A stretch of DNA of 64,000 nucleotides from NCBI RefSeq assembly GCF_001613425.1, contig NZ_BDCI01000011.1:124001-188000 (forward strand), given 5' to 3'. This document shows positions 1-64,000 of this stretch, one piece after another (the stretch's first letter is position 1; each line of letters begins with the position of its first letter). The notes beneath the pieces are model-generated. The model worked only from the letters and a program-made list of their open reading frames with translations. It did no database searches and was not told where the DNA came from. The DNA comes from Nocardia vulneris. GTDB lineage: Bacteria; Actinomycetota; Actinomycetes; Mycobacteriales; Mycobacteriaceae. Made by a program: the position numbers and the translations under genes.

Positions 1-1
1 C

Positions 2-451
2 TATCCGGCGGTGCAGGACCCCAAGTTCGCCGGAAGCGGGCTCGATGCCGGCTATCTGGTGTCCCGGCCGGGTACCCGGCTGCACGACTTCTTCGATCCC
101 GACAATGTCGACCCGCAGGTCCTCGCGGTCGACGAGCAGAACAAGGAAGTCTTCTCGCTCACCGAATATCCCGACGGCCTGACCTCCACCCTGCCCGGTA
201 TGTCCAGTCTGATCACCGCGCCGGTGCTGCTCGTCAACGGCGGCCGGGATCGATTGTCCTGCGGCACCAACTATTCGGTCTGCACGGACTCGGCCACCCT
301 GCTGGCTTCGGAGTCCCAGTACTTCGGCCCGGCCGCGAAGTTGCGCGCCTTCGTGCTGCCCGGCAGCGGGCACTCGGTCAACTTGGCGCGCAACACTCGC
401 GACTATCAGGCGGCCGTCATCGACTGGGCGAATTCGATGGTCCGGCCGTAA
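2..451 (+). CDS. alpha/beta hydrolase, C-terminal part (5' partial)
   Basis: The reading frame is open to the left edge, so only the last 149 or so residues are present. The visible part has the end of an alpha/beta-hydrolase fold: a strand carrying LLVNGGRDRLSCG, where the Asp is placed like the acid of the triad, and further on GSGHSVNL, where the His is placed like the catalytic base, before a final helix. Cysteines in RLSCGTNYSVC could form a disulfide, which would suit an exported enzyme, but the N-terminus with any signal peptide is outside the window. The substrate cannot be read from this fragment; an esterase or lipase role is an inference. It converges on the LysR gene with only four bases between the two stop codons. 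Confidence 0.7.
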   Translation, partial: YPAVQDPKFAGSGLDAGYLVSRPGTRLHDFFDPDNVDPQVLAVDEQNKEVFSLTEYPDGLTSTLPGMSSLITAPVLLVNGGRDRLSCGTNYSVCTDSATLLASESQYFGPAAKLRAFVLPGSGHSVNLARNTRDYQAAVIDWANSMVRP

Positions 452-455
452 CACC

Positions 456-1469
456 TCACTGCGCCTTGGCCTCGGGGATATAAGCGGAGTCACGGGCGCC
501 GATCTGGGCGGGCACCTGCTGCCGCGACGCCGACTCGAGTTTCGGGCGCCGGATATCGAACAGGCCCGCGGCGCCGAACTTCCGGACGAGTTCGGTATCG
601 GTGATCGCGTCCAGGAACTTCTCCACATACGGGGATTTGTCGCGGGCGTGCACGGTCAGCTCGCGCCGGATCGGGCGGGGCAGCCGGACAATGGACACCA
701 GGCGCGAGGACCCGTGCAAGGCCATGCGGGGTACCAGCGCCACGCCGACACCGTGTTCCACCAGGCTCAACGCGGTGGATACGTCGGGTGCCCGTACCGC
801 GAACCGGATGTGCACGCCGGCCCGGCCCGCCTCACGCGAAAGGATATCCGTGAGATCGGAATTCGCGCCGCAGCGAATCCACGGCGCCTCGATCAGCTGC
901 TTCCAGGAACCGTCGAAGCTGTTGCGATGGCTGTGGTGGCACACGACGACGAGTTCCTCCTCGCCGAAGCAGTGGAACACCTTTGCGGTGGACCGCTCCA
1001 GCGGACCGACGGCGAGATCGAGCGCGCCCTCGTCGAGGGTGGAGTGCAGTTCGCGGATATCGGTGAACGACCGGACCTCGATGTTGTCGATATTGCGCTC
1101 CAGCCGCATCCGATAGATCAGCGGCGGCAACAGTTTCTGCGCGATCGTCGGCGTCGTGCCGACGGTCATGACGCCGTCGCCGAACGTTTGACCCATGGCC
1201 ATCGCCTGCCGGACCGAGTCGACGACGTCGGAGGCCTGGGTGAAGAACTCGCGGCCGAACTTGGTGAGCCTCGATCTTCGGGATCGGGGGTCGAACAGTT
1301 TCCGGCCGAGCGAACTCTCCAGTGAGTCGATCTGCTGCGACATCGCGGACGGCGTTATTCCGAATCGGCGCGCCGCCGCGGACAGTGAACCCAGTTGCAC
1401 CGTGTTCACAAAGTAATCGAACTGCCGCAACGTGATCGTGTTGGAAGTGAGCAAGGGATAATCAGACAT
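456..1469 (-). CDS. LysR-family transcriptional regulator
   Basis: A 337-residue LysR-type regulator. Residues 14-72 form the winged helix-turn-helix (TLRQFDYFVNTVQLGSLSAA followed by TPSAMSQQI), and the rest is the two-lobed effector-binding domain. The ATG at 1469 is chosen; a TTG two codons upstream is also in frame. The length is slightly above the usual 300 or so because of a charged C-terminal tail of about 30 residues. LysR proteins usually control a divergent neighbour, but the DNA upstream is a long non-coding stretch leading to the secreted-protein genes at 2340 and 3114, so the target is uncertain. The preceding hydrolase converges on it and may be unrelated. The effector cannot be predicted. 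Confidence 0.9.
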   Translation of the reverse strand: MSDYPLLTSNTITLRQFDYFVNTVQLGSLSAAARRFGITPSAMSQQIDSLESSLGRKLFDPRSRRSRLTKFGREFFTQASDVVDSVRQAMAMGQTFGDGVMTVGTTPTIAQKLLPPLIYRMRLERNIDNIEVRSFTDIRELHSTLDEGALDLAVGPLERSTAKVFHCFGEEELVVVCHHSHRNSFDGSWKQLIEAPWIRCGANSDLTDILSREAGRAGVHIRFAVRAPDVSTALSLVEHGVGVALVPRMALHGSSRLVSIVRLPRPIRRELTVHARDKSPYVEKFLDAITDTELVRKFGAAGLFDIRRPKLESASRQQVPAQIGARDSAYIPEAKAQ

Positions 1470-2339
1470 CGGCAACCTTCATATCGAGCCTTCGGCTCAT
1501 CTACCGCACTTGCGGTCCTTCACTGAAATTTAAGTGAGCATCCGTCGCCGAGTCGTGGCAGTTGCCGATCAGCGTCGATCGACTTCGACTTCCGGCTCTT
1601 TCCGTTTACCGTGCGTTCATATCTCGAATGGTGCGGCGATGGCCGGGAAAGAACTAACTCGGAGATCGTGCCGACTTGCGCGGAGTCAGTATCTACGCGG
1701 GTGCAGGATACGTCAATGTGGAAGTGTTTATCGTTCTGTTATCTGGATCACCTTGCCACTTCGCACACTGACTCGCTTGCTCTCGCTACCTGGGGTGATG
1801 GCTGCTGAACCGCCTTCTGGGTCCGCCGAGCGCGCCCCTGCATCGTGCTCATCGGATACTGGATCGTAACCGTGCCGGTCTCGAAGTATGGGCCGTGGGG
1901 TGCTTATTCAATCGAAACTTAACGCAATGTTAGAGCGGCTAACAACCGGTGGACATCTTGTACCGGATGACAATCCGGCTTGTTCGTTGCGACAACTCTC
2001 GCGATATAGCGGAACGGCTATGAATCAGGCGGTTTACGTGATCGCGTCGTGATCGGAGAATTGTCCGTTTCGACGCTGTACGTGATCTGACCGTGATCGC
2101 CGATCCAACGTCTGTTAATTGGGGTCTTGATTCGATGTAAGAATGTTCTCGCGGCCTTGTCGGGTGTCCGCGGCGCTCGTACGCTTCGAATCGGAAGCCA
2201 GCACGCTGGAACCGCGTACTAGACCGCAGAGTCGCGGCTAGCCGGTCCGGCCGGTCGCAGTGTCGCGGCCGGCTGGAATCGGCGATCAATTCGACTCAGT
2301 CGATCCGATGGACGATCGGCCATTTCGAAGGAAGACATC
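1470..2339. other. 870-bp non-coding region upstream of the secreted-protein pair
   Basis: This stretch is less GC-rich than its surroundings and I see no convincing gene: the short open frames lack good ribosome sites and recognisable protein sequence. It should hold the LysR promoter at the left and the promoter and leader of the genes at 2340 and 3114 at the right. The clearest structure is a set of four phased CGTGATC boxes, listed separately. A long structured 5' leader is possible, but I could not match any known riboswitch core. Confidence 0.6.
2036..2099. promoter_or_regulatory. two copies of an 11-bp-phased direct-repeat box
   Basis: The 20-bp pattern ACGTGATCNNNNCGTGATCG occurs at 2036-2055 and again at 2080-2099. 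Each copy holds two CGTGATC heptamers 11 bp apart (2037 and 2048; 2081 and 2092), and the two copies are 44 bp apart, so all four boxes lie on one helical face. Direct repeats with this spacing are typical of OmpR/PhoB-type response regulators such as MtrA or PhoP. The site lies about 240 bp upstream of the TTG start at 2340. That it binds a response regulator is inference. Confidence 0.5.
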
Positions 2340-3071
2340 TTGGGTAAGCACAGCGCGCCGAGAAATACCTATGTCCCCGCCCGGATGGCGATGCTGTCCA
2401 CGGTGACGCTGATCGGCATGGCGGTCTCGGCCAATGCCGGAGCCGGCGAGCCGGCGCCGCACGCAGGGGGTGCGGTCCGCGACGGTGCCACCGCGGCTCC
2501 GGAACCGACAGTGGCCGTGCCTGTTTCGCGCACGCCCGGAGACGCGCGGGCGCAGCGGCCGGAAATCGGTGCGCCCGCACAACAGTCGAGTCGCACCGAG
2601 CGCGCGGAACCGGAGCCCGGCACCACGGCGGCGCTGATCGAGAGCGCGCAGACATTGCTCGAGCTGGGCGGTCCGGCCCTGCAGGAGCCGATGCGCGTGG
2701 TGATCAAGGCGCTCGCGGCGGCGCTCAGCGCGGGCAACGCCGCGATCGGTCCCGAGGTGGCCAAGGGGATCAACCAGTTGCTCGCCGGCGTCGCACCTGC
2801 CCCCGCCGGCGCCGGTGCGCCCAGGCACGCGGCGATCGTCTCGGACGACGAGGTGGAACCCGTCGACGACTCGACCTACGACAGCGATGACGCGGCTTCC
2901 GAGACCGATGACTCGACTTACGCCGACGCGGCTGCCGATGACCCGACCTATGCCGACGACGACTCGGCGTACGACTCCGATGAATCAGCTTATGCGGCTG
3001 ATGATTCGGCTTATGTGACCGACGACGACGCCGAGTGGGCTCCGCTCGCGCTCGGGCCGAGCGTCGGCTGA
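2340..3071 (+). CDS. secreted acidic protein with Asp/Tyr-rich C-terminal repeats
   Basis: A 243-residue protein of unknown function. The TTG start at 2340 follows a GAAGGAAG ribosome site. The N-terminus begins MGKHSAPRN, a leader seen in secreted actinobacterial cell-wall proteins, and continues into a hydrophobic segment ending SANAGA, consistent with Sec export. Residues 35-95 are rich in Ala and Pro, and 95-150 look helical. Residues 176-230 form a strongly acidic tail with six copies of [D/E]-[S/P]-[T/A]-Y separated by Asp-rich spacers. No enzyme motif is visible. The acidic tyrosine repeats could bind cations or cell-wall polymers, but that is a guess. The CAP-domain gene follows after 42 bp on the same strand, so the two are probably cotranscribed. 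Confidence 0.75.
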   Translation: MGKHSAPRNTYVPARMAMLSTVTLIGMAVSANAGAGEPAPHAGGAVRDGATAAPEPTVAVPVSRTPGDARAQRPEIGAPAQQSSRTERAEPEPGTTAALIESAQTLLELGGPALQEPMRVVIKALAAALSAGNAAIGPEVAKGINQLLAGVAPAPAGAGAPRHAAIVSDDEVEPVDDSTYDSDDAASETDDSTYADAAADDPTYADDDSAYDSDESAYAADDSAYVTDDDAEWAPLALGPSVG

Positions 3072-3113
3072 CAACCGAACAACACACCGATCGACAACTT
3101 CACGAAGGATATT

Positions 3114-4028
3114 GTGCGTTTCTCGCCAGCGACCATGCTGTCTCTGTCCACCGCTGTCGGCGCCTCGGCGATTGCCGTGGCCGCGCTCGCCGGAGCCCCT
3201 GCGGCTCAGGCCGCACCCTCGGCCGAATCGCCCGCCGATGCGGTGATCAGCCTGACCAACGACGAACGCGCGAAGGCCGGCTGTCCGGCGTTGCGCGCGG
3301 AAAGTCATCTCACCCAAGCCGCACAGGGCCATTCGGAGGACATGGCCGCCGGCAACTTCATGGACCACAACTCGTCGAAGGGCGATCCGGGCGCGCGGAT
3401 CCGCGCGGCGGGATACAAGCCGCAGACCTGGGCGGAGAACATCGCCGCCGGATATCAGAGCGCCGACGACGTGGTCGAGGGGTGGATGAACAGCCCCGGG
3501 CACCGCGCCAACATCCTGAACTGCGGCCTGCGCGATATCGGTGTCGGATACGCGAAGGCGCGCAACGGAACTCCGTACTGGACCCAGAACTTCGGCACCT
3601 CGAGCCAACCGGACTCCGGTAAACCGACGGACGGTAAGCCCGGCAAGCCGACCGACGGCCAGCCGGGTAAACCCGATAAGCCCGGCCAGCCCGGCCAGCC
3701 CGGCGGTGGCGATCCCTCCGACGGTGACTGTGCGAACCCGTCCGACGGCGGCTCGCCGTGGGATCCGTGGGGCGATTGGTCCGATGGCGGCGGTGATTCC
3801 TGGGATCCGTGGGGGGACGGTGCCGATGGTGGCGGTGATTCCTGGGATCCGTGGGGCGAGGGTGCCGACGGCGCGGGCGACTCCTGGGATCCGTGGGGCG
3901 ATTCCGCTTGGGACCCTTGGGGTTCCGACGATGCCGCCGAGTCGTCGTGGGATCCGTGGAGCAACGGCTTCGACGCCCCGATTCGCAATGTCTTCGAGCA
4001 GTTGGCCGCTCGGACGAGTCAGCGCTGA
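3114..4028 (+). CDS. secreted CAP-domain protein with WDPWG repeats
   Basis: A 304-residue exported protein. Residues 1-33 are a Sec signal peptide ending AQA. Residues 40-165 are a CAP (SCP/PR-1) domain with the expected H73, E108 (AENIA), E122 and H130 (SPGHRANI). Residues 165-205 are a Gly/Pro/Lys linker made of GKPTDGKPGKP-like units. Residues 205-285 contain six WDPW[G/S] motifs in an acidic Gly-rich background, partly encoded by three 42-bp units. The GTG start at 3114 has a GAAGGA ribosome site. Bacterial CAP proteins act outside the cell, and their biochemical role is mostly unsettled. The tryptophan repeats are not part of the family and may anchor the protein in the envelope (inference). 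A hairpin terminator follows the gene. Confidence 0.9.
   Translation: MRFSPATMLSLSTAVGASAIAVAALAGAPAAQAAPSAESPADAVISLTNDERAKAGCPALRAESHLTQAAQGHSEDMAAGNFMDHNSSKGDPGARIRAAGYKPQTWAENIAAGYQSADDVVEGWMNSPGHRANILNCGLRDIGVGYAKARNGTPYWTQNFGTSSQPDSGKPTDGKPGKPTDGQPGKPDKPGQPGQPGGGDPSDGDCANPSDGGSPWDPWGDWSDGGGDSWDPWGDGADGGGDSWDPWGEGADGAGDSWDPWGDSAWDPWGSDDAAESSWDPWSNGFDAPIRNVFEQLAARTSQR
3783..3908 (+). repeat. three 42-bp tandem units within the CAP-protein gene
   Basis: Units start at 3783, 3825 and 3867. Each encodes 14 residues of the pattern D-G-x-G-D-S-W-D-P-W-G-x-[G/S]-A. The first two are almost identical at the DNA level and the third is more diverged. Additional WDPWG motifs flank the array without the full unit. 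Confidence 0.9.
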
Positions 4029-4036
4029 CTCGAGAG

Positions 4037-4065
4037 GTAAGCCACAAACTCGCTTTGTGGTTTAC
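4037..4065. terminator. hairpin terminator after the CAP gene
   Basis: The arms GTAAGCCACAAA (4037-4048) and TTTGTGGTTTAC (4054-4065) pair over 12 positions with one G-T wobble and a 5-base loop. The hairpin lies just after the CAP stop codon and about 110 bp beyond the stop of the convergent SGNH gene, so it may work in both directions. Confidence 0.75.
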
Positions 4066-4172
4066 CGGGTCTTCGCGGGACCGGCCGCACCCGCGGGGGC
4101 TTCGGATCAGCACGCGAGGGTGCCGCCGGACCGAGGACGTGTCCGGCGGCATCCGCTGTTCGTGCGGCGCGT

Positions 4173-5327
4173 TCAGTCCGCCGGTGCCAGTGGCCCCGAC
4201 GGGCCGAAGGCCAGGTCGGCGAAGCGCTCGCCGATGCGACGGTGCGTCGCGGTATCCGGATGCAGCTGATCCGGCAGCGGCAACTCGGCGAAATCCTGCT
4301 CGCCGTACAGCACTCGGCCGTCGAGATAGTGCAGGTTCGGGTCGTCGGCGGCACGCTGTTCGACGATGCGGACGAGTTCGTCGCGCACGACCGCGAGGGT
4401 CAGTTTTCCGTTCGCTCGCTCCGCCGGATCACCGAGCGCGCGGAAACGCACGCGCTGACCGTCGAAGTCCAGCGCGCCCGGGCCGGGGGTGTCCTCATGG
4501 ATGGGACAGAGGATCGGCGACACCACCAGCAGCGGGGTGTCCGGGTGGCCGTCCCGGATGGTGTCCAGGAAGCCGTGCACCGCCGGGGTGAAGGCGCGCA
4601 CCCGCATCACATCGCTGCTCACCAGGTTGATGCCGAGCTTCAGACTGATCAGGTCCGCGGGTGTGTCCCGGATCGTCCGGGCGACGAACGGATCGAGCAG
4701 ACAGTTGCCGCGCAGGCTGAGGTTGCGCAGCGAGACGCCCCCGCGCACCGCCGCCAGCGCGGGCCAGGTCGCGGTCGGGCGGTCGGCGTTCGAGCCGTGA
4801 CTGATCGAACTGCCGTGGTGCAGCCAGACTTTCCGGCCGTCGGCCGGAGCGGGCCGGACCGGCGCGTCGGTGCGTAGTGCCACCAATGCGGCGGTTTCGG
4901 TGTGCGGCAGCCAGATCTCGATGTCCTTGGCGCCGGCGGGCAGGTCGAACCGGAGGGTGCCTGCTGCCGCCTCCGCGGTGACGACGGCCTGTGTGGTCAT
5001 GTCGACGAGCCGGCCGATGCCCGGCACGGTCGCATTACCGGCCGGGCGGCCGTCGACGAGCAGTTCGTATACGCCGGCGGCGGGCGCGGGTACGCCAGGA
5101 TAGAACGCCCTGATAGGCAAAGCGTCCAGTTCGATGCGGGTCGCTTCGGTCCGGAACGCCAGGCGGACACCGGCGGGCTGAGCCTCGACCGTCGCCAGGT
5201 AGTCATCCGGAAACTGGGTGCGGGCCGCGGCCGGAAGTCGGTGCGGGAGTAGACCGTCGGCGGTGAGCTCGACGTCTAGCGTGCCGTGTAACAGTGGTTC
5301 GATCGGGGTCGTGATCCAGTCGGTCAT
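4173..5327 (-). CDS. SGNH/GDSL-family hydrolase
   Basis: A 384-residue protein with an N-terminal beta-rich region (about 1-160) and a C-terminal SGNH hydrolase domain. The family blocks are visible. Block I reads HHGSSISHG around residue 174, so the usual GDS is GSS with the Ser nucleophile kept. The block II Gly is in LRGNC, the block III Asn in KLGINL, and block V is DQLH with D353 and H356. No signal peptide is seen, so it is probably cytosolic. It should cleave an ester on a small molecule or sugar; the substrate is unknown. It lies 26 bp downstream of the amidohydrolase on the same strand, which suggests one operon. The ATG at 5327 is chosen because the SGNH-family protein sequence begins there. 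Confidence 0.85.
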   Translation of the reverse strand: MTDWITTPIEPLLHGTLDVELTADGLLPHRLPAAARTQFPDDYLATVEAQPAGVRLAFRTEATRIELDALPIRAFYPGVPAPAAGVYELLVDGRPAGNATVPGIGRLVDMTTQAVVTAEAAAGTLRFDLPAGAKDIEIWLPHTETAALVALRTDAPVRPAPADGRKVWLHHGSSISHGSNADRPTATWPALAAVRGGVSLRNLSLRGNCLLDPFVARTIRDTPADLISLKLGINLVSSDVMRVRAFTPAVHGFLDTIRDGHPDTPLLVVSPILCPIHEDTPGPGALDFDGQRVRFRALGDPAERANGKLTLAVVRDELVRIVEQRAADDPNLHYLDGRVLYGEQDFAELPLPDQLHPDTATHRRIGERFADLAFGPSGPLAPAD

Positions 5328-5353
5328 AGCTGGTCCTCGAGGGTAGGGGAGCG

Positions 5354-6415
5354 TCAGGCCGTCAGACGGTAAGTGCGGCGCGCGGTTTCGGAGAAGAGTG
5401 CGGCGAGCTCGGTGGCCGAGGCTCCGGCGGCGAGTCGCTTGAAGGTGTTCCACAGCGTCGCGTACCCGGTGCCCATCTTTTCCACGGGAAAGTTGCTCTC
5501 GAACATGCAGCGCTGCGGTCCGAACGCCTCGATGCAGGTGTCGAACCATGGCCGCCAGTGCTCGGCGAGTTCCGCCGAAGTCGGCGGCGTGGGCGCGGTC
5601 AAGTAGTCGAATGCGGCGGCGGTGGCGAGGAGACCGCCGAGCTTGCACACCACGTTCGGCCGCTCGGCCAGGGCTCGGATGCCGCGCGCCCAGGTGGCGA
5701 AATGCGCGTCGCGGTCGCGCGCGTAGGGACCGAAACCGAGCGGAGCGCCGCAGTGGTCGAGCACCAGACGCAGTTCGGGCACCGCATCGGCCAGTTCGGC
5801 GGCGTCGGCGAGTTGCGGGGACAGGATCCACAGGTCGAGCGTGAGATCACGGTCGGCGACGACGCGCACGCTGTCGCGGATGCGCGGCTCGGCCAGCATG
5901 TGCGGTCGGGCCCCGGGATGGCTGAGCGCGAGCCGGTCGCTCGCGTCCCAGCTCGCCGCGTAGCGCAGGCCGCGGAAACGGCCCTGCCCCGCCTGCAGGT
6001 GCGCTTCGATGACCCGGTCGACGACGCGGGCCTCGAATTCGAAGTCGACCCGGCCGATGATCCCGGCCGCCACCCTGGTCGAGCCGCCTGCGGCGGCGCT
6101 CGCCGCGGCCAGGCTCGCGACGAACTCCGTCTCGCCGACCGGTCGCAGCTCGGCCGGTCCGTCGGTGCGATAGGCCGACAGGCATTCGGCATGGATCGTG
6201 GCGACCACGTGGTGTCCGCTGCCGAGGTCCGCCGCGAATTCGTCCAGCAGATAACGGAATCCGGGATGCTGCCAGAGGTGGTGATGCGGATCGATGATGG
6301 GCAGCTCCGGTAGGAGGATCTCCTCCCGCGCCTGGTGCGCGAGCCAGCCCGGATCGGGCGGGTGGATCCGCCCGAACTCGGTTGGCCGAGTGCCGCGGGC
6401 CACCGGGTGACTCAT
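5354..6415 (-). CDS. amidohydrolase-2 family metal-dependent hydrolase
   Basis: A 353-residue TIM-barrel amidohydrolase of the PF04909 type. The first metal-binding signature, IDPHHHLW, lies around residues 40-47. Later signatures are the strand-end His in LVLDHCGAP and the late acidic motif MFESNFPVEK, where these proteins carry the last metal ligand or catalytic Asp. This subfamily contains lactonases (such as fuconolactonase-like enzymes) and decarboxylases, so lactone hydrolysis is a reasonable guess. With the SGNH gene it would make a small catabolic operon, under the divergent TetR regulator. The ATG at 6415 is preceded by AGGGGTGG at a good distance, which favours it over an in-frame GTG three codons upstream. 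Confidence 0.85.
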   Translation of the reverse strand: MSHPVARGTRPTEFGRIHPPDPGWLAHQAREEILLPELPIIDPHHHLWQHPGFRYLLDEFAADLGSGHHVVATIHAECLSAYRTDGPAELRPVGETEFVASLAAASAAAGGSTRVAAGIIGRVDFEFEARVVDRVIEAHLQAGQGRFRGLRYAASWDASDRLALSHPGARPHMLAEPRIRDSVRVVADRDLTLDLWILSPQLADAAELADAVPELRLVLDHCGAPLGFGPYARDRDAHFATWARGIRALAERPNVVCKLGGLLATAAAFDYLTAPTPPTSAELAEHWRPWFDTCIEAFGPQRCMFESNFPVEKMGTGYATLWNTFKRLAAGASATELAALFSETARRTYRLTA

Positions 6416-6429
6416 AGTCACCACCCCTT

Positions 6430-6510
6430 ATCCTGTAGTTGCTGGCTCATTTAACAAGTAGATACGCTAAATTACCTAGGGGCATTAGGCAAATTAGTTG
6501 ATCCTGTAGT
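6430..6510. promoter_or_regulatory. divergent promoter with inverted and direct repeats (putative TetR operator)
   Basis: This AT-rich gap between the amidohydrolase and TetR genes has an imperfect inverted repeat, CTAAATTACCTAG at 6467-6479 against TTAGGCAAATTAG at 6485-6497 (10 of 13 positions pair). Outside it are two exact copies of ATCCTGTAGT at 6430-6439 and 6501-6510. The arrangement fits autoregulation by the adjacent TetR protein together with control of the operon on the minus strand. Binding itself is inferred. Confidence 0.55.
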
Positions 6511-6526
6511 CACACGAGGAGAAGGT

Positions 6527-7096
6527 ATGGCGCGCGCGCGAGTCACGAGTGAGAACCTGATCGAGGCGGCGGCGGAACTCGCCGACGAGATCGGCTTCGA
6601 GAAGGTGACCGTCCCGGCGCTCGCCCGCCGGTTGGGCGTGAAGGACGCGAGCCTGTACTCGCGGTTGGCCAGTGCGCGCGAGCTGCGCGTCAAGATCGCG
6701 GTCATGGCGCTCGCCGAACTCGCCGACAAAGTCGCCGACGCGTTGGCGGGGCGTGCGGGCAAGGAGGCGCTGGTGGCGTTCGCCAACGCCTACCGCGACT
6801 ATGCGAAGCAGCATCCCGGCCGGTACGCCGCGATGCAGCTGGATTTGGACCCGGCGACCGCCGAAGCCAGTGCCGCACGCAGACATTCGCAGATGACCCG
6901 CGCCATCCTGCGCGGGTATCACCTCGACGAGCCGGCCGAAACCGACGCGATCCGCCTGCTGCACGGCACCTTTCACGGTTACGTGCAGCTCGAACTGGCG
7001 GGTCGCTACGACAGCCACCCGCGCGCGGTGGAGGACTCGTGGGCACGCGCCCTCGACGCCCTCGACGCGCTGCTCAGCAACTGGCCGAGCGCCTGA
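6527..7096 (+). CDS. TetR-family transcriptional regulator
   Basis: A 189-residue one-domain-plus-HTH repressor. Residues 5-55 form the TetR DNA-binding domain (LIEAAAELADEIGFEKVTVP, then LARRLGVKDASLYSRL). The C-terminal part, with LHGTFHGYVQLELAG, resembles the WHG-type TetR ligand domain. The ATG at 6527 follows a GAGGAGAAGG ribosome site. It is transcribed away from the amidohydrolase/SGNH operon across a repeat-rich gap, so local control of that operon is likely. The ligand is unknown. Its stop codon abuts that of the convergent DinB-like gene. Confidence 0.92.
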   Translation: MARARVTSENLIEAAAELADEIGFEKVTVPALARRLGVKDASLYSRLASARELRVKIAVMALAELADKVADALAGRAGKEALVAFANAYRDYAKQHPGRYAAMQLDLDPATAEASAARRHSQMTRAILRGYHLDEPAETDAIRLLHGTFHGYVQLELAGRYDSHPRAVEDSWARALDALDALLSNWPSA

Positions 7097-7609
7097 TCAT
7101 CTGCGGCGCAACAGGACTCCGCGGATGAACGCGGCCTGGCCCGAGTGCTGGATATCGTCGTCCACGACGCTGACCAGCCGGACGCCGAGGGTGACCGGCG
7201 GATCCCAGCGGGTGTCGACGACGCGGGGGAGGTCGGCGTCGGTGAGGCCGGAGACATAGTCGATCGTCTGCGCGTGCACCGCGTCGTAGTAGCCGAGCAA
7301 CAGTTCGACGGGCACTCGGCCGAGCTGCTCGATCTCGGCCGGGGTGTGTCCGTAGCCGGTCGCCTCGTCGGCGAAGGGCAGGCCGAAGCGGTCCGCCCAG
7401 CCCGCGGCCGTCCACACCTGGTCCAGTCGCGCGACCTCGGCGATGTGATCGTCTTGGACCCGGGTCAGGTGCCAGAGCAGCCAGGCGACGGAGTTGGCAC
7501 CCGGGTCCAGGCGCACCCCCAGTTCGTCGGGGGTCAGGTCCGCGACGGCACCGTGCACGTTCTCTCGAACTCGGCCGAAAGCGTCGATCAACAAGTCAGC
7601 GCTGGTCAT
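7097..7609 (-). CDS. DinB/DUF664-like protein
   Basis: A 170-residue four-helix-bundle protein of the DinB superfamily (DUF664 or mycothiol-dependent maleylpyruvate isomerase-like). The motif VAWLLWHLTRVQDDH holds the usual metal-binding His near residues 45-55, and DIQHSGQAAFIRG supplies the third His towards the C-terminus, as in family members that bind a divalent metal. In mycothiol-making actinobacteria many such proteins are thiol-dependent transferases, but the substrate here is unknown. The ATG at 7609 is where family similarity begins; a longer frame upstream is low-complexity. It converges on the TetR gene with no gap. Confidence 0.8.
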   Translation of the reverse strand: MTSADLLIDAFGRVRENVHGAVADLTPDELGVRLDPGANSVAWLLWHLTRVQDDHIAEVARLDQVWTAAGWADRFGLPFADEATGYGHTPAEIEQLGRVPVELLLGYYDAVHAQTIDYVSGLTDADLPRVVDTRWDPPVTLGVRLVSVVDDDIQHSGQAAFIRGVLLRRR

Positions 7610-8148
7610 GTTCGGGTTCGAACGCGCGGGGGCGTCTGTTATTCCCGGCACGGGCCGGTGCGGCTGTCGCCGCCTGCCCGGTGAATTCCGCCGGTGCACC
7701 TTGTAAGAAAGGCGTGAATTCTTCGCGACGCCGGACGTCGGGATGGACCGGTAGGGTTGCCGCTATTACGCTGACCGGACGACGGCGCGGAATGACAGAA
7801 CTCGGGAGTGTGGCAGGCTCGGATAATGATCGGACATCGGCGCCGGTAGATGCGGGCTATCGGATGGCGGTCCGCGCTCGCTTCATATGTCATCGATAGA
7901 TGTTGTGGTGCAGCATGATTCGCAGATCAGCGCAGATGTTGTGCCGCGTTTCCTGGGCGTTGATCGAGACGATGATGCGGGTGCGGCGGATATTCGTGAT
8001 AAATCGTAGTACTCGGTGTCGTGACCGGCCTGCGCACTATTTGCAAGCCGGTACTTAAAAGAGTGAAGCGCAGCTGAAATATTACGGTAGAGGCAGCTGA
8101 ATGCAGATCACCCGACAATTCTTGCGAAGCAGTGGAGGTACAGCAGCA
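7610..8148. other. intergenic region upstream of the secretory lipase
   Basis: About 540 bp without a supported gene. Short open frames on both strands have no recognisable sequence. The right half (about 7900-8100) is richer in A and T and probably holds the lipase promoter; I could not settle on -35/-10 elements. An in-frame ATG at 8101 could move the lipase start into this region. Confidence 0.5.
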
Positions 8149-9396
8149 GTGGGTAGACGTTTCTTCCGGCCGGACGGTGGCCGGAAATTCAGACCGATTC
8201 GCGCGATCCTCGGTGTGCTGACGATCGGTGTGGCCATGGCCGCGACCGGGACGGTCACCGCGAGCGCCCAGCCGATCTGGCCCCTCCCGGACCCCGACCC
8301 GTTCTATGCCGCGCCCGCCGACATCGCGAGCAAGGCCCCCGGCGACGTGCTCGACAGCCGGCCGATGCCGCCGCTGTTCTTCTTCCCCGGCGCCACGGTC
8401 ACGCTGATCAAGTTCCGGTCCACGAACTCGCAGGGCGAGCCGATCGCGGCGACCACGACGGTGCTCACGCCGCTCGGTCACCGCGCCGACGCGCCGCTGC
8501 TCTCGTTCCAGCACATCATCAACGGACTCGGCACCCAGTGCGCGATCTCGCACGGGCTCTACGCCAACGACACCAACTTCATCGTGCCGTTCGCGCCGGT
8601 GCTGAACGTCGCGCTGGCGCGCGGCTGGAGCGTCGCGCTGCCGGACCACCTGGGCCCGAACAGTGCTTACGGCGCAGCGAAATTGGGCGGTCGGATCACC
8701 CTCGACGGGATCCGTGCGGCGCAGCGACTGCCGCAGCTCGGCCTCGGGCGGAGCCCGGCCGCGGTGGCCGGTTACTCGGGTGGCGGTATGGCGACCGCCT
8801 GGGCCGCCGCGCTGGCGCCGACGTATGCGCCGGAACTGAATCTGGTCGGCGCCGCCGAAGGCGGGGTGCCGATGAATCTGACCACCATGGGCTGGGCGAT
8901 CGGGCACAACCAGCATCCGGCGTTCGGGCTCGGCTTCGCCGCCGTGCTCGGCCTGGAGCGGGAGTACCCGGACCGCCTGCCGATCACCAGCGCGCTGAAC
9001 GAGCGCGGGCTCGCCGCGGCGCGGGGCATGGCGAACAGCTGCACCAACGACCTGATCGCGCGCGGGGTCGGGCACAGCTTCGACGACTACGCGAAAGACA
9101 TTGTGCTGGCCCATGATCCGAAGGCGTGGGCGGTGGCGGACGAGAACAGCGTCGAACTCTACGACGGTGTTCCGGACGCGCCGGTCTTCGAATGGCATTC
9201 GCCGCAGGACGGGCTGATCCCGCTGGACGCGATCACCAACACGGTGCACCGGTACTGCCGCGCGGGCGTCAAGGTGCAGGCGGAGCTGTACCCCACACCC
9301 GATCACCTGACGGCCGCCGAACTCGGGTTGCCATCGATGATGAACTGGCTGGACGGGCGCTTCGCCGGCAAGCCCGCGCCGAGCAACTGCGGATAA
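8149..9396 (+). CDS. secreted LIP-family lipase/esterase
   Basis: A 415-residue exported alpha/beta hydrolase of the secretory lipase (LIP, PF03583) type common in Nocardia and Rhodococcus. A basic N-terminus and hydrophobic core end at TASA-QP around residue 40, a signal peptide. The mature enzyme has the nucleophile elbow AGYSGGG (S210), the acid in HSPQDGL (D354) and the base in PTPDHL (H386). It should hydrolyse acylglycerols or other esters outside the cell. The GTG at 8149 is preceded by GTGGAGG at good spacing and gives a normal signal peptide; an ATG at 8101 would add 16 residues. A perfect hairpin lies just downstream. Confidence 0.9.
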   Translation: MGRRFFRPDGGRKFRPIRAILGVLTIGVAMAATGTVTASAQPIWPLPDPDPFYAAPADIASKAPGDVLDSRPMPPLFFFPGATVTLIKFRSTNSQGEPIAATTTVLTPLGHRADAPLLSFQHIINGLGTQCAISHGLYANDTNFIVPFAPVLNVALARGWSVALPDHLGPNSAYGAAKLGGRITLDGIRAAQRLPQLGLGRSPAAVAGYSGGGMATAWAAALAPTYAPELNLVGAAEGGVPMNLTTMGWAIGHNQHPAFGLGFAAVLGLEREYPDRLPITSALNERGLAAARGMANSCTNDLIARGVGHSFDDYAKDIVLAHDPKAWAVADENSVELYDGVPDAPVFEWHSPQDGLIPLDAITNTVHRYCRAGVKVQAELYPTPDHLTAAELGLPSMMNWLDGRFAGKPAPSNCG

Positions 9397-9412
9397 TCGG
9401 ATAGTTCCGGAT

Positions 9413-9443
9413 CGCCCCGCGTGGTAGCCGACCACGCGGGGCG
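9413..9443. terminator. bidirectional hairpin terminator
   Basis: A perfect 13-bp stem (CGCCCCGCGTGGT at 9413-9425 and its complement at 9431-9443) with a 5-base loop. It sits between the convergent lipase and DsbA-family genes, 16 bp after one stop and 13 bp before the other. Confidence 0.85.
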
Positions 9444-9456
9444 AACTGCGTCGCGC

Positions 9457-10170
9457 TCAGTCGCGCGCGGGCACTTCGCAGCCGTCGGGGCCGCAGGCGT
9501 CCGCGCCGCCGATCGTCTGCAGGACCGGTCGGTGCTCGGCCCAGGCCTGCTCGAGTGCCTGGGCGAACACCGCCTCGGGCTGGGCGCCGGAGACGCCGTA
9601 CTTGCGATCGAAGACGAAGAACGGGACACCGGTCGCGCCCAGCTCGGCCGCTTCCTGTTCGTCGGCGCGCACGTCGTCGGCGTAGGCCGTCGGATCCGCG
9701 AGGACCGTGCGCACGGCCGACTCGTCGAGTCCGGCAGCCGCGGCGAGCCGTGCCAGCCGGTCGTGATCGGCGAACAGCGACTGCTCCTCGGCGAAGTTCG
9801 CGCGGTAGAGAGCGTCGAGCAGTTCTTCCTGTCTGCCCTGGGCGAGGGCGAAGTGCAGCAGGCGGTGCATGTCGAACGAGCTGCCGTAGTCGCGGCCCTC
9901 GGTCAGGTACGGCAGACCGAGTTCGGCGGCTTGCGCGCCGATCCCGCGTTCGTTGGCCGCGGCCTGTGCTTCGCTGATCCCGTATTTGCGGGCGATCTTC
10001 GCGATCACCGGCCCGGACTCGTCCGCGGGCAGCGTCGGGTCCAATTCGAACGACCGGTGCACCACCTCGACGTCGGCGCGATGGGCGAACTCGGCCAGCG
10101 CCGCCCCGAACCGCGCCTTGCCCAGGTAGCAGAACGGGCAGTTGATGTCGGTCCAGATCTCGACCCGCAC
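9457..10170 (-). CDS. DsbA-family (FrnE-like) thiol-disulfide oxidoreductase
   Basis: A 237-residue thioredoxin-fold protein of the DsbA/FrnE branch. The active-site CxxC is C11-P-F-C14 within TDINCPFCYLGK, at the end of the first strand, followed by the helical insertion and the cis-Pro region GVPFFVF. There is no signal peptide, so it acts in the cytoplasm, as FrnE-type proteins do. A C-terminal CGPDGC adds a second Cys pair that could serve in electron transfer or metal binding; this is not seen in all relatives. The GTG at 10170 has a GAGG ribosome site and matches the usual family start. The redox partner is unknown. Confidence 0.88.
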   Translation of the reverse strand: MRVEIWTDINCPFCYLGKARFGAALAEFAHRADVEVVHRSFELDPTLPADESGPVIAKIARKYGISEAQAAANERGIGAQAAELGLPYLTEGRDYGSSFDMHRLLHFALAQGRQEELLDALYRANFAEEQSLFADHDRLARLAAAAGLDESAVRTVLADPTAYADDVRADEQEAAELGATGVPFFVFDRKYGVSGAQPEAVFAQALEQAWAEHRPVLQTIGGADACGPDGCEVPARD

Positions 10171-10298
10171 GGGCGTCCTCACTCTCGTCGCAATCCCCTG
10201 AACAGCCAACACGCCGATATTCGGTTCTGTTCCCACAAGCTGCCTGCTCGGCAATCTGCCCAGCAGGGCCGATCGATCTAGAAATGACTGAGACAGAC

Positions 10299-10321
10299 TG
10301 TTACCGTAAACCTGTGTAACA
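10299..10321. promoter_or_regulatory. inverted repeat TGTTAC-N11-GTAACA upstream of the AurF-like gene
   Basis: Perfect 6-bp arms at 10299-10304 and 10316-10321, ending 30 bp before the start codon at 10352. The position suits a repressor operator, for example of the TetR or GntR type, but no regulator gene is adjacent. Confidence 0.45.
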
Positions 10322-10351
10322 TTAACCTCGACCCGATATGAGGTAGACGTC

Positions 10352-11350
10352 ATGGCAACACAGTCGGCAACGGCGCCGTCTCGCACCGCAGCAAAGGGTG
10401 AGTACACGGCGATCCTGACCACCCTGTCCGAAGGCTCGGTCAATCGGCACTTCGATCCGTACACCGAGATCGACTGGGAATCCGCCGAATGGGCGGTGAT
10501 CCCGAACGATCCGCGCTGGATTCTCCCGGCCGCCACCGATCCGCTCGGCGCGCACCCCTGGTACCTCGCATTGCCGGAAAGCCGCAAGATCGAGATCGGG
10601 ATGTGGCGGCAGGCCAATATCGCGAAGGTCGGGCTGCAGTTCGAGGAGCTGCTCATCGGCGGGGTGATGAACTATCTGTTCGCCAAGGTGCCCAACGGCT
10701 CGGCCGAGTTCCGCTATCTCAATCACGAGGTCGCCGAGGAGGTCAACCACACCCTGATGTTCCAGGAGATGGTCAACCGGATCGGCGCGGACGTCCCGGG
10801 CATGGGCTCGATCATGAAGCTGCTCGGCCCGCTGGTGCCGCTGCTCGGCCGCTTCTTCCCGACCACCTTCTTCGTCGCGGTGCTCGCCGGTGAGGAACCG
10901 ATCGACCATGTGCAGAAGCAGGTGCTGCGCGCGGGCGAGGACGTGCACCCGATCATGCGCGACGTGATGCGGATTCACATCGCCGAGGAGGCCCGGCATA
11001 TCGCCTTCGCACACGAATACCTGCGGCACCGGGTCCCGAAGCAGCACCCGGTACAGCGTGCGACCCTGTCGCTGGCCTACCCGATCATCATGTTCATCGC
11101 CTGCGACCTGATCGTGAAGCCGCCGCGATCGCTGTTCCGCGAGTTCGACATCCCGAAGGGCATCCGGCGCGAACTGTTCTGGCGCAGCGCCGAGGCCAGG
11201 GCGCGGCGGCGCGACTTCTTCGGCGAGGCCAGGATGCTGGCCGCCGAGATCGGGCTGATGAACCCGGCGGCCAAGCTGGCCTGGCGGGCGCTGCGGATCG
11301 ACGGCAAAGAGTCGCGCTACCGCGGCGAACCGGTGCGCACGCACTCCTGA
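10352..11350 (+). CDS. AurF-like diiron oxygenase family protein
   Basis: A 332-residue helical protein resembling the p-aminobenzoate N-oxygenase AurF family (PF11583). The carboxylate/His iron-ligand motifs recur in order: FEELLIGG (about residue 95), HEVAEEVNHTLMF (about 130), AGEEPIDH (about 180) and HIAEEARHIAF (about 215). AurF itself oxidises an aromatic amine with a diiron centre; many actinobacterial homologues have unknown substrates and no nearby biosynthetic genes, as here. The ATG at 10352 follows a GAGG ribosome site. A strong hairpin terminator follows, so the gene is monocistronic. An inverted repeat in the promoter suggests single-gene control. Confidence 0.85.
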   Translation: MATQSATAPSRTAAKGEYTAILTTLSEGSVNRHFDPYTEIDWESAEWAVIPNDPRWILPAATDPLGAHPWYLALPESRKIEIGMWRQANIAKVGLQFEELLIGGVMNYLFAKVPNGSAEFRYLNHEVAEEVNHTLMFQEMVNRIGADVPGMGSIMKLLGPLVPLLGRFFPTTFFVAVLAGEEPIDHVQKQVLRAGEDVHPIMRDVMRIHIAEEARHIAFAHEYLRHRVPKQHPVQRATLSLAYPIIMFIACDLIVKPPRSLFREFDIPKGIRRELFWRSAEARARRRDFFGEARMLAAEIGLMNPAAKLAWRALRIDGKESRYRGEPVRTHS

Positions 11351-11358
11351 TCGCGAAC

Positions 11359-11391
11359 GAAGGCCCGGCGGTAGCGCACCGCCGGGCCTTC
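11359..11391 (+). terminator. strong hairpin terminator
   Basis: A perfect 14-bp stem, GAAGGCCCGGCGGT at 11359-11372 and its complement at 11378-11391, with loop AGCGC and a following CGCCGTTTTC. It lies 9 bp after the AurF-like stop. Confidence 0.88.
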
Positions 11392-11570
11392 GCCGTTTTC
11401 CGGGTGAGCCGGACGGGTCGCACGCCCCGGTCCCACCCGGTCGAATTCGGTTCCGATTTCGGTCCGAAATCGGAACCCCGGCGGTATCGTGACTGGATCC
11501 GGCCTGCTCAGCGCGGTGGTTCAGGCTCGGAATCCGTAGTACCGCAAGCACCTTCGGCGAGGAGGTACCG

Positions 11571-11780
11571 ATGCAGAGGCGCATCTCGTGGCAGGTGTTC
11601 CGGCGTCACATCGTCCGGGGGTTGCTCTTGTACGGGGCCTGCGTGGGCGGGTCGGTGCGCTGCTTCATCGAGGCCGAGCGGATCGAAGCGGCCCGCGCTC
11701 AATCGCCGGTCGTCCCCGGCCCGGACGCGTGGGATTGGTCCGTGCCACACCAGTGGTACGACATCGCGCACAAGCGCTGA
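11571..11780 (+). CDS. small hypothetical protein (69 aa)
   Basis: An ATG preceded by a near-perfect AGGAGGT ribosome site opens a 69-residue frame. The protein has a basic N-terminus (MQRRISWQVFRRHIVR), a short hydrophobic stretch GLLLYGACVGGSV that could be one weak membrane segment, and an acidic and Trp-containing C-terminal half. I do not recognise it. It precedes another small frame (11893) and a winged-helix regulator (12128), and could be part of the same transcript. The ribosome site is the main evidence that it is real. Confidence 0.55.
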   Translation: MQRRISWQVFRRHIVRGLLLYGACVGGSVRCFIEAERIEAARAQSPVVPGPDAWDWSVPHQWYDIAHKR

Positions 11781-11892
11781 GCGGATCGTCGGGCCCCGAG
11801 TTCCCGGGGTGTTTCGGCCTGGACCGAAACATGGTGCGTCCCACCCGCTCTCCTTCATAGGCTGCTGAGCAGTGACTATGAGGAGTGCAACG

Positions 11893-12120
11893 ATGATGAA
11901 GGACGTAGCGGCGCCCGCCGGCGGCGAGGTCGCGCTGGTGGTGGCGCGGTGCGCCGACGGGATGGCGACGGAGTGGAAGCGAGGCAGGCGGCGGTGGCAG
12001 ATCATGTGGTCTCGCAGGGGCGAATCGGTGCCGCGGGAAGCGCCGCATCCGGGCAATACCGACGAACTGCTGACGAGCATCGATCCGCTCGTGGCGGTGC
12101 GGTGGCAAGGCTTGCGGTGA
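11893..12120 (+). CDS. small hypothetical protein (75 aa)
   Basis: The frame begins at ATGATG (11893) after AGGAG and gives 75 residues, with a basic middle (WKRGRRRWQIMWSRRGE) and no membrane segment. The stop codon lies 7 bp before the start of the winged-helix regulator, so the two are probably cotranscribed. No family is recognised. It could be a small partner of the regulator; that is only suggested by position. Confidence 0.5.
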   Translation: MMKDVAAPAGGEVALVVARCADGMATEWKRGRRRWQIMWSRRGESVPREAPHPGNTDELLTSIDPLVAVRWQGLR

Positions 12121-12127
12121 GCCGCGC

Positions 12128-13150
12128 ATGAAGCGGATCATCTTCACGCCGGAGGATCTCGTCCGGATCCGGGTCGGGTCGCCGCTGGGCGCCCTGGGCG
12201 AAACCATGCTGGCCACCCGGGCCGTGCAACGCTCGAATGTCACCGTCTACACGGGCTGGCGGCAGCAGGTCGGTGCCGCGATCCCGTCCGACTTCGGCCG
12301 GATCGCCGAGATCTTCCCCGCAGAGGAGAACTTTCTCGACCTGATCACGCCGACCCGGGGCGCGCGGACGATGTCCGGCGGCATCGAAGCGCTGCATCTG
12401 GCCTCGCGGCTGGAGCTGCGCAACGAGGTGGAGACCGTGGTGCGCCGGCGGGCGGAGATCGGCGAAACCCCGCTGCCCTCCTGGACCGCCGAACTCTTCG
12501 ACCGGGACGGCAGCACCAGGCAGAGCGTCGCGAGCGCCGTCGAGGCGTTCCACTCGGTGGCGTTCGCGGGCCGATGGGCACATATCCAGACCTATCTGGA
12601 GGTCGCCGCCGAACGGATGGCCCGCACCATGGCGGCCGAGGGTGTGGAAGGGCTGCTGTCCGGGCTCATGCCGCATGCCCGCTGGCGCGCACCGGTGCTC
12701 GAGGTGCTGCGCGCGAAGGCGTGTCACGACGAGCATCTCGCCGGCCGCGGCCTGCTCATCATTCCGTCCCTGTTCGCCTGGCCCGAACCGATCACCCTGC
12801 ACTCGACCGTCGACGAGACGGCGCCGATGATGCTGATCGTTCCGGTGCTGCGAGACATCGGTGACTTCGCCGCCGCCTGGGGTCCGCGCGGCACCAACGA
12901 AGCGCTCACCGCGTTGCTCGGCCGGACCAGGGCGGCCGCCCTGCAGGTGATCGCGGAAGGCTGCAGCACCACCGAACTCGCCCGCAGCCTTGGGATTTCG
13001 CCCGCCACGGCCAGCGAGCACGCGTCGATTCTGCGCGAAGCCGGACTGGTCGACAGCTGGCGGCACCGCAATGCCATGCGCCACGAGATCACCACGTTGG
13101 GCGTCGCGCTGCTCGAAGGAGATCTCAGCAGTAACGCGCGGATCGCCTAG
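12128..13150 (+). CDS. ArsR-like winged-helix regulator with large N-terminal domain
   Basis: A 340-residue protein. The C-terminal 70 or so residues form an ArsR/MarR-like winged helix (TTELARSLGISPATASEHAS, then LREAGLVDSWRHRNAMRHEI). The first 260 residues are a domain of unknown fold found in many Streptomyces and Nocardia regulators of this layout. No metal-binding Cys cluster typical of true ArsR sensors is visible. The start is ATG at 12128 and the ribosome site is weak, consistent with coupling to the preceding small frame. The EamA exporter gene follows after 70 bp and may be a target. The signal is unknown. Confidence 0.82.
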   Translation: MKRIIFTPEDLVRIRVGSPLGALGETMLATRAVQRSNVTVYTGWRQQVGAAIPSDFGRIAEIFPAEENFLDLITPTRGARTMSGGIEALHLASRLELRNEVETVVRRRAEIGETPLPSWTAELFDRDGSTRQSVASAVEAFHSVAFAGRWAHIQTYLEVAAERMARTMAAEGVEGLLSGLMPHARWRAPVLEVLRAKACHDEHLAGRGLLIIPSLFAWPEPITLHSTVDETAPMMLIVPVLRDIGDFAAAWGPRGTNEALTALLGRTRAAALQVIAEGCSTTELARSLGISPATASEHASILREAGLVDSWRHRNAMRHEITTLGVALLEGDLSSNARIA

Positions 13151-13219
13151 TGCCGCAGGGCGATCGCGCCGTCCGAAATCCGCGTGAGTTCTCCTGCTCC
13201 CTGATCTAGTGTTCGGTAA

Positions 13220-14152
13220 ATGGAGCTAGTCGTTCGATCTGCCGGTCAAAAGGCCGCCGTCGCTGCTGCCGTCACGGTGGTGCTCTGGGCGTCGGCGTTC
13301 GTGTTCATCCGGGCTGCGGGAGCGGATTTCTCGCCCGGGGCCTTGGCCTTCGGACGATTGTCGACGGCGTCCATCGCGCTGGTGCTGATCCTGCTCATCA
13401 AAGGGGAGGGGTGGCCCGCGCGCGGCGCCTGGCCCGGCATCGTGGTCTCCGGGGTGCTGTGGTTCGGCGTCTACATGGTCGCGTTGAACTGGGGCGAACA
13501 ATACGTCGACGCGGGCACCGCCGCGATGGTGATCAACATCGGTCCGGTGCTGATCGCGCTGCTGAGCGGAGTGGTACTGCGCGAAGGGTTTCCGGCGCGC
13601 CTGATGGCCGGTATCGCGGTGTCCTTCACCGGCGCGGTGGTCGTGGGGTTGTCGAATTCGGACGCGGGCAGTTCCGCGGTGCTCGGGGTGGTGCTCTGCC
13701 TGACCGCGGCCGCCGCCTGGGCGATCGCGGTGGTCGCGCAGAAACCCGCGCTCGCGCACGCGTCGGCGTTGCAGGTGACCACCGGCGGTTGCGTCATCGG
13801 CACGATCGCCTGCGCGCCCTTCGCGGGACAGCTGCTCACCGAAGCCGCCGTCGCGCCGCTGTCGTCGACGTTGAGCGTCCTGTACCTGGGCGTGTTCCCC
13901 ACCGCGCTGGCCTTCACCACCTGGGCGTACGCCTTGGCCAGCACCACCGCCGGAAAGATGGGCGTGACCACCTATGTGGTGCCGGCCCTGGTGGTCGTGA
14001 TGGCGTGGCTCGCCCTGGGCGAGGTCCCGGCCCCGCTCGCGATCGTCGGTGGCCTGCTGTGCCTGTCCGGCGTGGCCATCACCCGAGCCCGTGCGGCCAA
14101 GCCGGCGGCACCCGAAGACGTTGCGGTGCAACCGGTGCCGGACCCACGGTAG
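13220..14152 (+). CDS. EamA/DMT-superfamily transporter
   Basis: A 310-residue integral membrane protein with about ten transmembrane helices arranged as two five-helix EamA repeats, each with the usual pattern (for example WASAFVFIRAAGADFSPGAL near residue 25 and the conserved region around LGVFPTALAFTTWAYAL in the second half). DMT proteins of this kind export amino acids or other metabolites; the substrate cannot be deduced. The soluble C-terminal tail is Pro/Ala-rich. It stands 70 bp after the winged-helix regulator, which could control it. The ATG at 13220 is chosen. Confidence 0.9.
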   Translation: MELVVRSAGQKAAVAAAVTVVLWASAFVFIRAAGADFSPGALAFGRLSTASIALVLILLIKGEGWPARGAWPGIVVSGVLWFGVYMVALNWGEQYVDAGTAAMVINIGPVLIALLSGVVLREGFPARLMAGIAVSFTGAVVVGLSNSDAGSSAVLGVVLCLTAAAAWAIAVVAQKPALAHASALQVTTGGCVIGTIACAPFAGQLLTEAAVAPLSSTLSVLYLGVFPTALAFTTWAYALASTTAGKMGVTTYVVPALVVVMAWLALGEVPAPLAIVGGLLCLSGVAITRARAAKPAAPEDVAVQPVPDPR

Positions 14153-14238
14153 ATCGAGCGCTGATCGCGGCAGGCCCGTCACTACGATGGTCGCCGGTAC
14201 GGCCCGTCTGGGCGGGCGCCGGTGAGTCGACGAAAGAG

Positions 14239-14871
14239 ATGACAGTGCCGAGTGATTCGAAGCAGCTCGCCGGTGCGGTGCGGCGGTGGCTGCTCGGCAC
14301 GGTCGCGGCGGCCGCCGTCACTGTGACGGGACTGGTGATCGGTGCGAATCTCCGGTTGTGGCACCTGTCGTCCGGACACCGGTTCGATCCGGCGACGGCG
14401 CCCACCGCGCCGGTGGTGATCGTGCCGGGGGCGAAGGTCGCCCCGGACGGCACGCCCATGCCGTATCTGCGCGGACGGTTGGACGCCGCGATCGAGCTGC
14501 TGCGCGCGGGAAAGGTACGCGAAATCCTGGTCTCCGGCGATGCGGCGGGCACCTCCGGCGACGAAATCGGAGCGATGACAAGATATCTCGCGGCGCGCGG
14601 GGTCGACCCGGCGGTCGTGCGCACGGACGGTCTGGGATTGTCGACCCGCGCCACGGGGGAACGCGCGATGCGGCTGTTCGGCATCGACCGCGCTCTCGTC
14701 GTCACCCAGTACCAGCATGTGCCGCGGGCGGTCGCCCTGTGCCGCGGCGCGGGCATCGACACCGACGGCGTCACCGCCGCATGCGCCTGCCGGCGAATAA
14801 CGAAGGTGCGCAACAACCTCCGCGAATGGGTGGCCGCGCCCAAAGCGGTCGCGGCGCTGCTCGCGCGCTGA
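14239..14871 (+). CDS. DUF218/SanA-like membrane-anchored protein
   Basis: A 210-residue protein with one N-terminal membrane helix (about residues 15-37) and a DUF218 (YdcF/SanA) domain facing outward. Typical features are the early VVIVPGAKV strand, the YLRGRLDAAIELLRAGK helix, LVSGDAAG and later TQYQHVPRA. SanA-like proteins affect envelope permeability in Gram-negative bacteria; in actinobacteria the role is unknown. The ATG at 14239 follows GAAAGAG; a GTG two codons later is an alternative. A hairpin terminator follows. Confidence 0.85.
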   Translation: MTVPSDSKQLAGAVRRWLLGTVAAAAVTVTGLVIGANLRLWHLSSGHRFDPATAPTAPVVIVPGAKVAPDGTPMPYLRGRLDAAIELLRAGKVREILVSGDAAGTSGDEIGAMTRYLAARGVDPAVVRTDGLGLSTRATGERAMRLFGIDRALVVTQYQHVPRAVALCRGAGIDTDGVTAACACRRITKVRNNLREWVAAPKAVAALLAR

Positions 14872-14883
14872 CCCCGGCAAGGA

Positions 14884-14927
14884 CGAAGCCCCTGTACCTC
14901 GGAGCAGGGGGAGATACAGGGGCTTCG
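14884..14927 (+). terminator. hairpin terminator
   Basis: Perfect 13-bp arms (CGAAGCCCCTGTA at 14884-14896 and the complement at 14915-14927) with an 18-base loop region. It follows the DUF218 gene by 12 bp and precedes the convergent lipoprotein gene, so it may serve both. Confidence 0.75.
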
Positions 14928-15023
14928 CCGGGTGGGTCAGTGCGCTGCGAGCCCAGCGGCCGCGCGGGTACTGACGCCCGGTGGAGTCCGGTCAGGGGCA
15001 GTCGGCCGGACTCGTGGCTCGGT

Positions 15024-15743
15024 CTACTTGTCCGGGTCCGGCGGGAACTCGCCCTTGGCCTGGACCGTGGTACCGGTCAAGGTGTAGGTCACGACGTTCG
15101 GGCCGCCGGAGGGGCAGCACAGCGCGTCCTGCGGGGTGACCCAGCGGTACTGCACCGACACGGTGTTCTTGGTCTTGCCGAGCACCGTGGTGTAGCCGTA
15201 GTACTTCGAGGTCGCGGTGCCCAGGTAGGTGCCGTTGGTGAAGAACAGGACGTGATAGCCGGGATGGCTGCCGTTCCAGTCCACCAGCATCCAGGACAGC
15301 ACGCCGGCGCAACCTGCGGAGATCGGATCGTTGCTCGCCTCCCGGATCACCCACGGGTAACCCTCCTTGTTGGGCGCCAAGCGGGCGACCGCGGAGCGGG
15401 CGAGATCGGAGTTCGAGTCGAAGCACAGGCCGTGACCGCTCCCGTTGGGCGGCTGGTCCGCGGCGGGCGGGTCGGCCACGGGCGGCGGGTTGTTCGGGGC
15501 GGGTGGGTTGTTCGGGGCCGGAGCGGGCGCTTCGGTCACCGGACTCGGCTGTGCCTTGGGCGGATCGGCGGGCGGGTCGGCCTCGCCCGGGTTGGGCGCT
15601 TGGGTGGCGGCAGGCGTCGAAGGCACGGCCGAGGGGATCGGCGTCCTGGTGGCCTGCGGTGCCGGGCTCGAGTCGGTACAGCCGGTCGCGCCGAGTACGA
15701 CGCTCGCGGCCAGTGCGGCGAAAGCCCACGATTTGACGTTCAT
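15024..15743 (-). CDS. LppP/LprE-like lipoprotein
   Basis: A 239-residue lipoprotein. The signal peptide ends in the lipobox ATGC with lipidated C22. Residues 25-110 are a long Pro/Ala/Asn spacer, suggesting a stalk across the cell wall. The C-terminal domain (about 110-239) resembles the mycobacterial LppP/LprE family, with four Cys that may pair (GLCFDSN, AGCAGV, and the CC in LCCPSGG). Family function is unknown. The start is ATG at 15743. It is apparently monocistronic and converges on the DUF218 gene across a terminator. Confidence 0.82.
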   Translation of the reverse strand: MNVKSWAFAALAASVVLGATGCTDSSPAPQATRTPIPSAVPSTPAATQAPNPGEADPPADPPKAQPSPVTEAPAPAPNNPPAPNNPPPVADPPAADQPPNGSGHGLCFDSNSDLARSAVARLAPNKEGYPWVIREASNDPISAGCAGVLSWMLVDWNGSHPGYHVLFFTNGTYLGTATSKYYGYTTVLGKTKNTVSVQYRWVTPQDALCCPSGGPNVVTYTLTGTTVQAKGEFPPDPDK

Positions 15744-16055
15744 TGAACCCCCGAAATCGGTTGGTGGATAACGGTGTGCTCCCGCTGCCCCGGTCACGGA
15801 GCAGTGCGCGCGGACCTCCACTCCCGCGCGCTCGGGAGACACCTGGAGATCGGCGGCCTCCCGAATCCTGTTACAAAGTTTCACACATGTGCTCCCACGT
15901 CAAAAATAGTGCCCCCAGCTCTCTGGGCCTGTACCGCGGCAGACCGCAACCAATTGTCGCCGCTGCCGGGTGTCGGGTTGCCCGGGCGCTGTCCCACTGG
16001 GCAAGATGCAGAGCGCCGAGCAGGACCTTTGCGACATGAAGCGAGGGATGAACGC
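15744..16055. other. divergent intergenic region
   Basis: This 312-bp gap separates the divergently transcribed lipoprotein and serine-hydrolase genes and must hold both promoters. I see no gene, no convincing inverted repeat and no clear -35/-10 pair. Confidence 0.5.
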
Positions 16056-16988
16056 GTGCGGTTGGTCAGGAGACGATTTCCCCTAGTGACGTCCGGCGTG
16101 CTGGTCGTCGCCGCGGTGTTCGCCGCGGCCTTGCTCTACGACCCGCCCGAGCCCGCGCAGCAGGCCCCGCTGCGGCCGGATACCGGGACGCCGCTCGGGT
16201 TCGACCCGGCGTTCACCGCGCGGATCGCCCAGGCCGAGGCCTACGTCAAAGAGCGGCCCGGCTTCACCGCCATCGTGGTCCGGGATCGGCGCACCGGCGC
16301 GGTATGGCGCAATGCCGATGCGGGGACGCCGATTTCGGCGTGTTCGACGCCGAAGCTGGCGATGGTGGTCGACCTGCTGCTGCGGGCCGACGCGGGCACG
16401 ATCACGTGGCGCGCCGACGATCGCGACCTGATGCACCGGATGCTGCACAGCAGCGACAACGACGCCGCCACCACGCTGTGGGACCGCTACGGCGGCGAGC
16501 GGGTGTTCGCGCCGCGGTTCCGGTCGTTCGGCATGACGGAGTTCAGCTTCTCGGCGGGCCATCCCGACTCGTGGGGCTGGATGATGGTCACCGCGAACGA
16601 CCTCGAGCGCCTGATCGACTTCGCGCTGACGAAGCTGCCCGCCCGCGACCGCGCCTACCTCGTCCGCGAGATGCGCTCGGTCGACGGCAGCGACTCCGTC
16701 GACACGAACCAGCAGTGGGGCGTGTGGGGTGCGGGCGCGGACGCGCTGCCCGGAAACAAGAACGGCTGGGCCGACGACAACGACGACGGCTCCTGGCTGA
16801 TGAACTCGGTGGGTTTCGCCGGCCCCCGGGAGCAGTTCACGGTGGCGATCATGAACAACACCCAGGTGATCGAGAACGGTTACCAGGTCGGCCGCAAGAC
16901 CGTCACCAGGGTGGGCGAGATCCTGTTCAAGGACTACTTCCCGCCATTGTCCGCGGCGTCCGGCCCGGCCGATGCCTACGGCCGATAG
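16056..16988 (+). CDS. secreted class A beta-lactamase-like serine hydrolase
   Basis: A 310-residue protein with an N-terminal membrane or signal segment (about residues 9-27) and a beta-lactamase/transpeptidase-like fold. The active-site motifs are S97-T-P-K100 (SxxK), S133-D-N135 (SDN) and K235-N-G237, where a true class A enzyme has K-T/S-G. The Asn in the third motif and the short length after it suggest a peptidoglycan-related or other serine hydrolase and not necessarily an antibiotic-degrading enzyme. The GTG at 16056 follows GAGGGA. The last 13 bp overlap the 3' end of the convergent globin gene. Confidence 0.85.
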   Translation: MRLVRRRFPLVTSGVLVVAAVFAAALLYDPPEPAQQAPLRPDTGTPLGFDPAFTARIAQAEAYVKERPGFTAIVVRDRRTGAVWRNADAGTPISACSTPKLAMVVDLLLRADAGTITWRADDRDLMHRMLHSSDNDAATTLWDRYGGERVFAPRFRSFGMTEFSFSAGHPDSWGWMMVTANDLERLIDFALTKLPARDRAYLVREMRSVDGSDSVDTNQQWGVWGAGADALPGNKNGWADDNDDGSWLMNSVGFAGPREQFTVAIMNNTQVIENGYQVGRKTVTRVGEILFKDYFPPLSAASGPADAYGR

Positions 16989-17470
16989 GGCGGTGCGACG
17001 CCCCAACCCCAGTGCGGCATCGGCGCTTCCAGCGGCGGGGTGGCTTCCGGCTGGGAATTGGCGTGGGCCAGCCGGGTGCCCCACTCGATGTAGGAGGCGA
17101 AGGCGGCGCGGAACTCGGGATCGTCGGGTAGCCCGACCTCGTCGGCGGCGTCCATCAGCAGATTCACCCAGCGCCGGCGCTGCGGTTCGGTGATCGCCTT
17201 GCCGAGGTGCTGGCGGACCATGTGTGCGTAGCCGCCACGCTCGGTGCTGTAGGTCGCGGGGCCGCCGAAGACCTCGGCCAGCCACATGGCGACGTATCGG
17301 GGATGGCCGGGGTCCATACCGCGGAACAGCGGCCCGACCAGCTCGTCCTTCAGCACCTGCCGATAGAAGACCTCGGTCAGCGACTCGAAAGCCGCAGTGC
17401 CCCCGGCCCATTCGTACAGGCTGGGCACCGCGTCGGCGGTTTGTCCCGCCGTACCAGTTGCTTCCGTCAT
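16976..17470 (-). CDS. group II truncated haemoglobin
   Basis: A 164-residue 2-on-2 globin. Group II features are the Gly-Gly turn after helix A (YEWAGG), FYRQVLKDELVGPLF (B/C region), the FGGPATYS segment, the proximal His88 in VRQHLG and W101 (position G8) in RRRWVNLL. Such globins bind O2, NO or peroxide tightly and are linked to NO or oxidative-stress handling. A 25-residue Pro-rich tail extends beyond the globin fold. The start is ATG at 17470. The gene lies just downstream of the atp Fo genes on the same strand but is separated from them by a terminator, so it is probably expressed on its own. Confidence 0.9.
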   Translation of the reverse strand: MTEATGTAGQTADAVPSLYEWAGGTAAFESLTEVFYRQVLKDELVGPLFRGMDPGHPRYVAMWLAEVFGGPATYSTERGGYAHMVRQHLGKAITEPQRRRWVNLLMDAADEVGLPDDPEFRAAFASYIEWGTRLAHANSQPEATPPLEAPMPHWGWGVAPPYRP

Positions 17471-17542
17471 GATGCCGACTCCGATCCGACAAGCTGTAAC
17501 TCGAACAGCGTCAGACTAGCCGCATGCCGACCGCTCGGCCAC

Positions 17543-17579
17543 GAAAAAAAGTGAGGGCCCTGCCTACCCCGGCAGGGCC
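17543..17579 (-). terminator. intrinsic terminator of the atp Fo operon
   Basis: On the minus strand a GGCAGGGCC/GGCCCTGCC stem (17571-17579 with 17556-17564, 6-base loop) is followed by CTCAC and then seven T residues (complement of 17544-17550). This is a classical intrinsic terminator, rare in such GC-rich DNA. It begins about 20 bp after the stop codon of the last atp gene and shows that the operon ends there. Confidence 0.9.
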
Positions 17580-17599
17580 TCAATTCACTTGAAGCACAC

Positions 17600-18178
17600 T
17601 CAATTCCACTGTGACTGGCTGCGGGCCCGGAGTTCGGAGCCGGCGTTCGCCATTGTTTCGAGCTCGTCCAGGAACTTCTCGACCGCGTCCGCCTTGACCT
17701 CGGGGGAGCGGACCTGTTCGCGGACGTCGTCGGTGGTGCGGGTCAACACCAGTTCGGTGAAGTCGTCCTTGAGGTCGCGGATCAATTGCCTACGGGCCAG
17801 CTCGATCTGGTCGCGGCCCTGCTTGCGCACCCGCTCGACCTCCGCGGCCGCGGCCTCGCGCATCTGCACCACGATGGCCTCGGCGTCGGCGTGCGCGTCC
17901 TCGACCAGCTGGGCGAGTTCGGCGCGGGCCTCGGCCATGCCGTTGTCATAGACCTCTTTGGCCTGGGTGAGCCGATCCGCGGCCTCCTGGTTCTCCTCCA
18001 GTTGTTTGCGGATCGCGTCCTGGGACTTGGCCATCATCCGTTTGACCGGCGGCACAACGTATTTGACGATGACCCAGACGATGACCACGAAGCCGAACAG
18101 CTGGCTGAGAAAGACCGGCCATTCGAACTTGATCTGATAAATACTCTCGGCGAGGATGTCGGTGCTGCTGAGGGTCAT
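17600..18178 (-). CDS. atpH: ATP synthase second b-type subunit (b-delta fusion lacking the delta part)
   Basis: A 192-residue protein matching the N-terminal b-like half of the b-delta fusion (AtpH, about 445 residues) of mycobacteria and relatives. It has an N-terminal membrane helix (about 17-38, LFGFVVIVWVIVKYVVPPVK), a long charged coiled coil, and the segment EKFLDELETMA that in the fusion precedes the delta domain. It then ends in a proper stop, followed within about 20 bp by a terminator, so no delta domain is encoded. The start overlaps the atpF stop (ATGA). It could form an Fo stalk with AtpF but cannot by itself supply delta. A deletion remnant or a specialised Fo is possible. Confidence 0.88.
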   Translation of the reverse strand: MTLSSTDILAESIYQIKFEWPVFLSQLFGFVVIVWVIVKYVVPPVKRMMAKSQDAIRKQLEENQEAADRLTQAKEVYDNGMAEARAELAQLVEDAHADAEAIVVQMREAAAAEVERVRKQGRDQIELARRQLIRDLKDDFTELVLTRTTDDVREQVRSPEVKADAVEKFLDELETMANAGSELRARSQSQWN

Positions 18179-18684
18179 GACGACGCCCGTCCTGTCTGAT
18201 GGCCGCGGCTGGTGCCCGCGCGCCGATCATTGACGCCGACCATCCGATTGGCCAGCGATTGGGCCAGCGGCTCGACAGCCTCACGCAAGTCCGCGGCGAC
18301 CTGATCGGCCTGTGCCCGCAATTGCGCCTCGGCCTCCACGACAATCGCGTTGGCCTCCTGCTGTGCCTCGCCGCGCATCTGTTCGAGAATGGCGCGGCCT
18401 TCCGCACGCGCCTGGTTCCGGATCGCGGCCGCCTCGGCGCGCGCCTTTTCCAGCGCCGCCTGATGTTTGGCCTCGGCCTCGGTGAACAGCTGCCGAGCCT
18501 CCTTGGTCCTCGTCAAGGTCTCGGCAACGCGTTCTTCGCGTTCCGCCAATACCTTGCGGATCGGCGGAACGACGAAGAACCAGATGACTCCGAGCACGAT
18601 CAGAAAGATCAGCAGCTCGACGAAGAAGGTGCCATTGGGGATGAGGAAGTTCCCCTCGGCCACCACATCTGTTCTCGGAGACAT
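18175..18684 (-). CDS. atpF: ATP synthase Fo subunit b
   Basis: A 169-residue b subunit: a short N-terminus, one membrane helix (FFVELLIFLIVLGVIWFFVV, about residues 20-40) and a long Ala/Glu/Arg-rich coiled coil that forms the peripheral stalk. The length matches mycobacterial AtpF. The start codon lies 6 bp after the atpE stop and its stop overlaps the next gene by four bases, so it is translationally coupled within the operon. The C-terminus (about 15 residues) is polar and may be variable. Confidence 0.95.
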   Translation of the reverse strand: MSPRTDVVAEGNFLIPNGTFFVELLIFLIVLGVIWFFVVPPIRKVLAEREERVAETLTRTKEARQLFTEAEAKHQAALEKARAEAAAIRNQARAEGRAILEQMRGEAQQEANAIVVEAEAQLRAQADQVAADLREAVEPLAQSLANRMVGVNDRRAGTSRGHQTGRASS

Positions 18685-18690
18685 GCCCGG

Positions 18691-18951
<261 letters not shown>

Positions 18952-18997
18952 CTACTTCCTATTCTCGGATGTGTGCGTATGATTCGGCGCTCGCCGA

Positions 18998-19798
18998 TCA
19001 GTGGTTTTCGTGCTCGAGGGACATCGACTGACTGAAATACAGCACGGTCAGCAGCGAGAAGATAAACGCTTGAATGGCGCCGACGAACAAGTCGAACAGC
19101 TTCCAGACGGCGTTCGGGCCCCAGCTGATCCAGAAGGGGAACAGGGTGATCACCGAGAGCATGACGCCACCGGCGAACATGTTTCCGAACAGTCGCAACG
19201 AGAGCGAGAGCGGCTTCGCGATTTCTTCGATGACGTTGATGAACACCATCGGTCCCCAGCCGGTATGGCCCTTCAACAACTGTTTGGCGTGACCGAACGG
19301 ACCGCGTCGCGCGATACCCGCGGACTGGTAGGCGATGAAGACGAACAGCGCGAGCGCGTAGACGAAGTTGACGTCCGAGGCGGGCGGCGCGATCAATTCA
19401 CCGTCGCCGACCTGTACCGGCAGCACGGACAACCAGTTCGACAGCAGGATGAACACGAACAGCGTGACGGCGAGCGGCAGCGCGAACGGCGCGACCTTCA
19501 TGCCGATGGCGCTCTCCACTTGACCGCGCATCTGCACGGTGACGGCCTCGAAGAACAGCTGAACGCCGTTGGGTACCCCGGAGGTCAGCTTCAGGCGCAG
19601 GAGGAACGCGAGCACGAGCACGATGATCGCCGCGACCGACGTGGACACGATCGTGTCCACGTTGAAGTCCATTCCGAAGACATGGGCCACCGCATGGTGG
19701 CCGACTTTGATCTTCGGTTCTTCTCCGGCAGGAGCCTCTTCGGCGAGCAAGGTGACGCTCGCGGCCATCTGGGTAAACGAAATGGCTGAGATCGTCAT
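18998..19798 (-). CDS. atpB: ATP synthase Fo subunit a
   Basis: A 266-residue membrane protein with five to six helices. It carries the essential Arg (R202) in [15 protein letters not shown], which works against the c-ring carboxylate, and the preceding IEEIAKP motif. The N-terminus has an acidic stretch and HAVAHVFG, typical of the family. Its start overlaps the atpI stop by ATGA. Proton translocation should be possible structurally; coupling requires F1 subunits encoded elsewhere. Confidence 0.96.
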
Positions 19799-20196
19799 GG
19801 CGTTTGGCGGAGCCCTTTCAATTCAGGCACAACGGTATTGAAGACCAGGGCGACTTGAAAGAGGGCCAGGCCGAAGAAGATCCCGACGCCATTGGGGCGG
19901 GCCAGGAAAGCCACCAGGATCGCGACGGCGGTGATACCGAGGAGCCGCACGGCGGAAGAACCGACCAGGCGCTGCTTGCTCGGCGTGGCCGCGTTGGCTA
20001 TTCGGGTGATGGCCCACAGGGTGAGCTGTGCATTCAGCCAACCGACGAACAACCCGGCGCAGATGAATGTGCCGAGCAGTAGTCGATCGATCATCCCGGT
20101 AATGGCCAATGCCAGCACACCCAGAGCGATCGCGACAATGGCTGAACGCCGTATCTGGAGCCTATTCACGTCCACACAGACACCGCCTTCGTCCAT
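19795..20196 (-). CDS. atpI: AtpI-like membrane protein of the ATP synthase operon
   Basis: A 133-residue protein with about four hydrophobic helices (for example [38 protein letters not shown] and [20 protein letters not shown]). It matches the small AtpI/i protein that heads actinobacterial atp operons and is thought to help c-ring assembly. The ATG at 20196 follows GAGGTGG. It is the first gene of the orphan Fo operon; wecA, often upstream in mycobacteria, is absent here. Confidence 0.85.
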
Positions 20197-20355
20197 CGGC
20201 CCACCTCGTAGTGGGGGTCGTGATTGATCCACAGCATACACATCTCAACCTGCTTGCGTACCAAGGTTTTTGATCTTGCATTCCCGTGATCTTGAAATGG
20301 GTTCTAGATATCCTCTGGTTACCAAAGGCGTTGTTATGCAAGTGCATAGGAGAAG

Positions 20356-20386
20356 GGCCCGACGCCATTCCGGCGGGGCCGCTTTT
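20356..20386 (+). terminator. terminator-like hairpin in an intergenic region
   Basis: GGCCC (20356-20360) pairs with GGGCC (20376-20380) and CGCC (20363-20366) with GGCG (20372-20375), with a GA bulge and a 5-base loop, followed by GCTTTTCCTTT. No protein gene precedes it on the plus strand, so it may end a short RNA or attenuate a leader transcript. Confidence 0.45.
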
Positions 20387-20535
20387 CCTTTCTCGAAACG
20401 TGTTGAACTGCGCTTTTTCTGGAGATCGTGGAGCCGGGTCCTGCGCGATCGGGCGGGCGGTCACCGGCTGGCCCAGGGTACGCCATCGAGGGGTAAATCG
20501 ATGGCAACACGACAGTACGTGTTCGCTCCCCAGTT

Positions 20536-20549
20536 GGTGACGTGTCACC
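20536..20549. promoter_or_regulatory. palindrome GGTGACGTGTCACC
   Basis: Perfect 6-bp arms with a 2-bp centre, about 280 bp upstream of the membrane-protein operon and 340 bp upstream of atpI. It resembles a dimer-binding operator; a CRP-like factor is possible but the core is shorter than the usual CRP site. Confidence 0.35.
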
Positions 20550-20829
20550 GCTTGTTGCTATTTGTCCTATTTAGTTTTTAAGTCCGTTTTGTCCGAATTT
20601 ACGGCTGCTGAAAACTTGCTGCCGGAGAGTACCCGGTGCGGCGAACTCGACTTTCGGCAGGGCGGCAGTGTGGATCTGCGTGCCCCGGTTGGGAACTGCC
20701 CCAGCGCGGAATGGCGGATAGCTGTGAGTGATCCCAGATCTGTAACTCGCGCATGATCATCCGCATATCTCGGCCGGTCCTGGGCATTAGCGTTTACAGA
20801 GACTTCGAGTTACAGAGAGAGTGTGCGCG

Positions 20830-22665
20830 ATGAGGCCTGAGTTCGCGGTGTCCGCACGGGGTTCCGAAGGTGGCGGCGCCGCACTGGATCAGGTCGCGCT
20901 GCTGACCGGTGCGGCGCTGGTGGTCGCCGCGGGTCTGTTCGTGGTGGCGTACCTGCATCGGACTCGGCGCATCACCTGGCTGCAGGCGAGTGCGGATCGG
21001 CTCGGCGCGTACAGCAATCGTCCCGGTTGGGTCGCGTTGCCGCTCACGCTGTTCCTGACCACCATCCTGACCGCGCTGGTCGGCTTCATCTGGGATGTCA
21101 GCCTGCACATCGGCAAGGGCAGAGACCAAGGGCCGCTGGCCAATCCGGCGCACTACTTCATCCTGATCGGGCTGTTCTTCTTGTTCATCGCGGGGATGAC
21201 GGCCGTGGTGCTGCCGCTGGACGAGAAGCCGGGACCGGCCGCCATCCGGATCACCCGCACCTGGTACGCGCCGGTCGGCGGGGTACTCATGGCCGCGGTC
21301 GGGCTGTACGCGCTGATCGGCTTCCCGCTCGACGACGTCTGGCACCGGTTGTTCGGCCAGGACGTCACCCTCTGGGGCCCAACCCATCTCATGCTGATCG
21401 GCGGCGCCGGGCTGTCGCTGGTCGCGGTGCTGCTGCTGGAATTCGAGGGCAGGCTGGACCGGCCGGATCCCGAGCGGGTGGACGGGCGCTGGCTGTGGCT
21501 GGGGCGCGTGTTCGCCTTCGGCGGGCTGCTGATCGGGTTGTCGGTGTATCAGGTCGAATTCGACTTCGGTGTCGAGCAGTTCCGCTTCGTCTTCCAGCCG
21601 ATGCTGATCACGGCGGCGGGGACGGTGGCCCTGGTGGGCGCGCGCTACACCCTCGGCCGCGGCAGCGCCTTGGTCGCGGTCGTGTTCGCCGGTGTCGTCC
21701 GCAGCCTCGTCGCCATGCTGGTCGGCCCGGTGCTCGGCGAACCGCACAACATCTTCCCGCTCTACCTCGGCATCGCCGTGGTGGTGGAGTTGATGGCGCT
21801 GCTGCCGCTGTCCGGCAGGCCGCTGTGGTGGGGCGCGCTCACCGGGCTGGCCGCCGCCACCGCCGGGCTCTGGCTCGAATCACTGTGGATCCAGCGCGCA
21901 TTCGTCAACAGCTGGCCCGCGAGCATGTGGCCGGAGCTGCTGCTGATGTCGGTGCCGGTGGGTGTCGCGGGCGGCGTGCTCGGCGCACTGTTCGGGCTCG
22001 TGCTCTGCGGCGAGCCGATACCGAGACCCGCGGTGCGGCGCTCGATCGTGCTGCTCGCGGTCCTGATCGCCGGCCTGGCCACCGCGAACGGGCTGCGCAC
22101 CGAGGTGCCGGAGCAGGCCGGCGCGACCGTCCGGGTGCAGGACGCCGACCCGGTGCGCGGCGGGCGGATGGTCACCCTCGATCTCACCATGGCGCCGACG
22201 GACGTGGTCGGCGACGATCCCGAATGGGTGCAGGTGCTCGCGTGGCAGGGCGGCGTCGGTCCGGACAGCCCGGGCCGCGGGCTCGTCGTCGACCAGTTGC
22301 GGCTGGTCGAACCCGGGCATTACATCAGCACCAGACCCGTTCCGGCGTACGGCAACTGGAAGACGGTGCTGCGGGTGCACGACGGCCGGATGCTGGCGGC
22401 TCTGCCGATCTACCTGCCGGACGATCGCGGCATCGACGCGGCGGGCGTGCCCGCACCGGACGAGTTCACCCGCCCGTTCGTCGCCGAGATCACCGTGCTG
22501 CAGCGGGAGCGTTCGTTCGATCACCCGGCTTGGCTGCTCGCCGCCGCCTCGCTGGTCGTACTGGTGTGCTCGCTGCTCGTGATCGGCGCGCTCTCGTGGG
22601 GCGCGGCCCGGATCAACCTCGCCTACCGCGGTGACGTCCGCGCACCGCAGCCGGTCCGGCGATGA
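20830..22665 (+). CDS. large polytopic membrane protein of unknown function
   Basis: A 611-residue integral membrane protein. About twelve helices fill residues 15-425, then an extracytoplasmic segment of roughly 130 residues (about 430-565) and a last helix (AWLLAAASLVVLVCSLLVIG). The conserved-looking loop DDVWHRLFGQDVTLWGPTH, near residue 175, carries His and Asp residues that could bind a metal at the membrane surface. I do not recognise a characterised family. The ATG at 20830 fits the AGAGAGAG ribosome site; a GTG at 20821 is less well placed. The stop overlaps the next gene by ATGA, starting a chain of four overlapping genes that includes a cupredoxin-like lipoprotein. Confidence 0.8.
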   Translation: MRPEFAVSARGSEGGGAALDQVALLTGAALVVAAGLFVVAYLHRTRRITWLQASADRLGAYSNRPGWVALPLTLFLTTILTALVGFIWDVSLHIGKGRDQGPLANPAHYFILIGLFFLFIAGMTAVVLPLDEKPGPAAIRITRTWYAPVGGVLMAAVGLYALIGFPLDDVWHRLFGQDVTLWGPTHLMLIGGAGLSLVAVLLLEFEGRLDRPDPERVDGRWLWLGRVFAFGGLLIGLSVYQVEFDFGVEQFRFVFQPMLITAAGTVALVGARYTLGRGSALVAVVFAGVVRSLVAMLVGPVLGEPHNIFPLYLGIAVVVELMALLPLSGRPLWWGALTGLAAATAGLWLESLWIQRAFVNSWPASMWPELLLMSVPVGVAGGVLGALFGLVLCGEPIPRPAVRRSIVLLAVLIAGLATANGLRTEVPEQAGATVRVQDADPVRGGRMVTLDLTMAPTDVVGDDPEWVQVLAWQGGVGPDSPGRGLVVDQLRLVEPGHYISTRPVPAYGNWKTVLRVHDGRMLAALPIYLPDDRGIDAAGVPAPDEFTRPFVAEITVLQRERSFDHPAWLLAAASLVVLVCSLLVIGALSWGAARINLAYRGDVRAPQPVRR

Positions 22666-22850
22666 ACGCGGACGGCACGGTGCTGGCCGGTCATTCGATG
22701 CTGCTGGCGATTCCGGCGTTCGTGCCCGCGCTCGCGGTGGTCGGCGTGATCCTGGTGATCGCGGCGCGTGATCGCCGGGCCGAGCGGCGCGAGAACCGGC
22801 GCGCGACCGGGGAGAACGCGGAACCGCCTGGCAGAGAGGAGAACCCGTGA
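22662..22850 (+). CDS. small single-span membrane protein
   Basis: A 62-residue protein with one hydrophobic helix (about residues 12-34, MLLAIPAFVPALAVVGVILV) followed by a highly charged Arg/Glu cytoplasmic tail. It overlaps the gene before (ATGA) and the gene after (GTGA), so it is almost certainly translated as part of the operon. It may be an assembly or accessory subunit of a membrane complex with its neighbours. No family is recognised. Confidence 0.75.
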   Translation: MNADGTVLAGHSMLLAIPAFVPALAVVGVILVIAARDRRAERRENRRATGENAEPPGREENP

Positions 22851-23245
22851 CGCACACAGGCCGATGGAGCGGACTGGCGGCGATCGCCGCCGCGGTCACC
22901 ATGGTGGCGGGGTGCGGGGTGGGCTCCGAATCGCCCGCCGAGCGCACCGCCGCGAGTATCTCGATAGACCGTCCCGCGGAAGTCCGGATCGCCGTCCGGA
23001 TCGCGGGCGGGACGGTGACGCCGACGAACACCAGAACCGAGGCCAGGCTGTATCAACCGATCATCGTCGAACTCGACAGCGACGCCGCCGATGAACTGCA
23101 TGTGCACTCGGAACCGAGTCAGACCTTCCCGGTCGAGGCACGGGCCGGACAGGAGTTCCGCTTCATCGTCACGGTGCCCGGCCGCGTGGACATCGAACTG
23201 CACCAGGCGGGCAAGACCATCACCACCCTGCTGATCCGGCAGTGA
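22847..23245 (+). CDS. lipoprotein with cupredoxin-like domain
   Basis: A 132-residue lipoprotein. The signal peptide ends in the lipobox VAGC (C23). The mature part has a beta-sandwich pattern like that of cupredoxin-related domains: YQPIIVELDSDAADELHVHS, then ARAGQEFRFIVTVPGRVDIE. The Cys and Met copper ligands of classical blue-copper proteins are missing. Several His are kept (HVHSE, ELHQ), so a non-blue metal site or a structural role is possible. The GTG start overlaps the small membrane gene, and its stop overlaps the next gene by GTGA. It likely sits outside the membrane as partner of the two large membrane proteins. Confidence 0.78.
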   Translation: MTHTGRWSGLAAIAAAVTMVAGCGVGSESPAERTAASISIDRPAEVRIAVRIAGGTVTPTNTRTEARLYQPIIVELDSDAADELHVHSEPSQTFPVEARAGQEFRFIVTVPGRVDIELHQAGKTITTLLIRQ

Positions 23246-24582
23246 CCCGGCCGCTGGCACACGGGCTGAACGGCGCGGCGGATCTGCCGATTCCGTTGAC
23301 CTACGCCCTCGTCGGAGCCGCGTGGGCACTGACCTTCTCGTTCGCGATCCTGCTCGTCGCCTGGCGCAGACCCCGGCTGGACCCGGACGCGCCCGGCCTG
23401 CTGCTGCCGGCCTCCGTGCGTACGGTGCTCGACGCGCGGCCCGTCCGGATCGCGATCGCCGTGCCGAGCGTCCTGGCCGCCGTGCTGATCGCGCTGGTGG
23501 CCGTGTTCGGTTCCTCGTCGCCGCAGCACAATCCGGTGCCGGGAGTGCTCTATATATACGTGTGGGTCGGGGTGATGCTCGCATCGTTGGTGTTCGGTCC
23601 GGTCTGGCAGATCGTGTCCCCGTTGCGAGCGGTGCATCGGTGTGGCTGTGCCGTGCTGGGCCGTGATCCCGGACGTGGTATCCGCGGCTATCCGGAGGCG
23701 TGGGGTTACCGACCGGCGGTGCTCGGGTTGTTCGCGTTCGTCTGGTTGGAGCTGGCGTCTCCTGCACCGGGTTCGGTTGCCGCCGTGGGCTGGTGGCTGC
23801 TCGGTTATGTCGTGCTCACCATGGCCGGGTTGGTGGTGTTCGGTACGACCTGGGCCGAACGCGGGGATCCGTTCGAGGTGTACAGCAGCCTGCTCGCCCG
23901 GCTCAGCCCGCTCGGGCGCAGGTCCGCGACGGGTGCGCCGGTGCTGCGGTGGCCGTTGCACAATCTGGCGGGCACGCCGGTGCGGGCCGGGTCGGTGGCG
24001 CTCGCGGCGACCCTGCTCGGATCCACCGCGTTCGACAGTCTTTCCGCGTTACCCGGCTGGCGTGACCTGGTCGATACGCTCGGTGGCGCTTCGGTTTTCG
24101 CCGCGACGCTGGTCCGCACCGGTGGCCTGCTCACCGTCATCGCCGTGGTGGGCCTGCTGTTCGCCGGCGCCGCCCGCGCCACCGGCGGCCTGGCCCGGGC
24201 CGAGCGCGCCCGGCTGCCCGGTCTGCTCGTGCACAGCATCACGCCGATCGTCGCCGGTTATATCGTCGCGCACTACCTGACTTTTCTCGTCGAGAAAGGT
24301 CAGGTGACGGCGTTGCTGTTCGCGGATCCGTTCCAGCTTGGCTGGGATATCGCCGGTCTCGGGCACCACCGGGTGGTCTACCTGCTGTCCGCGCATCCTG
24401 CCGTGCTGGCCGGGGTGAAGGTGCTCGCCGTGCTGGCGGGGCATGTGCTCGGCGTGACCGCCGCGCACGATCGCTGCCTGCGGGTGCTGCCCCCGGCGCA
24501 GCGCGCCACCGGTCAGCTCGCGCTCATGCTGACCATGGTCGGCTTCACCTTCACCGGGCTGTACCTGCTGTTCGGCGGATGA
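23242..24582 (+). CDS. polytopic membrane protein (often named 'fenitrothion hydrolase' by annotation)
   Basis: A 446-residue membrane protein with about ten helices. Its start, HGLNGAADLPIPLTYALVG, resembles from memory a group of actinobacterial membrane proteins that automated annotation names fenitrothion hydrolase after a Burkholderia membrane protein; that name need not reflect its role here. Other distinct segments are GTTWAERGDPFEVYSS near residue 210 and several membrane-border His (AHYLTF, GHHRVV, AHPAV, AGHVLG, AAHDRC) in the last third. The GTG start overlaps the lipoprotein stop, and it is the last gene of the operon. It ends flush against the convergent ABC permease gene. Confidence 0.72.
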   Translation: MTRPLAHGLNGAADLPIPLTYALVGAAWALTFSFAILLVAWRRPRLDPDAPGLLLPASVRTVLDARPVRIAIAVPSVLAAVLIALVAVFGSSSPQHNPVPGVLYIYVWVGVMLASLVFGPVWQIVSPLRAVHRCGCAVLGRDPGRGIRGYPEAWGYRPAVLGLFAFVWLELASPAPGSVAAVGWWLLGYVVLTMAGLVVFGTTWAERGDPFEVYSSLLARLSPLGRRSATGAPVLRWPLHNLAGTPVRAGSVALAATLLGSTAFDSLSALPGWRDLVDTLGGASVFAATLVRTGGLLTVIAVVGLLFAGAARATGGLARAERARLPGLLVHSITPIVAGYIVAHYLTFLVEKGQVTALLFADPFQLGWDIAGLGHHRVVYLLSAHPAVLAGVKVLAVLAGHVLGVTAAHDRCLRVLPPAQRATGQLALMLTMVGFTFTGLYLLFGG

Positions 24583-25863
24583 TCAGCCCGGCACATAGGG
24601 CTCGCCGTCGGCCTTCGGCGGTCGTACCTGGCCGACCGCACCCGCCACGGCGATCACGGTCAGCAGATACGGCGTCATCTGCAGCACCTCGGTCGGGATG
24701 GGCGTCGCCAGCACCTGCAACTGGCCCTGCAACGCCTTGGTGAAACCGAAAAACAGTGCGGCGCAGGTCGCGCCGAGCGGATGCCAGCGGCCCATGATCA
24801 CCGCGGCGAGCGCGATGAAGCCGTTGCCCGCGGTCATCTCCTTGGTGAAACCGCCGGTGGAGCCGATGGTGAAGTAGGCGCCGCCGAGGCCGGCCACCGC
24901 GCCCGCGAGCAGCACGGCCTGATACCGGACGCGCAGCACCTTGATGCCCACCGTCGCCGCGGCGCGCGGGTGTTCACCGACCGCCCGGACCCGCAGACCC
25001 CAGCGCGTCCGGTACAGCACGTAGCCGATCAGCACGACCGCGACGACCATCGCGTACACCAGCGCGGTCTGATCGAAGACGGTCGGGCCGATGATCGGAA
25101 TCGAGGACAGCACCGGAATCGCGATGGGCTGCAACGTGCCCGGGTTGTTGAACCGCGCCGGTCCGTTCGACAGGTCGCCGAGCTGATCGAACAGGAAGCC
25201 GGTGATGCCGGTGGCGAACACCACCAGCACGACGCCGAGCACGATCTGGTTGACCAGGTAGCGGATCGAGAACACCGCGAGCAGCCACGCGACGAACACC
25301 CCGGCGAGTACCGCGGCCACCGCGCCGACCACGAAACTGCCGCTGACCGTGGCGATCAGCGCGGCCGCGAACGCACCCGCCAGCAGCTGGCCTTCGATGG
25401 CGATGTTGATGACGCCCGCGCGTTCGCACAGCACACCGGCCAGCGCGCCGAGAATCAGCGGGGTGGACAGCGCCAGCGTGCCCTGGATCTGATTGGTGAG
25501 CGGAAAGATCTTGCCCGAGGCCGCCCAGCAGACGAACGTCACCACGAACGCGAAACCGAAGACGGTGAACAGCAAGGCCGCCCAGCGCCCGGACAGCCCG
25601 CGCCACAGGTGGGCGATCGCGATGCCGAGCGTGAGCACCGACAGCACCAGCGCCGTCGGTTTGGCGGGTACGTCGATATCCGATGGTCCGGCGGCATCCG
25701 GTGCGGCCAAACGGAAGTCGACGATGCCGGACCGGGTATAGAGCGCCAGCGCCACCGCGGTGAGCGCCAGGATCAGCAGCAGGGTCCCGAGCCGTAGCCG
25801 CCGGTTTCGCTTCTCGGGTGATTCCAGCGGACGGCCGGCGGCCGCGGAGGTGGTCGTCACCAT
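24583..25863 (-). CDS. BMP-type nucleoside ABC transporter permease (second)
   Basis: A 426-residue permease with about ten helices, of the branched-chain/ribose-type (PF02653) fold used by nucleoside importers. The motif LAGVLCERAGVINIAIEGQL is characteristic of the second permease of such systems, and VGEHPRAAATVGIKVLRVRY matches the usual cytoplasmic coupling segment. The N-terminal 80 residues hold an extra helix. The ATG overlaps the stop of the first permease (ATGA). It is the last gene of a four-gene importer operon (binding lipoprotein, ATPase, two permeases). Confidence 0.93.
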   Translation of the reverse strand: MVTTTSAAAGRPLESPEKRNRRLRLGTLLLILALTAVALALYTRSGIVDFRLAAPDAAGPSDIDVPAKPTALVLSVLTLGIAIAHLWRGLSGRWAALLFTVFGFAFVVTFVCWAASGKIFPLTNQIQGTLALSTPLILGALAGVLCERAGVINIAIEGQLLAGAFAAALIATVSGSFVVGAVAAVLAGVFVAWLLAVFSIRYLVNQIVLGVVLVVFATGITGFLFDQLGDLSNGPARFNNPGTLQPIAIPVLSSIPIIGPTVFDQTALVYAMVVAVVLIGYVLYRTRWGLRVRAVGEHPRAAATVGIKVLRVRYQAVLLAGAVAGLGGAYFTIGSTGGFTKEMTAGNGFIALAAVIMGRWHPLGATCAALFFGFTKALQGQLQVLATPIPTEVLQMTPYLLTVIAVAGAVGQVRPPKADGEPYVPG

Positions 25864-27028
25864 CAGTTCCACCCTTTCGCGAGGACGGCGTCCGCACGTT
25901 CGGCTTTGATCCGGAACACGGTGCGCACCACCGCGGGCGCCGCGACCAGCACGACGATCACCGCCTGCAACACGGTGACCAGGGTGAGCGGGGTGCCGGT
26001 CGCGGCCTGCATCTCGTTGCCGCCCGCGTTGAGCGCGCCGAACAGCAGGGCCGCGTAGACGGTGCCGATCGGGCTGCCGCGCCCGAGCAGCGCGACGGTG
26101 ATGCCGTCGAAGCCGAACGATCCGGCGATGCCGTTGGTGAGCGGCAGCGCGGTGCCGAGCACCTGCTGCGCCCCGGCGAGTCCGGCGAGACCGCCGGCGA
26201 GGAGCATGGCCAGCCCGTACGCCTTGCCGACGCTCATCCCCGCGGTGCGCGCGGCATCGGGATTGGCGCCGACGGCACGCAACCGGAAGCCGAGCGTCGA
26301 CCGGGACAGCAGCCACCAGACGAGTCCGGCCGCGCCGAGCGCCACGAGCAGGCCGAGATGCAGCCGGGTATCGCCGAATCGGGGCAGCTGCGCGGTCTCG
26401 TCGACCACCGGGCTGATCGGCTCGTTGCGCCCCGGCCGCTGCAACGTCGAGGTGGTGAGCAACCAGGTGAGCGCGTACAGCGCGACGTAGTTGCCCATGA
26501 TCGTGGTGATCACCTCGTGCGCGCCGGTGCGGGCCTTCAGCAGTCCGGCGAGACCGCCCCACAGCGCGCCGCCCGCGACACCGGCCAGCAAGGCGACCAC
26601 CACGTGCAGCACCGGCGGCAGGTGCAGCGCGAAGCCGACCCAGCCCGCGCAGAGCGCCCCGGCGATGAGCTGACCCTGCGCGCCGATATTGAACAGTCCC
26701 GTTCGGAACGCCAGCGTGACCGCCAGCCCGGTGCAGATCAACGGCGTTGCGGCGACCAGGGTTTCGGCGATCTGGTGTTTGCCGCCGAAGGCCCCGAGGA
26801 ACAGTGCCCGGTACGCCTCGCCGACCGCGGTGCCCGCCGCGGACACCGTGTCCAGCGGCCGCGCGAAGAAATAGCCCAGTGCCGCGGTCACATTCGGGTC
26901 GCTGACGATGATCAGCACCGCGCCGACGGCCAGCGCGAGCACCAATGCCAGTGCGCTGACGACCGTCTCGCGTACCCAGGCCCGGCCCGCCGGTCGGCCG
27001 TTGGTCGAATCGCCGCGCGTCGTCCCGG

Positions 27029-27032
<4 letters not shown>
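25863..27032 (-). CDS. BMP-type nucleoside ABC transporter permease (first)
   Basis: A 389-residue permease with eight to ten helices. The motif LAFRTGLFNIGAQGQLIAGA and the coupling segment VGANPDAARTAGMSVGKAYG are those of the first permease of purine-nucleoside type importers. Its start overlaps the ATPase stop by ATGA and its stop overlaps the next permease. With that permease it should form the heterodimeric membrane channel. The substrate, probably a nucleoside or a related compound, is inferred from the BMP binding protein. Confidence 0.93.
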
Positions 27033-28540
<1,508 letters not shown>

Positions 28541-28567
28541 ATCGCTCCCCGTGGTGACGGCCGCGGC

Positions 28568-29662
28568 TCACTTGGCTGCGGGCTGGGCCTTCGAGGTCAG
28601 CGTGATCTTCCCGCTCGCGATATCGGCGGCCAGCGCGGTGATCTCGCTCTTCAGTTCGGCGGGTACCACGCCGTCGAACTCGTGGTACGGGGCCAGGCTG
28701 ACGCCCTTGTTGGCCAGCGTGCCGACATAGGCCTGGTTGCTGAACTGCTGGTGGAACGCGTCGGTGATCGCCTTCTGCACCGCGACGTCCATCGCCTTCT
28801 CGACGCTGGTGAGCAGCGACGAGCAGTACTCGGCGGCGCTGACACAGCCGTCGGTGTCGACCCAGATCGCGAGGACCTTGCCGCCCGAGGAGTGCGCGGC
28901 TTCCAGCGCGCCCAGACCGGCCGGACCGGCCACCGGCAGTACGATGTCGGCGCCCTGGCTGATCAGATCGTTGGCCTTGGTCTTGCCGATGTTCTTGTCC
29001 TGGAAGTCGTTGGTGATCACGCCCTGCTGTGTGGCCTCGTCCCAGCCGAGCAGCTGCACCTGCTTGTTCTTCACCTTGTTGTAGTGCGCGATGCCCTCGG
29101 CGAAGCCGTCCATGAAGATCGCCACGGTGGGGATGTTGATGCCGCCGAACGTGCCGACCTTGCCGGTCTTGGTCTGCGCCGCGGCCAGATAGCCGGCCAG
29201 GAACGACGGTTGGGCGGAATTGAAGGTCAGCCCCTGCAGGTTCGGCAGCGGCGGGTTCTTCTGGGTATCGGTGTAGGCGTAGTCCACGATCGCGAAGTCG
29301 ATGTCCGGGTTGGCCTTCGCGGCGGCGTAGGTCGCGTCGCCCTGCTTGAAGCCGATGGTGACGATGATGTTGCACTTCTGCCGGACCATCGTGTTGATGT
29401 TGGTCGGGTAGTCGTTGTCGGACTTGGACTCCAGCTGTGCCTTCGAGATGCCGAGCGCGGCGACGGCGTCGGTGACGCCCTTGAAGGAGGTCTGGTTGAA
29501 CGACTTGTCGTCGAACTTGCCGGAGTCCGAGACCATGCACGCCTTGAAGTCCTTGGCGCCCGGTTCACCGGCTTTGTCCTGTTCAGCGGGCGGACTACCG
29601 CACGCCGCGACGGTCAGCACGAGCACACCGGCGGCGGTGAGGGTGCGTAGCAACCTGCCCAT
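28568..29662 (-). CDS. BMP-family substrate-binding lipoprotein
   Basis: A 364-residue lipoprotein with the lipobox VAAC (C21), so it is tethered outside the membrane. The mature protein is a basic membrane protein (BMP/PnrA-like) periplasmic-binding fold: FKACMVSDSGKFDDKSFNQT at the start of the first lobe is the family hallmark, followed by DIDFAIVDYAY and TFGGINIPTV. BMP proteins bind purine nucleosides or related ligands. It is the first gene of the importer operon. The ATG at 29662 follows a perfect AGGAGG ribosome site. Confidence 0.93.
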   Translation of the reverse strand: MGRLLRTLTAAGVLVLTVAACGSPPAEQDKAGEPGAKDFKACMVSDSGKFDDKSFNQTSFKGVTDAVAALGISKAQLESKSDNDYPTNINTMVRQKCNIIVTIGFKQGDATYAAAKANPDIDFAIVDYAYTDTQKNPPLPNLQGLTFNSAQPSFLAGYLAAAQTKTGKVGTFGGINIPTVAIFMDGFAEGIAHYNKVKNKQVQLLGWDEATQQGVITNDFQDKNIGKTKANDLISQGADIVLPVAGPAGLGALEAAHSSGGKVLAIWVDTDGCVSAAEYCSSLLTSVEKAMDVAVQKAITDAFHQQFSNQAYVGTLANKGVSLAPYHEFDGVVPAELKSEITALAADIASGKITLTSKAQPAAK

Positions 29663-29741
29663 TTTTGCCTCCTGAAACGCGATACCCCGCAACCCAACTC
29701 ACCGAACCTGCCGAGGACTGCAGTGGTGGGAGGAGTTTAGG

Positions 29742-29772
29742 CCGCGAAACCGATCTTGGCGCGGTTTCGCGG
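29742..29772 (-). terminator. hairpin downstream of the metallophosphoesterase gene
   Basis: Perfect 10-bp arms (CCGCGAAACC at 29742-29751 and its complement at 29763-29772) with an 11-base loop, located about 30 bp beyond the metallophosphoesterase stop and 80 bp upstream of the BMP gene. It probably separates the two transcripts. Confidence 0.65.
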
Positions 29773-29800
29773 ACCTTCGCGGCGGGAGCGCCCCGCGCGG

Positions 29801-30952
29801 TTACCCGGTCGCCGCGGCGGTGCGCAGGACCAGGACGGTGATCTCGCTGGGGGCGAAGACACGCAGCTGCGGACCCCAGAATCCGGTGCCGCGACTGGTG
29901 TAGAGCTGGGTGTTCGCGCCGTGTCTGCTCAGGCCGGCCACCACCGGTTGATCCAGCCGGACCAGGTAGTGGAACGGCCAGATCTGGCCGCCGTGGGTGT
30001 GGCCGGAGATCTGCAGATCTATTCCTTCGGCCGCGGTGTCGGTGATCTGCTTGGGCTGATGGGCCAGCAGCACCACCGGCAGCGTCCGGTCCGCGCCGGC
30101 CAGCGCGGTGCGCAGATCGGGGCCGTGACCGGGCAGGCCGACACCGGTCGGATCGTCGATGCCCGCGATCACCAGCCGGTCACCGCCGCGGGTCACCGTC
30201 TCGTGCTGGTTGTGCAGCGGCTGCCAGCCGATCGAGGTCATGTGCTCGATCCAGCCCTGCGCGTCGCCGAAGTACTCGTGATTGCCGGTGATGTAGAACC
30301 GGCCCAGCGGCGCGTCGACCTTGCCGAGCGGATCGACCTGTGGGTGCCGCTTCGCCACCGACCCGTCCGCGAGATCCCCCGCATGACAGGCGATATCGGG
30401 CCGCTGCGCGTTGACGACGTCGACCACTTTTTCCGACCAGCGCAGCCGGTCGAGCGCGGCGAAATGGGTGTCGGTGACGACGACCAGGCGCAATCCGTCG
30501 AGCCCGGGGCCGAGACCGCGAATCGGCACCTCGACCGTGCGCACCCGCGGCACCCGCCGCGCCTCGAACACGCCCCACGCCACCAGCGCGGTCGCGATCA
30601 CGAACACGCCGGCCGCGACGACGCGCGAGCGCGCCGGGTCGGACATCCCGCCGGCCGCCAGCGCCAGACCCGCGACATTGCCGAGCACCGACCAGCTGAA
30701 CACCACCCACAGCACGCCGAGCAGGGTGTCGCCCACGATCGAGGCGGCGTCCGATTGCGCGGGGCCGTGCCCGAGGAACATCGACGCGGGCAGCACCGCG
30801 AAACCGAGCGCGAACAGCGCGGTGCCCAGCCAGAACAGCGGCCCCGCGCCCGTGGTCGGCGCGGCGACCAGCGTCCACCAGGGCAGCAGGAACAACACTG
30901 CGGGGATCGCCAGGAACAGGGCGACGCGGGGCACGTACTTCACAGAGACCAT
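29801..30952 (-). CDS. membrane-anchored metallophosphoesterase
   Basis: A 383-residue protein. The first 140 residues contain about four membrane helices. The rest is a calcineurin-like phosphoesterase domain with its full motif set: TDTHF, AGDLADG, GNHEYFG, LLAHQP and GHTHGGQ, which bind two metal ions. It resembles YkuE-type phosphoesterases; the substrate may be a lipid or cell-wall precursor (inference). The start is uncertain: ATG 30952 is given, with GTG 30973 (close to GGAGGG) and GTG 30943 (good spacing to GAGG) as alternatives. A 25-bp tandem repeat lies just upstream. Confidence 0.88.
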   Translation of the reverse strand: MVSVKYVPRVALFLAIPAVLFLLPWWTLVAAPTTGAGPLFWLGTALFALGFAVLPASMFLGHGPAQSDAASIVGDTLLGVLWVVFSWSVLGNVAGLALAAGGMSDPARSRVVAAGVFVIATALVAWGVFEARRVPRVRTVEVPIRGLGPGLDGLRLVVVTDTHFAALDRLRWSEKVVDVVNAQRPDIACHAGDLADGSVAKRHPQVDPLGKVDAPLGRFYITGNHEYFGDAQGWIEHMTSIGWQPLHNQHETVTRGGDRLVIAGIDDPTGVGLPGHGPDLRTALAGADRTLPVVLLAHQPKQITDTAAEGIDLQISGHTHGGQIWPFHYLVRLDQPVVAGLSRHGANTQLYTSRGTGFWGPQLRVFAPSEITVLVLRTAAATG

Positions 30953-30986
30953 CCTCGGGGCGCGGTTGCGCACGGTCCCTCCGCCC

Positions 30987-31036
30987 GGCGCGGGCTCCGT
31001 CGAGATTACCCGGCGCGGGCTCCGTCGAGATTACCC
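30987..31036. repeat. two exact 25-bp tandem repeats plus a partial third
   Basis: The unit beginning GGCGCGGGCTCCGTCGAGAT is present exactly at 30987-31011 and 31012-31036, and the first seven bases recur at 31037. The repeat lies in the gap between the metallophosphoesterase start and the aldose-epimerase stop. It may be a recent duplication in the promoter region. Confidence 0.85.
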
Positions 31037-31102
31037 GGCGCGGACGGTGCGTCCGTAGCGCGTTCGTCCACAGCAGAACGCACGCGGCGAGCCGGGCCGG
31101 GG

Positions 31103-32023
31103 TCAGGGACGCGTCAGCCGTGCGCCCCACCGGGTCGCGACGGTGTCGCCGGGGGCCAGCCGGATCAGCCGGTCACCGCTCTGAAAGGCGTTGGGCGGAC
31201 ACGTCATCGGCTCCGCGGCCAGACCGGTCCGCCGCCGCGGCGCGGGCAGCGTGTCGCCGGTGAACAACTGGATCACCGGGTAGGAGTCGTCGACCCACAA
31301 CTCGGCGACCGCCCCGTCGGCGCCCTGCAATCGCACCCAGGCGCGGCCGTGCTCGTCCCGGGCCAGATCGGTGAACGGGTGATCGATCACCAGGCCGCCG
31401 AGCGGCTTCGGTGCGGTGAAATCGAAGGCGGTGCCGGGGACGGGTTCGGTGCCGACGGGCAATTGCCGGTCCGGGTCGCTGACGATCCGGGTCGCGGCCG
31501 CGAAGCGCAGCGTCGCCGCGTCGATCGGGCCCGGGCCTGGTGAGAGGTAGGGATGGTGGCCGCAGCCGTACGGCGCGGGCGTGTCGCCCAGATTGCTCGC
31601 CGTGGTGGTCACCGTCAGGCCCTGGTCGGACAGCGCGTAGCGGACGGCGAGCTCGAGCTGGAACGGGTAACCCTTGCTCGGATGCAAGGTGGCCCGCATG
31701 GTGACCTCGTCCTGCTCGTGCTCGGTCGCGCGCCACGGTCGCCAGCGCAGCAACCCGTGGATGGCGTTGTGCTTGCCGGGTTCGGACAGGGCGAGCTGGT
31801 GGTCGACGCCGTCGAACCGGTACTTGCCGTCGGCCAGCCGATTCGGCCAGGGGATCAGCGCGGCGCCGCGGCCGCCGTCCGACATCGCGGTGACGGCATA
31901 GGGCTCGAGCACATCGCGATCACCGACGCGGTACTCCCTGATCCCGCCGCCGACCTCGACGATCACCGCCCGTTGCTCCCCGTGGCCGATGGAGAACTGC
32001 TGTCCGGACGGTGGCGGAGTCAT
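31103..32023 (-). CDS. aldose 1-epimerase family protein
   Basis: A 306-residue beta-sandwich protein of the galactose mutarotase superfamily. The catalytic His is in KHNAIHGLLR near residue 85 and a second in GCGHHPYLSPG near 160; the C-terminal Glu lies in GLAAEPMTCPPNAF. It interconverts the anomers of a hexose or a hexose phosphate. The ATG at 32023 has a poor ribosome site, and a GTG 13 codons upstream is possible. It lies between the metallophosphoesterase and the methyltransferase on the same strand with gaps of roughly 150 and 126 bp, so there is no sign of tight coupling. Confidence 0.88.
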   Translation of the reverse strand: MTPPPSGQQFSIGHGEQRAVIVEVGGGIREYRVGDRDVLEPYAVTAMSDGGRGAALIPWPNRLADGKYRFDGVDHQLALSEPGKHNAIHGLLRWRPWRATEHEQDEVTMRATLHPSKGYPFQLELAVRYALSDQGLTVTTTASNLGDTPAPYGCGHHPYLSPGPGPIDAATLRFAAATRIVSDPDRQLPVGTEPVPGTAFDFTAPKPLGGLVIDHPFTDLARDEHGRAWVRLQGADGAVAELWVDDSYPVIQLFTGDTLPAPRRRTGLAAEPMTCPPNAFQSGDRLIRLAPGDTVATRWGARLTRP

Positions 32024-32149
32024 GGGGAGGACGGTACCGCTCGGCGCCGTGGCCGCCCGCACCTGGTCGGTCGTTCAGTAAACCGCGATGGTCCGGGAAG
32101 GCCGATCGCACAACGAAGTTCGGGCCGCGCACGGCGCACGCCGACGCGG

Positions 32150-32959
32150 TCAGGGGATGCGGGCGACCGCGCTGAGCATGGAGACCGCTTCGGCGCGCGG
32201 GTGCGGCCGATACTCCTCGGGCCGCCACGCGGTCACCGACGCGATACCCGGCGGGACGAGGTCGAGGTCGGTGAAGAAGCGGGCGAACTCCTCGCTGGTG
32301 CGCAACCGGAACGGGACGCCGCTGCGCTTGTTGGCGGCGTTGTTCTCGGCGAGTTCGTCGGGGGAGAGGTGGTCGCTGGTCGCGTGCGACATCACCAGGT
32401 AACTACCGGAGGGCAGTGCGTCGCACAGCTTGCGGACCAGTTCGTAGGGACCGTCGTCGTCGGTCAAGAAGTGCATGATGGCCACCAGCATCAAGGCCAC
32501 CGGCTGGTCCAGGTCCAGCACCCGGAGCAGGTCCGGGTGGCCGAGGATGCGGTCGGGGTCGCGGATGTCGGCGTCGAGGTAGGCCGTCGCGCCCTCGGGC
32601 GAGCTGTTCAACAGCGCGCGGGCGTGCACCAGCACGATCGGATCGTTGTCCACATAGACGATGCGCGACTCGGGCGCGATGCCCTGGGCGATCTCGTGCA
32701 CGTTGCCCGCCGTGGGCAGGCCCGCGCCGATGTCGAGGAACTGGCGTACGCCGGAATCGGCCAGGTAGCCGACGGCGCGGCGCAGGAAATTGCGGTTCTC
32801 CAGCGCGGCCAGCCGGATGGTGGGAAAAGCCTGCGCGACCATGTCGGCGGACTCCCGGTCGGCGGGGAAATTGTCCTTGCCGCCGAGCCAGTAATCGTAC
32901 CGGCGCGCCGGGTGCGGCTTCGAGACATCGATTCTCGCCGCTGTCGATTCCGAGTCCAC
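32150..32959 (-). CDS. SAM-dependent methyltransferase (DUF574/PF04672 type)
   Basis: A 269-residue protein of the actinobacterial SAM-methyltransferase family formerly called DUF574. Hallmarks are the start HPARRYDYWLGGKDNFPADR, motif I FLDIGAGLPTAGNVHEIAQ, the acidic strand end VYVDNDPIVLVHARALL and the later SHATSD. These proteins are numerous in Streptomyces and Nocardia; substrates are unknown. The GTG at 32959 follows GAGGG. It is divergent from the P450 gene over about 95 bp, so they may share regulation. Confidence 0.9.
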   Translation of the reverse strand: MDSESTAARIDVSKPHPARRYDYWLGGKDNFPADRESADMVAQAFPTIRLAALENRNFLRRAVGYLADSGVRQFLDIGAGLPTAGNVHEIAQGIAPESRIVYVDNDPIVLVHARALLNSSPEGATAYLDADIRDPDRILGHPDLLRVLDLDQPVALMLVAIMHFLTDDDGPYELVRKLCDALPSGSYLVMSHATSDHLSPDELAENNAANKRSGVPFRLRTSEEFARFFTDLDLVPPGIASVTAWRPEEYRPHPRAEAVSMLSAVARIP

Positions 32960-33054
32960 AACGCCCTCAATTCATCTCGACTATGGTCATCATGTCAGCT
33001 CGAGTTGCGAACCAGTAGCGAGGGTGACGTCGCGCCGCCCCGGGAGAGTCCATC

Positions 33055-34236
33055 ATGCCACTGCACTACAGCCCGTACGACTTCGCCGTGCACGAGGACC
33101 CGTACCCGGCCTATGCCAGGCTGCGCACCGAGGCGCCGGTCTACCGGAACGCGTCCGACGACTTCTGGGCGCTCTCGCGGCATGCGGATATTCTTGCCGC
33201 GCTACGGGATTCGGATCGTTTCTCGAGCGCCAACGGCTCGATTCGGATGGAGCCGGCCTTCTGGGGTCCGCAGGCCGAGCAGATGTTCTCCTTCGTCGCG
33301 ATGGACCCGCCGCGGCACACCCGGATGCGCGGACTCGTGGTGCGGGCGTTCACCCAGCACCGGGTGCAGGCGCTGGAACCGCGGTTGCGGGAGATCGCTC
33401 GTGGACTGCTGGAGCCCCTGCTCGAGCGCGGCGAATTCGACCTGATGACCGAGTTCGCGGGCCCCTATCCGACGGACGTGGTCTCCGAACTGGTCGGGGT
33501 GCCCGAGCGGGACCGCGAGATGATCCGCAAGCTCGGCATGGAGATCATGTACTCCGACGAGGAGTCGACCGACCTGCGGCCCGAGGCGATCCAGGCGATC
33601 GGCGCCCTCATCGGCTACTACACCGAACTGACCATCGAGCGCAGCAAGGATCGGCGCGACGATCTGCTCTCCGGCCTGCTCGACGCGGCCGACGGCGCCG
33701 ACCGGCTCACCCCGGAAGAGATCGTGGGCGTGCTGATCCTGCTGGTCGGCGCGGGCATCGAGACCACCATGCTCACCCTCGGCAACCTCTGGCATGCCGC
33801 TTGGCAGCATCCGGACCAGCGGCGCAAGGCCTTCGACGGGCGCATCGACGACTGGATCGCCGAGGGCATGCGCTACGACCCGGCCACCCAGACCGCGCTG
33901 CGCACCGCGACCGAGGAATTCGAGTTGCACGGGACGACGGTGCCCGCGGGCGCGCGGATGCTGCTGCTGACCGGGTCGGCGAACCGGGATCCGGCGGTCT
34001 TCGCCGAGCCGGACGAGTTCGACCTGGACCGCGACACCAGCGCTGCCCTGGTCTTCGGCAGCGGCAGGCATCACTGCCTCGGCGCCAACCTCGGCCAACT
34101 GGAGTTGCGCGTCGCGCTGAGCGAGATCGTCGGCAAGGTCGCGGCGTACGAGATCGACCCGGGCGGTGTGCGCCGCATCCACGCGTCGAACAACCGCGGT
34201 TTCGCGGCCCTGCCCACCACGGTCACGCTGCGCTGA
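33055..34236 (+). CDS. cytochrome P450
   Basis: A 393-residue soluble bacterial P450. The I-helix oxygen-binding motif is GAGIETT (about residue 231), the K-helix ExxR is EGMR (about 272), and the haem loop FGSGRHHCLGANL places the thiolate Cys near residue 341. The PPRHTRMRG segment of the C-helix region is also typical. The substrate is unknown. It lies upstream of the dpg genes but is cut off from them by a hairpin and a 450-bp gap, so a role in that pathway is possible but not shown. The ATG at 33055 is preceded by a GGGAGAG ribosome site. Confidence 0.93.
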   Translation: MPLHYSPYDFAVHEDPYPAYARLRTEAPVYRNASDDFWALSRHADILAALRDSDRFSSANGSIRMEPAFWGPQAEQMFSFVAMDPPRHTRMRGLVVRAFTQHRVQALEPRLREIARGLLEPLLERGEFDLMTEFAGPYPTDVVSELVGVPERDREMIRKLGMEIMYSDEESTDLRPEAIQAIGALIGYYTELTIERSKDRRDDLLSGLLDAADGADRLTPEEIVGVLILLVGAGIETTMLTLGNLWHAAWQHPDQRRKAFDGRIDDWIAEGMRYDPATQTALRTATEEFELHGTTVPAGARMLLLTGSANRDPAVFAEPDEFDLDRDTSAALVFGSGRHHCLGANLGQLELRVALSEIVGKVAAYEIDPGGVRRIHASNNRGFAALPTTVTLR

Positions 34237-34683
34237 CCAGGGCTGTCGGCGCGCCGAACAGGGCTGTCGGCGGGCGACCGGGGCGCGGTCGCCCGCCATT
34301 CAACAATCAAGCGACCGGTTTGGTATTGCGATATCCGGGACGTATTCGCCCGCGGTGCGTGCCCTCAATTCTCGGGGCCACTGTTCGCCGGTGACTGCGG
34401 GCTACCTGTCGGAATCTGTTGTGGCACAACGTCTCAACGAGAAATTGCCGCTACTTCCAGGTGGTAGCGAGTACTGTCTTCAGTTATTGCGAGGCCGTAG
34501 GGGGGCTGCTAGTCTCGTGCCTGAAGCGAAAATATGCTCGGGGGTGCGTCGAACAACGTCGAATCGTTGTCGGCGACTGAAATCAGCAATTTTCTGGGGG
34601 AGACGCATGTCTATCGCATGTGCGACGAATCTGCTCAATTCTACAACTGAAGTGCACCTTTGCCGCCGGATCGGACGCGACTC
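34237..34683. other. intergenic region upstream of dpgA
   Basis: 447 bp with a terminator at its left end (34269-34297) and, near 34240-34275, two copies of CAGGGCTGTCGGCG. The remainder (34300-34683) is distinctly poorer in GC than the flanking genes and is expected to contain the dpg promoter. I see no gene and no clear regulator site. Confidence 0.5.
34269..34297 (+). terminator. hairpin terminator after the P450 gene
   Basis: Perfect 11-bp arms GGCGGGCGACC (34269-34279) and GGTCGCCCGCC (34287-34297) with a 7-base loop, followed by an A/T-rich ATTCAACAAT. It lies 32 bp after the P450 stop. Confidence 0.75.
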
Positions 34684-35826
34684 ATGAGTGCACTCGAACA
34701 ATACTGCATCGACGAGTTCGATGCGAAAACAGACCGGGTAGAATTCCCGGCTGAACCGTCCTATCCGCGATTGTTGGGCGTGGCGACCGCAACGCCGTCC
34801 ACCCGCTACAGCCAACGCGAACTGGTCGAGCTGTTGAATATATCCGACCCCAAAATCAGGGGCATATTTCTCAACGGCGGAATCGAAACCCGGCACCTGG
34901 TGTTGCCGCCCCGCGATCCGGACGGCAATTACCGGGTCGAAACGCAGGGTGAGCTGCTCGCCAAGCATCGGCGGGAAGGCGTGCACGCGGCCGCCCAGGC
35001 GATCCGGGCCTGTCTGCGCGAGCTGGGCCGGGACGTGCGCGACATCGGATACCTGGTGGCCGTCACCACCACCGGCTTCCTGACCCCGGGCTTCAGCGCG
35101 CTGCTGATCAACGAGCTGGGGCTCTCGGCGCATACCGCGCGCCTCGACGTCGTCGGCATGGGCTGCAATGCCGGCTTGAACGGGGTGACCGCCGCGGCCT
35201 CGTGGTCGGCGGCCCATCCCGGCGAGCTGGCGATGCTGGCCTGCTCGGAAACGTGTTCGGCGGCCTACGTTTTCGACGGGACACTGCGTACGGCGGTGGT
35301 GAACAGCCTGTTCGGCGACGGCGCGGCGGCGCTGGCGATCGGCACGGATCTCGTGCCCGAATCGCTCGCGCCGGCCGCCGAGCGCGCGCCCGCGCTGCTG
35401 GCCCAGCGCAGCTACATGATCACGCACGCGGTCGGGGCCATGCGCTACGACTGGGACGAGGACGCGGGCAAGTTCAGCTTCTACCTGGACAAGGAAGTCC
35501 CGTACGAGGTCGGCGCGCACGTGGAGATCGTCGTCGACCGCCTGCTCCTCGAGAACGGACTGCGGCGCAGGGACATCGCGCACTGGATCGTGCATGCCGG
35601 CGGCAAGAAGGTCATCGACGCCGTCAAAATCAATCTCGGTCTCACCGGGCACGATGTGCGGCACACCGTCAGCGTTATGCGCGATTACGGAAATCTCTCC
35701 AGCGGTTCGTTCCTGTTCTCCTATCAGCGACTGCTCGCCGAGCACGTGGTCCGTCCCGGCGACTACGGGATATTGATGACCATGGGGCCCGGCTCGCAGA
35801 TCGAGACCGCATTGCTCAGATTCTGA
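34684..35826 (+). CDS. dpgA: 3,5-dihydroxyphenylacetyl-CoA synthase (type III polyketide synthase)
   Basis: A 380-residue chalcone-synthase-fold enzyme of the DpgA family. The catalytic triad is C161 (VGMGCNAGLNGV), H304 (IVHAGGKK) and N337 (YGNLSSGS). DpgA condenses four malonyl-CoA units and cyclises them to 3,5-dihydroxyphenylacetyl-CoA with help from DpgB and DpgD. Its identity rests on the family pattern and on the following dpgB-dpgC-dpgD order, which matches glycopeptide-antibiotic clusters. The ATG at 34684 is chosen; a TTG at 34660 is in frame but the family does not start there. No NRPS or aminotransferase is nearby, so the product must be used differently. Confidence 0.93.
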   Translation: MSALEQYCIDEFDAKTDRVEFPAEPSYPRLLGVATATPSTRYSQRELVELLNISDPKIRGIFLNGGIETRHLVLPPRDPDGNYRVETQGELLAKHRREGVHAAAQAIRACLRELGRDVRDIGYLVAVTTTGFLTPGFSALLINELGLSAHTARLDVVGMGCNAGLNGVTAAASWSAAHPGELAMLACSETCSAAYVFDGTLRTAVVNSLFGDGAAALAIGTDLVPESLAPAAERAPALLAQRSYMITHAVGAMRYDWDEDAGKFSFYLDKEVPYEVGAHVEIVVDRLLLENGLRRRDIAHWIVHAGGKKVIDAVKINLGLTGHDVRHTVSVMRDYGNLSSGSFLFSYQRLLAEHVVRPGDYGILMTMGPGSQIETALLRF

Positions 35827-35867
35827 TCTCCTGCATCTTTCGAAACCTACCTAGACAAGGCATGTCG

Positions 35868-36593
35868 ATGAACAGTTCACCTGTCGATTCGAACGGCGCC
35901 GAGCAGGGAAATGGCGACGTTCATGTCAGCACCGCGGTGATTTCCGCGGACCGTCCGTTGTCCGCCGATCTGGTGGCCTCGGTGACCGCGGTCGCACGCC
36001 GGGCCGAGGACACGGCGCCGGAATTGCGCCACTGTGTCGTCCTCTATATCGACGGAGCCCGGTCGGACGAATATTTCGCCTGGCCCGGCGATGTCGCCGT
36101 AGCCGACGTCGGCAAATGGGAGAGCGCGCTGCGCCGTCTGGAGCAGGTGCCCGCGCCGATCATCGCCGTGGTGAGCGGTGCGGCCTACGGTCCGGCGGCC
36201 GAATTGCTGCTGGTCGCCGACTACCGGATCGTGCGTGCGGGCGCCGTGTTCGGCTTGGCCCGTACCGGCGCGGGCGTCTGGCCCGCGATGGCGCTCTACC
36301 GGCTCGCCGGGCAGGCGGGCCTCGGCCGCGCCAGGGAGCTGGCGATCCACGGGCGGACGCTGTCCGCCGAGGTGGCGCGCGAACACGGGCTGATCGATCA
36401 GGTGATCACCGAGGGCGGCGAGGCGGCCGCGATCACGGCGGCCGTCGGCCTGTTCGGTGCCGCGGTCGGCTCCGAGCTCGCGATCCGCCGCCGGCTGCTG
36501 CTGGACGCCGCGACCACGCGATTCGAGGATGCCCTCGGCGCCCACCTCGCGGCGTCGGATCGGATGCTGCGCCGAACACGGGCCGCGTCGTGA
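35868..36593 (+). CDS. dpgB: enoyl-CoA hydratase-like accessory enzyme DpgB
   Basis: A 241-residue crotonase-superfamily protein. The fold is visible in [21 protein letters not shown] and [20 protein letters not shown], but the first oxyanion-hole segment is weak, as in DpgB proteins. DpgB raises the output of DpgA and helps in the dehydration and aromatisation steps. ATG 35868 has AAGG at a suitable distance; ATG 35862, two codons upstream, is too close to it. It follows dpgA by about 40 bp, and its stop overlaps the dpgC start (GTGA). Confidence 0.88.
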
Positions 36594-37903
36594 CGGCGGC
36601 CCACCTCTCGCGCGCGGACGCCGCGCTCGACCGCGACCGCGGCGAATTGCGCACGGCGGCAACAGCACACGCCGCCCTCCTGCGTGCACTCGGCCCGGTG
36701 CCGCGGCGGGACGAGATCGACGCCGCGCGCGCGGCCGAGTCCCACCGTGCCGTGCGCACGCTGCGCCGCCGGTTCCTGCGCGCGCATCTGGGCGCGGTGT
36801 ACGCCGCGGCGACCGACGATCTGCGTCGCCCGCTGCGGCTGGCCGAACTCGCCGCGGCGGCCGGGGACCTGTTCCCCGGCCTGCTGCCCGATGCCGAACA
36901 GCTCGCCGCCGAAGCCGGTACGCCGCAGGCGGCCAAGGAAGGCTGGGAGATCGACCAGGGCATCTTCTTCCACGCCGTCTTCGCCGATCCCGTGGCGGGC
37001 AACCATCTGCTGGACGCGATGCGGGCTCCGACGGCCCGCGCCCTCGGGCTGCTGGCCGAATACGAGGCGACCGGGCTGATCACGCTGCCCGCGGTCGAGT
37101 TGCGGCGCATCGGCACCACCGCGACGCTCACCATCACCAACGGCCACTGTCTCAACGCCGAGGACAACCAGCACGTCGCGGACATGGAGTGCGCGGTCGA
37201 TCTGGTGCTGCTCGACCCGCGTTCCCGGGTCGGCGTGGTGCGCGGCGGCGTGATGGATCATCCGCGCTACCGCGGTCGCCGGGTGTTCAGCGCGGGCATC
37301 AATCTGGCGCAGCTGCACGAGGGACGGATCTCATTCGTCGATTTCCTCCTCGGCCGCGAAACCGGTTATATCGCAAAGATTCTGCGCGGGATGACCCGGG
37401 ACGAGCGGCACTGGCTGTCCGGCCCGGCGACCAAGCCGTGGATCGCCGCGGTCGACTCGTTCGCGATCGGCGGCGGCGCGCAACTGCTGCTGGTCTTCGA
37501 CCGGGTGATCGCGGCCGCCGACAGTTTCGTCAGCCTGCCCGCCGCGCAGGAGGGCATCATTCCGGGGGCGGGCAACCTGCGCCTGGGTCGCGCGACGAAC
37601 TTCCGGCTCTCGCGCGAGGTGATCCTGTGGGGTCGCAAGATCGCGGCGACCGATCCCGATGCCCGTCTCGTGCTGGACACGGTGGTCGAGCCCGACGCGA
37701 TGGACGCCGAAATCGACCGGGCCGCAGCACAACTGGCCGCCCCGGCGGTCGTCGCGAACAAGCATATGCTGGTCTGCGCCGAGGAACCGCAGGACGTGTT
37801 CCGGCGCTACCTGTCGGAATTCGCGCTGCATCAGGCGTTGCGCTGCTACAGCACCGACGTGCTGACGAAGGTGAGCCGCTTCCACGCCGGGGTGGGCCGA
37901 TGA
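36590..37903 (+). CDS. dpgC: 3,5-dihydroxyphenylacetyl-CoA dioxygenase
   Basis: A 437-residue protein with the DpgC layout: an N-terminal helical region of about 180 residues, then a crotonase fold. The fold shows [20 protein letters not shown], the oxyanion segment [17 protein letters not shown] and [19 protein letters not shown]. DpgC is a cofactor-free dioxygenase that turns 3,5-dihydroxyphenylacetyl-CoA into 3,5-dihydroxyphenylglyoxylate and CoA. The length and domain order match characterised enzymes. The GTG start overlaps dpgB and the stop overlaps dpgD, so the genes are tightly coupled. Confidence 0.93.
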
Positions 37904-38712
37904 CGCTGTCCGCCGAGGCGCTGACGACGGTCGACTACCGCAAGCACGGCCACGTCGCCACCGTGGAGCTCTGCCGGCCCGAGGTGCTCAACGCGATGAA
38001 CCTGCGGATGCACCACGAGCTCGGGCAGGTCTGGGACGATATCGAGGCCGACCCGGCGATCTGGGTGGTGGTGCTCGGCGGCAAAGGGGGACGGGCGTTT
38101 TCGGTCGGGCAGGATCTGAAGGAGCTGGCCGGCCGGATCGACGCGGGCACGGCGCACTCGTCGTTCGGTAGTGCGGGCAAGCCGGGATTTCCGCGGCTGA
38201 CCGAGCGGTTCGCGTTCGCCAAACCGGTGCTCGCCAAGGTGTCCGGCTACGCGCTGGGCGGTGGTTTCGAGCTCGCGCTCGCCTGCGACCTCATCGTCGC
38301 CGCCGACGACGCCGAATTCGGGCTTCCCGAAGCGAAACTCGGGCTGATCCCGGGGGCGGGCGGGGTGTTCCGGCTGCCGCGGCAGGCGCCGTACCGGGTG
38401 GCGCTGGGGTATCTGCTGACCGGACGGCGGTTGTCCGCCGCACGGGCCGCCGAACTCGGCCTGGTCAACGAGGTGGTTCCGGCCGCCGAACTCGACGCCT
38501 GCGTCGATCGCTGGGTCGCCGACCTGCTGGCCTGTGCGCCGCTGTCGGTGCGCGCGATCAAACAGGCCGCCGCGGCCGGGGCGGCCAAGCCGCTGCCGGA
38601 CGCATTCGTGGCCGATTACCCGTGGGAAACCCTGCGGGCGAACTCGGCCGACGCACAGGAAGGACCCCGGGCCTTCGTGGCGAAACGCGCCCCGAACTGG
38701 ACCGGGCAATGA
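37900..38712 (+). CDS. dpgD: enoyl-CoA hydratase-like enzyme DpgD
   Basis: A 270-residue crotonase. Features are [19 protein letters not shown], the oxyanion-hole segments [10 protein letters not shown] and [20 protein letters not shown], and the acidic residue of [16 protein letters not shown]. DpgD assists dehydration and ring formation with DpgA and DpgB. The ATG overlaps the dpgC stop (ATGA), and the next gene, a ThDP-dependent decarboxylase, starts 11 bp after its stop. By sequence alone it could pass for a general enoyl-CoA hydratase; the context makes DpgD clear. Confidence 0.9.
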
Positions 38713-38722
38713 AGGAATGACA

Positions 38723-40540
38723 ATGGATTCACCTGGTAAGAAGCTGGGCCGCGACATCATCTTCGACTATCTGCGCGACGCGGGGATCGAATACGCCTTC
38801 GGCGTGCCGGGCACCCACGAGATCCCGCTGATCGATGGCACCACCATCCCGGAGAACGGGGTGTCCTACATTCCGTGCCTGCACGAGAACATCGCGCTCG
38901 GCGCCGCCATGGGCTACGCCAGGATGTCGGGGCGGCCGGGCGCGGCGATCGTGCACGTCACGCCGGGCACCGCCAATATCATCGGAAACCTGTTCAACGC
39001 TTACCGTTCCAACATTCCGCTGATCGTGTTCTGCGGCCAGCAGCACAGCGATCTGCTGGTGCAGGAGCCGATTCTGGCCTCGGACCTGGTGCGGACGGCG
39101 GGCCAGTACACCAAGTGGGCCCACGAGATCCGCAACGTCGACGAGATCCCGATCGTCATGCAACGTGCGTTCAAAGAGGTGCTGGTGCCGCCGTTCCAGC
39201 CGGTGTTCATCTCGATACCGTGGAACTTCCTGATCGAGGCGCCCGCGCTGCAGGAGACGGGGCGGGCCACCCGGATCGCGCACGCGGTGATCGGTGATCC
39301 CGCCGGCGTCGCGGCGGCTGCGGAAACCCTTGCCCGCGCGCGGAATCCGGTGCTGCTGGTGGGGGATGGCGTCGGCGAGGCGGCGGCCTGGCCGGAGATC
39401 GAGGAGCTGGCGACGCTGCTCGGCGCGGCGGTCTATTCGACGAATCAATCGAGCAGGCTGAACTATCCGAACGATCTGCCGCACTGGCAGGGCGAGCTGC
39501 TGCCCACCCAGGAGGGTGTGCACATGCAGCTGGGCGACTTCGACACGGTCTTCCAGATCGGGGTGAACACCCAGGCGCAGATCCTCGTCTTCCGCTGGGA
39601 GAACGGGCCGATCATTCCGGCGCACCTCACCCAGGTGACGCTGCACAACGACGCGTGGGAGATCGGCAAGAACTACTACTCGGAGGTCGGGGTCCTCGGC
39701 GACATCGCGATGACATTGCCGCGGATCATCGACGGCATCGCCACCCACCCGGACTTCGACTGGTCCGCGGCGGAGGCGAGAAACTTTCGGGTGCAACAGC
39801 TTTCCGCCGGACGCGACGAGGGGTTCGCGGCCCTGACCGATCTCTTCGCCCACGCCGACGTGGACGCGCGGATTCCCGACATCCAGGTGCCGATGGCCAT
39901 CGCCGAGGTGCAGGAGAAGCTCAGCAAGCCGATCACCGTGATCAACGAGGCGTTCTCGATCCTGGCCGCGGTGCAGAAGACGATCCGGTACGACGTGCCC
40001 GACGCCTACTTCTGCACCACGGGCGGTTCCCTGGGCTTCTCCTTGCCTGCGTCGCTGGGTATTTCGCTCGCGCTGGGTAGGGAGCGGCTGGTCGTGAACA
40101 TCGTCGGCGACGGGTCCGCGCTGTTCCACACCAATGCCTGGTGGACCACGCGCAAGTTCGACCTGCCGGTGCTGTACCTGGTGCTGAACAACCACGAGTA
40201 CAAGACGCTGATGACGGGCGTCGGCGCGATCGAGCAGATCTACGGCTGGGAGCCCGCCAACGAACCCTGGTATCTGCGGCTGGGGCAGCCCAACCAGGAC
40301 TTCGCGGCGATCGCGGCGACCTTCGATATCGACGGCGAGGTCGTCACCGAGGGGTGCAAGCTGCGTGACGCCATCGAGCGCGGGTTCAAGGTGATCGAGG
40401 GCGGTGCGCCCTACGTGATCGACATCCGCGTCGATCCCGCGTCCGGACCGCCCGCACCCACGGTGGACATGTTCATGGCCGAGAAGCCGGGCGTGGACGC
40501 CGAATTGGTGCAACGCCTGCAGGCGCTCGGCCCGCCCTGA
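38723..40540 (+). CDS. ThDP-dependent decarboxylase (benzoylformate decarboxylase-like)
   Basis: A 605-residue ThDP enzyme. The N-terminal Pyr domain has the activating Glu56 (CLHENIALGAAMGYAR), the central domain is Rossmann-like, and the PP domain has the GDG...NN cofactor motif (GDGSALFHTNAW to VLNNHEY, about 461-489). Position suggests the substrate: DpgC makes 3,5-dihydroxyphenylglyoxylate, which is a benzoylformate, so decarboxylation would give 3,5-dihydroxybenzaldehyde. Carboligation is also possible for such enzymes. GAAGGA lies 6 bp before ATG 38723; an ATG six bases earlier is too close. It is 10 bp from dpgD in the same operon and is followed by a 26-bp palindrome. Confidence 0.85.
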   Translation: MDSPGKKLGRDIIFDYLRDAGIEYAFGVPGTHEIPLIDGTTIPENGVSYIPCLHENIALGAAMGYARMSGRPGAAIVHVTPGTANIIGNLFNAYRSNIPLIVFCGQQHSDLLVQEPILASDLVRTAGQYTKWAHEIRNVDEIPIVMQRAFKEVLVPPFQPVFISIPWNFLIEAPALQETGRATRIAHAVIGDPAGVAAAAETLARARNPVLLVGDGVGEAAAWPEIEELATLLGAAVYSTNQSSRLNYPNDLPHWQGELLPTQEGVHMQLGDFDTVFQIGVNTQAQILVFRWENGPIIPAHLTQVTLHNDAWEIGKNYYSEVGVLGDIAMTLPRIIDGIATHPDFDWSAAEARNFRVQQLSAGRDEGFAALTDLFAHADVDARIPDIQVPMAIAEVQEKLSKPITVINEAFSILAAVQKTIRYDVPDAYFCTTGGSLGFSLPASLGISLALGRERLVVNIVGDGSALFHTNAWWTTRKFDLPVLYLVLNNHEYKTLMTGVGAIEQIYGWEPANEPWYLRLGQPNQDFAAIAATFDIDGEVVTEGCKLRDAIERGFKVIEGGAPYVIDIRVDPASGPPAPTVDMFMAEKPGVDAELVQRLQALGPP

Positions 40541-40555
40541 TCCGGCTCGCAACAC

Positions 40556-40581
40556 CGTGGGGCGGCGGCCGCCGCCCCACG
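40556..40581. terminator. 26-bp perfect palindrome between the decarboxylase and catalase-like genes
   Basis: CGTGGGGCGGCGG (40556-40568) is followed at once by its reverse complement (40569-40581). It lies 15 bp after the decarboxylase stop. It can fold as a strong hairpin without a T tract, so it may terminate or attenuate transcription before the redox genes; a dimer-binding site is the alternative. Confidence 0.6.
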
Positions 40582-40605
40582 CAGTGCACGAAAGAGGGGG
40601 AACTC

Positions 40606-41676
40606 ATGACCGACGAAAGTTCGGGCTTGTCGTTGAACCGGCGCACGGTACTGGGCGGCGCGGTGCTCGCCGCCGTCGGCGCCGCGGGCATCGGTGGCTT
40701 CCTGTTCAGTGAAAACATCATCGGCCCTTGGCGTTTGACGGCCCGGCGGGTCGCCGACCGGCTGCAGGAGGCGGCGGGCGGGAACTTTTCCGGCCGCCGC
40801 CGCAACCACGCCAAAGGGATTGCCGTGGCAGGGTATTTCGAGAGCAACGGCAACGGCGTCGAAGTGTGCAAGGCGTCGGTGTTCCGCGCCGGCCGGTATC
40901 GCCTCGACGGCCGTTTCTCCCTGGCCGGCGGAAATCCGCACGTGCCCGACGATCTCGCTACGCCGCGCGGGCTCGGCCTGCGGCTGTTCCTGCCCGACGG
41001 CGAGCAGTGGCGGCTGGCCCTGGTGAACGTCCCGGTGTTTCTCGACGCGACGCCGGACGATTTCTACACGCGGACACTCGCTTTCGCACCCGATCCGGCG
41101 ACCGGCAAGCCCGACCCGGCGCGGATGCGGCAGCACCTGGCCACCCATCCGAAAACCGCGGCCGCCTTGGCGCTCATCGAGCAGGGGCCGCACGCCCCGA
41201 GCTTCGCCAGTTCGACCTACTACGGCCTCAACGCTTTCGAGTGCACCGACGCCGCGGGCCGGGCAGTGCCCGTGCGCTGGCAACTCGAACCGGAGGCGAA
41301 CCCGGTGCCGCCGCAGCGGCCGGGCGCGGACCAGCTGTTCGACGCGCTCGTCGCCGAGCTGCGGCGCGGTCCGCTGCGCTGGAAACTGCGCCTGGTCATC
41401 GGGATTCGCGGCCAGGACGCCACCGACGACGCGACGAAACCGTGGCCCGCCGATCGGCGCGCCGTGGAGGTCGGCACGTTGGTGCTCGACGCGGTGCACA
41501 CCGAAGCCGCCGACAATGTGCAGGACGTCAATTTCGATCCGCTCGTGCTACCCGACGGCATCGCGGCCTCCGACGATCCGCTGCTGCCCGCTCGGTCGGC
41601 CGTCTACGCCGAGTCGTTCCGGCGGCGGGCGGGCGAGCCGCGGGCCGCGGGTGCGATCCAGGTGGTGCAGGCGTGA
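40606..41676 (+). CDS. Tat-exported catalase-family haem protein (SrpA-like)
   Basis: A 356-residue protein. The N-terminus NRRTVLGGAVLAAVGAAGIG has a twin-arginine-type motif and hydrophobic stretch, so it may be exported folded. The remainder is a small catalase-related fold: the distal His is in RRRNHAKGIAVAGYF, and the proximal Tyr of the YxxxxR type is in SAVYAESFRRR near the C-terminus. These mini-catalases are usually peroxidases or catalases with low activity. Its stop overlaps the cytochrome b561 start by one base (TGATG), a pairing that suggests electron transfer between membrane and exported haem. A role in dpg-product oxidation is only inferred. Confidence 0.87.
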   Translation: MTDESSGLSLNRRTVLGGAVLAAVGAAGIGGFLFSENIIGPWRLTARRVADRLQEAAGGNFSGRRRNHAKGIAVAGYFESNGNGVEVCKASVFRAGRYRLDGRFSLAGGNPHVPDDLATPRGLGLRLFLPDGEQWRLALVNVPVFLDATPDDFYTRTLAFAPDPATGKPDPARMRQHLATHPKTAAALALIEQGPHAPSFASSTYYGLNAFECTDAAGRAVPVRWQLEPEANPVPPQRPGADQLFDALVAELRRGPLRWKLRLVIGIRGQDATDDATKPWPADRRAVEVGTLVLDAVHTEAADNVQDVNFDPLVLPDGIAASDDPLLPARSAVYAESFRRRAGEPRAAGAIQVVQA

Positions 41677-42236
41677 TGACCGCACTCGGCGAAACCCGCA
41701 CCGAGCAGCCCGCCCGCTTCGGGGTCACGGCGCGAATCCTGCACTGGCTGATGGCGATCCTGATCGTCGCGATGATTTTCGTCGGTGGCGCGCTGGTCGG
41801 CTCGCTCGGCCACTACCGGCTGCTACTGGAGGTGCACAAATCCCTCGGGTTCGCGATCCTGGTGCTCGCCGTACTGCGCATCGGAAATCGGCTGTGGCAC
41901 CGGCCGCCCCCGCCGCCGCTCGGCCTCAGCAAGCCCGAGCGGCTGGTCGCCACCGGCTCCGAAATCCTCATGTACGCACTGTTCCTGGCCCAGCCGATCA
42001 TCGGCTGGGCGCTGGTTTCGGCCTCGGGGATCCCGATCCGGGTCTTCGGCGGGCTGCGCGTCCCGGCGATCGCGCCCACCGACGCCGGGCTGTACGCGAC
42101 GCTGCGCACGGTGCACGGCATCCTGGCCTACTTGCTGCTCGCGGCCTTCACCGCGCATATCTGCGCGGTGCTGTTCCATGCGTTGCTGTTGCGGGACAAG
42201 CTGCTTCGGCGCATGACCTTCGGCTCGCGCCGTTAG
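41676..42236 (+). CDS. cytochrome b561 family protein
   Basis: A 186-residue four-helix membrane cytochrome. The haem-binding His residues are in RILHWLMA, LEVHKSLGF, TVHGILAY and AHICAVLFHALLL, matching the bacterial b561/YodB type that binds two haems b. It moves electrons between quinol and periplasmic acceptors. ATG 41676 (or GTG 41673) overlaps the catalase-like gene, a common partnership for SrpA-like proteins. The MFS gene starts 10 bp after its stop. Confidence 0.92.
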   Translation: MTALGETRTEQPARFGVTARILHWLMAILIVAMIFVGGALVGSLGHYRLLLEVHKSLGFAILVLAVLRIGNRLWHRPPPPPLGLSKPERLVATGSEILMYALFLAQPIIGWALVSASGIPIRVFGGLRVPAIAPTDAGLYATLRTVHGILAYLLLAAFTAHICAVLFHALLLRDKLLRRMTFGSRR

Positions 42237-42246
42237 GGCCTGTGTC

Positions 42247-43431
42247 ATGAAACCCGCCGCGGTCGAGCGCGACCGCACCGCAGGCCTGCCGACCGCGGGA
42301 CTGCTGATCGGCATCGTGCTGATCGGCGCGAACCTGCGGGCCGCGCTCACCGGCGTCGGCGCGCTGCTGCCCACCATCGAACGCGAGACGGGGCTGTCCA
42401 GTACGGGCAGCGGGGTGCTCGGCGCGTTGCCGTTGCTGATCTTCGCCGCCGTCGCACCCCTGGTCGCCCGGATCGCGGGCCGCGGATCCGCACGGGTGCT
42501 GCTGGTCGCCCTGCTCGGGCTCGTCGCGGGTGTGCTGCTGCGTTCGGCCGCCGGCCTGTGGTGCCTGTTCGCGGGCACCGCGATCCTGGCCGTGGCCATT
42601 ACCTTCGGCAACGTGCTGTTGCCGGCGGTGCTGCGTGCGACCCTGCCCGAGCGCCGGATCGGCTGGGCGACAGGCGCTTACGTGACCGCGATGACCTTGG
42701 CCGCGGCGGTGTCGTCAGGGGTGTCGGTGCCGCTGTCGGAGCACTTGCCCGGCGGCTGGCGCAGCGCGCTGGCATGCTGGGCGGTGCTCGCGGTCGCCGC
42801 GCTGCTGGTCTGGTCGGGGCAGCAGCGACGACACGTGCGGGCACCGGCCGCCACGGCGCCCGCGGGCATGCCGTGGCGGTCCGGCCTCGCCTGGCAGGTC
42901 AGCGTGTTCATGGGCCTGCAGTCGCTGGGCTTCTACGCGATCATCGCCTGGCTGCCGAGCATCGTGCACGACAACGGCATGTCGGAGCGGGCGGCGGGCT
43001 TGCTGCTGTTCGCCTTTCAGCTGCTCGGCCTGCTCGCGGTCAACCTGCTGCCGTGGCTCGAACGGTGGCTCGGCGACCAGCGGCTGCTCGCCGCGGGCGC
43101 CTCCGCGCTCAACGCGATCGGTTTCCTGCTGCTCGCGCTCGCGCCGCGCTCGGCGCTGGTCTCGGTGCTGCTGATCGGTCTCGGCGCGGGCGTATGCCTG
43201 GTGCTGGCCATGACCTTCCAGAGCAGGCGGGCCCGCGACGCCGCGCAGGCGGCCGCCCTCGCCGGGATGGCACAGACGGTCGGCTTCGCGGTCGCCGCGG
43301 TCGGCCCGTTGCTGCTCGGTTTGCTGCACACGCTGACCGCGGGCTGGGCGCTCGCGCTGCTCACACTGACCGCCGCGACGCTGGCACAGGCAGTGGTCGG
43401 TTGGGGTGCGGGACGTGACGTGCGGCTGTGA
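42247..43431 (+). CDS. MFS transporter (CynX/NimT-like)
   Basis: A 394-residue transporter with twelve helices. The opening LIGIVLIGANLRAALTGVGA and the later FMGLQSLGFYAIIAWLPSI are characteristic of the CynX/NimT/YycB branch, whose members carry cyanate, nitroimidazoles or other small aromatic molecules. It is 10 bp after the b561 gene, on the same strand as the dpg genes, and could export the resorcinol product (inference). The ATG at 42247 is chosen; the ribosome site is weak, which suits coupling. Confidence 0.9.
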   Translation: MKPAAVERDRTAGLPTAGLLIGIVLIGANLRAALTGVGALLPTIERETGLSSTGSGVLGALPLLIFAAVAPLVARIAGRGSARVLLVALLGLVAGVLLRSAAGLWCLFAGTAILAVAITFGNVLLPAVLRATLPERRIGWATGAYVTAMTLAAAVSSGVSVPLSEHLPGGWRSALACWAVLAVAALLVWSGQQRRHVRAPAATAPAGMPWRSGLAWQVSVFMGLQSLGFYAIIAWLPSIVHDNGMSERAAGLLLFAFQLLGLLAVNLLPWLERWLGDQRLLAAGASALNAIGFLLLALAPRSALVSVLLIGLGAGVCLVLAMTFQSRRARDAAQAAALAGMAQTVGFAVAAVGPLLLGLLHTLTAGWALALLTLTAATLAQAVVGWGAGRDVRL

Positions 43432-43523
43432 CCATCAGCCCGCGACCGCGGCCCGCTGAGCGGACCGTGCCGGTATGCCCGCGACGGCTCGCCCCGATAT
43501 CCGGAGTGGAGAGGAGGGCACCC

Positions 43524-44129
43524 ATGACTCGCTATTGGCCCATGACCCGCGAAACGCTCACGATCGGTTCACCGTTCGGCCCACGGGACGGCGGATTCCA
43601 TTCCGGTCAGGACTTCCCGGCGCCCGACGGGACGCCGATCCACGCCTGTGCCGGCGGCACGGTGCTCCACCTCGGGGCCGCCGCGGGCTACGGACAGTGG
43701 ATCGTCATCGACCATCCCGCCGCGGAAGGCGGCGGTGTCACCGAATACGGGCATATGTGGGATGCCCGCGCGACCGGGCTGTCGGTCGGGGACCGGGTCG
43801 AGGCGGGGCAACTGATCGGATACGTCGGCAGCAACGGCCAATCCAGCGGTCCGCACCTGCATCTCAGCGTGATGCCGTACGGCTACGATCCGGGCGCCAA
43901 GATCGATCCGCTCGACTGGCTCGCCGCCGCGCGCTTCCTGGGCGGGTTCTTGTCCTGGCTCAGTGACCAGGAGCAGCGGGAGTTGCTCGACCGGACCCGG
44001 GAGGTCTGGACCCAGTTGTTAGGGCCCGCCGGGAAGGGCTGGCCGCAGCTCGGGCGGCACGCGAACGGCGCGAATCGCACCGTGGTGGACGCGCTCGCCG
44101 CGATACAGCCCGCGAAACACCCGGGTTGA
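43524..44129 (+). CDS. M23-family peptidase domain protein without signal peptide
   Basis: A 201-residue protein with an M23 (LytM) fold: the zinc ligands H26 and D30 are in FHSGQDF, the later pair is H111-x-H113 in GPHLHL, and YGHM lies between. The enzymes cleave peptide bridges in peptidoglycan. No signal peptide or membrane helix is present; the protein starts directly with the catalytic region. The tail (about 130-201) contains WLSDQEQRELLDRTREVW, similar to tails of lysin-like proteins carried by actinobacterial phages, so a phage origin or a cytosolic holin-type export is possible. The ATG at 43524 follows GAGGAGG. Confidence 0.85.
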   Translation: MTRYWPMTRETLTIGSPFGPRDGGFHSGQDFPAPDGTPIHACAGGTVLHLGAAAGYGQWIVIDHPAAEGGGVTEYGHMWDARATGLSVGDRVEAGQLIGYVGSNGQSSGPHLHLSVMPYGYDPGAKIDPLDWLAAARFLGGFLSWLSDQEQRELLDRTREVWTQLLGPAGKGWPQLGRHANGANRTVVDALAAIQPAKHPG

Positions 44130-44160
44130 CCGCGCTGCCCGCGGCGGGCATGGTGAGCCG

Positions 44161-45126
44161 ATGGGCAGTGCAGAGGTCCGCGCGGGGATCGCGCTGACCA
44201 ACCTCGACAAGCCGCTGTTCGACGGCGCCGAGGCGACCAAGCGCGATCTGGTCGACTATCTGGCGGCGGTCGGCGAGCGCATGGTGCGCCAGCTGCGCGA
44301 CCGGCCGCTGTCGGTGATCCGGGTGCGGCCGGGGCAAGAGCCGTTCATGCAGAAGAACCTGCCCAAGTACACCCCGGAGTGGATGCACCGGGTGACGATG
44401 TGGGCCGAGAGTTCCCGTCGTGAAGTCACTTACGCGCTGGCCGACGAGGTCCGCACGCTGGTGTGGTTCGGCAACCAGCGGGCGATCGAATACCACACCA
44501 CGTTGCTGCGCGCCGACCACGGCAAGGGCCCGACGCACCTCGTGCTCGATATCGATCCGGCGCCCGAGCAGCCGTTCGGGCAGGCAGTGCGTGCCGCGCA
44601 GCTGATCCGCACGGCGCTCGGCAACGACGGGCTCGACGGCGCGGTGAAAACCAGTGGCGCCAAAGGGGTGCACGTCTTCGTCCCGCTGGTGCCGGGGCTC
44701 GCCATCGACGATGTCGCGGCCGCGACCCGGGCGATCGCCGCCCGTGCGGAGCGGATCGATCCGGAACTGGCTACCACCGCGTTCATTCGAGAGGACCGGG
44801 GCGGTCGCGTGTTCCTCGACTCCACCCGGGCGGGCGGCGCGACCGTCGTCGCCGCCTACAGTCCGCGCATCCGGCCGGGCACGACGGTGTCGTTTCCGGT
44901 GGCATGGTCGGATCTCGAGCAGGTCACCCCGCGCGATTTCACCGTGCGCAACGCGGTGGCGCAGCTCGGTGACCGCGACCCGTGGGCCACGGAAATGCCC
45001 GCGCCACAAACCCTGCCCGCCGACCTCGTCGCCGAAGGCCACACCATCCCCGTCGCCCGCGTACAGGCCATGCACGAGGGCAAACGCCGAGCCCGCGCCC
45101 GCCGCACAAATTCCACCCCGGACTGA
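44161..45126 (+). CDS. ligD: stand-alone LigD-type primase/polymerase domain
   Basis: A 321-residue archaeo-eukaryotic-primase-like polymerase of the kind used in bacterial non-homologous end joining. The metal-binding DxD is in LVLDIDPAP (about 130-132), the nucleotide-contacting segment SGAKGVHVFVPL lies near 165, and VFLDSTRAGGATVVAAYSPR holds the third acidic residue. The ligase and nuclease parts of full LigD are absent, as in the PolD1/PolD2-type proteins of mycobacteria. No ku gene is adjacent. It probably fills gaps or adds nucleotides in repair. The ATG at 44161 is chosen. Confidence 0.92.
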   Translation: MGSAEVRAGIALTNLDKPLFDGAEATKRDLVDYLAAVGERMVRQLRDRPLSVIRVRPGQEPFMQKNLPKYTPEWMHRVTMWAESSRREVTYALADEVRTLVWFGNQRAIEYHTTLLRADHGKGPTHLVLDIDPAPEQPFGQAVRAAQLIRTALGNDGLDGAVKTSGAKGVHVFVPLVPGLAIDDVAAATRAIAARAERIDPELATTAFIREDRGGRVFLDSTRAGGATVVAAYSPRIRPGTTVSFPVAWSDLEQVTPRDFTVRNAVAQLGDRDPWATEMPAPQTLPADLVAEGHTIPVARVQAMHEGKRRARARRTNSTPD

Positions 45127-45129
45127 GTG

Positions 45130-45636
45130 TCAACCTTGTTCGGCTGCTCTTTGCAGGAAATGGGCTCGGTTGTCGTCCAAGTACTTCTGCCAGCGCTGCG
45201 TCAGCCCGGGCACTCCTGGAACACCGCCGGGGGGCGGTGGCATGAAGGTGACGAAGTCGCCCACGTCGTCCGGATAACCGAAATCTGCGTAGAGCAGGTC
45301 AACGGTCTTGAATGGTTCCTCGAATTCGCTGCGGTTCTCGTGTACCCAGGCGAGTGCGAGGTAGAGCCAGACCTTTTCGTCATGATCGAATAACTTTTCC
45401 ATAAGGTCAGGAATGCGGTCCAACTCGTCGGACAGCAGCAGCGATATGTCCTCGATGACAGCCATCTTGTCGTCCGCGGGAACGATGCTTGTCAAAGCCA
45501 GTGCGACAACATCTTTCGAGGTGATCCACTGGTGCTCATAACCGTAGCGCAATTCGCTCGGAGTCAGTTCGGCCCGCTCGGCGATGAACGACGCCGGGAT
45601 ATTGAACTTCACCGAATCGTTGTCGTCGTCGTTCAT
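45130..45636 (-). CDS. DUF2247-like protein
   Basis: A 168-residue acidic protein matching from memory the DUF2247 family: ELTPSELRYGYEHQWITSKD, LLLSDELDRIPDLMEKLF, WLYLALAWVHENR and YADFGYPDDVGDFVTFMPPP. It has no signal peptide. Members of this family are often found beside polymorphic-toxin genes, so an immunity role is conceivable, but no toxin gene is seen here. Its base composition is lower in GC than that of its neighbours, which hints at recent acquisition. It converges on the LigD gene with 3 bp between stops. Confidence 0.72.
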   Translation of the reverse strand: MNDDDNDSVKFNIPASFIAERAELTPSELRYGYEHQWITSKDVVALALTSIVPADDKMAVIEDISLLLSDELDRIPDLMEKLFDHDEKVWLYLALAWVHENRSEFEEPFKTVDLLYADFGYPDDVGDFVTFMPPPPGGVPGVPGLTQRWQKYLDDNRAHFLQRAAEQG

Positions 45637-45972
45637 TTCTTGATCGGTATCCCATTGATAGTGACTGGTGTCATTGGTTGCCCCCTGAAGATGGCTGGCC
45701 GAGAGCCTATCGGACAGGCAACTGGGCCGGTCCTGTCGGCGGCAGTATGCTGCGCCTCGGTACCAGGTCTACACCGAGCGAGGCGGCGGCGGAGGGGTTG
45801 CTGAAGACCCTGCCGGTGACGATCGAGAGTCTCGATCGTCACCAAGTGGGCTCCCGACCTGGAACGGCGAGAATGTATTTCTTCCGCGCGCCCGCGCAGG
45901 TTATTCGGATTCTCCTTGTAATACTGGCTGGTCGGTTGTGGTGGTCAGTGGGAATGGAAGGGGTTCGAGATC
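45637..45972. other. intergenic region with a long palindrome
   Basis: This 336-bp gap separates the divergent DUF2247-like and secreted-protein genes. No supported gene is present. The 29-bp palindrome at 45815-45843 is the only clear structure. Composition is less GC-rich than the core genes, as in the neighbouring DUF2247 gene. Confidence 0.5.
45815..45843. repeat. 29-bp perfect palindrome
   Basis: The arms GGTGACGATCGAGA (45815-45828) and TCTCGATCGTCACC (45830-45843) are exact reverse complements around a single G. It may be an operator for a dimeric regulator, a hairpin, or a remnant of a mobile or phage attachment site. Confidence 0.7.
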
Positions 45973-46467
45973 GTGGCGCTGGGTAATGCTGGGGGGATGT
46001 CCGGGCGTTTTGTCGAGGGTGTTGTACTGCTGGGTGCCGGGTTGCTCGGGCTCGGTGGGGTGACCGGGGTTGTGCCTGCTGCGCATGCCGCGACCTGCGC
46101 GTCGGTGGCGGATCGCAGTGCGTATGACGGTGCTTGGAAAGGTGGCGAGGACAATACTTTGGTCGGGGGATTCGGTGGGCTGATCAATTTCGTGGAAACG
46201 AAGTACACCCGGGCGGGCGCGGAACCTGTGGTTTACCTGGGGCAATTCGTGGTCGACGCGAAGAATGTGCTGACCAGTTGGAGCGGTACCCAGTTGATCG
46301 GCGACGGCAGCACGGTGCACGCCACCATTTCCGCACTGACGTGTGACGGCACCGGCAAACCGAGCAGTTTCACGGCCGACGTGGTGAGCATCGGCACCGA
46401 CAAAAAGAAAACCGAGCTGGGCACTTTCACGATGAAAAAGGTCGCGCTGGGCTCGACCGGCTCCTAG
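45973..46467 (+). CDS. small secreted protein of unknown function
   Basis: A 164-residue protein with a signal peptide (hydrophobic stretch VVLLGAGLLGLGG, cleavage likely after AAHA). The mature part is about 125 residues and mostly beta-like, with two Cys (ATCASVAD and ALTCDG) that can form a disulfide. It includes GTQLIGDGSTVHATISALTC and DKKKTELGTFTMKKV. I recognise no family. GTG 45973 has GGAAGGGG about 10 bp upstream; ATG 45997 is an alternative that leaves the signal peptide intact. It converges on the PLD-like gene. Confidence 0.7.
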   Translation: MALGNAGGMSGRFVEGVVLLGAGLLGLGGVTGVVPAAHAATCASVADRSAYDGAWKGGEDNTLVGGFGGLINFVETKYTRAGAEPVVYLGQFVVDAKNVLTSWSGTQLIGDGSTVHATISALTCDGTGKPSSFTADVVSIGTDKKKTELGTFTMKKVALGSTGS

Positions 46468-46476
46468 TCGCGGTGC

Positions 46477-47040
46477 TCAGAGTGTCAGCGGCAGCATCGG
46501 CAGCGCCGCCTCGCCGAGGTCGGCCGGGGGCGCGGGCATGAGCTGGAGGTCGCGCTCCTCGGTCCACGCGTAGTGGCGCAACGTGTTGAACTGGGCGACG
46601 AAATGGTCGCGCCAGCTCGGGGCGGCGAAATTGATCGCCGTATTCACCTGCAGCCACCCGCTGGTGCTGAAATTGACCGAGCCCTCCCAGCATTGCGGAC
46701 CGGCAGGAGTGTCCACGACCAGACCCTTGGTGTGGCAGATGTATTTGCGTCCGCTGGTGCTGGTGCCGATGGTGACCTCGATACCGGCGTCGACCAGCTG
46801 CCGCACGATGGGCTGCTGCGTGTGTCCCGCGGACTGGGTGTGATCGAGGTAGAGATGCAGCGGCACGCCGCGCCGGTGCGCGGCGATCAAGCTGTCGGCA
46901 GCGTCGGTGAGGGTGAATCCGTAAGCGATCAGCCAGGTTTCACCCGGCCCGGCGACCAGTTCCAGAAACCGTTGCTCGGCCTCGGCGTGATCGCCGGGCA
47001 TCAGGTAGCACGTCATCGGACCATCGATCACGAAGGGCAT
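46477..47040 (-). CDS. phospholipase D-like domain protein with a single HKD motif
   Basis: A 187-residue protein with one PLD-type half-site: HTKGLVVDTP (HxK) followed by EGSVNFSTSG (the GSxN part), near residues 103-127. Single-motif PLD proteins act as dimers, with one His from each subunit; many are nucleases, others act on lipids. No signal peptide is present, which favours a cytosolic nuclease or a phosphodiesterase. A perfect palindrome overlaps the DNA directly upstream of the ATG at 47040 and may control it. Confidence 0.82.
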   Translation of the reverse strand: MPFVIDGPMTCYLMPGDHAEAEQRFLELVAGPGETWLIAYGFTLTDAADSLIAAHRRGVPLHLYLDHTQSAGHTQQPIVRQLVDAGIEVTIGTSTSGRKYICHTKGLVVDTPAGPQCWEGSVNFSTSGWLQVNTAINFAAPSWRDHFVAQFNTLRHYAWTEERDLQLMPAPPADLGEAALPMLPLTL

Positions 47041-47057
47041 GCCGGTACCGTACCGGC
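47041..47057. promoter_or_regulatory. palindrome directly upstream of the PLD-like gene
   Basis: GCCGGTAC-C-GTACCGGC has perfect 8-bp arms and touches the ATG on the minus strand. It could be an operator or an RNA hairpin that covers the translation start; no Shine-Dalgarno sequence is visible outside it. Confidence 0.45.
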
Positions 47058-47097
47058 GCGGTCTCCGGTGTGCCTGGAGGCGTACTCGCGGTGCGCG

Positions 47098-48000
47098 CTA
47101 GTTTTCCTCGCCCACCGCGACGCGCACGAAGCCGCCTGCGCCGGCGAGCAGCGAACGGGCCGCGTCCGCATCGACGCCGGCCAGGCGCATGACGATGGCG
47201 GTCTTCGGGTGGCCGCCCGCGTCGTCCAGTAGGGCGGCGGCGGTGGCGAGGTCGGCGCCGGTGGCGTCGGCGACGATGCGGCAGGCGCGGTCGACCAGTT
47301 TGGCGTTGGTCGGCCGCACGTCCACCATGAGGTTGCCGTACACCTTGCCGGAGCGCACCATGGTCGCGGTCGAGAGCATGTTGCAGACCATCTTCTGCGC
47401 GGTACCCGCTTTCAAGCGCGTCGATCCGGTCAAAACCTCTGGGCCCGTTTCGATTTCGATGCCGATATCGGCGTGCGCGCTGAGTTCGGCCTGCCGGTTG
47501 CAGGAGACCGCGACGGTGGCCGCGCCGACGGAGCGGGCATATTGCAGCGCGCCGATCGCGTACGGTGTCCGGCCACTGGCCGCGAGCGCGACGACGACAT
47601 CGCGCGCGGTGAGGGTGATCGCCACCATGTCCTGCCTGCCGCGCTCCGGGTCGTCCTCCGCGCCCTCGATCGCCCGGGTGAACGCCTGCGTGCCACCGGC
47701 CATGATGCCGAGCACCTCGCCGGGATCGGTGCCGAAGGTCGGCGGGCATTCCACCGCGTCGAGCAGGCCGAGCCGGCCGCTGGTGCCCGCGCCGACGTAG
47801 ACCAACCGGCCGCCCTGCTCGCGCGCCGCGATGATCCGGTGCACGGCGCGCGCGATCTGCGGCAGCGCCTGCGCCACCGCGGCGGCCACGCCCGCGTCCT
47901 CGGCGTTCATGACGCGCAGTATGTCCTCGACCGGCATGGCATCGAGTGCGGCGGTATGGGGATTGGCTTCCTCGGTGGTCAGTGCGCTGATCTCGTTCAC
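47098..48000 (-). CDS. murQ: N-acetylmuramic acid 6-phosphate etherase
   Basis: A 300-residue SIS-fold lyase that splits MurNAc-6-phosphate into GlcNAc-6-phosphate and lactate. Family signatures are GGRLVYVGAGTSGRLGLLDA and the CPPTFGTDP segment, and the later SGRTPYAIGAL, LKAGTAQKMVCNMLST and VYGNLMVDVRPTN. The GTG at 48000 follows GAGGAGG. It is the last gene of a five-gene operon for murein sugars. MurQ is not widespread in mycolic-acid bacteria, so its presence here is of interest. Confidence 0.95.
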   Translation of the reverse strand: MNEISALTTEEANPHTAALDAMPVEDILRVMNAEDAGVAAAVAQALPQIARAVHRIIAAREQGGRLVYVGAGTSGRLGLLDAVECPPTFGTDPGEVLGIMAGGTQAFTRAIEGAEDDPERGRQDMVAITLTARDVVVALAASGRTPYAIGALQYARSVGAATVAVSCNRQAELSAHADIGIEIETGPEVLTGSTRLKAGTAQKMVCNMLSTATMVRSGKVYGNLMVDVRPTNAKLVDRACRIVADATGADLATAAALLDDAGGHPKTAIVMRLAGVDADAARSLLAGAGGFVRVAVGEEN

Positions 48001-48056
48001 TTCGCCTCCTCTGTCCTGCGGGTCCGCCAACTCCGGGGGTCGAGCGAAAGCCGAGC

Positions 48057-48986
48057 TCACGGAGACTTCCGGAGCGAGCGTGGGATCCTGCGGTCCGCGA
48101 CCGCGTCGTAGGTGCGCCGCAGTGCCAACGCCGCAGACGGAGTGCGTTGCAGCACACCGACATACAGCGCGTCGACGACCAGCAGCTGACTCATCCGGCT
48201 CGCCATCGCGGCGGAGCGGAAGCCGTCCTCGCGCCCGGCCACCAGCACCGTGTGTGTCGCGACCCGGGCGAGTTTGGACTGCGGGCCCGCCGTGACGGCC
48301 ACCGTGGTGGCGCGCCTGCCGCGGGCGTGATCCAGGGCGTCGACGATCGCGGCGGTCTCCCCGGAGTGCGAGAACGCGATGAGCACGTCGCCTTCCTCGA
48401 GCAGGCTGCCCAGCACCAGCGCCTCGTCCTCGGAGGTGCACGCGTCACACCACATGCCGATCCGGGCGAGTTTCTGTGCCATATCGGTCGCGACCAGACC
48501 GGACGCGCCGATGCCGATCAGTTCCACCCGACGCGCGTGCACCAGGGCCTCGACCACCGCGAGCATGGTGGCGGGATCGGCGAGTTCGGCGGTGGCCAGC
48601 ATGCCTTCGGTTTCGAAGGCGGTGAGCTTCTGCAACACCTTCGACAGCGGGTCTTCGGCGTCGATATCGGTGGCGAACACCGGCCTGCCGTCGTCCTTGG
48701 CGGTCGCTGCCAGCGCCAGGCGCAACTGCGGATAGCCCTCGTAGCCAAGGGCTTTGGCGAGCCGGACGACGGCCGAGGTGCTGGTCGCGGCGTGCTCGGC
48801 CAGCTCGCTCACGGTCAATTGCGCAGCGCCGGAGGGATCGTCGCGAATCACCCGGGCCACCCGCAGCCCGGCCGGCGTGAGTCTGGGGAGCGCCCCCAGT
48901 AATCGAGTGCGTACGTCGTCGCCCTCCGGCCCACTCGGCACCCGGCTACCACCTTTCGTCGAATCGCTGTGTGCTGCTTCGGTCAT
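48057..48986 (-). CDS. murR: MurR/RpiR-family regulator
   Basis: A 309-residue regulator with an N-terminal HTH of the RpiR type (about residues 30-105: LTVSELAEHAATSTSAVVRL, AKALGYEGYPQLRLAL) and a C-terminal SIS domain (about 135-270) that senses a sugar phosphate. With MurQ and AnmK next to it, MurNAc-6-phosphate is the likely ligand. Its ATG overlaps the anmK stop by four bases. The gene symbol is given by context; control of this operon is inferred. Confidence 0.88.
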   Translation of the reverse strand: MTEAAHSDSTKGGSRVPSGPEGDDVRTRLLGALPRLTPAGLRVARVIRDDPSGAAQLTVSELAEHAATSTSAVVRLAKALGYEGYPQLRLALAATAKDDGRPVFATDIDAEDPLSKVLQKLTAFETEGMLATAELADPATMLAVVEALVHARRVELIGIGASGLVATDMAQKLARIGMWCDACTSEDEALVLGSLLEEGDVLIAFSHSGETAAIVDALDHARGRRATTVAVTAGPQSKLARVATHTVLVAGREDGFRSAAMASRMSQLLVVDALYVGVLQRTPSAALALRRTYDAVADRRIPRSLRKSP

Positions 48987-50146
48987 CGCGCCACCACCGT
49001 CAGCCGCTCTGGTGGGGTACCCGGTACTGCGGGAAGTACGAGCGGCGTCGCGCCCGGCGTGATCGAGCCGAGCACCGAGGCGTGGCGCGCACCGGTAGTC
49101 GCCGGATGGGTGCCCGCGAGCCCGTGCGCGGTCAGGAAGCCGAGTACCGCGAAAGCGGCGGCTTCCTTGGCGGCCGAGGGCAAGCCGAGTTCATCGGAGG
49201 TGCGCAGCGTCGCCGGGCGCAGCCGGTCGCGCAGCAGCGCCGACAGCGTCGGATTCAGCGTGCCGCCGCCGGAGACGATCACCTCGTCCGGGGCGAAGGG
49301 CGCCAGCGCGTCGGCGATGGTGTGGGCGGTCAGGGCGGTCACCGTCGCGACGATATCCGCGCCGGCGGATGCGTGGTCCCGCAACACGCGCGCGAGGTAG
49401 GCGCTGTTGAACAGCTCTTTGCCCGTCGTCTTCGGCGCCGCCGCCCGATAGTAGGGTTCGGCGAGAAGGGCTTTCAGCAGGTGCTCGTCCACCGTGCCGC
49501 GGGCGGCGCGCAGTCCGTCGCGATCGAACAGTTCCGCCCCGCCGGTCGCCGCGGCGACGGCGGCATCGATGAGCGCGTTGCCCGGTCCGGTGTCGAAGGC
49601 CACCGGGGGCTCGCCCGTGACAGTGACATTGGCGATGCCGCCGATGTTCAACGCCGCCGCGCGGCCGGGCCGTCCGGCCAGCCACAACAGGTCGAACAGG
49701 CCCACCAGGGGAGCGCCCTGCCCGCCGGCCGCGATATCGCGCGGACGGAAATCGCTGACGACGGGCAGTCCGGTCCGCTCCGCGATCCAGGCCGGTTGGC
49801 CGAGTTGCAGCGTGCCGTGCACGACGCCCTCGCGCACCCAGTGATACACGGTCTGGCCGTGCGAGGCGACGAGATCGGCGGTGCCGTCGAAGAATTCGTG
49901 GACCGCCGCGTCGGCCGCCGCGGCGAACTGCTGTCCGATCGCGGTGTCGAGCCGGCACACCGTCGCCATATCGATCGAGGCGGGCGGCAGCGCCGCGATC
50001 AGCTCGGCCCGCAACTCGGCCGGGTAGGGGCGGCTCAGCAGTCCGGCGATCCGGACCTCGATCGTGCTGTCCCGCAGGGATATTTCCGCGGCGACCGCGT
50101 CTATCGCGTCGTGCGACGTGCCGGACATCAACCCCACGACGCGCAC
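48983..50146 (-). CDS. anmK: anhydro-N-acetylmuramic acid kinase
   Basis: A 387-residue kinase of the ASKHA fold. Signatures are GLMSGTSHDAIDAV at the N-terminus, LVASHGQTVYHW, LNIGGIANVTV and FDTGPGNALIDA. It opens and phosphorylates 1,6-anhydroMurNAc, from murein turnover, to MurNAc-6-phosphate for MurQ. The GTG at 50146 overlaps the transporter stop (TAGTG), and its stop overlaps the regulator start, so translation is coupled. Confidence 0.95.
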   Translation of the reverse strand: MRVVGLMSGTSHDAIDAVAAEISLRDSTIEVRIAGLLSRPYPAELRAELIAALPPASIDMATVCRLDTAIGQQFAAAADAAVHEFFDGTADLVASHGQTVYHWVREGVVHGTLQLGQPAWIAERTGLPVVSDFRPRDIAAGGQGAPLVGLFDLLWLAGRPGRAAALNIGGIANVTVTGEPPVAFDTGPGNALIDAAVAAATGGAELFDRDGLRAARGTVDEHLLKALLAEPYYRAAAPKTTGKELFNSAYLARVLRDHASAGADIVATVTALTAHTIADALAPFAPDEVIVSGGGTLNPTLSALLRDRLRPATLRTSDELGLPSAAKEAAAFAVLGFLTAHGLAGTHPATTGARHASVLGSITPGATPLVLPAVPGTPPERLTVVAR

Positions 50147-51672
50147 TAGGCCACCGCCTCGACCGGCTCCGGGTTCGGCTCGGGGGCAGGATGGAGACGG
50201 CTGGTCAGCCCGCCGACCACCAGCGTGACGAGCACCCCGATCGGCACCAGCCACTGTGCCGCGATGCCCTTCTCGACGGTCTTGCCCGCCACCGTGACAT
50301 CGATATGGACCGCCCGCACCACGATGGTCATCACGATCACCGTCACCACGAAGGCGATGATGGCGTCGACCTGGTTGGCGCGTGGTACCAGCCTGCCCAG
50401 CAGGAACGCCCCGAGCAGTGCGCCGTAGGTGTATCCCGCGATGGTGAGCGCGGTCAGGTAGACGTTGCCGGTGGTCGCACTGAAGCCCATCGCGCACAGC
50501 GCCATCAGCACCGCCCACACCAGGGTCATGTAGCGGGCCAGCTTCAGCATGGACGTGTCGGAGATCTCGCGCGTGGCGAAGCTGCGGATGATGTCGGCGA
50601 CCGTCGAGTTCGCCATCGAGTTCAGTGCCGAGGACAGCGATCCCATCGCGGCGCCGAGGATGCCGGCGACCAGCAGGCCGGAGATCACCACCGGCAGGCC
50701 GTGCAGGATGAAGTTGGGGTAGAGGTTGTCCGCGGTGGCGAGGCCGAGTTCCTTGGGCGTCTTGCCCTCGTTGTAGGACCACAGCAGCGCGCCGACCAGG
50801 GAGAAGGCGGCGAACTGGATGGCGACGAAGATACCGGAGCCGATCATCGCCTTCTGGCTGTCGCGCAGCGAGCGGGTGGCCAGGATGCGCTGCACGATCA
50901 GCTGGTCGGAACCGTGCGAGGCCATGGCGAAGATGGCGCCGCCGACGATCGCCGTCGGCATGGCGAAGGGACTGGTCAGAATGTGCGCCAGGCCGAAATC
51001 GGTGTCGAAGACCTGGAACTTGCCCGCGTGCAACGCATCCGACCAGCCCGCGGCGCCGACGTGACCGGTGAGCACGCCGATCGCGATGATCGCGCCGGAA
51101 AGGTACAGGCCCATCTGCAGCGCGTCGGTCCAGATGACCGCCTTGATTCCGCCGAGATAGGTGTAGACGACCGTCAGCAGGGTCAGCGCGATGATGATCA
51201 CGTCGTAGCCGAGGTCGATGCCGAACTCGCTGAGCAGCAACTTGATCGGAATGGCGGAGGCGAACAGCCGCACGCCCTCGGCGAGCAGCCGGGTGAACAC
51301 GAACGTCACCGACGCCACGCCCTGCAGGTAGCGGCCGAAGCGCAGCTCGAGGTACTGGTAGGCGCTGACGAATCCGCCGCGTTTGTACAACGGGATCAGC
51401 GCGGTCGCCACGATGGTGCGGCCGATGATGTAGCCGAGCGCCAGCTCGACGTTGCCGAAGGCCTGATCGGTGTACGCGCCGCCGGGGATCGAGATGACCG
51501 TGAGCACGCTGGTCTCGGTGGCGACCACCGAGAAGCACACGGTCCACCAGGGCATCCGGCCCTCGCCGACGAAGTAGTCGCTGCTGGACTTCTGTTTCCC
51601 GGACAGCCGTAGGCCGATCCACGCCACGGTGATCAGATAGACGACGATGACGGCGACGTTGAGTGCGTTCAT
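50146..51672 (-). CDS. sodium:solute symporter (SSS family)
   Basis: A 508-residue transporter with about thirteen helices of the SSS fold. Family landmarks include GRMPWWTVCFSVVATETSVL, RLLAEGVRLFASAIPIKLLL, YLGGIKAVIWTDALQMGLYL and GILGAAMGSLSSALNSMANS. In this operon it probably takes up MurNAc, anhydroMurNAc or another amino sugar with sodium. It replaces the PTS or ABC routes seen in other bacteria (inference). A possible -35/-10 pair lies upstream, in the gap after the kinase gene. Confidence 0.92.
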   Translation of the reverse strand: MNALNVAVIVVYLITVAWIGLRLSGKQKSSSDYFVGEGRMPWWTVCFSVVATETSVLTVISIPGGAYTDQAFGNVELALGYIIGRTIVATALIPLYKRGGFVSAYQYLELRFGRYLQGVASVTFVFTRLLAEGVRLFASAIPIKLLLSEFGIDLGYDVIIIALTLLTVVYTYLGGIKAVIWTDALQMGLYLSGAIIAIGVLTGHVGAAGWSDALHAGKFQVFDTDFGLAHILTSPFAMPTAIVGGAIFAMASHGSDQLIVQRILATRSLRDSQKAMIGSGIFVAIQFAAFSLVGALLWSYNEGKTPKELGLATADNLYPNFILHGLPVVISGLLVAGILGAAMGSLSSALNSMANSTVADIIRSFATREISDTSMLKLARYMTLVWAVLMALCAMGFSATTGNVYLTALTIAGYTYGALLGAFLLGRLVPRANQVDAIIAFVVTVIVMTIVVRAVHIDVTVAGKTVEKGIAAQWLVPIGVLVTLVVGGLTSRLHPAPEPNPEPVEAVA

Positions 51673-51710
51673 CGCAGCTCCTAGGTGACGCGGCGTGCTG
51701 ATTGCAACTT

Positions 51711-51739
51711 AGTGTCAGCCGTCACGCGAACTCTGTCAA
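51711..51739 (-). promoter_or_regulatory. possible promoter between the sugar kinase and symporter genes
   Basis: On the minus strand TTGACA (51739-51734) and GACACT (51716-51711) are 17 bp apart, and three TGAC[A/G] copies lie in the same stretch. The -35 box is consensus and the -10 box is weak. It could be an internal promoter under the MurR-type regulator. Confidence 0.4.
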
Positions 51740-51745
51740 TGATTG

Positions 51746-52672
51746 TCAGACGATTCGTACCACCAATTTCTCCCATACCGTAGCCGTATCACCGGCCAGC
51801 AGGGCAGCGCCGTCGATCGGGCCGCCCAGCGCGGTCCGCCGGTCGATGAGCGGCGCGATCTCCTGATCCAGCGGATCGAGCAGCGCCGCACCGAGATTGG
51901 CCAGTCCGCCGGTGAGCGCGTAGGGGACCGGAGGTTGCAGGCCGGAGCGCGCGATCGCCGCGCGCACGGTGCGGGCCAGTGCGCGTCCGGCCGCGGTCAT
52001 GACGGCCGCGGCGGTCTCGTCGGTGGCGGCGGCCGCGGCGACGACCGGCGCGAAACGTGCCGCGAGCAGCGCGGGATTCTCGTGTTGCCCGAGGTGCCTG
52101 GGCAGTTCGTCGAGTGCCACGCCGAAGCTGTCGATGGCTGCGGCGGCAAGGGCGGTGTGCGGGCCGCGACCGTCGTGCGCGCGCAGCGCCGCGCGCAAAC
52201 CCTCGGTGCCGATCCAGGCCCCGCCGCCTTCGTCGCCCAGCAGCGGACCCCAGCCGTCGGTCCGGATGAATCGGCCCGCCGCGTCGACCGCGGTGGCCAC
52301 CGCGCCGGTGCCCGCCGCGAGCACGACGCCCGGTGCGCCGCCGAGCGCGCCGGCGTGCGCGGTGACCGCGTCGGAGGTGACCGCGACGGATCGGGCGCCG
52401 GGCAGCTCGGTCAGTGCGTGGGCGAGCAGCCGGGCGGCCTCCGGCGCGGCGAGTCCGCCCGCGGCGCCGACGAGCAGGGCGAAGCCGGTGGCGGGCGGCG
52501 TGATCCGGGCGACGACCGCGCGGATCGACTGCTCCGCGGCCGCGACGCCGCCGGCATTGGCCAGGCCCGGCGTGCCGGATCCGGTGGCGGCGCCGATCTC
52601 GTGGCCGTCGCGGCGCAGCGAGGCGCGGCAGCCGGTTTTACCGAGATCGATCGCGAGCACAAGGTCGGTCAT
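51746..52672 (-). CDS. BadF/BadG-family sugar kinase (GlcNAc/MurNAc kinase-like)
   Basis: A 308-residue ASKHA ATPase of the BadF/BadG/BcrA/BcrD family, which includes N-acetylglucosamine kinases and the MurK kinase that acts on MurNAc and GlcNAc. Phosphate-binding segments are AIDLGKTGCRASL near the start and LAAGTGAVATAVD, with LGDEGGGAWIG and the late ALTGGLANLG. Upstream of symporter, AnmK and MurQ, phosphorylation of imported MurNAc is the most useful role. The ATG at 52672 is chosen over two in-frame ATGs just upstream because the family starts there. Confidence 0.88.
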   Translation of the reverse strand: MTDLVLAIDLGKTGCRASLRRDGHEIGAATGSGTPGLANAGGVAAAEQSIRAVVARITPPATGFALLVGAAGGLAAPEAARLLAHALTELPGARSVAVTSDAVTAHAGALGGAPGVVLAAGTGAVATAVDAAGRFIRTDGWGPLLGDEGGGAWIGTEGLRAALRAHDGRGPHTALAAAAIDSFGVALDELPRHLGQHENPALLAARFAPVVAAAAATDETAAAVMTAAGRALARTVRAAIARSGLQPPVPYALTGGLANLGAALLDPLDQEIAPLIDRRTALGGPIDGAALLAGDTATVWEKLVVRIV

Positions 52673-52739
52673 GCGGACCATCATGCACAGCGGCCGCGGC
52701 GGGCGGTCCGTGCCCGACTCGGTAGCGGCCGCGCCCGCA

Positions 52740-52768
52740 GCGCCGACGCGGACCTGCCGCGTCGGCGC
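52740..52768 (-). terminator. hairpin terminator
   Basis: Perfect 12-bp arms GCGCCGACGCGG (52740-52751) and complement (52757-52768), loop ACCTG. It lies 12 bp beyond the stop of the glycine-zipper protein gene and upstream of the sugar kinase, so it probably separates the two transcripts. Confidence 0.72.
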
Positions 52769-52780
52769 CGCATCGGCGAA

Positions 52781-53335
52781 TTACGGTGTGGAGTAACCGA
52801 TCAGGGCGCCGATGCCTGCGCCGATCGGGATGGTGACCAGGGCGCCGACACCGCCGAGGAAGAACCCGATCACCGCGCCGATGCCCGCACCGATCAGGGC
52901 GCCGATGCCCGCGTTGTACTGCTTGCGCGCGATGGTGTCGTCCGCCTGATCGACGAGCTGGGCCAGGTGCGCGCTGGTTTCCGGGGCGCTGACGGGGGTC
53001 AGCGTGACCGTGCGGCCCGCGTCGGCGAGCTCCGGCCGCAGCGCGAACGTCGCGCCGTTGGCGGTGAACGAGGTGGGTAGCGCGGCGACCACGGTGCCCG
53101 CGCTGTCGGTCAGCGTGACCGCGGCCCCGTCGTGGGTCAGCGCGAACACGCCCGCGTCGACGGTGGTGCGCACCCCGCGGCCGTCGGTTGTCGTGGTGTA
53201 TCCGATGCCATGATCAACGCCATACGCGCTGACCTCGGCTGATGGTGTCGAAAGCGGTTCGGCGGCGACGGTGCCCGCGGTGATTCCGGTAGCTCCTACC
53301 GCGAGAAGCGCGGTGGCAAATCCTTTGATTTTCAT
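52781..53335 (-). CDS. secreted protein with C-terminal glycine-zipper segment
   Basis: A 184-residue exported protein. The signal peptide is clear (KGFATALLAVGATGITAGTVAA). The middle (about 25-130) is a beta-rich domain of unknown function, with Thr/Val patterns. The C-terminal 40 residues are a Gly-zipper membrane-insertion segment (GIGALIGAGIGAVIGFFLGG, then IGAGIGALIGYS). Similar small proteins are frequent in Nocardia and relatives; none is well understood. ATG 53335 follows GGGGAAA at suitable spacing and is preferred over ATG 53350. Confidence 0.78.
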   Translation of the reverse strand: MKIKGFATALLAVGATGITAGTVAAEPLSTPSAEVSAYGVDHGIGYTTTTDGRGVRTTVDAGVFALTHDGAAVTLTDSAGTVVAALPTSFTANGATFALRPELADAGRTVTLTPVSAPETSAHLAQLVDQADDTIARKQYNAGIGALIGAGIGAVIGFFLGGVGALVTIPIGAGIGALIGYSTP

Positions 53336-53821
53336 CGTGTTTCCCCACATGTTCTGCTCGGCCACGACAGCCGATAGTTCGGAGTGAAGGCGGATCAGGC
53401 CGCTTTTATTCTCGCGCGGGGGTCTGGGCCGAGTGATCGATTCCGCGAATCCCGCGCAACGAAATCCGGCGAATTGCACCGCGAAATCGGCAGGAGCACA
53501 GGTGTTCCGGCGCCGATTTCCTGAGTTGCCATGGCATCGCTGGGAACTCGCCGTCAACATCCGGACCGGTTGGTTGTGCTGCGCAGATGCCGCGATGACC
53601 ACCGAGCGCGGCAGGCGACCCGCAAGATCGCGGCCTGGGTGCTGTTCCGCAAGAAGGACCGGCGGTAAAACGCCCCACCCGCCGCAAGTTGTCGATCTGA
53701 TGACAGCGCTTGCCGGAATCGCTACTGTCCGAGGACAGTCAAGGCGGATCGTGTCGGCACGCGCTGGTGACCTCACGCGTGTCACGGGTTCCCTCCATTT
53801 CTCGACATGGGGAGAAACGCA
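53336..53821. other. divergent intergenic region
   Basis: 486 bp between the glycine-zipper gene (leftward) and the peptide-binding lipoprotein (rightward). No supported gene; open frames here have no recognisable sequence. It contains the 16-bp palindrome at 53724-53739 and the promoters of both genes. Confidence 0.5.
53724..53739. promoter_or_regulatory. palindrome ACTGTCCGAGGACAGT
   Basis: Perfect 7-bp arms with a 2-bp centre, about 80 bp upstream of the binding-protein start. Position and symmetry fit an operator for a dimeric regulator; no regulator gene is adjacent. Confidence 0.4.
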
Positions 53822-55429
53822 GTGAGATTCACAAGAGTTGGTGCGTTGACGGCGGCGGTGCTATTGGCCGCGGGCCTCGGACTGTCCGCGTGCTCGTCCG
53901 ACGAGGACACCGACGCGGGCATCGTGACGACCAATATCACCGAGCCGCAGAACCCGATCGTGCCGACCAGCATGAACGACAACAACGGCAGCCGGATCGC
54001 GGACCGGATATTCGCGGGGCTGAAGTATTACGACGCCGACGGTGTGGCGCACAACGACATGGCGCAGTCGATCGAGACGACCGACCGGAAGAATTACAAG
54101 ATCGTCATCAAGCCGGACTGGAAGTTCACCGACGGCACGCCGGTGACCGCCAAGTCCTACGTCGACGCGTGGAACTACGGCGCGCTCAGTACCAACGCGC
54201 AATTGCAGGGCTATGTTTTCGCGCCGATCGTCGGATACGACGACGTGGCCGCGGAAAAGCCCACCGCGCAGACGATGTCGGGCCTGAAGGTGGTCGACGA
54301 GCACACCTTCACGGTGGCGCTGACGCGGCCGTCGATCGACTTCGAGCTCGCGCTCGCGTTCACCCCGTTCTATCCGATGCCCGAGGCCGCGTTCAAGGAC
54401 ATGAAGGCCTACGGCGAGAACCCGATCGGCAACGGGCCGTACAAGTTCGCGCGGACCGGCGCGTGGGAGCACAACGTCAAGGTCGACCTGGTCGCGAACC
54501 CGGACTACAAGGGCGCTCGCCCGGCCAAGAACAAGGGCATCAGGTTCGTCATGTACCAGTCGTTCGACACCGCCTACGCGGACTTGATCGCGGGCAATCT
54601 CGATGCGCTCGACACCATCCCGGACAGCGCGCTGGCCTCCTACAAGCAGGACCTCGGCGATCGCGCGATCACCAAGCCCACGGCACAGAACCAGCACGTG
54701 AGCAGCCAATCCAATATCCCGCACCTGTCCGGCGAGGAAGGCGTGCTGCGCCGCAAGGCGCTGTCGATGGCGATCAACCGGGAACAGATCTGCGAGAACA
54801 TCTTCCACGGCACCCGGGTGCCCTCGCGCGACTTCACCGCGATCACGCTGCCCGGCTTCAACGGCGACCTGCCGGGCGCGGACGTGCTGAAGTTCAACCC
54901 GACCGAGGCCAAGAAGCTGTGGGCCCAGGCCGACGCCATGTCGCCGTGGTCGGGCCGCTACGAGATCGCCTACAACTCCGACGGCGGGCACCAGGCCTGG
55001 ATCGAAGCGGTCGCCAACAGCATCAAGAACACGCTCGGCATCGAGGCGATCGGCGCACCCTATCCGACGTTCAAGGACATCCGGACCGCGATCACGGCGC
55101 GGACCATCGGCAAGGCGTTCCGCTACGGCTGGCAGGGTGACTACCCGACCATGCTGCAGTTCCTGACCGCGCAGTACTACACCGGAGCCGGCACCAACAA
55201 CATCGACTACGCCAACCCCGAATTCGACAAGCTCATCGACGCCGCGCTGGCGGCCGCGTCGCTGGAGGAGTCCTACAAGCTCGTCGGGCAGGCGCAGACC
55301 CTGCTGCTGCGCGACATGGCCGACATCCCGGTGCTCGACTACATCGCCACCGCGGGCCTGGGGGAGAAGGTGAAGAAGGCCGAACTCACCTGGAACGGCC
55401 AATTCGACTTCGAGAACATCGAGAAATAG
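53822..55429 (+). CDS. oligopeptide/solute-binding lipoprotein (SBP_bac_5)
   Basis: A 535-residue lipoprotein (lipobox LSAC, C24) with the family 5 binding fold used for oligopeptides. It shows IADRIFAGLKYYDADG, WKFTDGTPVTAKSYVDAWNY, ENPIGNGPYKF, RKALSMAINREQICENIFHG and YPTMLQFLTAQYY, in the order expected for OppA/DppA-like proteins. No permease or ATPase gene follows, so it must serve a transporter encoded elsewhere or have another role. GTG 53822 has GGAG at proper spacing; ATG 53807 has none. A hairpin follows. Confidence 0.92.
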   Translation: MRFTRVGALTAAVLLAAGLGLSACSSDEDTDAGIVTTNITEPQNPIVPTSMNDNNGSRIADRIFAGLKYYDADGVAHNDMAQSIETTDRKNYKIVIKPDWKFTDGTPVTAKSYVDAWNYGALSTNAQLQGYVFAPIVGYDDVAAEKPTAQTMSGLKVVDEHTFTVALTRPSIDFELALAFTPFYPMPEAAFKDMKAYGENPIGNGPYKFARTGAWEHNVKVDLVANPDYKGARPAKNKGIRFVMYQSFDTAYADLIAGNLDALDTIPDSALASYKQDLGDRAITKPTAQNQHVSSQSNIPHLSGEEGVLRRKALSMAINREQICENIFHGTRVPSRDFTAITLPGFNGDLPGADVLKFNPTEAKKLWAQADAMSPWSGRYEIAYNSDGGHQAWIEAVANSIKNTLGIEAIGAPYPTFKDIRTAITARTIGKAFRYGWQGDYPTMLQFLTAQYYTGAGTNNIDYANPEFDKLIDAALAAASLEESYKLVGQAQTLLLRDMADIPVLDYIATAGLGEKVKKAELTWNGQFDFENIEK

Positions 55430-55440
55430 CCGCCGGACGG

Positions 55441-55469
55441 GCCGCGCCGCCGGATAATGTCGGCGCGGC
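55441..55469 (+). terminator. hairpin after the binding-protein gene
   Basis: A 9-bp stem GCCGCGCCG (55441-55449) and CGGCGCGGC (55461-55469) with an 11-base loop. It begins 12 bp after the stop codon and probably separates the gene from the anti-sigma/sigma pair. Confidence 0.6.
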
Positions 55470-55542
55470 TCTGCCGTCGCTATCCCGCTCCGGGTAGGCT
55501 GACGCGTCGGTCGAGCACGTGGCGCACGAGGGTGGTGGCGGA

Positions 55543-55974
55543 ATGAGTGAACGGGTATCGGAATCCGTGACGGAGACAACGACGGTCGCCGTGACCGTCC
55601 CCGCGACGCCGGAGCAGCTGACCATGCTGCGCGCGCTCGCCGAGACCGTGCTGCTGATCGCGGACTTCGGGCTGGACGAGGTGACCGATATCCGGCTCGC
55701 GCTCGACGAGATCGCGACCGTGCTGCTGCAGGACGCGGTGCCCGGCACGACCATTTCGTGCGCCTTCACCTACCGGGAAGGCGTGCTGAAGGCCGTGATC
55801 CAGGCCGTGGGCAGCTCCGAAACCGAGGTCGGGACAGGCAGTTTCGGCTGGCATATCGTGCAGACGCTGACCGACTCGGTCGCCGCGACCCGCGCGCCGT
55901 TCGACGCGGTCGTCGGCGGTTATCCGACCGTCGTCGAATTCGTCTGGGCCCGGGGCGAACTCGATGAACAATGA
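55543..55974 (+). CDS. RsbW-like anti-sigma factor
   Basis: A 143-residue GHKL-fold protein of the RsbW/UsfX kind. The N-box is ATEQ-like and degenerate, seen as DIRLALDEIATVLLQDAV near residue 45, and the Gly-rich ATP-lid region is TGSFGWHIVQTLTD near 105. Such proteins bind and inhibit the partner sigma factor until an anti-anti-sigma factor releases it. It precedes the SigF-like gene with an 11-bp overlap, the usual gene order in actinobacteria. No anti-anti-sigma gene is next to it. The ATG at 55543 is chosen. Confidence 0.85.
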   Translation: MSERVSESVTETTTVAVTVPATPEQLTMLRALAETVLLIADFGLDEVTDIRLALDEIATVLLQDAVPGTTISCAFTYREGVLKAVIQAVGSSETEVGTGSFGWHIVQTLTDSVAATRAPFDAVVGGYPTVVEFVWARGELDEQ

Positions 55975-56779
55975 GGCGACCCGGTCCGAGGTGGACCAGC
56001 AGCCGCGTCGTCGTGGCGGCGACAGCTACGACAATATCGAGCCGCAGTTCCTGGAGCTGGCCGCGCTCGACCCGGACGACCCCAGACGCGCGGCACTGCG
56101 CGAAGAACTGATCGGTCGCTGCCTGCCGCTGGCCGAGCACATCGCCCGCAAGTTCACCGGTCGTGGCGAGAACTTCGACGACCTGTTGCAGATCGCGCGG
56201 GTCGGGATGGTCGCCGCGGTGGACCGTTTCGATCCCACCCAGGGTTCGCCGTTCCTGGCGTTCGCCGTGCCCACCATCATGGGCGAGGTGCGCCGGCACT
56301 TCCGGGACTACACCTGGTCGGTGCGGGTTCCCCGGCGGCTCAAGGAGATTCAGCAGACCATCGCGCCCGCGATCGAGACCCTCGCGCAGCGCCTGGGCCG
56401 GATGCCCAAGGCGCGCGAGATCGCCGAGGAACTCGGCGCCGACCTCGTCGAGGTCACCCAGGCGCTGATCGCGCGCAACGCGTACCAGACCTCTTCGATC
56501 GACGTCGGCTCCGACAGCGACGACGAGAACGCCCCGCGCTCACCGCTGGACAGCCTGGGCGCCGAGGAACCGGAGTACCGCACCGTCGAGGACTACCTCG
56601 CGGTGAAGCCGCTGATCGCGGCGTTGCCCGAACGGGAACGCCAGGTGCTGGTGATGCGGTTCTTCGAGTCCAAGACCCAGGATCAGATCGCCGCCCACCT
56701 GGGCGTATCCCAGATGCAGGTCTCCCGGATCCTCGCCAAAACGCTCAGCACCCTGCGCGAACAAGCCCTGCGCGACTGA
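55964..56779 (+). CDS. sigF: SigF/SigB-family RNA polymerase sigma factor
   Basis: A 271-residue group 3 sigma factor. Region 2 has DDLLQIARVGMVAAVDRFDP and FLAFAVPTIMGEVRRHFRDY, with TWSVRVPRRLKEIQ directly after. Region 3 contains RLGRMPKAREIAEELG, and region 4 has LPERERQVLVMRFFESKTQD, QIAAHLGVSQMQVSRIL. It matches mycobacterial SigF and Bacillus SigB, which run general stress responses. Translation is coupled to the anti-sigma gene. Targets cannot be assigned from this window. Confidence 0.93.
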   Translation: MNNEATRSEVDQQPRRRGGDSYDNIEPQFLELAALDPDDPRRAALREELIGRCLPLAEHIARKFTGRGENFDDLLQIARVGMVAAVDRFDPTQGSPFLAFAVPTIMGEVRRHFRDYTWSVRVPRRLKEIQQTIAPAIETLAQRLGRMPKAREIAEELGADLVEVTQALIARNAYQTSSIDVGSDSDDENAPRSPLDSLGAEEPEYRTVEDYLAVKPLIAALPERERQVLVMRFFESKTQDQIAAHLGVSQMQVSRILAKTLSTLREQALRD

Positions 56780-56833
56780 CGGCGCGCACCGGGCTACGGT
56801 GGTGCTCGAGCCGACCGACGATTGGGGTGTGGT

Positions 56834-57589
56834 GTGACCAGCGACAACGCTACGCGACTCGCGGTGCTGATCGACGCGGACAATGCTCAGCCCGGCATCG
56901 CCGACGGGCTGCTCGCCGAGGTGGCCAAGTATGGGACGGCACACGTCAAGCGGGCCTACGGGGACTGGACGAGCACGAACCTCAAAGGCTGGAAGGATCA
57001 ACTGCTCGCCCAGTCGATCCAGCCGATCCAGCAGTTCGGTTACACCACCGGTAAGAACGCCACCGACTCGGCGATGATCATCGACGCGATGGACCTGCTG
57101 TACACCGGCAATCTGGACGGCTTCGTGATCGTCTCCAGCGATAGCGATTTCACGCGTCTGGCCAGTCGAATCCGCGAATCCGGCCTGACCGTCTACGGAT
57201 TCGGTCAGCACAAGACGCCGAAGCCGTTCGTCGCGGCCTGCGACAAGTTCATCTACACCGAAAACCTCACCGGCACCATCGAGGAGGCCCCGGCGGGTGC
57301 TCGGCGTAGCGCGGCCAAGCAGTTCGAAGGCGACGCCAAGCTGATGAACCTGCTGCGCAACGCGGTCGACGCCGCCTCCGACGACTCCGGCTGGGCCACT
57401 CTGGCCGGTGTCGGCTCGATCATCAACAAGCAGCGCCCCGACTTCGACCCGCGCACCTACGGCTACCGCAAGTTGGGCGAACTCTTCAGCGCCACCACGC
57501 TTTTCGAGTTGGAGACGCGCAGTCCCGGCGAAGGCAAGCAGGCCGTCACCTATGTTCGCGACCTGCGCAGCCTTACGGCGGGCAAGTAG
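56834..57589 (+). CDS. NYN-domain protein with C-terminal LOTUS/OST-HTH-like domain
   Basis: A 251-residue protein. Residues 5-150 are a NYN (PIN-like) nuclease domain with acidic metal-binding residues in VLIDADNAQ (D14, D16), KNATDSAMIIDAMDL and IVSSDSDFTRL. Residues 165-245 resemble a LOTUS/OST-HTH RNA-binding domain (WATLAGVGSIINKQRPDFD, GYRKLGELFSA). This fusion is widespread in bacteria and believed to act on RNA, though its substrates are unknown. The GTG at 56834 is chosen; the ribosome site is GGGGTGTG. It ends 3 bp before the convergent multicopper-oxidase stop. Confidence 0.85.
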   Translation: MTSDNATRLAVLIDADNAQPGIADGLLAEVAKYGTAHVKRAYGDWTSTNLKGWKDQLLAQSIQPIQQFGYTTGKNATDSAMIIDAMDLLYTGNLDGFVIVSSDSDFTRLASRIRESGLTVYGFGQHKTPKPFVAACDKFIYTENLTGTIEEAPAGARRSAAKQFEGDAKLMNLLRNAVDAASDDSGWATLAGVGSIINKQRPDFDPRTYGYRKLGELFSATTLFELETRSPGEGKQAVTYVRDLRSLTAGK

Positions 57590-57592
57590 CTC

Positions 57593-59107
57593 TCACCCGT
57601 GATGCATTGACCCCGAACCTGATTCGGTGTGCATGCCGGGCATGTCCATGACCATGGGCGCGGGCTGCTGGCCCGGGGCGAGGACGAGGAATTGGCCCAT
57701 CATGCCGTGGTCCTCGTGCAGGAGCAGGTGGCAGTGGAACATGTACGGGAAGGTGGGGTCGCTGTGCGTGGCGAAGCGCATGGCCAGGCGATAGACGCGC
57801 TGGGGCTCGGTGTAGAGGGTGTCTTTCCAGCCGCCGAGTTCGGGCGGCGGGGCTTGGCCGTCGACGGTGATCACCTGGAATTGGACGTCGTGCACGTGGA
57901 AGTTGTGCGGCCAGTTGTCGTTGTTGCGGACCGACCAGACCTGGGTGGTGTCGACCGGAATCGTCAGATCGATGCGGTTCATGTCCATCCGCTGACCATT
58001 GATCATGAACCACTTCAGCACGAATTCGTGATCGACCGGGGTGTCCGGGGTGGCGAGCGGTGCCATCGCGGCGAGCGAATCGGCGAGGGGCGCAGATCGT
58101 TTCAGGTTTCGACCCGCACGTAGCAGCACGATGTCGAAGGTGTCGTCGAAGCCGAACGCGGCCGCGCGATCGATATCACGGCGCTCGATGATCGGCACCG
58201 AACGCAACATGACCTGCTCACCGTCGCGCAGGCCGACGACGATCTCGGCGCGCTCGCCGGGGCTGAGCTGGACGGCGCGCACCGGCACGGGCGCGGCGAG
58301 CAGGCCGCCGTCGGAGGCGACGAGCTGGAATTCGCGGTCGTCGGCGAACGCGAGCCGGTAGATACGCCCCGACGACCCGTTGAGCAGCCGCAGGCGGACC
58401 CGGTCGGTGCCGACGTCCAGGTGCGCGCCCGCGATGCCGTTGGTGACGATGGTGTCGCCGAGCAGGCCGATATCGGTCGGGTCGGATTCGTCCAGTGCGC
58501 CGTCGGCGGTGAAGCGCCGGTCCTGGATGATCAGCGGAATATCGTCGACGCCATAGTCTTTCGGGAGGTCGAGCGCGTCGGAAGGGTCGTCGTCGACCAG
58601 GAACAGGCCGGAAAGTCCGCGGTAGACATGCTTTTCGGTGGCGCCGTGCGGATGCGGGTGATACCAGAGGGTCGCGGCCTGCTGATCGATCGTCCACTCC
58701 GGCGACCAGCTGCCGCCCGCTTCGATCGTCTGATGCGGGCCGCCGTCGTGCCGGGCGGGCACGTGCATGCCGTGCCAGTGCACGGTGGTCGGCTCGGTGA
58801 GGGTGTTGCGCACGGCGAAGGCGACCGTCTCGTGGCGTCGGGCCCGCAGCGTCGGTCCGAGGATCGACCCGTTGTAGCCCCAGGTCGGGGTGCGCTTGCC
58901 CGGCAGCATCTCCGAGCGGCCCGCCTGGACGTCGAGCCGGAAGTGCCGGACGCCGGCGGCATCCACCGTCGAGGAGGCCAGCGGCGGGATGGGCAGCGGC
59001 CGGGTGGCCGCGGTGGCCGAGCTCGGCGCGCCCGCGGGTCGCGCCGTGCAGGCCGCCGCGAGCGGCAGCACGGCGACTCCGGTGAGGAAGCCTCGTCTCG
59101 AGACCAC
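57593..59107 (-). CDS. Tat-exported multicopper oxidase (lipoprotein)
   Basis: A 504-residue multicopper oxidase. The N-terminus VVSRRGFLTG is a twin-arginine motif and is followed by LAAAC, a lipobox with C20, so the folded enzyme is exported and lipid-anchored. All copper motifs are there: HWHGMH, WYHPHPHG, PHNFHVHDVQF and FHCHLLLHEDHGMMGQF, the last with the type 1 Cys and a Met nearby. The His/Met-rich C-terminus (MVMDMPGMHTESGSGSMHHG) could bind extra copper, as in CueO. A role in copper tolerance or metal and phenol oxidation is likely. The GTG at 59107 follows GGAG. It is divergent from a sensor-kinase gene. Confidence 0.92.
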   Translation of the reverse strand: MVSRRGFLTGVAVLPLAAACTARPAGAPSSATAATRPLPIPPLASSTVDAAGVRHFRLDVQAGRSEMLPGKRTPTWGYNGSILGPTLRARRHETVAFAVRNTLTEPTTVHWHGMHVPARHDGGPHQTIEAGGSWSPEWTIDQQAATLWYHPHPHGATEKHVYRGLSGLFLVDDDPSDALDLPKDYGVDDIPLIIQDRRFTADGALDESDPTDIGLLGDTIVTNGIAGAHLDVGTDRVRLRLLNGSSGRIYRLAFADDREFQLVASDGGLLAAPVPVRAVQLSPGERAEIVVGLRDGEQVMLRSVPIIERRDIDRAAAFGFDDTFDIVLLRAGRNLKRSAPLADSLAAMAPLATPDTPVDHEFVLKWFMINGQRMDMNRIDLTIPVDTTQVWSVRNNDNWPHNFHVHDVQFQVITVDGQAPPPELGGWKDTLYTEPQRVYRLAMRFATHSDPTFPYMFHCHLLLHEDHGMMGQFLVLAPGQQPAPMVMDMPGMHTESGSGSMHHG

Positions 59108-59325
59108 AATTTGCTCCTTGTCGTCGGTATCCGTTCCAGCTTCGATTGCGCACCGATTGCGGAAATCGGCCCGGAAGCCGCTTCTGGCGGCGGCCGACTC
59201 CGCCCGCGGGCCCTTGTGCGCGGATCGCCGACGTGCTACCAGCCGAGCGGTTCCGGTCCGTGCACATCGCTCGGACCGGAGGTCTCGGGGGTCGCGAAAC
59301 CGCAGTCCCTTACCGTGGGACCGTG

Positions 59326-60501
59326 ATGGAGATGGGTTCCCGGCCCGCCGTGCGGTCGGCCGTTCGTGGTCTCCCGCTCGTCGCGGTTCCGCTGCTGCTG
59401 GTCGCCAGCACCTTCCCCGGCCAGTACCGGGTGCCCTGGGGTTACTGGGTGTTGGCCATGGTCGCGAGCGGGTTGTTCGTGGTGGGCCGGCGGTGGCCGT
59501 TGGCCATGGCGATCGCACTCGCGGCGCTCGCCGTGCCGATGTTCCGGACCGAGGCCTGGGGCCTGTCCGGGCTGGTGCCGTATCTCGGGGCCGTCGCCCT
59601 GGTCGAGGCGGTGATGCGGAGCCGGAGCAACAGCCGGGTGGTGCTCGCGGCGGCCTGCTGGGCCTGCGCGGTCCTGCTCGGGCGGTGGGGCAGTCACGAC
59701 GCGTCCCTCTCGCGGGCCGCGATTCTGGTCGAGGCGGGTACCTATGTCGGCGTGCCGCTGCTGCTCGGCCTGTACCTGCGCGGTCAGCGGGCGCTGGCGG
59801 CGAGCCTGCGGCTGCGCGCGGCGGACGCCGAAGCCCGGCGCGCCGATGCCGAACTGCGCACCCGCGCGAACGAGCGCAGCGCGCTGGCCAGGGAGTTACA
59901 CGATCTGGTCGCCCATCACATGGCCTCGATCGTGCTGCGGGTCGGCATCGCCCGGCACGTCGCACCCGATCTGGACCCGGCCATGACCGCGGTGCTCGAC
60001 GACGTCCGCGACACCGCCACCGACGCGCTCGCCGACATTCGGCGTCTGCTCGCGGCACTGCGCGATCCGGCGCTCGGCGAGGTCGCGCTCGTGGACGCGG
60101 CGGCGGTGCGCACCGAGATCACGGCCGCCGTGCAGCGGGTGCGGGTGGCCGGGTTCACCGTCGACGCGGAGCTGGCGCTCGGTTCGGCGGGCCTGGACGC
60201 GATCGGACGGTTGACGCTGCTGCGGCTGGTGCAGGAATCGCTGACCAATGTGATGAAACACGCCGATCCGGCGGTACCGGTCCGGGTCGACGTGCTCGAT
60301 CGCGACGGTGGGGTGCGGTTGCACGTCGACAGTGGCGGAAAGGGCAGTGCGACAGCGGCTTCGGCGGGCCACGGCATCGTCGGCATGCGCGAGCGAGTGC
60401 AGCTCGCGGGCGGCACGCTGGATGTCGGTGCGACCGCGCGGGGTTGGGCGGTGGCCGCCTGGTTGCCCGGCGCCGCCGGCCGAGCGGCGGTCGTGGCGTG
60501 A
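59326..60501 (+). CDS. NarL-type sensor histidine kinase
   Basis: A 391-residue kinase with about five N-terminal membrane helices (residues 15-165), a short coiled segment, and a HisKA_3 domain with the phospho-acceptor H192 in ARELHDLVAHHMASIV. The C-terminal ATPase has RLVQESLTNVMKHA (N-box) and GHGIVGMRERVQ (G-box). Signals are unknown; the membrane part has no large extracellular domain. ATG 59326 has no clear ribosome site, and GTG 59323 or ATG 59332 are alternatives. It overlaps the response-regulator gene (GTGA), so they form one system. Confidence 0.92.
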   Translation: MEMGSRPAVRSAVRGLPLVAVPLLLVASTFPGQYRVPWGYWVLAMVASGLFVVGRRWPLAMAIALAALAVPMFRTEAWGLSGLVPYLGAVALVEAVMRSRSNSRVVLAAACWACAVLLGRWGSHDASLSRAAILVEAGTYVGVPLLLGLYLRGQRALAASLRLRAADAEARRADAELRTRANERSALARELHDLVAHHMASIVLRVGIARHVAPDLDPAMTAVLDDVRDTATDALADIRRLLAALRDPALGEVALVDAAAVRTEITAAVQRVRVAGFTVDAELALGSAGLDAIGRLTLLRLVQESLTNVMKHADPAVPVRVDVLDRDGGVRLHVDSGGKGSATAASAGHGIVGMRERVQLAGGTLDVGATARGWAVAAWLPGAAGRAAVVA

Positions 60502-61133
60502 TCACCGTGCTGCTGGTCGACGATCAGCGCCTGGTTCGGGCGGGCCTGCGCATGCTGATCGACGCCACTGCCGACCTCGAGGTGATCGGCGAAGCCGCCG
60601 ACGGTGTCGCGGCCATCCGGGCGGCGGCCGAACTGGCACCCGATTTGATCCTGATGGATCTGCGCATGCCCGGCCTGGACGGTGTCGCCGCGACAGCGCA
60701 GATCGTCGGAGCACGCCCCTCGGCGAAAGTGCTGGTGCTCACCACCTTCGGCGACGACGAGCATCTGTTTCCGGCGCTCGCCGCGGGGGCCGCGGGCTAT
60801 CTGATCAAGGACACCGAGCCGAGCGAGCTGCTCGCGGCCATCCGCCGCACCGCCGACGGCGACCTGCTCTTCTCCCCGAACCTGTTGCGCCGCCTCGTCG
60901 ATCGCGCCGTGGCCACCCGGCCCGAACCGGAATCACCTGCCGTGCACGCGGAATTGACCTCACGCGAACGGGAGGTGCTGTCCCTGGTCGGTGCGGGCTG
61001 GAGCAATCAGGAGATCGCCGACCGCCTGCACCTCGGTGTCACCACCGTGAAAACACACGTCGCGAACCTGATGAGCAAAACCGGCTGCGACAACCGGGTG
61101 CGCTTGGCGGTCTACGCGCACAAGCGGAATTGA
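60498..61133 (+). CDS. NarL/LuxR-type response regulator
   Basis: A 211-residue response regulator. The receiver domain has D8-D9, phospho-acceptor D54 (LILMDLRMPG) and a Lys in LIKDTEP. The C-terminal LuxR helix-turn-helix reads LTSREREVLSLVGAGWSNQE, then IADRLHLGVTTVKTHVANLM. The gene starts with a GTG that overlaps the kinase stop. Possible targets include the divergent multicopper oxidase and neighbouring transporters, but no binding site is obvious. Confidence 0.95.
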   Translation: MITVLLVDDQRLVRAGLRMLIDATADLEVIGEAADGVAAIRAAAELAPDLILMDLRMPGLDGVAATAQIVGARPSAKVLVLTTFGDDEHLFPALAAGAAGYLIKDTEPSELLAAIRRTADGDLLFSPNLLRRLVDRAVATRPEPESPAVHAELTSREREVLSLVGAGWSNQEIADRLHLGVTTVKTHVANLMSKTGCDNRVRLAVYAHKRN

Positions 61134-61136
61134 GGG

Positions 61137-62768
61137 TCACGGTGGCGGGGTACGGCGGCGCGGCTTGCGGGCGGGCTCGCGTTCGCTGATCGCCTCACCG
61201 ACCATGGCGCGCACCGCGTCTCGGAGTCCGTAGAGCGGATGGTGGCCGGCGGGCCCCGCGCCCGGGTCCTCGCGGAGTTCCTGCAACAGTGACCAGCACA
61301 GCGCGAGCATCACCAGGACGAAGGGGAGCGCCACGAGGATCGTGGCGGTCTGCAAGGCGCTGAGGCCACCCGCGACGAGCAGCACGGCGGCGACCCCGGC
61401 CATCAGGATGCCCCAGGTGACCACCAGCCAGGACGGCGGATTGAGCGCCCCGCGGCTGGTCAGCGAACCCATCACGAGCGAGGCGGAATCGGCGCTGGTG
61501 ATGAAGTAGGTCATCACCAGGATCATCGACACCCAGGAGGTGACCGTGCCCAGGGGCAGCGCGCCCAGCATGTCGAACAGCGAGGCCTGCGCGTCGGCCG
61601 CGTTCGCGGTGAGATCCGCGACGCCGGTGCTGCTCAACCGGATCGCACTGCCGCCCATGATGCAGAACCACACCACGGTGACCCCGCTGGGCACCAGCAG
61701 CACCCCGATGAGGAACTCCCGGATGGTGCGCCCGCGCGAGATCCGCGCGATGAAGGTGCCGACGAACGGCGCCCAGGACAACCACCAGGCCCAGTAGAAG
61801 ATGGTCCATTTGCCGAGCCAGGTCGAATCGGCGTAGGCGCCGGTCCTGGTGGCCATCGGCAGCAGGTTGGTCAGATAGTTGCCGATGCTCGACGGAATGC
61901 TGTCCAGCACATACACGGTCGGGCCGAGCACGAAGACGAACACCATGAGCAGCGCGGCCAGCGCGATGTTCACCGTGGACAGCCACTTGACGCCCTTGTG
62001 CAGACCGGAGAAGGCGGACAGGACGAACGCGGCGCTCAGCGCGCCGATGATGACCAACTGCACGGTCACCGTGTCCGGCGCGTTCGCGGTGAGCTGCAAA
62101 CCCTTGGCGACCTGGAGCGCGCCGAGCCCGAGGCTGGTCGCGGTGCCGAACACGGTGGCGAACACGGCGAGCAGATCGATCGCCTGTCCGGCCCAGCCCG
62201 CGGCCCGGCGGGCACCGAGCAGGGGGACGAACGCGGCGGAGAGCCGGTTGCCGCGCCCCTTCCGAAAACTCGCGTAGGCCAGGGCGAGCCCGACGATGCC
62301 GTAGATCGCCCACGGCGTGAGCGTCCAATGGAACAGCGAATACTGCAGGGCGGTACCGGCGGCCGCGGCGGTCTGCGGCGCGATGCCCGTCGACGGCGGC
62401 GGCTCGACGAAATGCTGTAGCGGTTCACCGACTCCGTAGAACATCAGGCCGATGCCCATGCCCGCGCTGAACATCATCGCGATCCAGGCGAGGTTGCTGA
62501 ATTCCGGTTCGGCGTCGTCCTTGCCGAGCCGGATCCGGCCGAACCGGCTGACCGCGATCACCACGCAGAGCACCAGGAAGACGTCGGCGGACACCACGAA
62601 CAACCAGTCGAAGTTGCCGAGCACCCAGTTCAGTGCGGTCTCGGAGGCGGTGCCGAAACTGTCCTTGCCCAGGGCTGCCCACCCGGCGGCGGCCACCACC
62701 GCGGTGACGCCGATGCCGATGAGCCGCAGATCCGGCGTGGTCGAGGTCTTGTCTGTCTCGGTAGCCAT
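61137..62768 (-). CDS. BCCT-family glycine betaine/choline/carnitine transporter
   Basis: A 543-residue transporter with twelve helices. Family landmarks are MMFSAGMGIGLMFYGVGEPL, the Trp-rich stretch FYWAWWLSWAPFVGTFIARI (the betaine-binding aromatic region) and SRGRTIREFLIGVLLVPSG. It imports a quaternary ammonium compound for osmoprotection or as carbon source. Residues after 500 form a soluble tail rich in Arg and Pro that could sense osmotic stress, as in BetP. It ends 3 bp from the convergent response regulator gene. Confidence 0.94.
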   Translation of the reverse strand: MATETDKTSTTPDLRLIGIGVTAVVAAAGWAALGKDSFGTASETALNWVLGNFDWLFVVSADVFLVLCVVIAVSRFGRIRLGKDDAEPEFSNLAWIAMMFSAGMGIGLMFYGVGEPLQHFVEPPPSTGIAPQTAAAAGTALQYSLFHWTLTPWAIYGIVGLALAYASFRKGRGNRLSAAFVPLLGARRAAGWAGQAIDLLAVFATVFGTATSLGLGALQVAKGLQLTANAPDTVTVQLVIIGALSAAFVLSAFSGLHKGVKWLSTVNIALAALLMVFVFVLGPTVYVLDSIPSSIGNYLTNLLPMATRTGAYADSTWLGKWTIFYWAWWLSWAPFVGTFIARISRGRTIREFLIGVLLVPSGVTVVWFCIMGGSAIRLSSTGVADLTANAADAQASLFDMLGALPLGTVTSWVSMILVMTYFITSADSASLVMGSLTSRGALNPPSWLVVTWGILMAGVAAVLLVAGGLSALQTATILVALPFVLVMLALCWSLLQELREDPGAGPAGHHPLYGLRDAVRAMVGEAISEREPARKPRRRTPPP

Positions 62769-62821
62769 CGCGATCAACTATTACGGGTAACCGCCGAATA
62801 GCCGAAGGGACGCGCCGCCGT

Positions 62822-64000
62822 TCACCGTTGTGCGGCGTAGATCTCGAGCTCCCGCAGGTCCGGCCGGGCGGCCGGGTCCTGGGCGGACAGCGTCAGGCGC
62901 AGGTAGCGGGTCGTGAGCGGGCGGGTGGGCGCGCCGGTGGCCGGCTCGAGGTCGACCGCGGTCCACGTGTGATTGTCCGGCGAGGCCTCGAAGGTGGCCG
63001 CCGGGGCCGGGCCGGACCAGCGCGGAAGTATCCGGCCGACCGGTGTTCCGGCGCCGAGGTCGACGGTGTAGGTGGCCGGTCCGGCGCCCGGCGCCCAGCC
63101 GGTGCCGACGCTGCCGTCGACTGCGGCGTCGGCGTAGCGCCCCGGTTCCTCGGCGCTCGCCGTGACGGATTTGCAGCGGGCGAGGTTGTCGGTGGGGGTG
63201 CGGTCCGGGCGGCGGGTCGGCAGGGTCAGCGGTTCGTCCCGGCTGACCGTCGCGACGCCGGTCGGCGTGCGGACCTGCATGGCCGCACCGTCTTTCAGGA
63301 TGATCCTGGTCTGGTCCGGTCCCAGTTCGGCGTCGAAGGTCCGGCCCTGCCAGCGCATTCCGCGCAGGTGCAGGCCGGTGCTCAGCTCCGGCGGCAGCAT
63401 CGGATCGACCCGTATCTCGTCGGCGCGCTGGCGCAGGCCGAGCAAGCCGTTGGTGAAGGTCTGCAGGAAACCGCCCGCGGCCGTGCCGAAGGTGAAGGCG
63501 GGCGCGCCCGCCAGTGCGTCCTTGACCCCTACCTTGTTGCCGCGCGCCTCGGCGAACTGCCCGAACGGCGCGCGCATGAACGGGCGCACCGCGCGTTCGA
63601 GGTAGGTGTTGGTGGTGCAGCCGGGCGTGCCGATGGTCGCGGCGTCGATGGCGTGCACCGAATCGGTCATCGCGGGACCGTCGGGATCGGTGTGCTCGGC
63701 GTAATACTCCAAGGTCCTGGCCGAAACCTCCGGTGGCATAGGCCATTCGAGCGGGTAGACGAGCAGGACGGTGTCCGCCTGTTTGATCGGTGTGCCCGCG
63801 TAGCCGTCGTACTGGGCGAAGATCTGCCGTTCGGCGTCGAACGGCATGCGCAGCCGATCGGCGATGGCCACCCATTCGGGCGGGGCGGGCGCGCCGACGA
63901 GCTGCGCGGCGCTGGTCGCATGGCGCAGCGCCAGTGCCGCCACCGCGTTGGTGTAGGCGCCGTCGCGCACGCCGTTGCTGTATTCGTCCGGGCCCGCGAC
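62822..64000 (-). CDS. GH65-family glycoside hydrolase/phosphorylase with C-terminal F5/8-type domain (5' partial)
   Basis: About 393 residues are inside the window and the frame continues to the right edge, so the N-terminus is missing. The fragment begins with GPDEYSNGVRDGAYTN, the GH65 motif with the catalytic Glu (E in GPDEY). It continues with KQADTVLLVYPLEWPMPPE and GTAAGGFLQTFTNGLLGL, which complete the (alpha/alpha)6 barrel. The last 130 or so residues (DNLARCKSVTASAEEPGRYA to LRELEIYAAQ) are a coagulation-factor-5/8-like carbohydrate-binding domain. Fungal-type acid trehalases have similar pieces, so trehalose or a related disaccharide is a likely substrate. Export cannot be judged because the start is absent. 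Confidence 0.88.
   Translation of the reverse strand, partial: VAGPDEYSNGVRDGAYTNAVAALALRHATSAAQLVGAPAPPEWVAIADRLRMPFDAERQIFAQYDGYAGTPIKQADTVLLVYPLEWPMPPEVSARTLEYYAEHTDPDGPAMTDSVHAIDAATIGTPGCTTNTYLERAVRPFMRAPFGQFAEARGNKVGVKDALAGAPAFTFGTAAGGFLQTFTNGLLGLRQRADEIRVDPMLPPELSTGLHLRGMRWQGRTFDAELGPDQTRIILKDGAAMQVRTPTGVATVSRDEPLTLPTRRPDRTPTDNLARCKSVTASAEEPGRYADAAVDGSVGTGWAPGAGPATYTVDLGAGTPVGRILPRWSGPAPAATFEASPDNHTWTAVDLEPATGAPTRPLTTRYLRLTLSAQDPAARPDLRELEIYAAQR

Follow-up and report, generated by a model that had tools for sequence, protein, structure and literature searches.

Within a 64,000-nucleotide stretch of the Nocardia vulneris genome, referred to here as the window, lies a row of eight genes, dpgA, dpgB, dpgC, dpgD, a ThDP enzyme gene, catl, a cytochrome b561 gene and an MFS transporter gene, which on balance we believe to be an operon for the synthesis and export of 3,5-dihydroxybenzaldehyde or one of its derivatives, a peroxidase and its b561 partner being placed outside. 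The known role of DpgABCD is to provide building blocks for glycopeptides and for polyketides with an aryl starter. Here the gene content points to a pathway of few steps that would end in a resorcinol-type aldehyde secreted by the cell. If this is true, the row would constitute a compact route from malonyl-CoA to such an aldehyde, and different ThDP lineages would have been recruited to one intermediate; it also raises the question of why a secreted phenol should be tied to an envelope peroxidase.

All four Dpg proteins score above the cut-offs of their curated NCBIfam equivalogs, and their genes lie on the + strand with spacings of 35, −4 and −4 bases. The first, dpgA (34684..35826), encodes a type III PKS, 3,5-dihydroxyphenylacetyl-CoA synthase (NF042429, 573.1 bits against a cut-off of 425), with Pfam chalcone/stilbene synthase domains; dpgB (35862..36593) encodes an enoyl-CoA hydratase-like protein (NF042431, 186.9 bits against 140), dpgC (36590..37903) the cofactor-free dioxygenase leading to an arylglyoxylate (NF042432, 574 bits against 530; E value of 1.5e-135 with DpgC in the PDB), and dpgD (37900..38712) an enoyl-CoA hydratase (NF042430, 452.2 bits against 400). 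In the PDB alignment the window DpgC is identical at the positions aligned with E189, I235, R254, G296 and Q299, which we take to be the active-site residues of DpgC. The ThDP gene (38717..40540, + strand) comes next, and its benzoylformate-decarboxylase-like product carries PF02776, PF00205 and PF02775. Coordinates, equivalog scores and these three Pfam TPP domains agree with the arrangement given in a preliminary description of this DNA, namely dpgABCD with short gaps or overlaps and then a ThDP enzyme; the 10 bases it placed between dpgD and the ThDP gene hold for a start at ATG 38723, and ATG 38717 would give 4.

The conserved row extends past the ThDP gene to at least 43431, with gaps of −4 to 65 bases along its whole length. 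On the same strand stand catl (40606..41676; PF00199, 86 bits), for a catalase-fold heme protein with a twin-arginine signal, a gene for a cytochrome b561 membrane protein (41676..42236; PF01292, 97 bits) and a gene for an MFS transporter of CynX/NimT type (42247..43431; PF07690, 84 bits; TIGR00896, 285 bits, under the cut-off of 406). These three genes were absent from the earlier account. Between the ThDP gene and catl lies a perfect, G+C-rich inverted repeat without a T run (40556..40581, + strand), a possible attenuator to judge by the sequence and fold of the gap. Similar stems recur after the ThDP gene in some relatives and not in others, and in some strains such a hairpin could break up the transcript.

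Several neighbours were considered as further members and dropped. The P450 (33055-34236), SAM methyltransferase (32150-32959) and aldose epimerase (31103-32062) genes are found together upstream, among the loci compared, only in two N. brasiliensis records, and the downstream M23 and LigD-polymerase genes are likewise in place only in these two. Upstream of dpgA, locus L045 has a 44% match to the methyltransferase, whereas L042 and L032 have there a 46% match to the window metallophosphoesterase (29801-30973); these matches count against dropping the upstream genes. A MarR gene is divergent from dpgA in ten locus ids (eight contigs), and none is so placed in the window.

A survey of 150 Nocardia genomes for the ThDP enzyme, dpgC and catl bears on which genes belong together. 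DpgC above its cut-off occurs at 25 loci in 24 genomes, and the window-type ThDP enzyme in 23 genomes, 22 of which also have dpgC. In all 22 the two genes share a contig, at a distance of less than 1 kb in 21 and of about 6 kb in G349. Because 22 of the 23 ThDP-bearing genomes have dpgC on the same contig, the adjacency is not chance; this search of genomes for dpgC beside ThDP decarboxylases, proposed earlier, upholds the view that the benzoylformate decarboxylase (BFD)-like enzyme is genetically tied to DpgABCD.

The distal genes are somewhat less constant. Directly 3′ of the ThDP gene, catl is found in 17 of the 23 genomes, four of which are near kin (ThDP proteins 99-100% alike) and one of which has no dpg part on the contig. 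At each of the 17 locus ids with catl that were read in addition to the window, the b561 and MFS genes come next, a count in which at least two contigs were seen twice. In the other six genomes (G766, G777, G802, G349, G840 and G767) catl is not directly after the ThDP gene: in G766, G777 and G802 its place is taken by a KAS III-like gene and then a type I PKS, a PKS lies close by dpg-ThDP in G349, the contig ends inside the gene in G840, and the G767 locus was left out of the neighbourhood reading. A further 14 genomes have catl (48-64% identity) away from dpg, and b561 adjoins it in all 10 of these loci that were read, so that the pair may be a passenger of the dpg row. The wider genome scan for the operon used two strict peptide patterns, which diverged copies outside Nocardia could escape.

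Through reactions established for these protein families, DpgA with DpgB and DpgD would convert four malonyl-CoA to 3,5-dihydroxyphenylacetyl-CoA, and DpgC would convert the latter to 3,5-dihydroxyphenylglyoxylate. Decarboxylation of this glyoxylate to 3,5-dihydroxybenzaldehyde by the ThDP enzyme is the simplest reading, because no aminotransferase or NRPS is seen nearby and a BFD-like enzyme is genetically tied to dpgABCD. The earlier statement that the locus has neither stands for the 50 window proteins scanned with Pfam, among which there is no NRPS, PKS, aminotransferase or aldehyde dehydrogenase domain and no type I PKS with an aryl-acid loading module; about 15 further ORFs from a rough gene caller, all under 310 aa, lie outside that scan. 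It is very improbable indeed that a general aminotransferase aminates the glyoxylate for an unlinked NRPS while the ThDP enzyme has an unrelated job. DpgABCD does supply 3,5-dihydroxyphenylglycine in classical clusters, and aminotransferase genes adjoin dpg in L036, L073, L074, L075 and L102, but the genome's best match to the L102 aminotransferase is 30% over part of its length, and the ThDP gene keeps to the contig of dpgC wherever both occur. The preliminary description raised the concern that an aminotransferase/NRPS cluster elsewhere in the genome uses the glyoxylate; on the aminotransferase side, the genome's best matches to one that is linked with dpg in a relative are 26-34% identical.

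The aldehyde or a simple derivative would be the end product, since no aldehyde dehydrogenase or PKS follows, and would exit via the MFS transporter. It is quite unlikely that, as proposed for ken/vem, an aldehyde dehydrogenase (here an unlinked one) oxidises the aldehyde to 3,5-dihydroxybenzoate as the starter of a type I PKS encoded at another place in the genome. A genome-wide PF00171 search yields 32 matches, and type I PKS genes adjoin dpg-ThDP in some relatives; yet none of the 32 falls inside the window (the sole match on the contig is about 50 kb downstream), no protein of the genome matches a vem-type aldehyde dehydrogenase at more than 42% identity, against 51-72% for the ones adjoining dpg elsewhere, and it is catl, not a PKS, that stands after the ThDP gene in 17 genomes.

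The character of the ThDP enzyme itself is central to the decarboxylation step. Among curated families the enzyme scores best with BFD, acetolactate synthases coming behind, and the PDB entries nearest to it bear the name benzoylformate decarboxylase; against the BFD equivalog NF005485 it reaches 263.2 bits, under the cut-off of 493. In BFD we take Glu47 to be ThDP-binding and His70 and His281 to be active-site residues. Glu57 and His80 of the window enzyme match the first two, whose equivalents are kept in 37 of 37 aligned rows, and at the His281 place it has Phe292 and a three-residue insertion. The active-site comparison suggested earlier thus shows a match at two positions and a difference at the third, where three proteins above the BFD cut-off (L105, L109 and L110) have Tyr. 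Because of the score, Phe292 and the insertion, the substrate or the outcome (carboligation) may differ from that of BFD. Indeed it is possible, if unlikely, that the enzyme is a carboligase, which would join an acyl anion from the arylglyoxylate to an aldehyde or a second keto acid and give a 3,5-dihydroxyphenyl acyloin, not the free aldehyde. Consistent with this are a lineage separate from BFD proper and from VemE-like enzymes, a QAQ insertion, together with Phe or Tyr in place of His281, common to the window lineage and a dpg-less sister family, and the KAS III-like and PKS genes of one variant, which could supply other partners; the Tyr of the three above-cut-off proteins argues the other way, and the variants read share no gene that would make an acceptor. 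The dpg-less relatives, from Saccharopolyspora, Saccharothrix and Actinorugispora, are 46-51% identical, and five of their neighbours, when scanned, gave no functional clue. The structure predicted for the window enzyme on the basis of 16 sequences was of low quality (mean pLDDT 65, pTM 0.57).

Phylogeny bears in part on the earlier concern that the enzyme might group with unrelated oxalyl-CoA or acetolactate enzymes: besides having BFD as its nearest curated family, albeit below the equivalog cut-off, it stands apart from the five other ThDP enzymes included from the same genome. It belongs to a Nocardia dpg-linked clade of its own (support 100/100), separate from the VemE/Ken5-like lineage. 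Trees uniting the two in one clade are rejected (p-AU 1.3e-5 and 1.7e-6 in one round, 2.7e-48 in another), in tests chosen after the tree was seen and with the VemE/Ken5 lineage represented by stand-in loci of vem gene order, not by the VemE and Ken5 sequences themselves. These stand-ins (L072, L125-L127, L129, L131 and L132) are 30-33% identical to the window enzyme and keep His281 in the aligned rows. The first tree left out 10 of 56 ThDP rows, namely L038, L039, L041, L042, L047, L057, L097 and L098, near copies or from the same contig, and two pieces of L119, whose gene is split over two frames; the second has 39 rows, 12 of them of Nocardia. L117 and L118 have no ThDP row, and contig ends truncate L043, L049, L050 and L097. 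Since one clade is rejected, we infer from these sequences that dpg acquired the window enzyme and the VemE/Ken5-like decarboxylase in separate recruitment events. The latter type adjoins dpg at L072 and at six of eight loci read of another genus (from 29 matched genomes), the remaining two having no dpg gene within 1.5 kb on either side, and a third ThDP lineage stands beside dpg at L101; such recurrence may be read as convergence on one step.

Outside the cytoplasm, the aldehyde would meet the catalase-fold protein, a putative peroxidase that is exported by Tat and would act together with b561 and the quinone pool; the aldehyde would there be a co-substrate, or a compound to be finished or detoxified. 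The catl product has a catalase domain, a distal-His motif, a proximal R-x-x-x-Y and a predicted export signal; the twin arginine, RNHAKG and R-x-x-x-Y, read by eye, are kept in 17 aligned sequences, and a His of b561 is conserved in 11. The best PDB match of catl, of moderate similarity (121 bits), is 3e4w, presumably the Mycobacterium avium catalase-related protein with peroxidase activity. A further reading, which we offer tentatively and think unlikely, is that the operon defends the envelope against oxidative stress with a phenolic electron carrier of its own making: the aldehyde or derivative, once secreted, would be the reducing co-substrate of the peroxidase, and b561 would link the redox cycle to the quinone pool. 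If it were true, Dpg chemistry would serve redox protection, not antibiotic assembly. Two b561 membrane proteins are described in oxidative defence, superoxide oxidase (PMC11869295) and, in Gram-negative bacteria, LcoA, whose gene is linked to that of a secreted lipocalin (PMC9113575), and it is to this last link that the electron-carrier idea is likened.

Several known systems resemble parts of this row. Glycopeptide antibiotic clusters share DpgABCD, for which the window's four proteins exceed curated cut-offs, but no aminotransferase or NRPS is seen in the window, and the glyoxylate probably has another fate here. Benzoylformate decarboxylase (NF005485) shares fold family and the residues matching Glu47 and His70, whereas the window enzyme lies under its cut-off and has Phe at the His281 place. 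With 3e4w, LcoA and superoxide oxidase the likeness is a catalase fold with heme motifs and, for LcoA, the linkage of b561 with a protein that is secreted; in the window, by contrast, the pair sits in one row with phenol-making genes. In titles and abstract openings searched, with most subscription journals outside that scope, no description of this Nocardia operon was found, and passages of PMC13269418 (Nocardia, T3PKS) do not name kendomycin, venemycin or dpg. The closest parallels are kendomycin (ken2-7), kendomycin B (kmy14-18 and kmy29) and venemycin (vemA-F), which combine DpgABCD homologues with a ThDP decarboxylase (Ken5, Kmy15, VemE) proposed to turn the glyoxylate into 3,5-dihydroxybenzaldehyde; in the kendomycin and venemycin clusters an aldehyde dehydrogenase is proposed to complete a 3,5-dihydroxybenzoate PKS starter, and kendomycin B was made again when a type III PKS mutant received 3,5-DHBA (PMC5132015, PMC8708025). 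As an idea, the decarboxylation step is thus already in print. Those clusters include aldehyde dehydrogenase and type I PKS genes, whereas the window shows neither, has no linked benzaldehyde dehydrogenase and carries a ThDP enzyme outside the VemE/Ken5 lineage as represented by the stand-ins. The row thus differs in three ways: a window free of PKS, NRPS, aminotransferase and aldehyde dehydrogenase among its scanned proteins, a separate ThDP lineage, and a row that runs on to catl-b561-MFS.

In the Nocardia vulneris window, dpgA (34684-35826), dpgB (35862-36593), dpgC (36590-37903) and dpgD (37900-38712), which all exceed their NCBIfam equivalog cut-offs, are directly followed by the gene of a benzoylformate decarboxylase (BFD)-like ThDP enzyme, running from 38717 or 38723 to 40540. 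The preliminary description read these five genes correctly and ended the row too early, for it continues to 43431 through a catalase-domain gene, here termed catl (40606-41676, after a gap of 65 bases), a cytochrome b561 gene (41676-42236, gap -1 base) and an MFS transporter gene (42247-43431, gap 10 bases). A perfect G+C-rich inverted repeat (40556-40581) separates the ThDP gene from catl; similar hairpins occur in some relatives and are weak or absent in others.

As also proposed earlier, no aminotransferase or NRPS accompanies the row: a Pfam scan of 50 window proteins, which left out about 15 smaller ORFs from a rough gene caller, found neither of these and no PKS or aldehyde dehydrogenase. 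Across the whole genome (9.38 Mb, 74 contigs), the dpg-linked aminotransferase of another genome of the genus (G765) drew eight matches in the 26-34% identity range, none above 34% and the best by E-value at 30%, and a vem-type aldehyde dehydrogenase reached 42% at most. Upstream of dpgA by 447 bases lies a plus-strand cytochrome P450 gene (33055-34236), found in the same place in two N. brasiliensis records and absent from the other Nocardia dpg loci compared. A SAM methyltransferase gene (PF04672; 32150-32959) is transcribed away from dpgA, and a 44% match to it is also upstream of dpgA in a relative's locus, L045. Farther off are an AurF-type N-oxygenase gene (10352-11350; PF11583, 337 bits) and genes for a BMP-type substrate-binding protein, ATPase and permease (25863-29692), which resemble a putative B6 ABC transporter and all score under curated cut-offs.

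The genes of the row are clearly identified, and their order is conserved in the genus. Searches of 150 Nocardia genomes with DpgC, the ThDP protein and catl gave 24 genomes with DpgC above its cut-off (25 loci) and 23 with the window-type ThDP protein. The dpgC gene is present in 22 of these 23, always on the same contig (22/22), within 1 kb in 21 and at about 6 kb in G349, and the remaining genome, G853, has its ThDP gene at contig base 128 and no dpgC match. Directly 3′ of the ThDP gene, catl is found in 17 of the 23 genomes, G853 included; these 17 are not independent, because four, the window's among them, have ThDP proteins 99-100% alike (the window's shares 99% identity with the proteins of two N. 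brasiliensis records). In all 17 catl-bearing locus ids read, window excluded and with at least two contigs counted under two ids, b561 and MFS genes follow catl. Flanks mostly differ among five loci compared gene by gene, three of which (L031, L033, L034) have a few genes in common. Carriers include N. brasiliensis, abscessus, arthritidis, amikacinitolerans, mexicana, lijiangensis and pneumoniae, together with wallacei and transvalensis, in which dpg is partly or wholly lost at contig ends. On eight contigs from relatives (e.g., L031:6438-6917), a MarR-type regulator gene is oriented divergently to dpgA; none was found in the window.

Six genomes have no catl behind the ThDP gene (G766, G767, G777, G802, G840, G349), and neighbors were read in all of these except G767. 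The ThDP gene of G766, G777 and G802 precedes one gene resembling KAS III and another for a type I PKS with a single module and about 1,290 residues, as in N. amamiensis (L044); in this second arrangement (L044, L095, L096, L098), which likewise begins with dpgABCD-ThDP, the two genes replace catl, b561 and MFS. The G840 contig ends inside the ThDP gene, and in G349 that gene is separate from dpg, with a PKS nearby. Three dpgC loci have no window-type ThDP gene (G765, G852, G840 contig 6). Neighbors, read for the first two and not for G840 contig 6, include an aminotransferase homologue in G765; G852 (L101:7008-15239) combines dpgABCD with a homologue of aldehyde dehydrogenase and a ThDP enzyme of a different kind.

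Among 394 genomes of the class, dpgC was found at E 1e-60 or better in 12, including the window's own; in the other 11, the window ThDP query (E 1e-30) matched beside dpgC once, in G494, whose gene order dpgABC-ThDP-ALDH-dpgD is that of vem and whose ThDP protein is 33% identical to the window's. Used as a query on 372 genomes from the genus to which G534 belongs, the G494 protein matched 29; in eight of these VemE-like loci read, dpgC adjoined in five, dpgA in one and neither in two, and five had an aldehyde dehydrogenase. In two trees (46 and 39 rows), the Nocardia ThDP enzymes form one clade (100/100) and VemE-like enzymes another, the nearest relatives of the former being a dpg-less actinobacterial family (Saccharopolyspora, Saccharothrix, Actinorugispora; 46-51% identical; L051-L056, L058). 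A third ThDP lineage adjoining dpg, that of G852, has a long branch and groups with BFD proper, and a further relative, its gene broken across two reading frames, lies on the Photobacterium plasmid pGJ3-1 (L119:4968-6928). A single Nocardia plus VemE-like clade was rejected with L072 and the G852 enzyme (p-AU 1.3e-5), L072 alone (1.7e-6) or nine VemE-like rows (2.7e-48), in tests that were run after inspection of the first tree and represent the VemE/Ken5 lineage by syntenic stand-in loci rather than by VemE or Ken5 themselves. The window lineage thus stands apart from the VemE-like one; because of long branches in the trees, confidence in the deep branching order is lower than in this separation.

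In the active site, Glu57 and His80 align with BFD Glu47 and His70 and are kept in 37/37 rows, and Thr33 occupies the Ser26 position; the place of His281, kept in all seven VemE-like rows aligned, is taken in the Nocardia clade by Phe292 and a three-residue insertion. Tyr occupies this place in L105, L109 and L110, three proteins that score above the BFD cut-off, and the BFD His281Phe variant reportedly keeps much activity, on which grounds decarboxylation is plausible. The same enzyme may act as a carboligase.

For the decarboxylation reading, the route from malonyl-CoA to the glyoxylate is established for the Dpg families and would apply here by homology; the ThDP enzyme would then yield 3,5-dihydroxybenzaldehyde, the MFS protein may export the product, and this could be linked to an exported heme protein, catl, and b561. 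A twin-arginine start, RNHAKG and R-x-x-x-Y are kept in 17 aligned catl sequences (read by eye), and the closest solved structure is 3e4w, a Mycobacterium avium catalase-related protein with peroxidase activity. Apart from dpg, catl occurs in 14 further genomes of the 150 (48-64% identity, including G852) and, at 33-36%, in three more; b561 adjoins it in 10/10 such loci read (L085-L094), and apart from b561 no gene recurs at over two of these loci. A phenolic redox partner for catl and b561 that the cell makes itself is thinkable by analogy, since one study ties a b561 gene to a secreted protein in peroxyl-radical defense (PMC9113575) and another describes a membrane superoxide oxidase (PMC11869295).

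VemA-F (venemycin) and Ken2-7 (kendomycin) comprise DpgA-D homologues, a ThDP decarboxylase for which formation of 3,5-dihydroxybenzaldehyde has been proposed, and an aldehyde dehydrogenase that gives 3,5-dihydroxybenzoate (PMC5132015), and 3,5-DHBA feeding restored kendomycin B in a type III PKS mutant (PMC8708025). The central idea of the preliminary description, 3,5-dihydroxybenzaldehyde formation by dpgABCD and a ThDP decarboxylase, is thus already published for other clusters. Compared with the window, whose gene row has no aldehyde dehydrogenase, the vem order as seen in G494 includes one.
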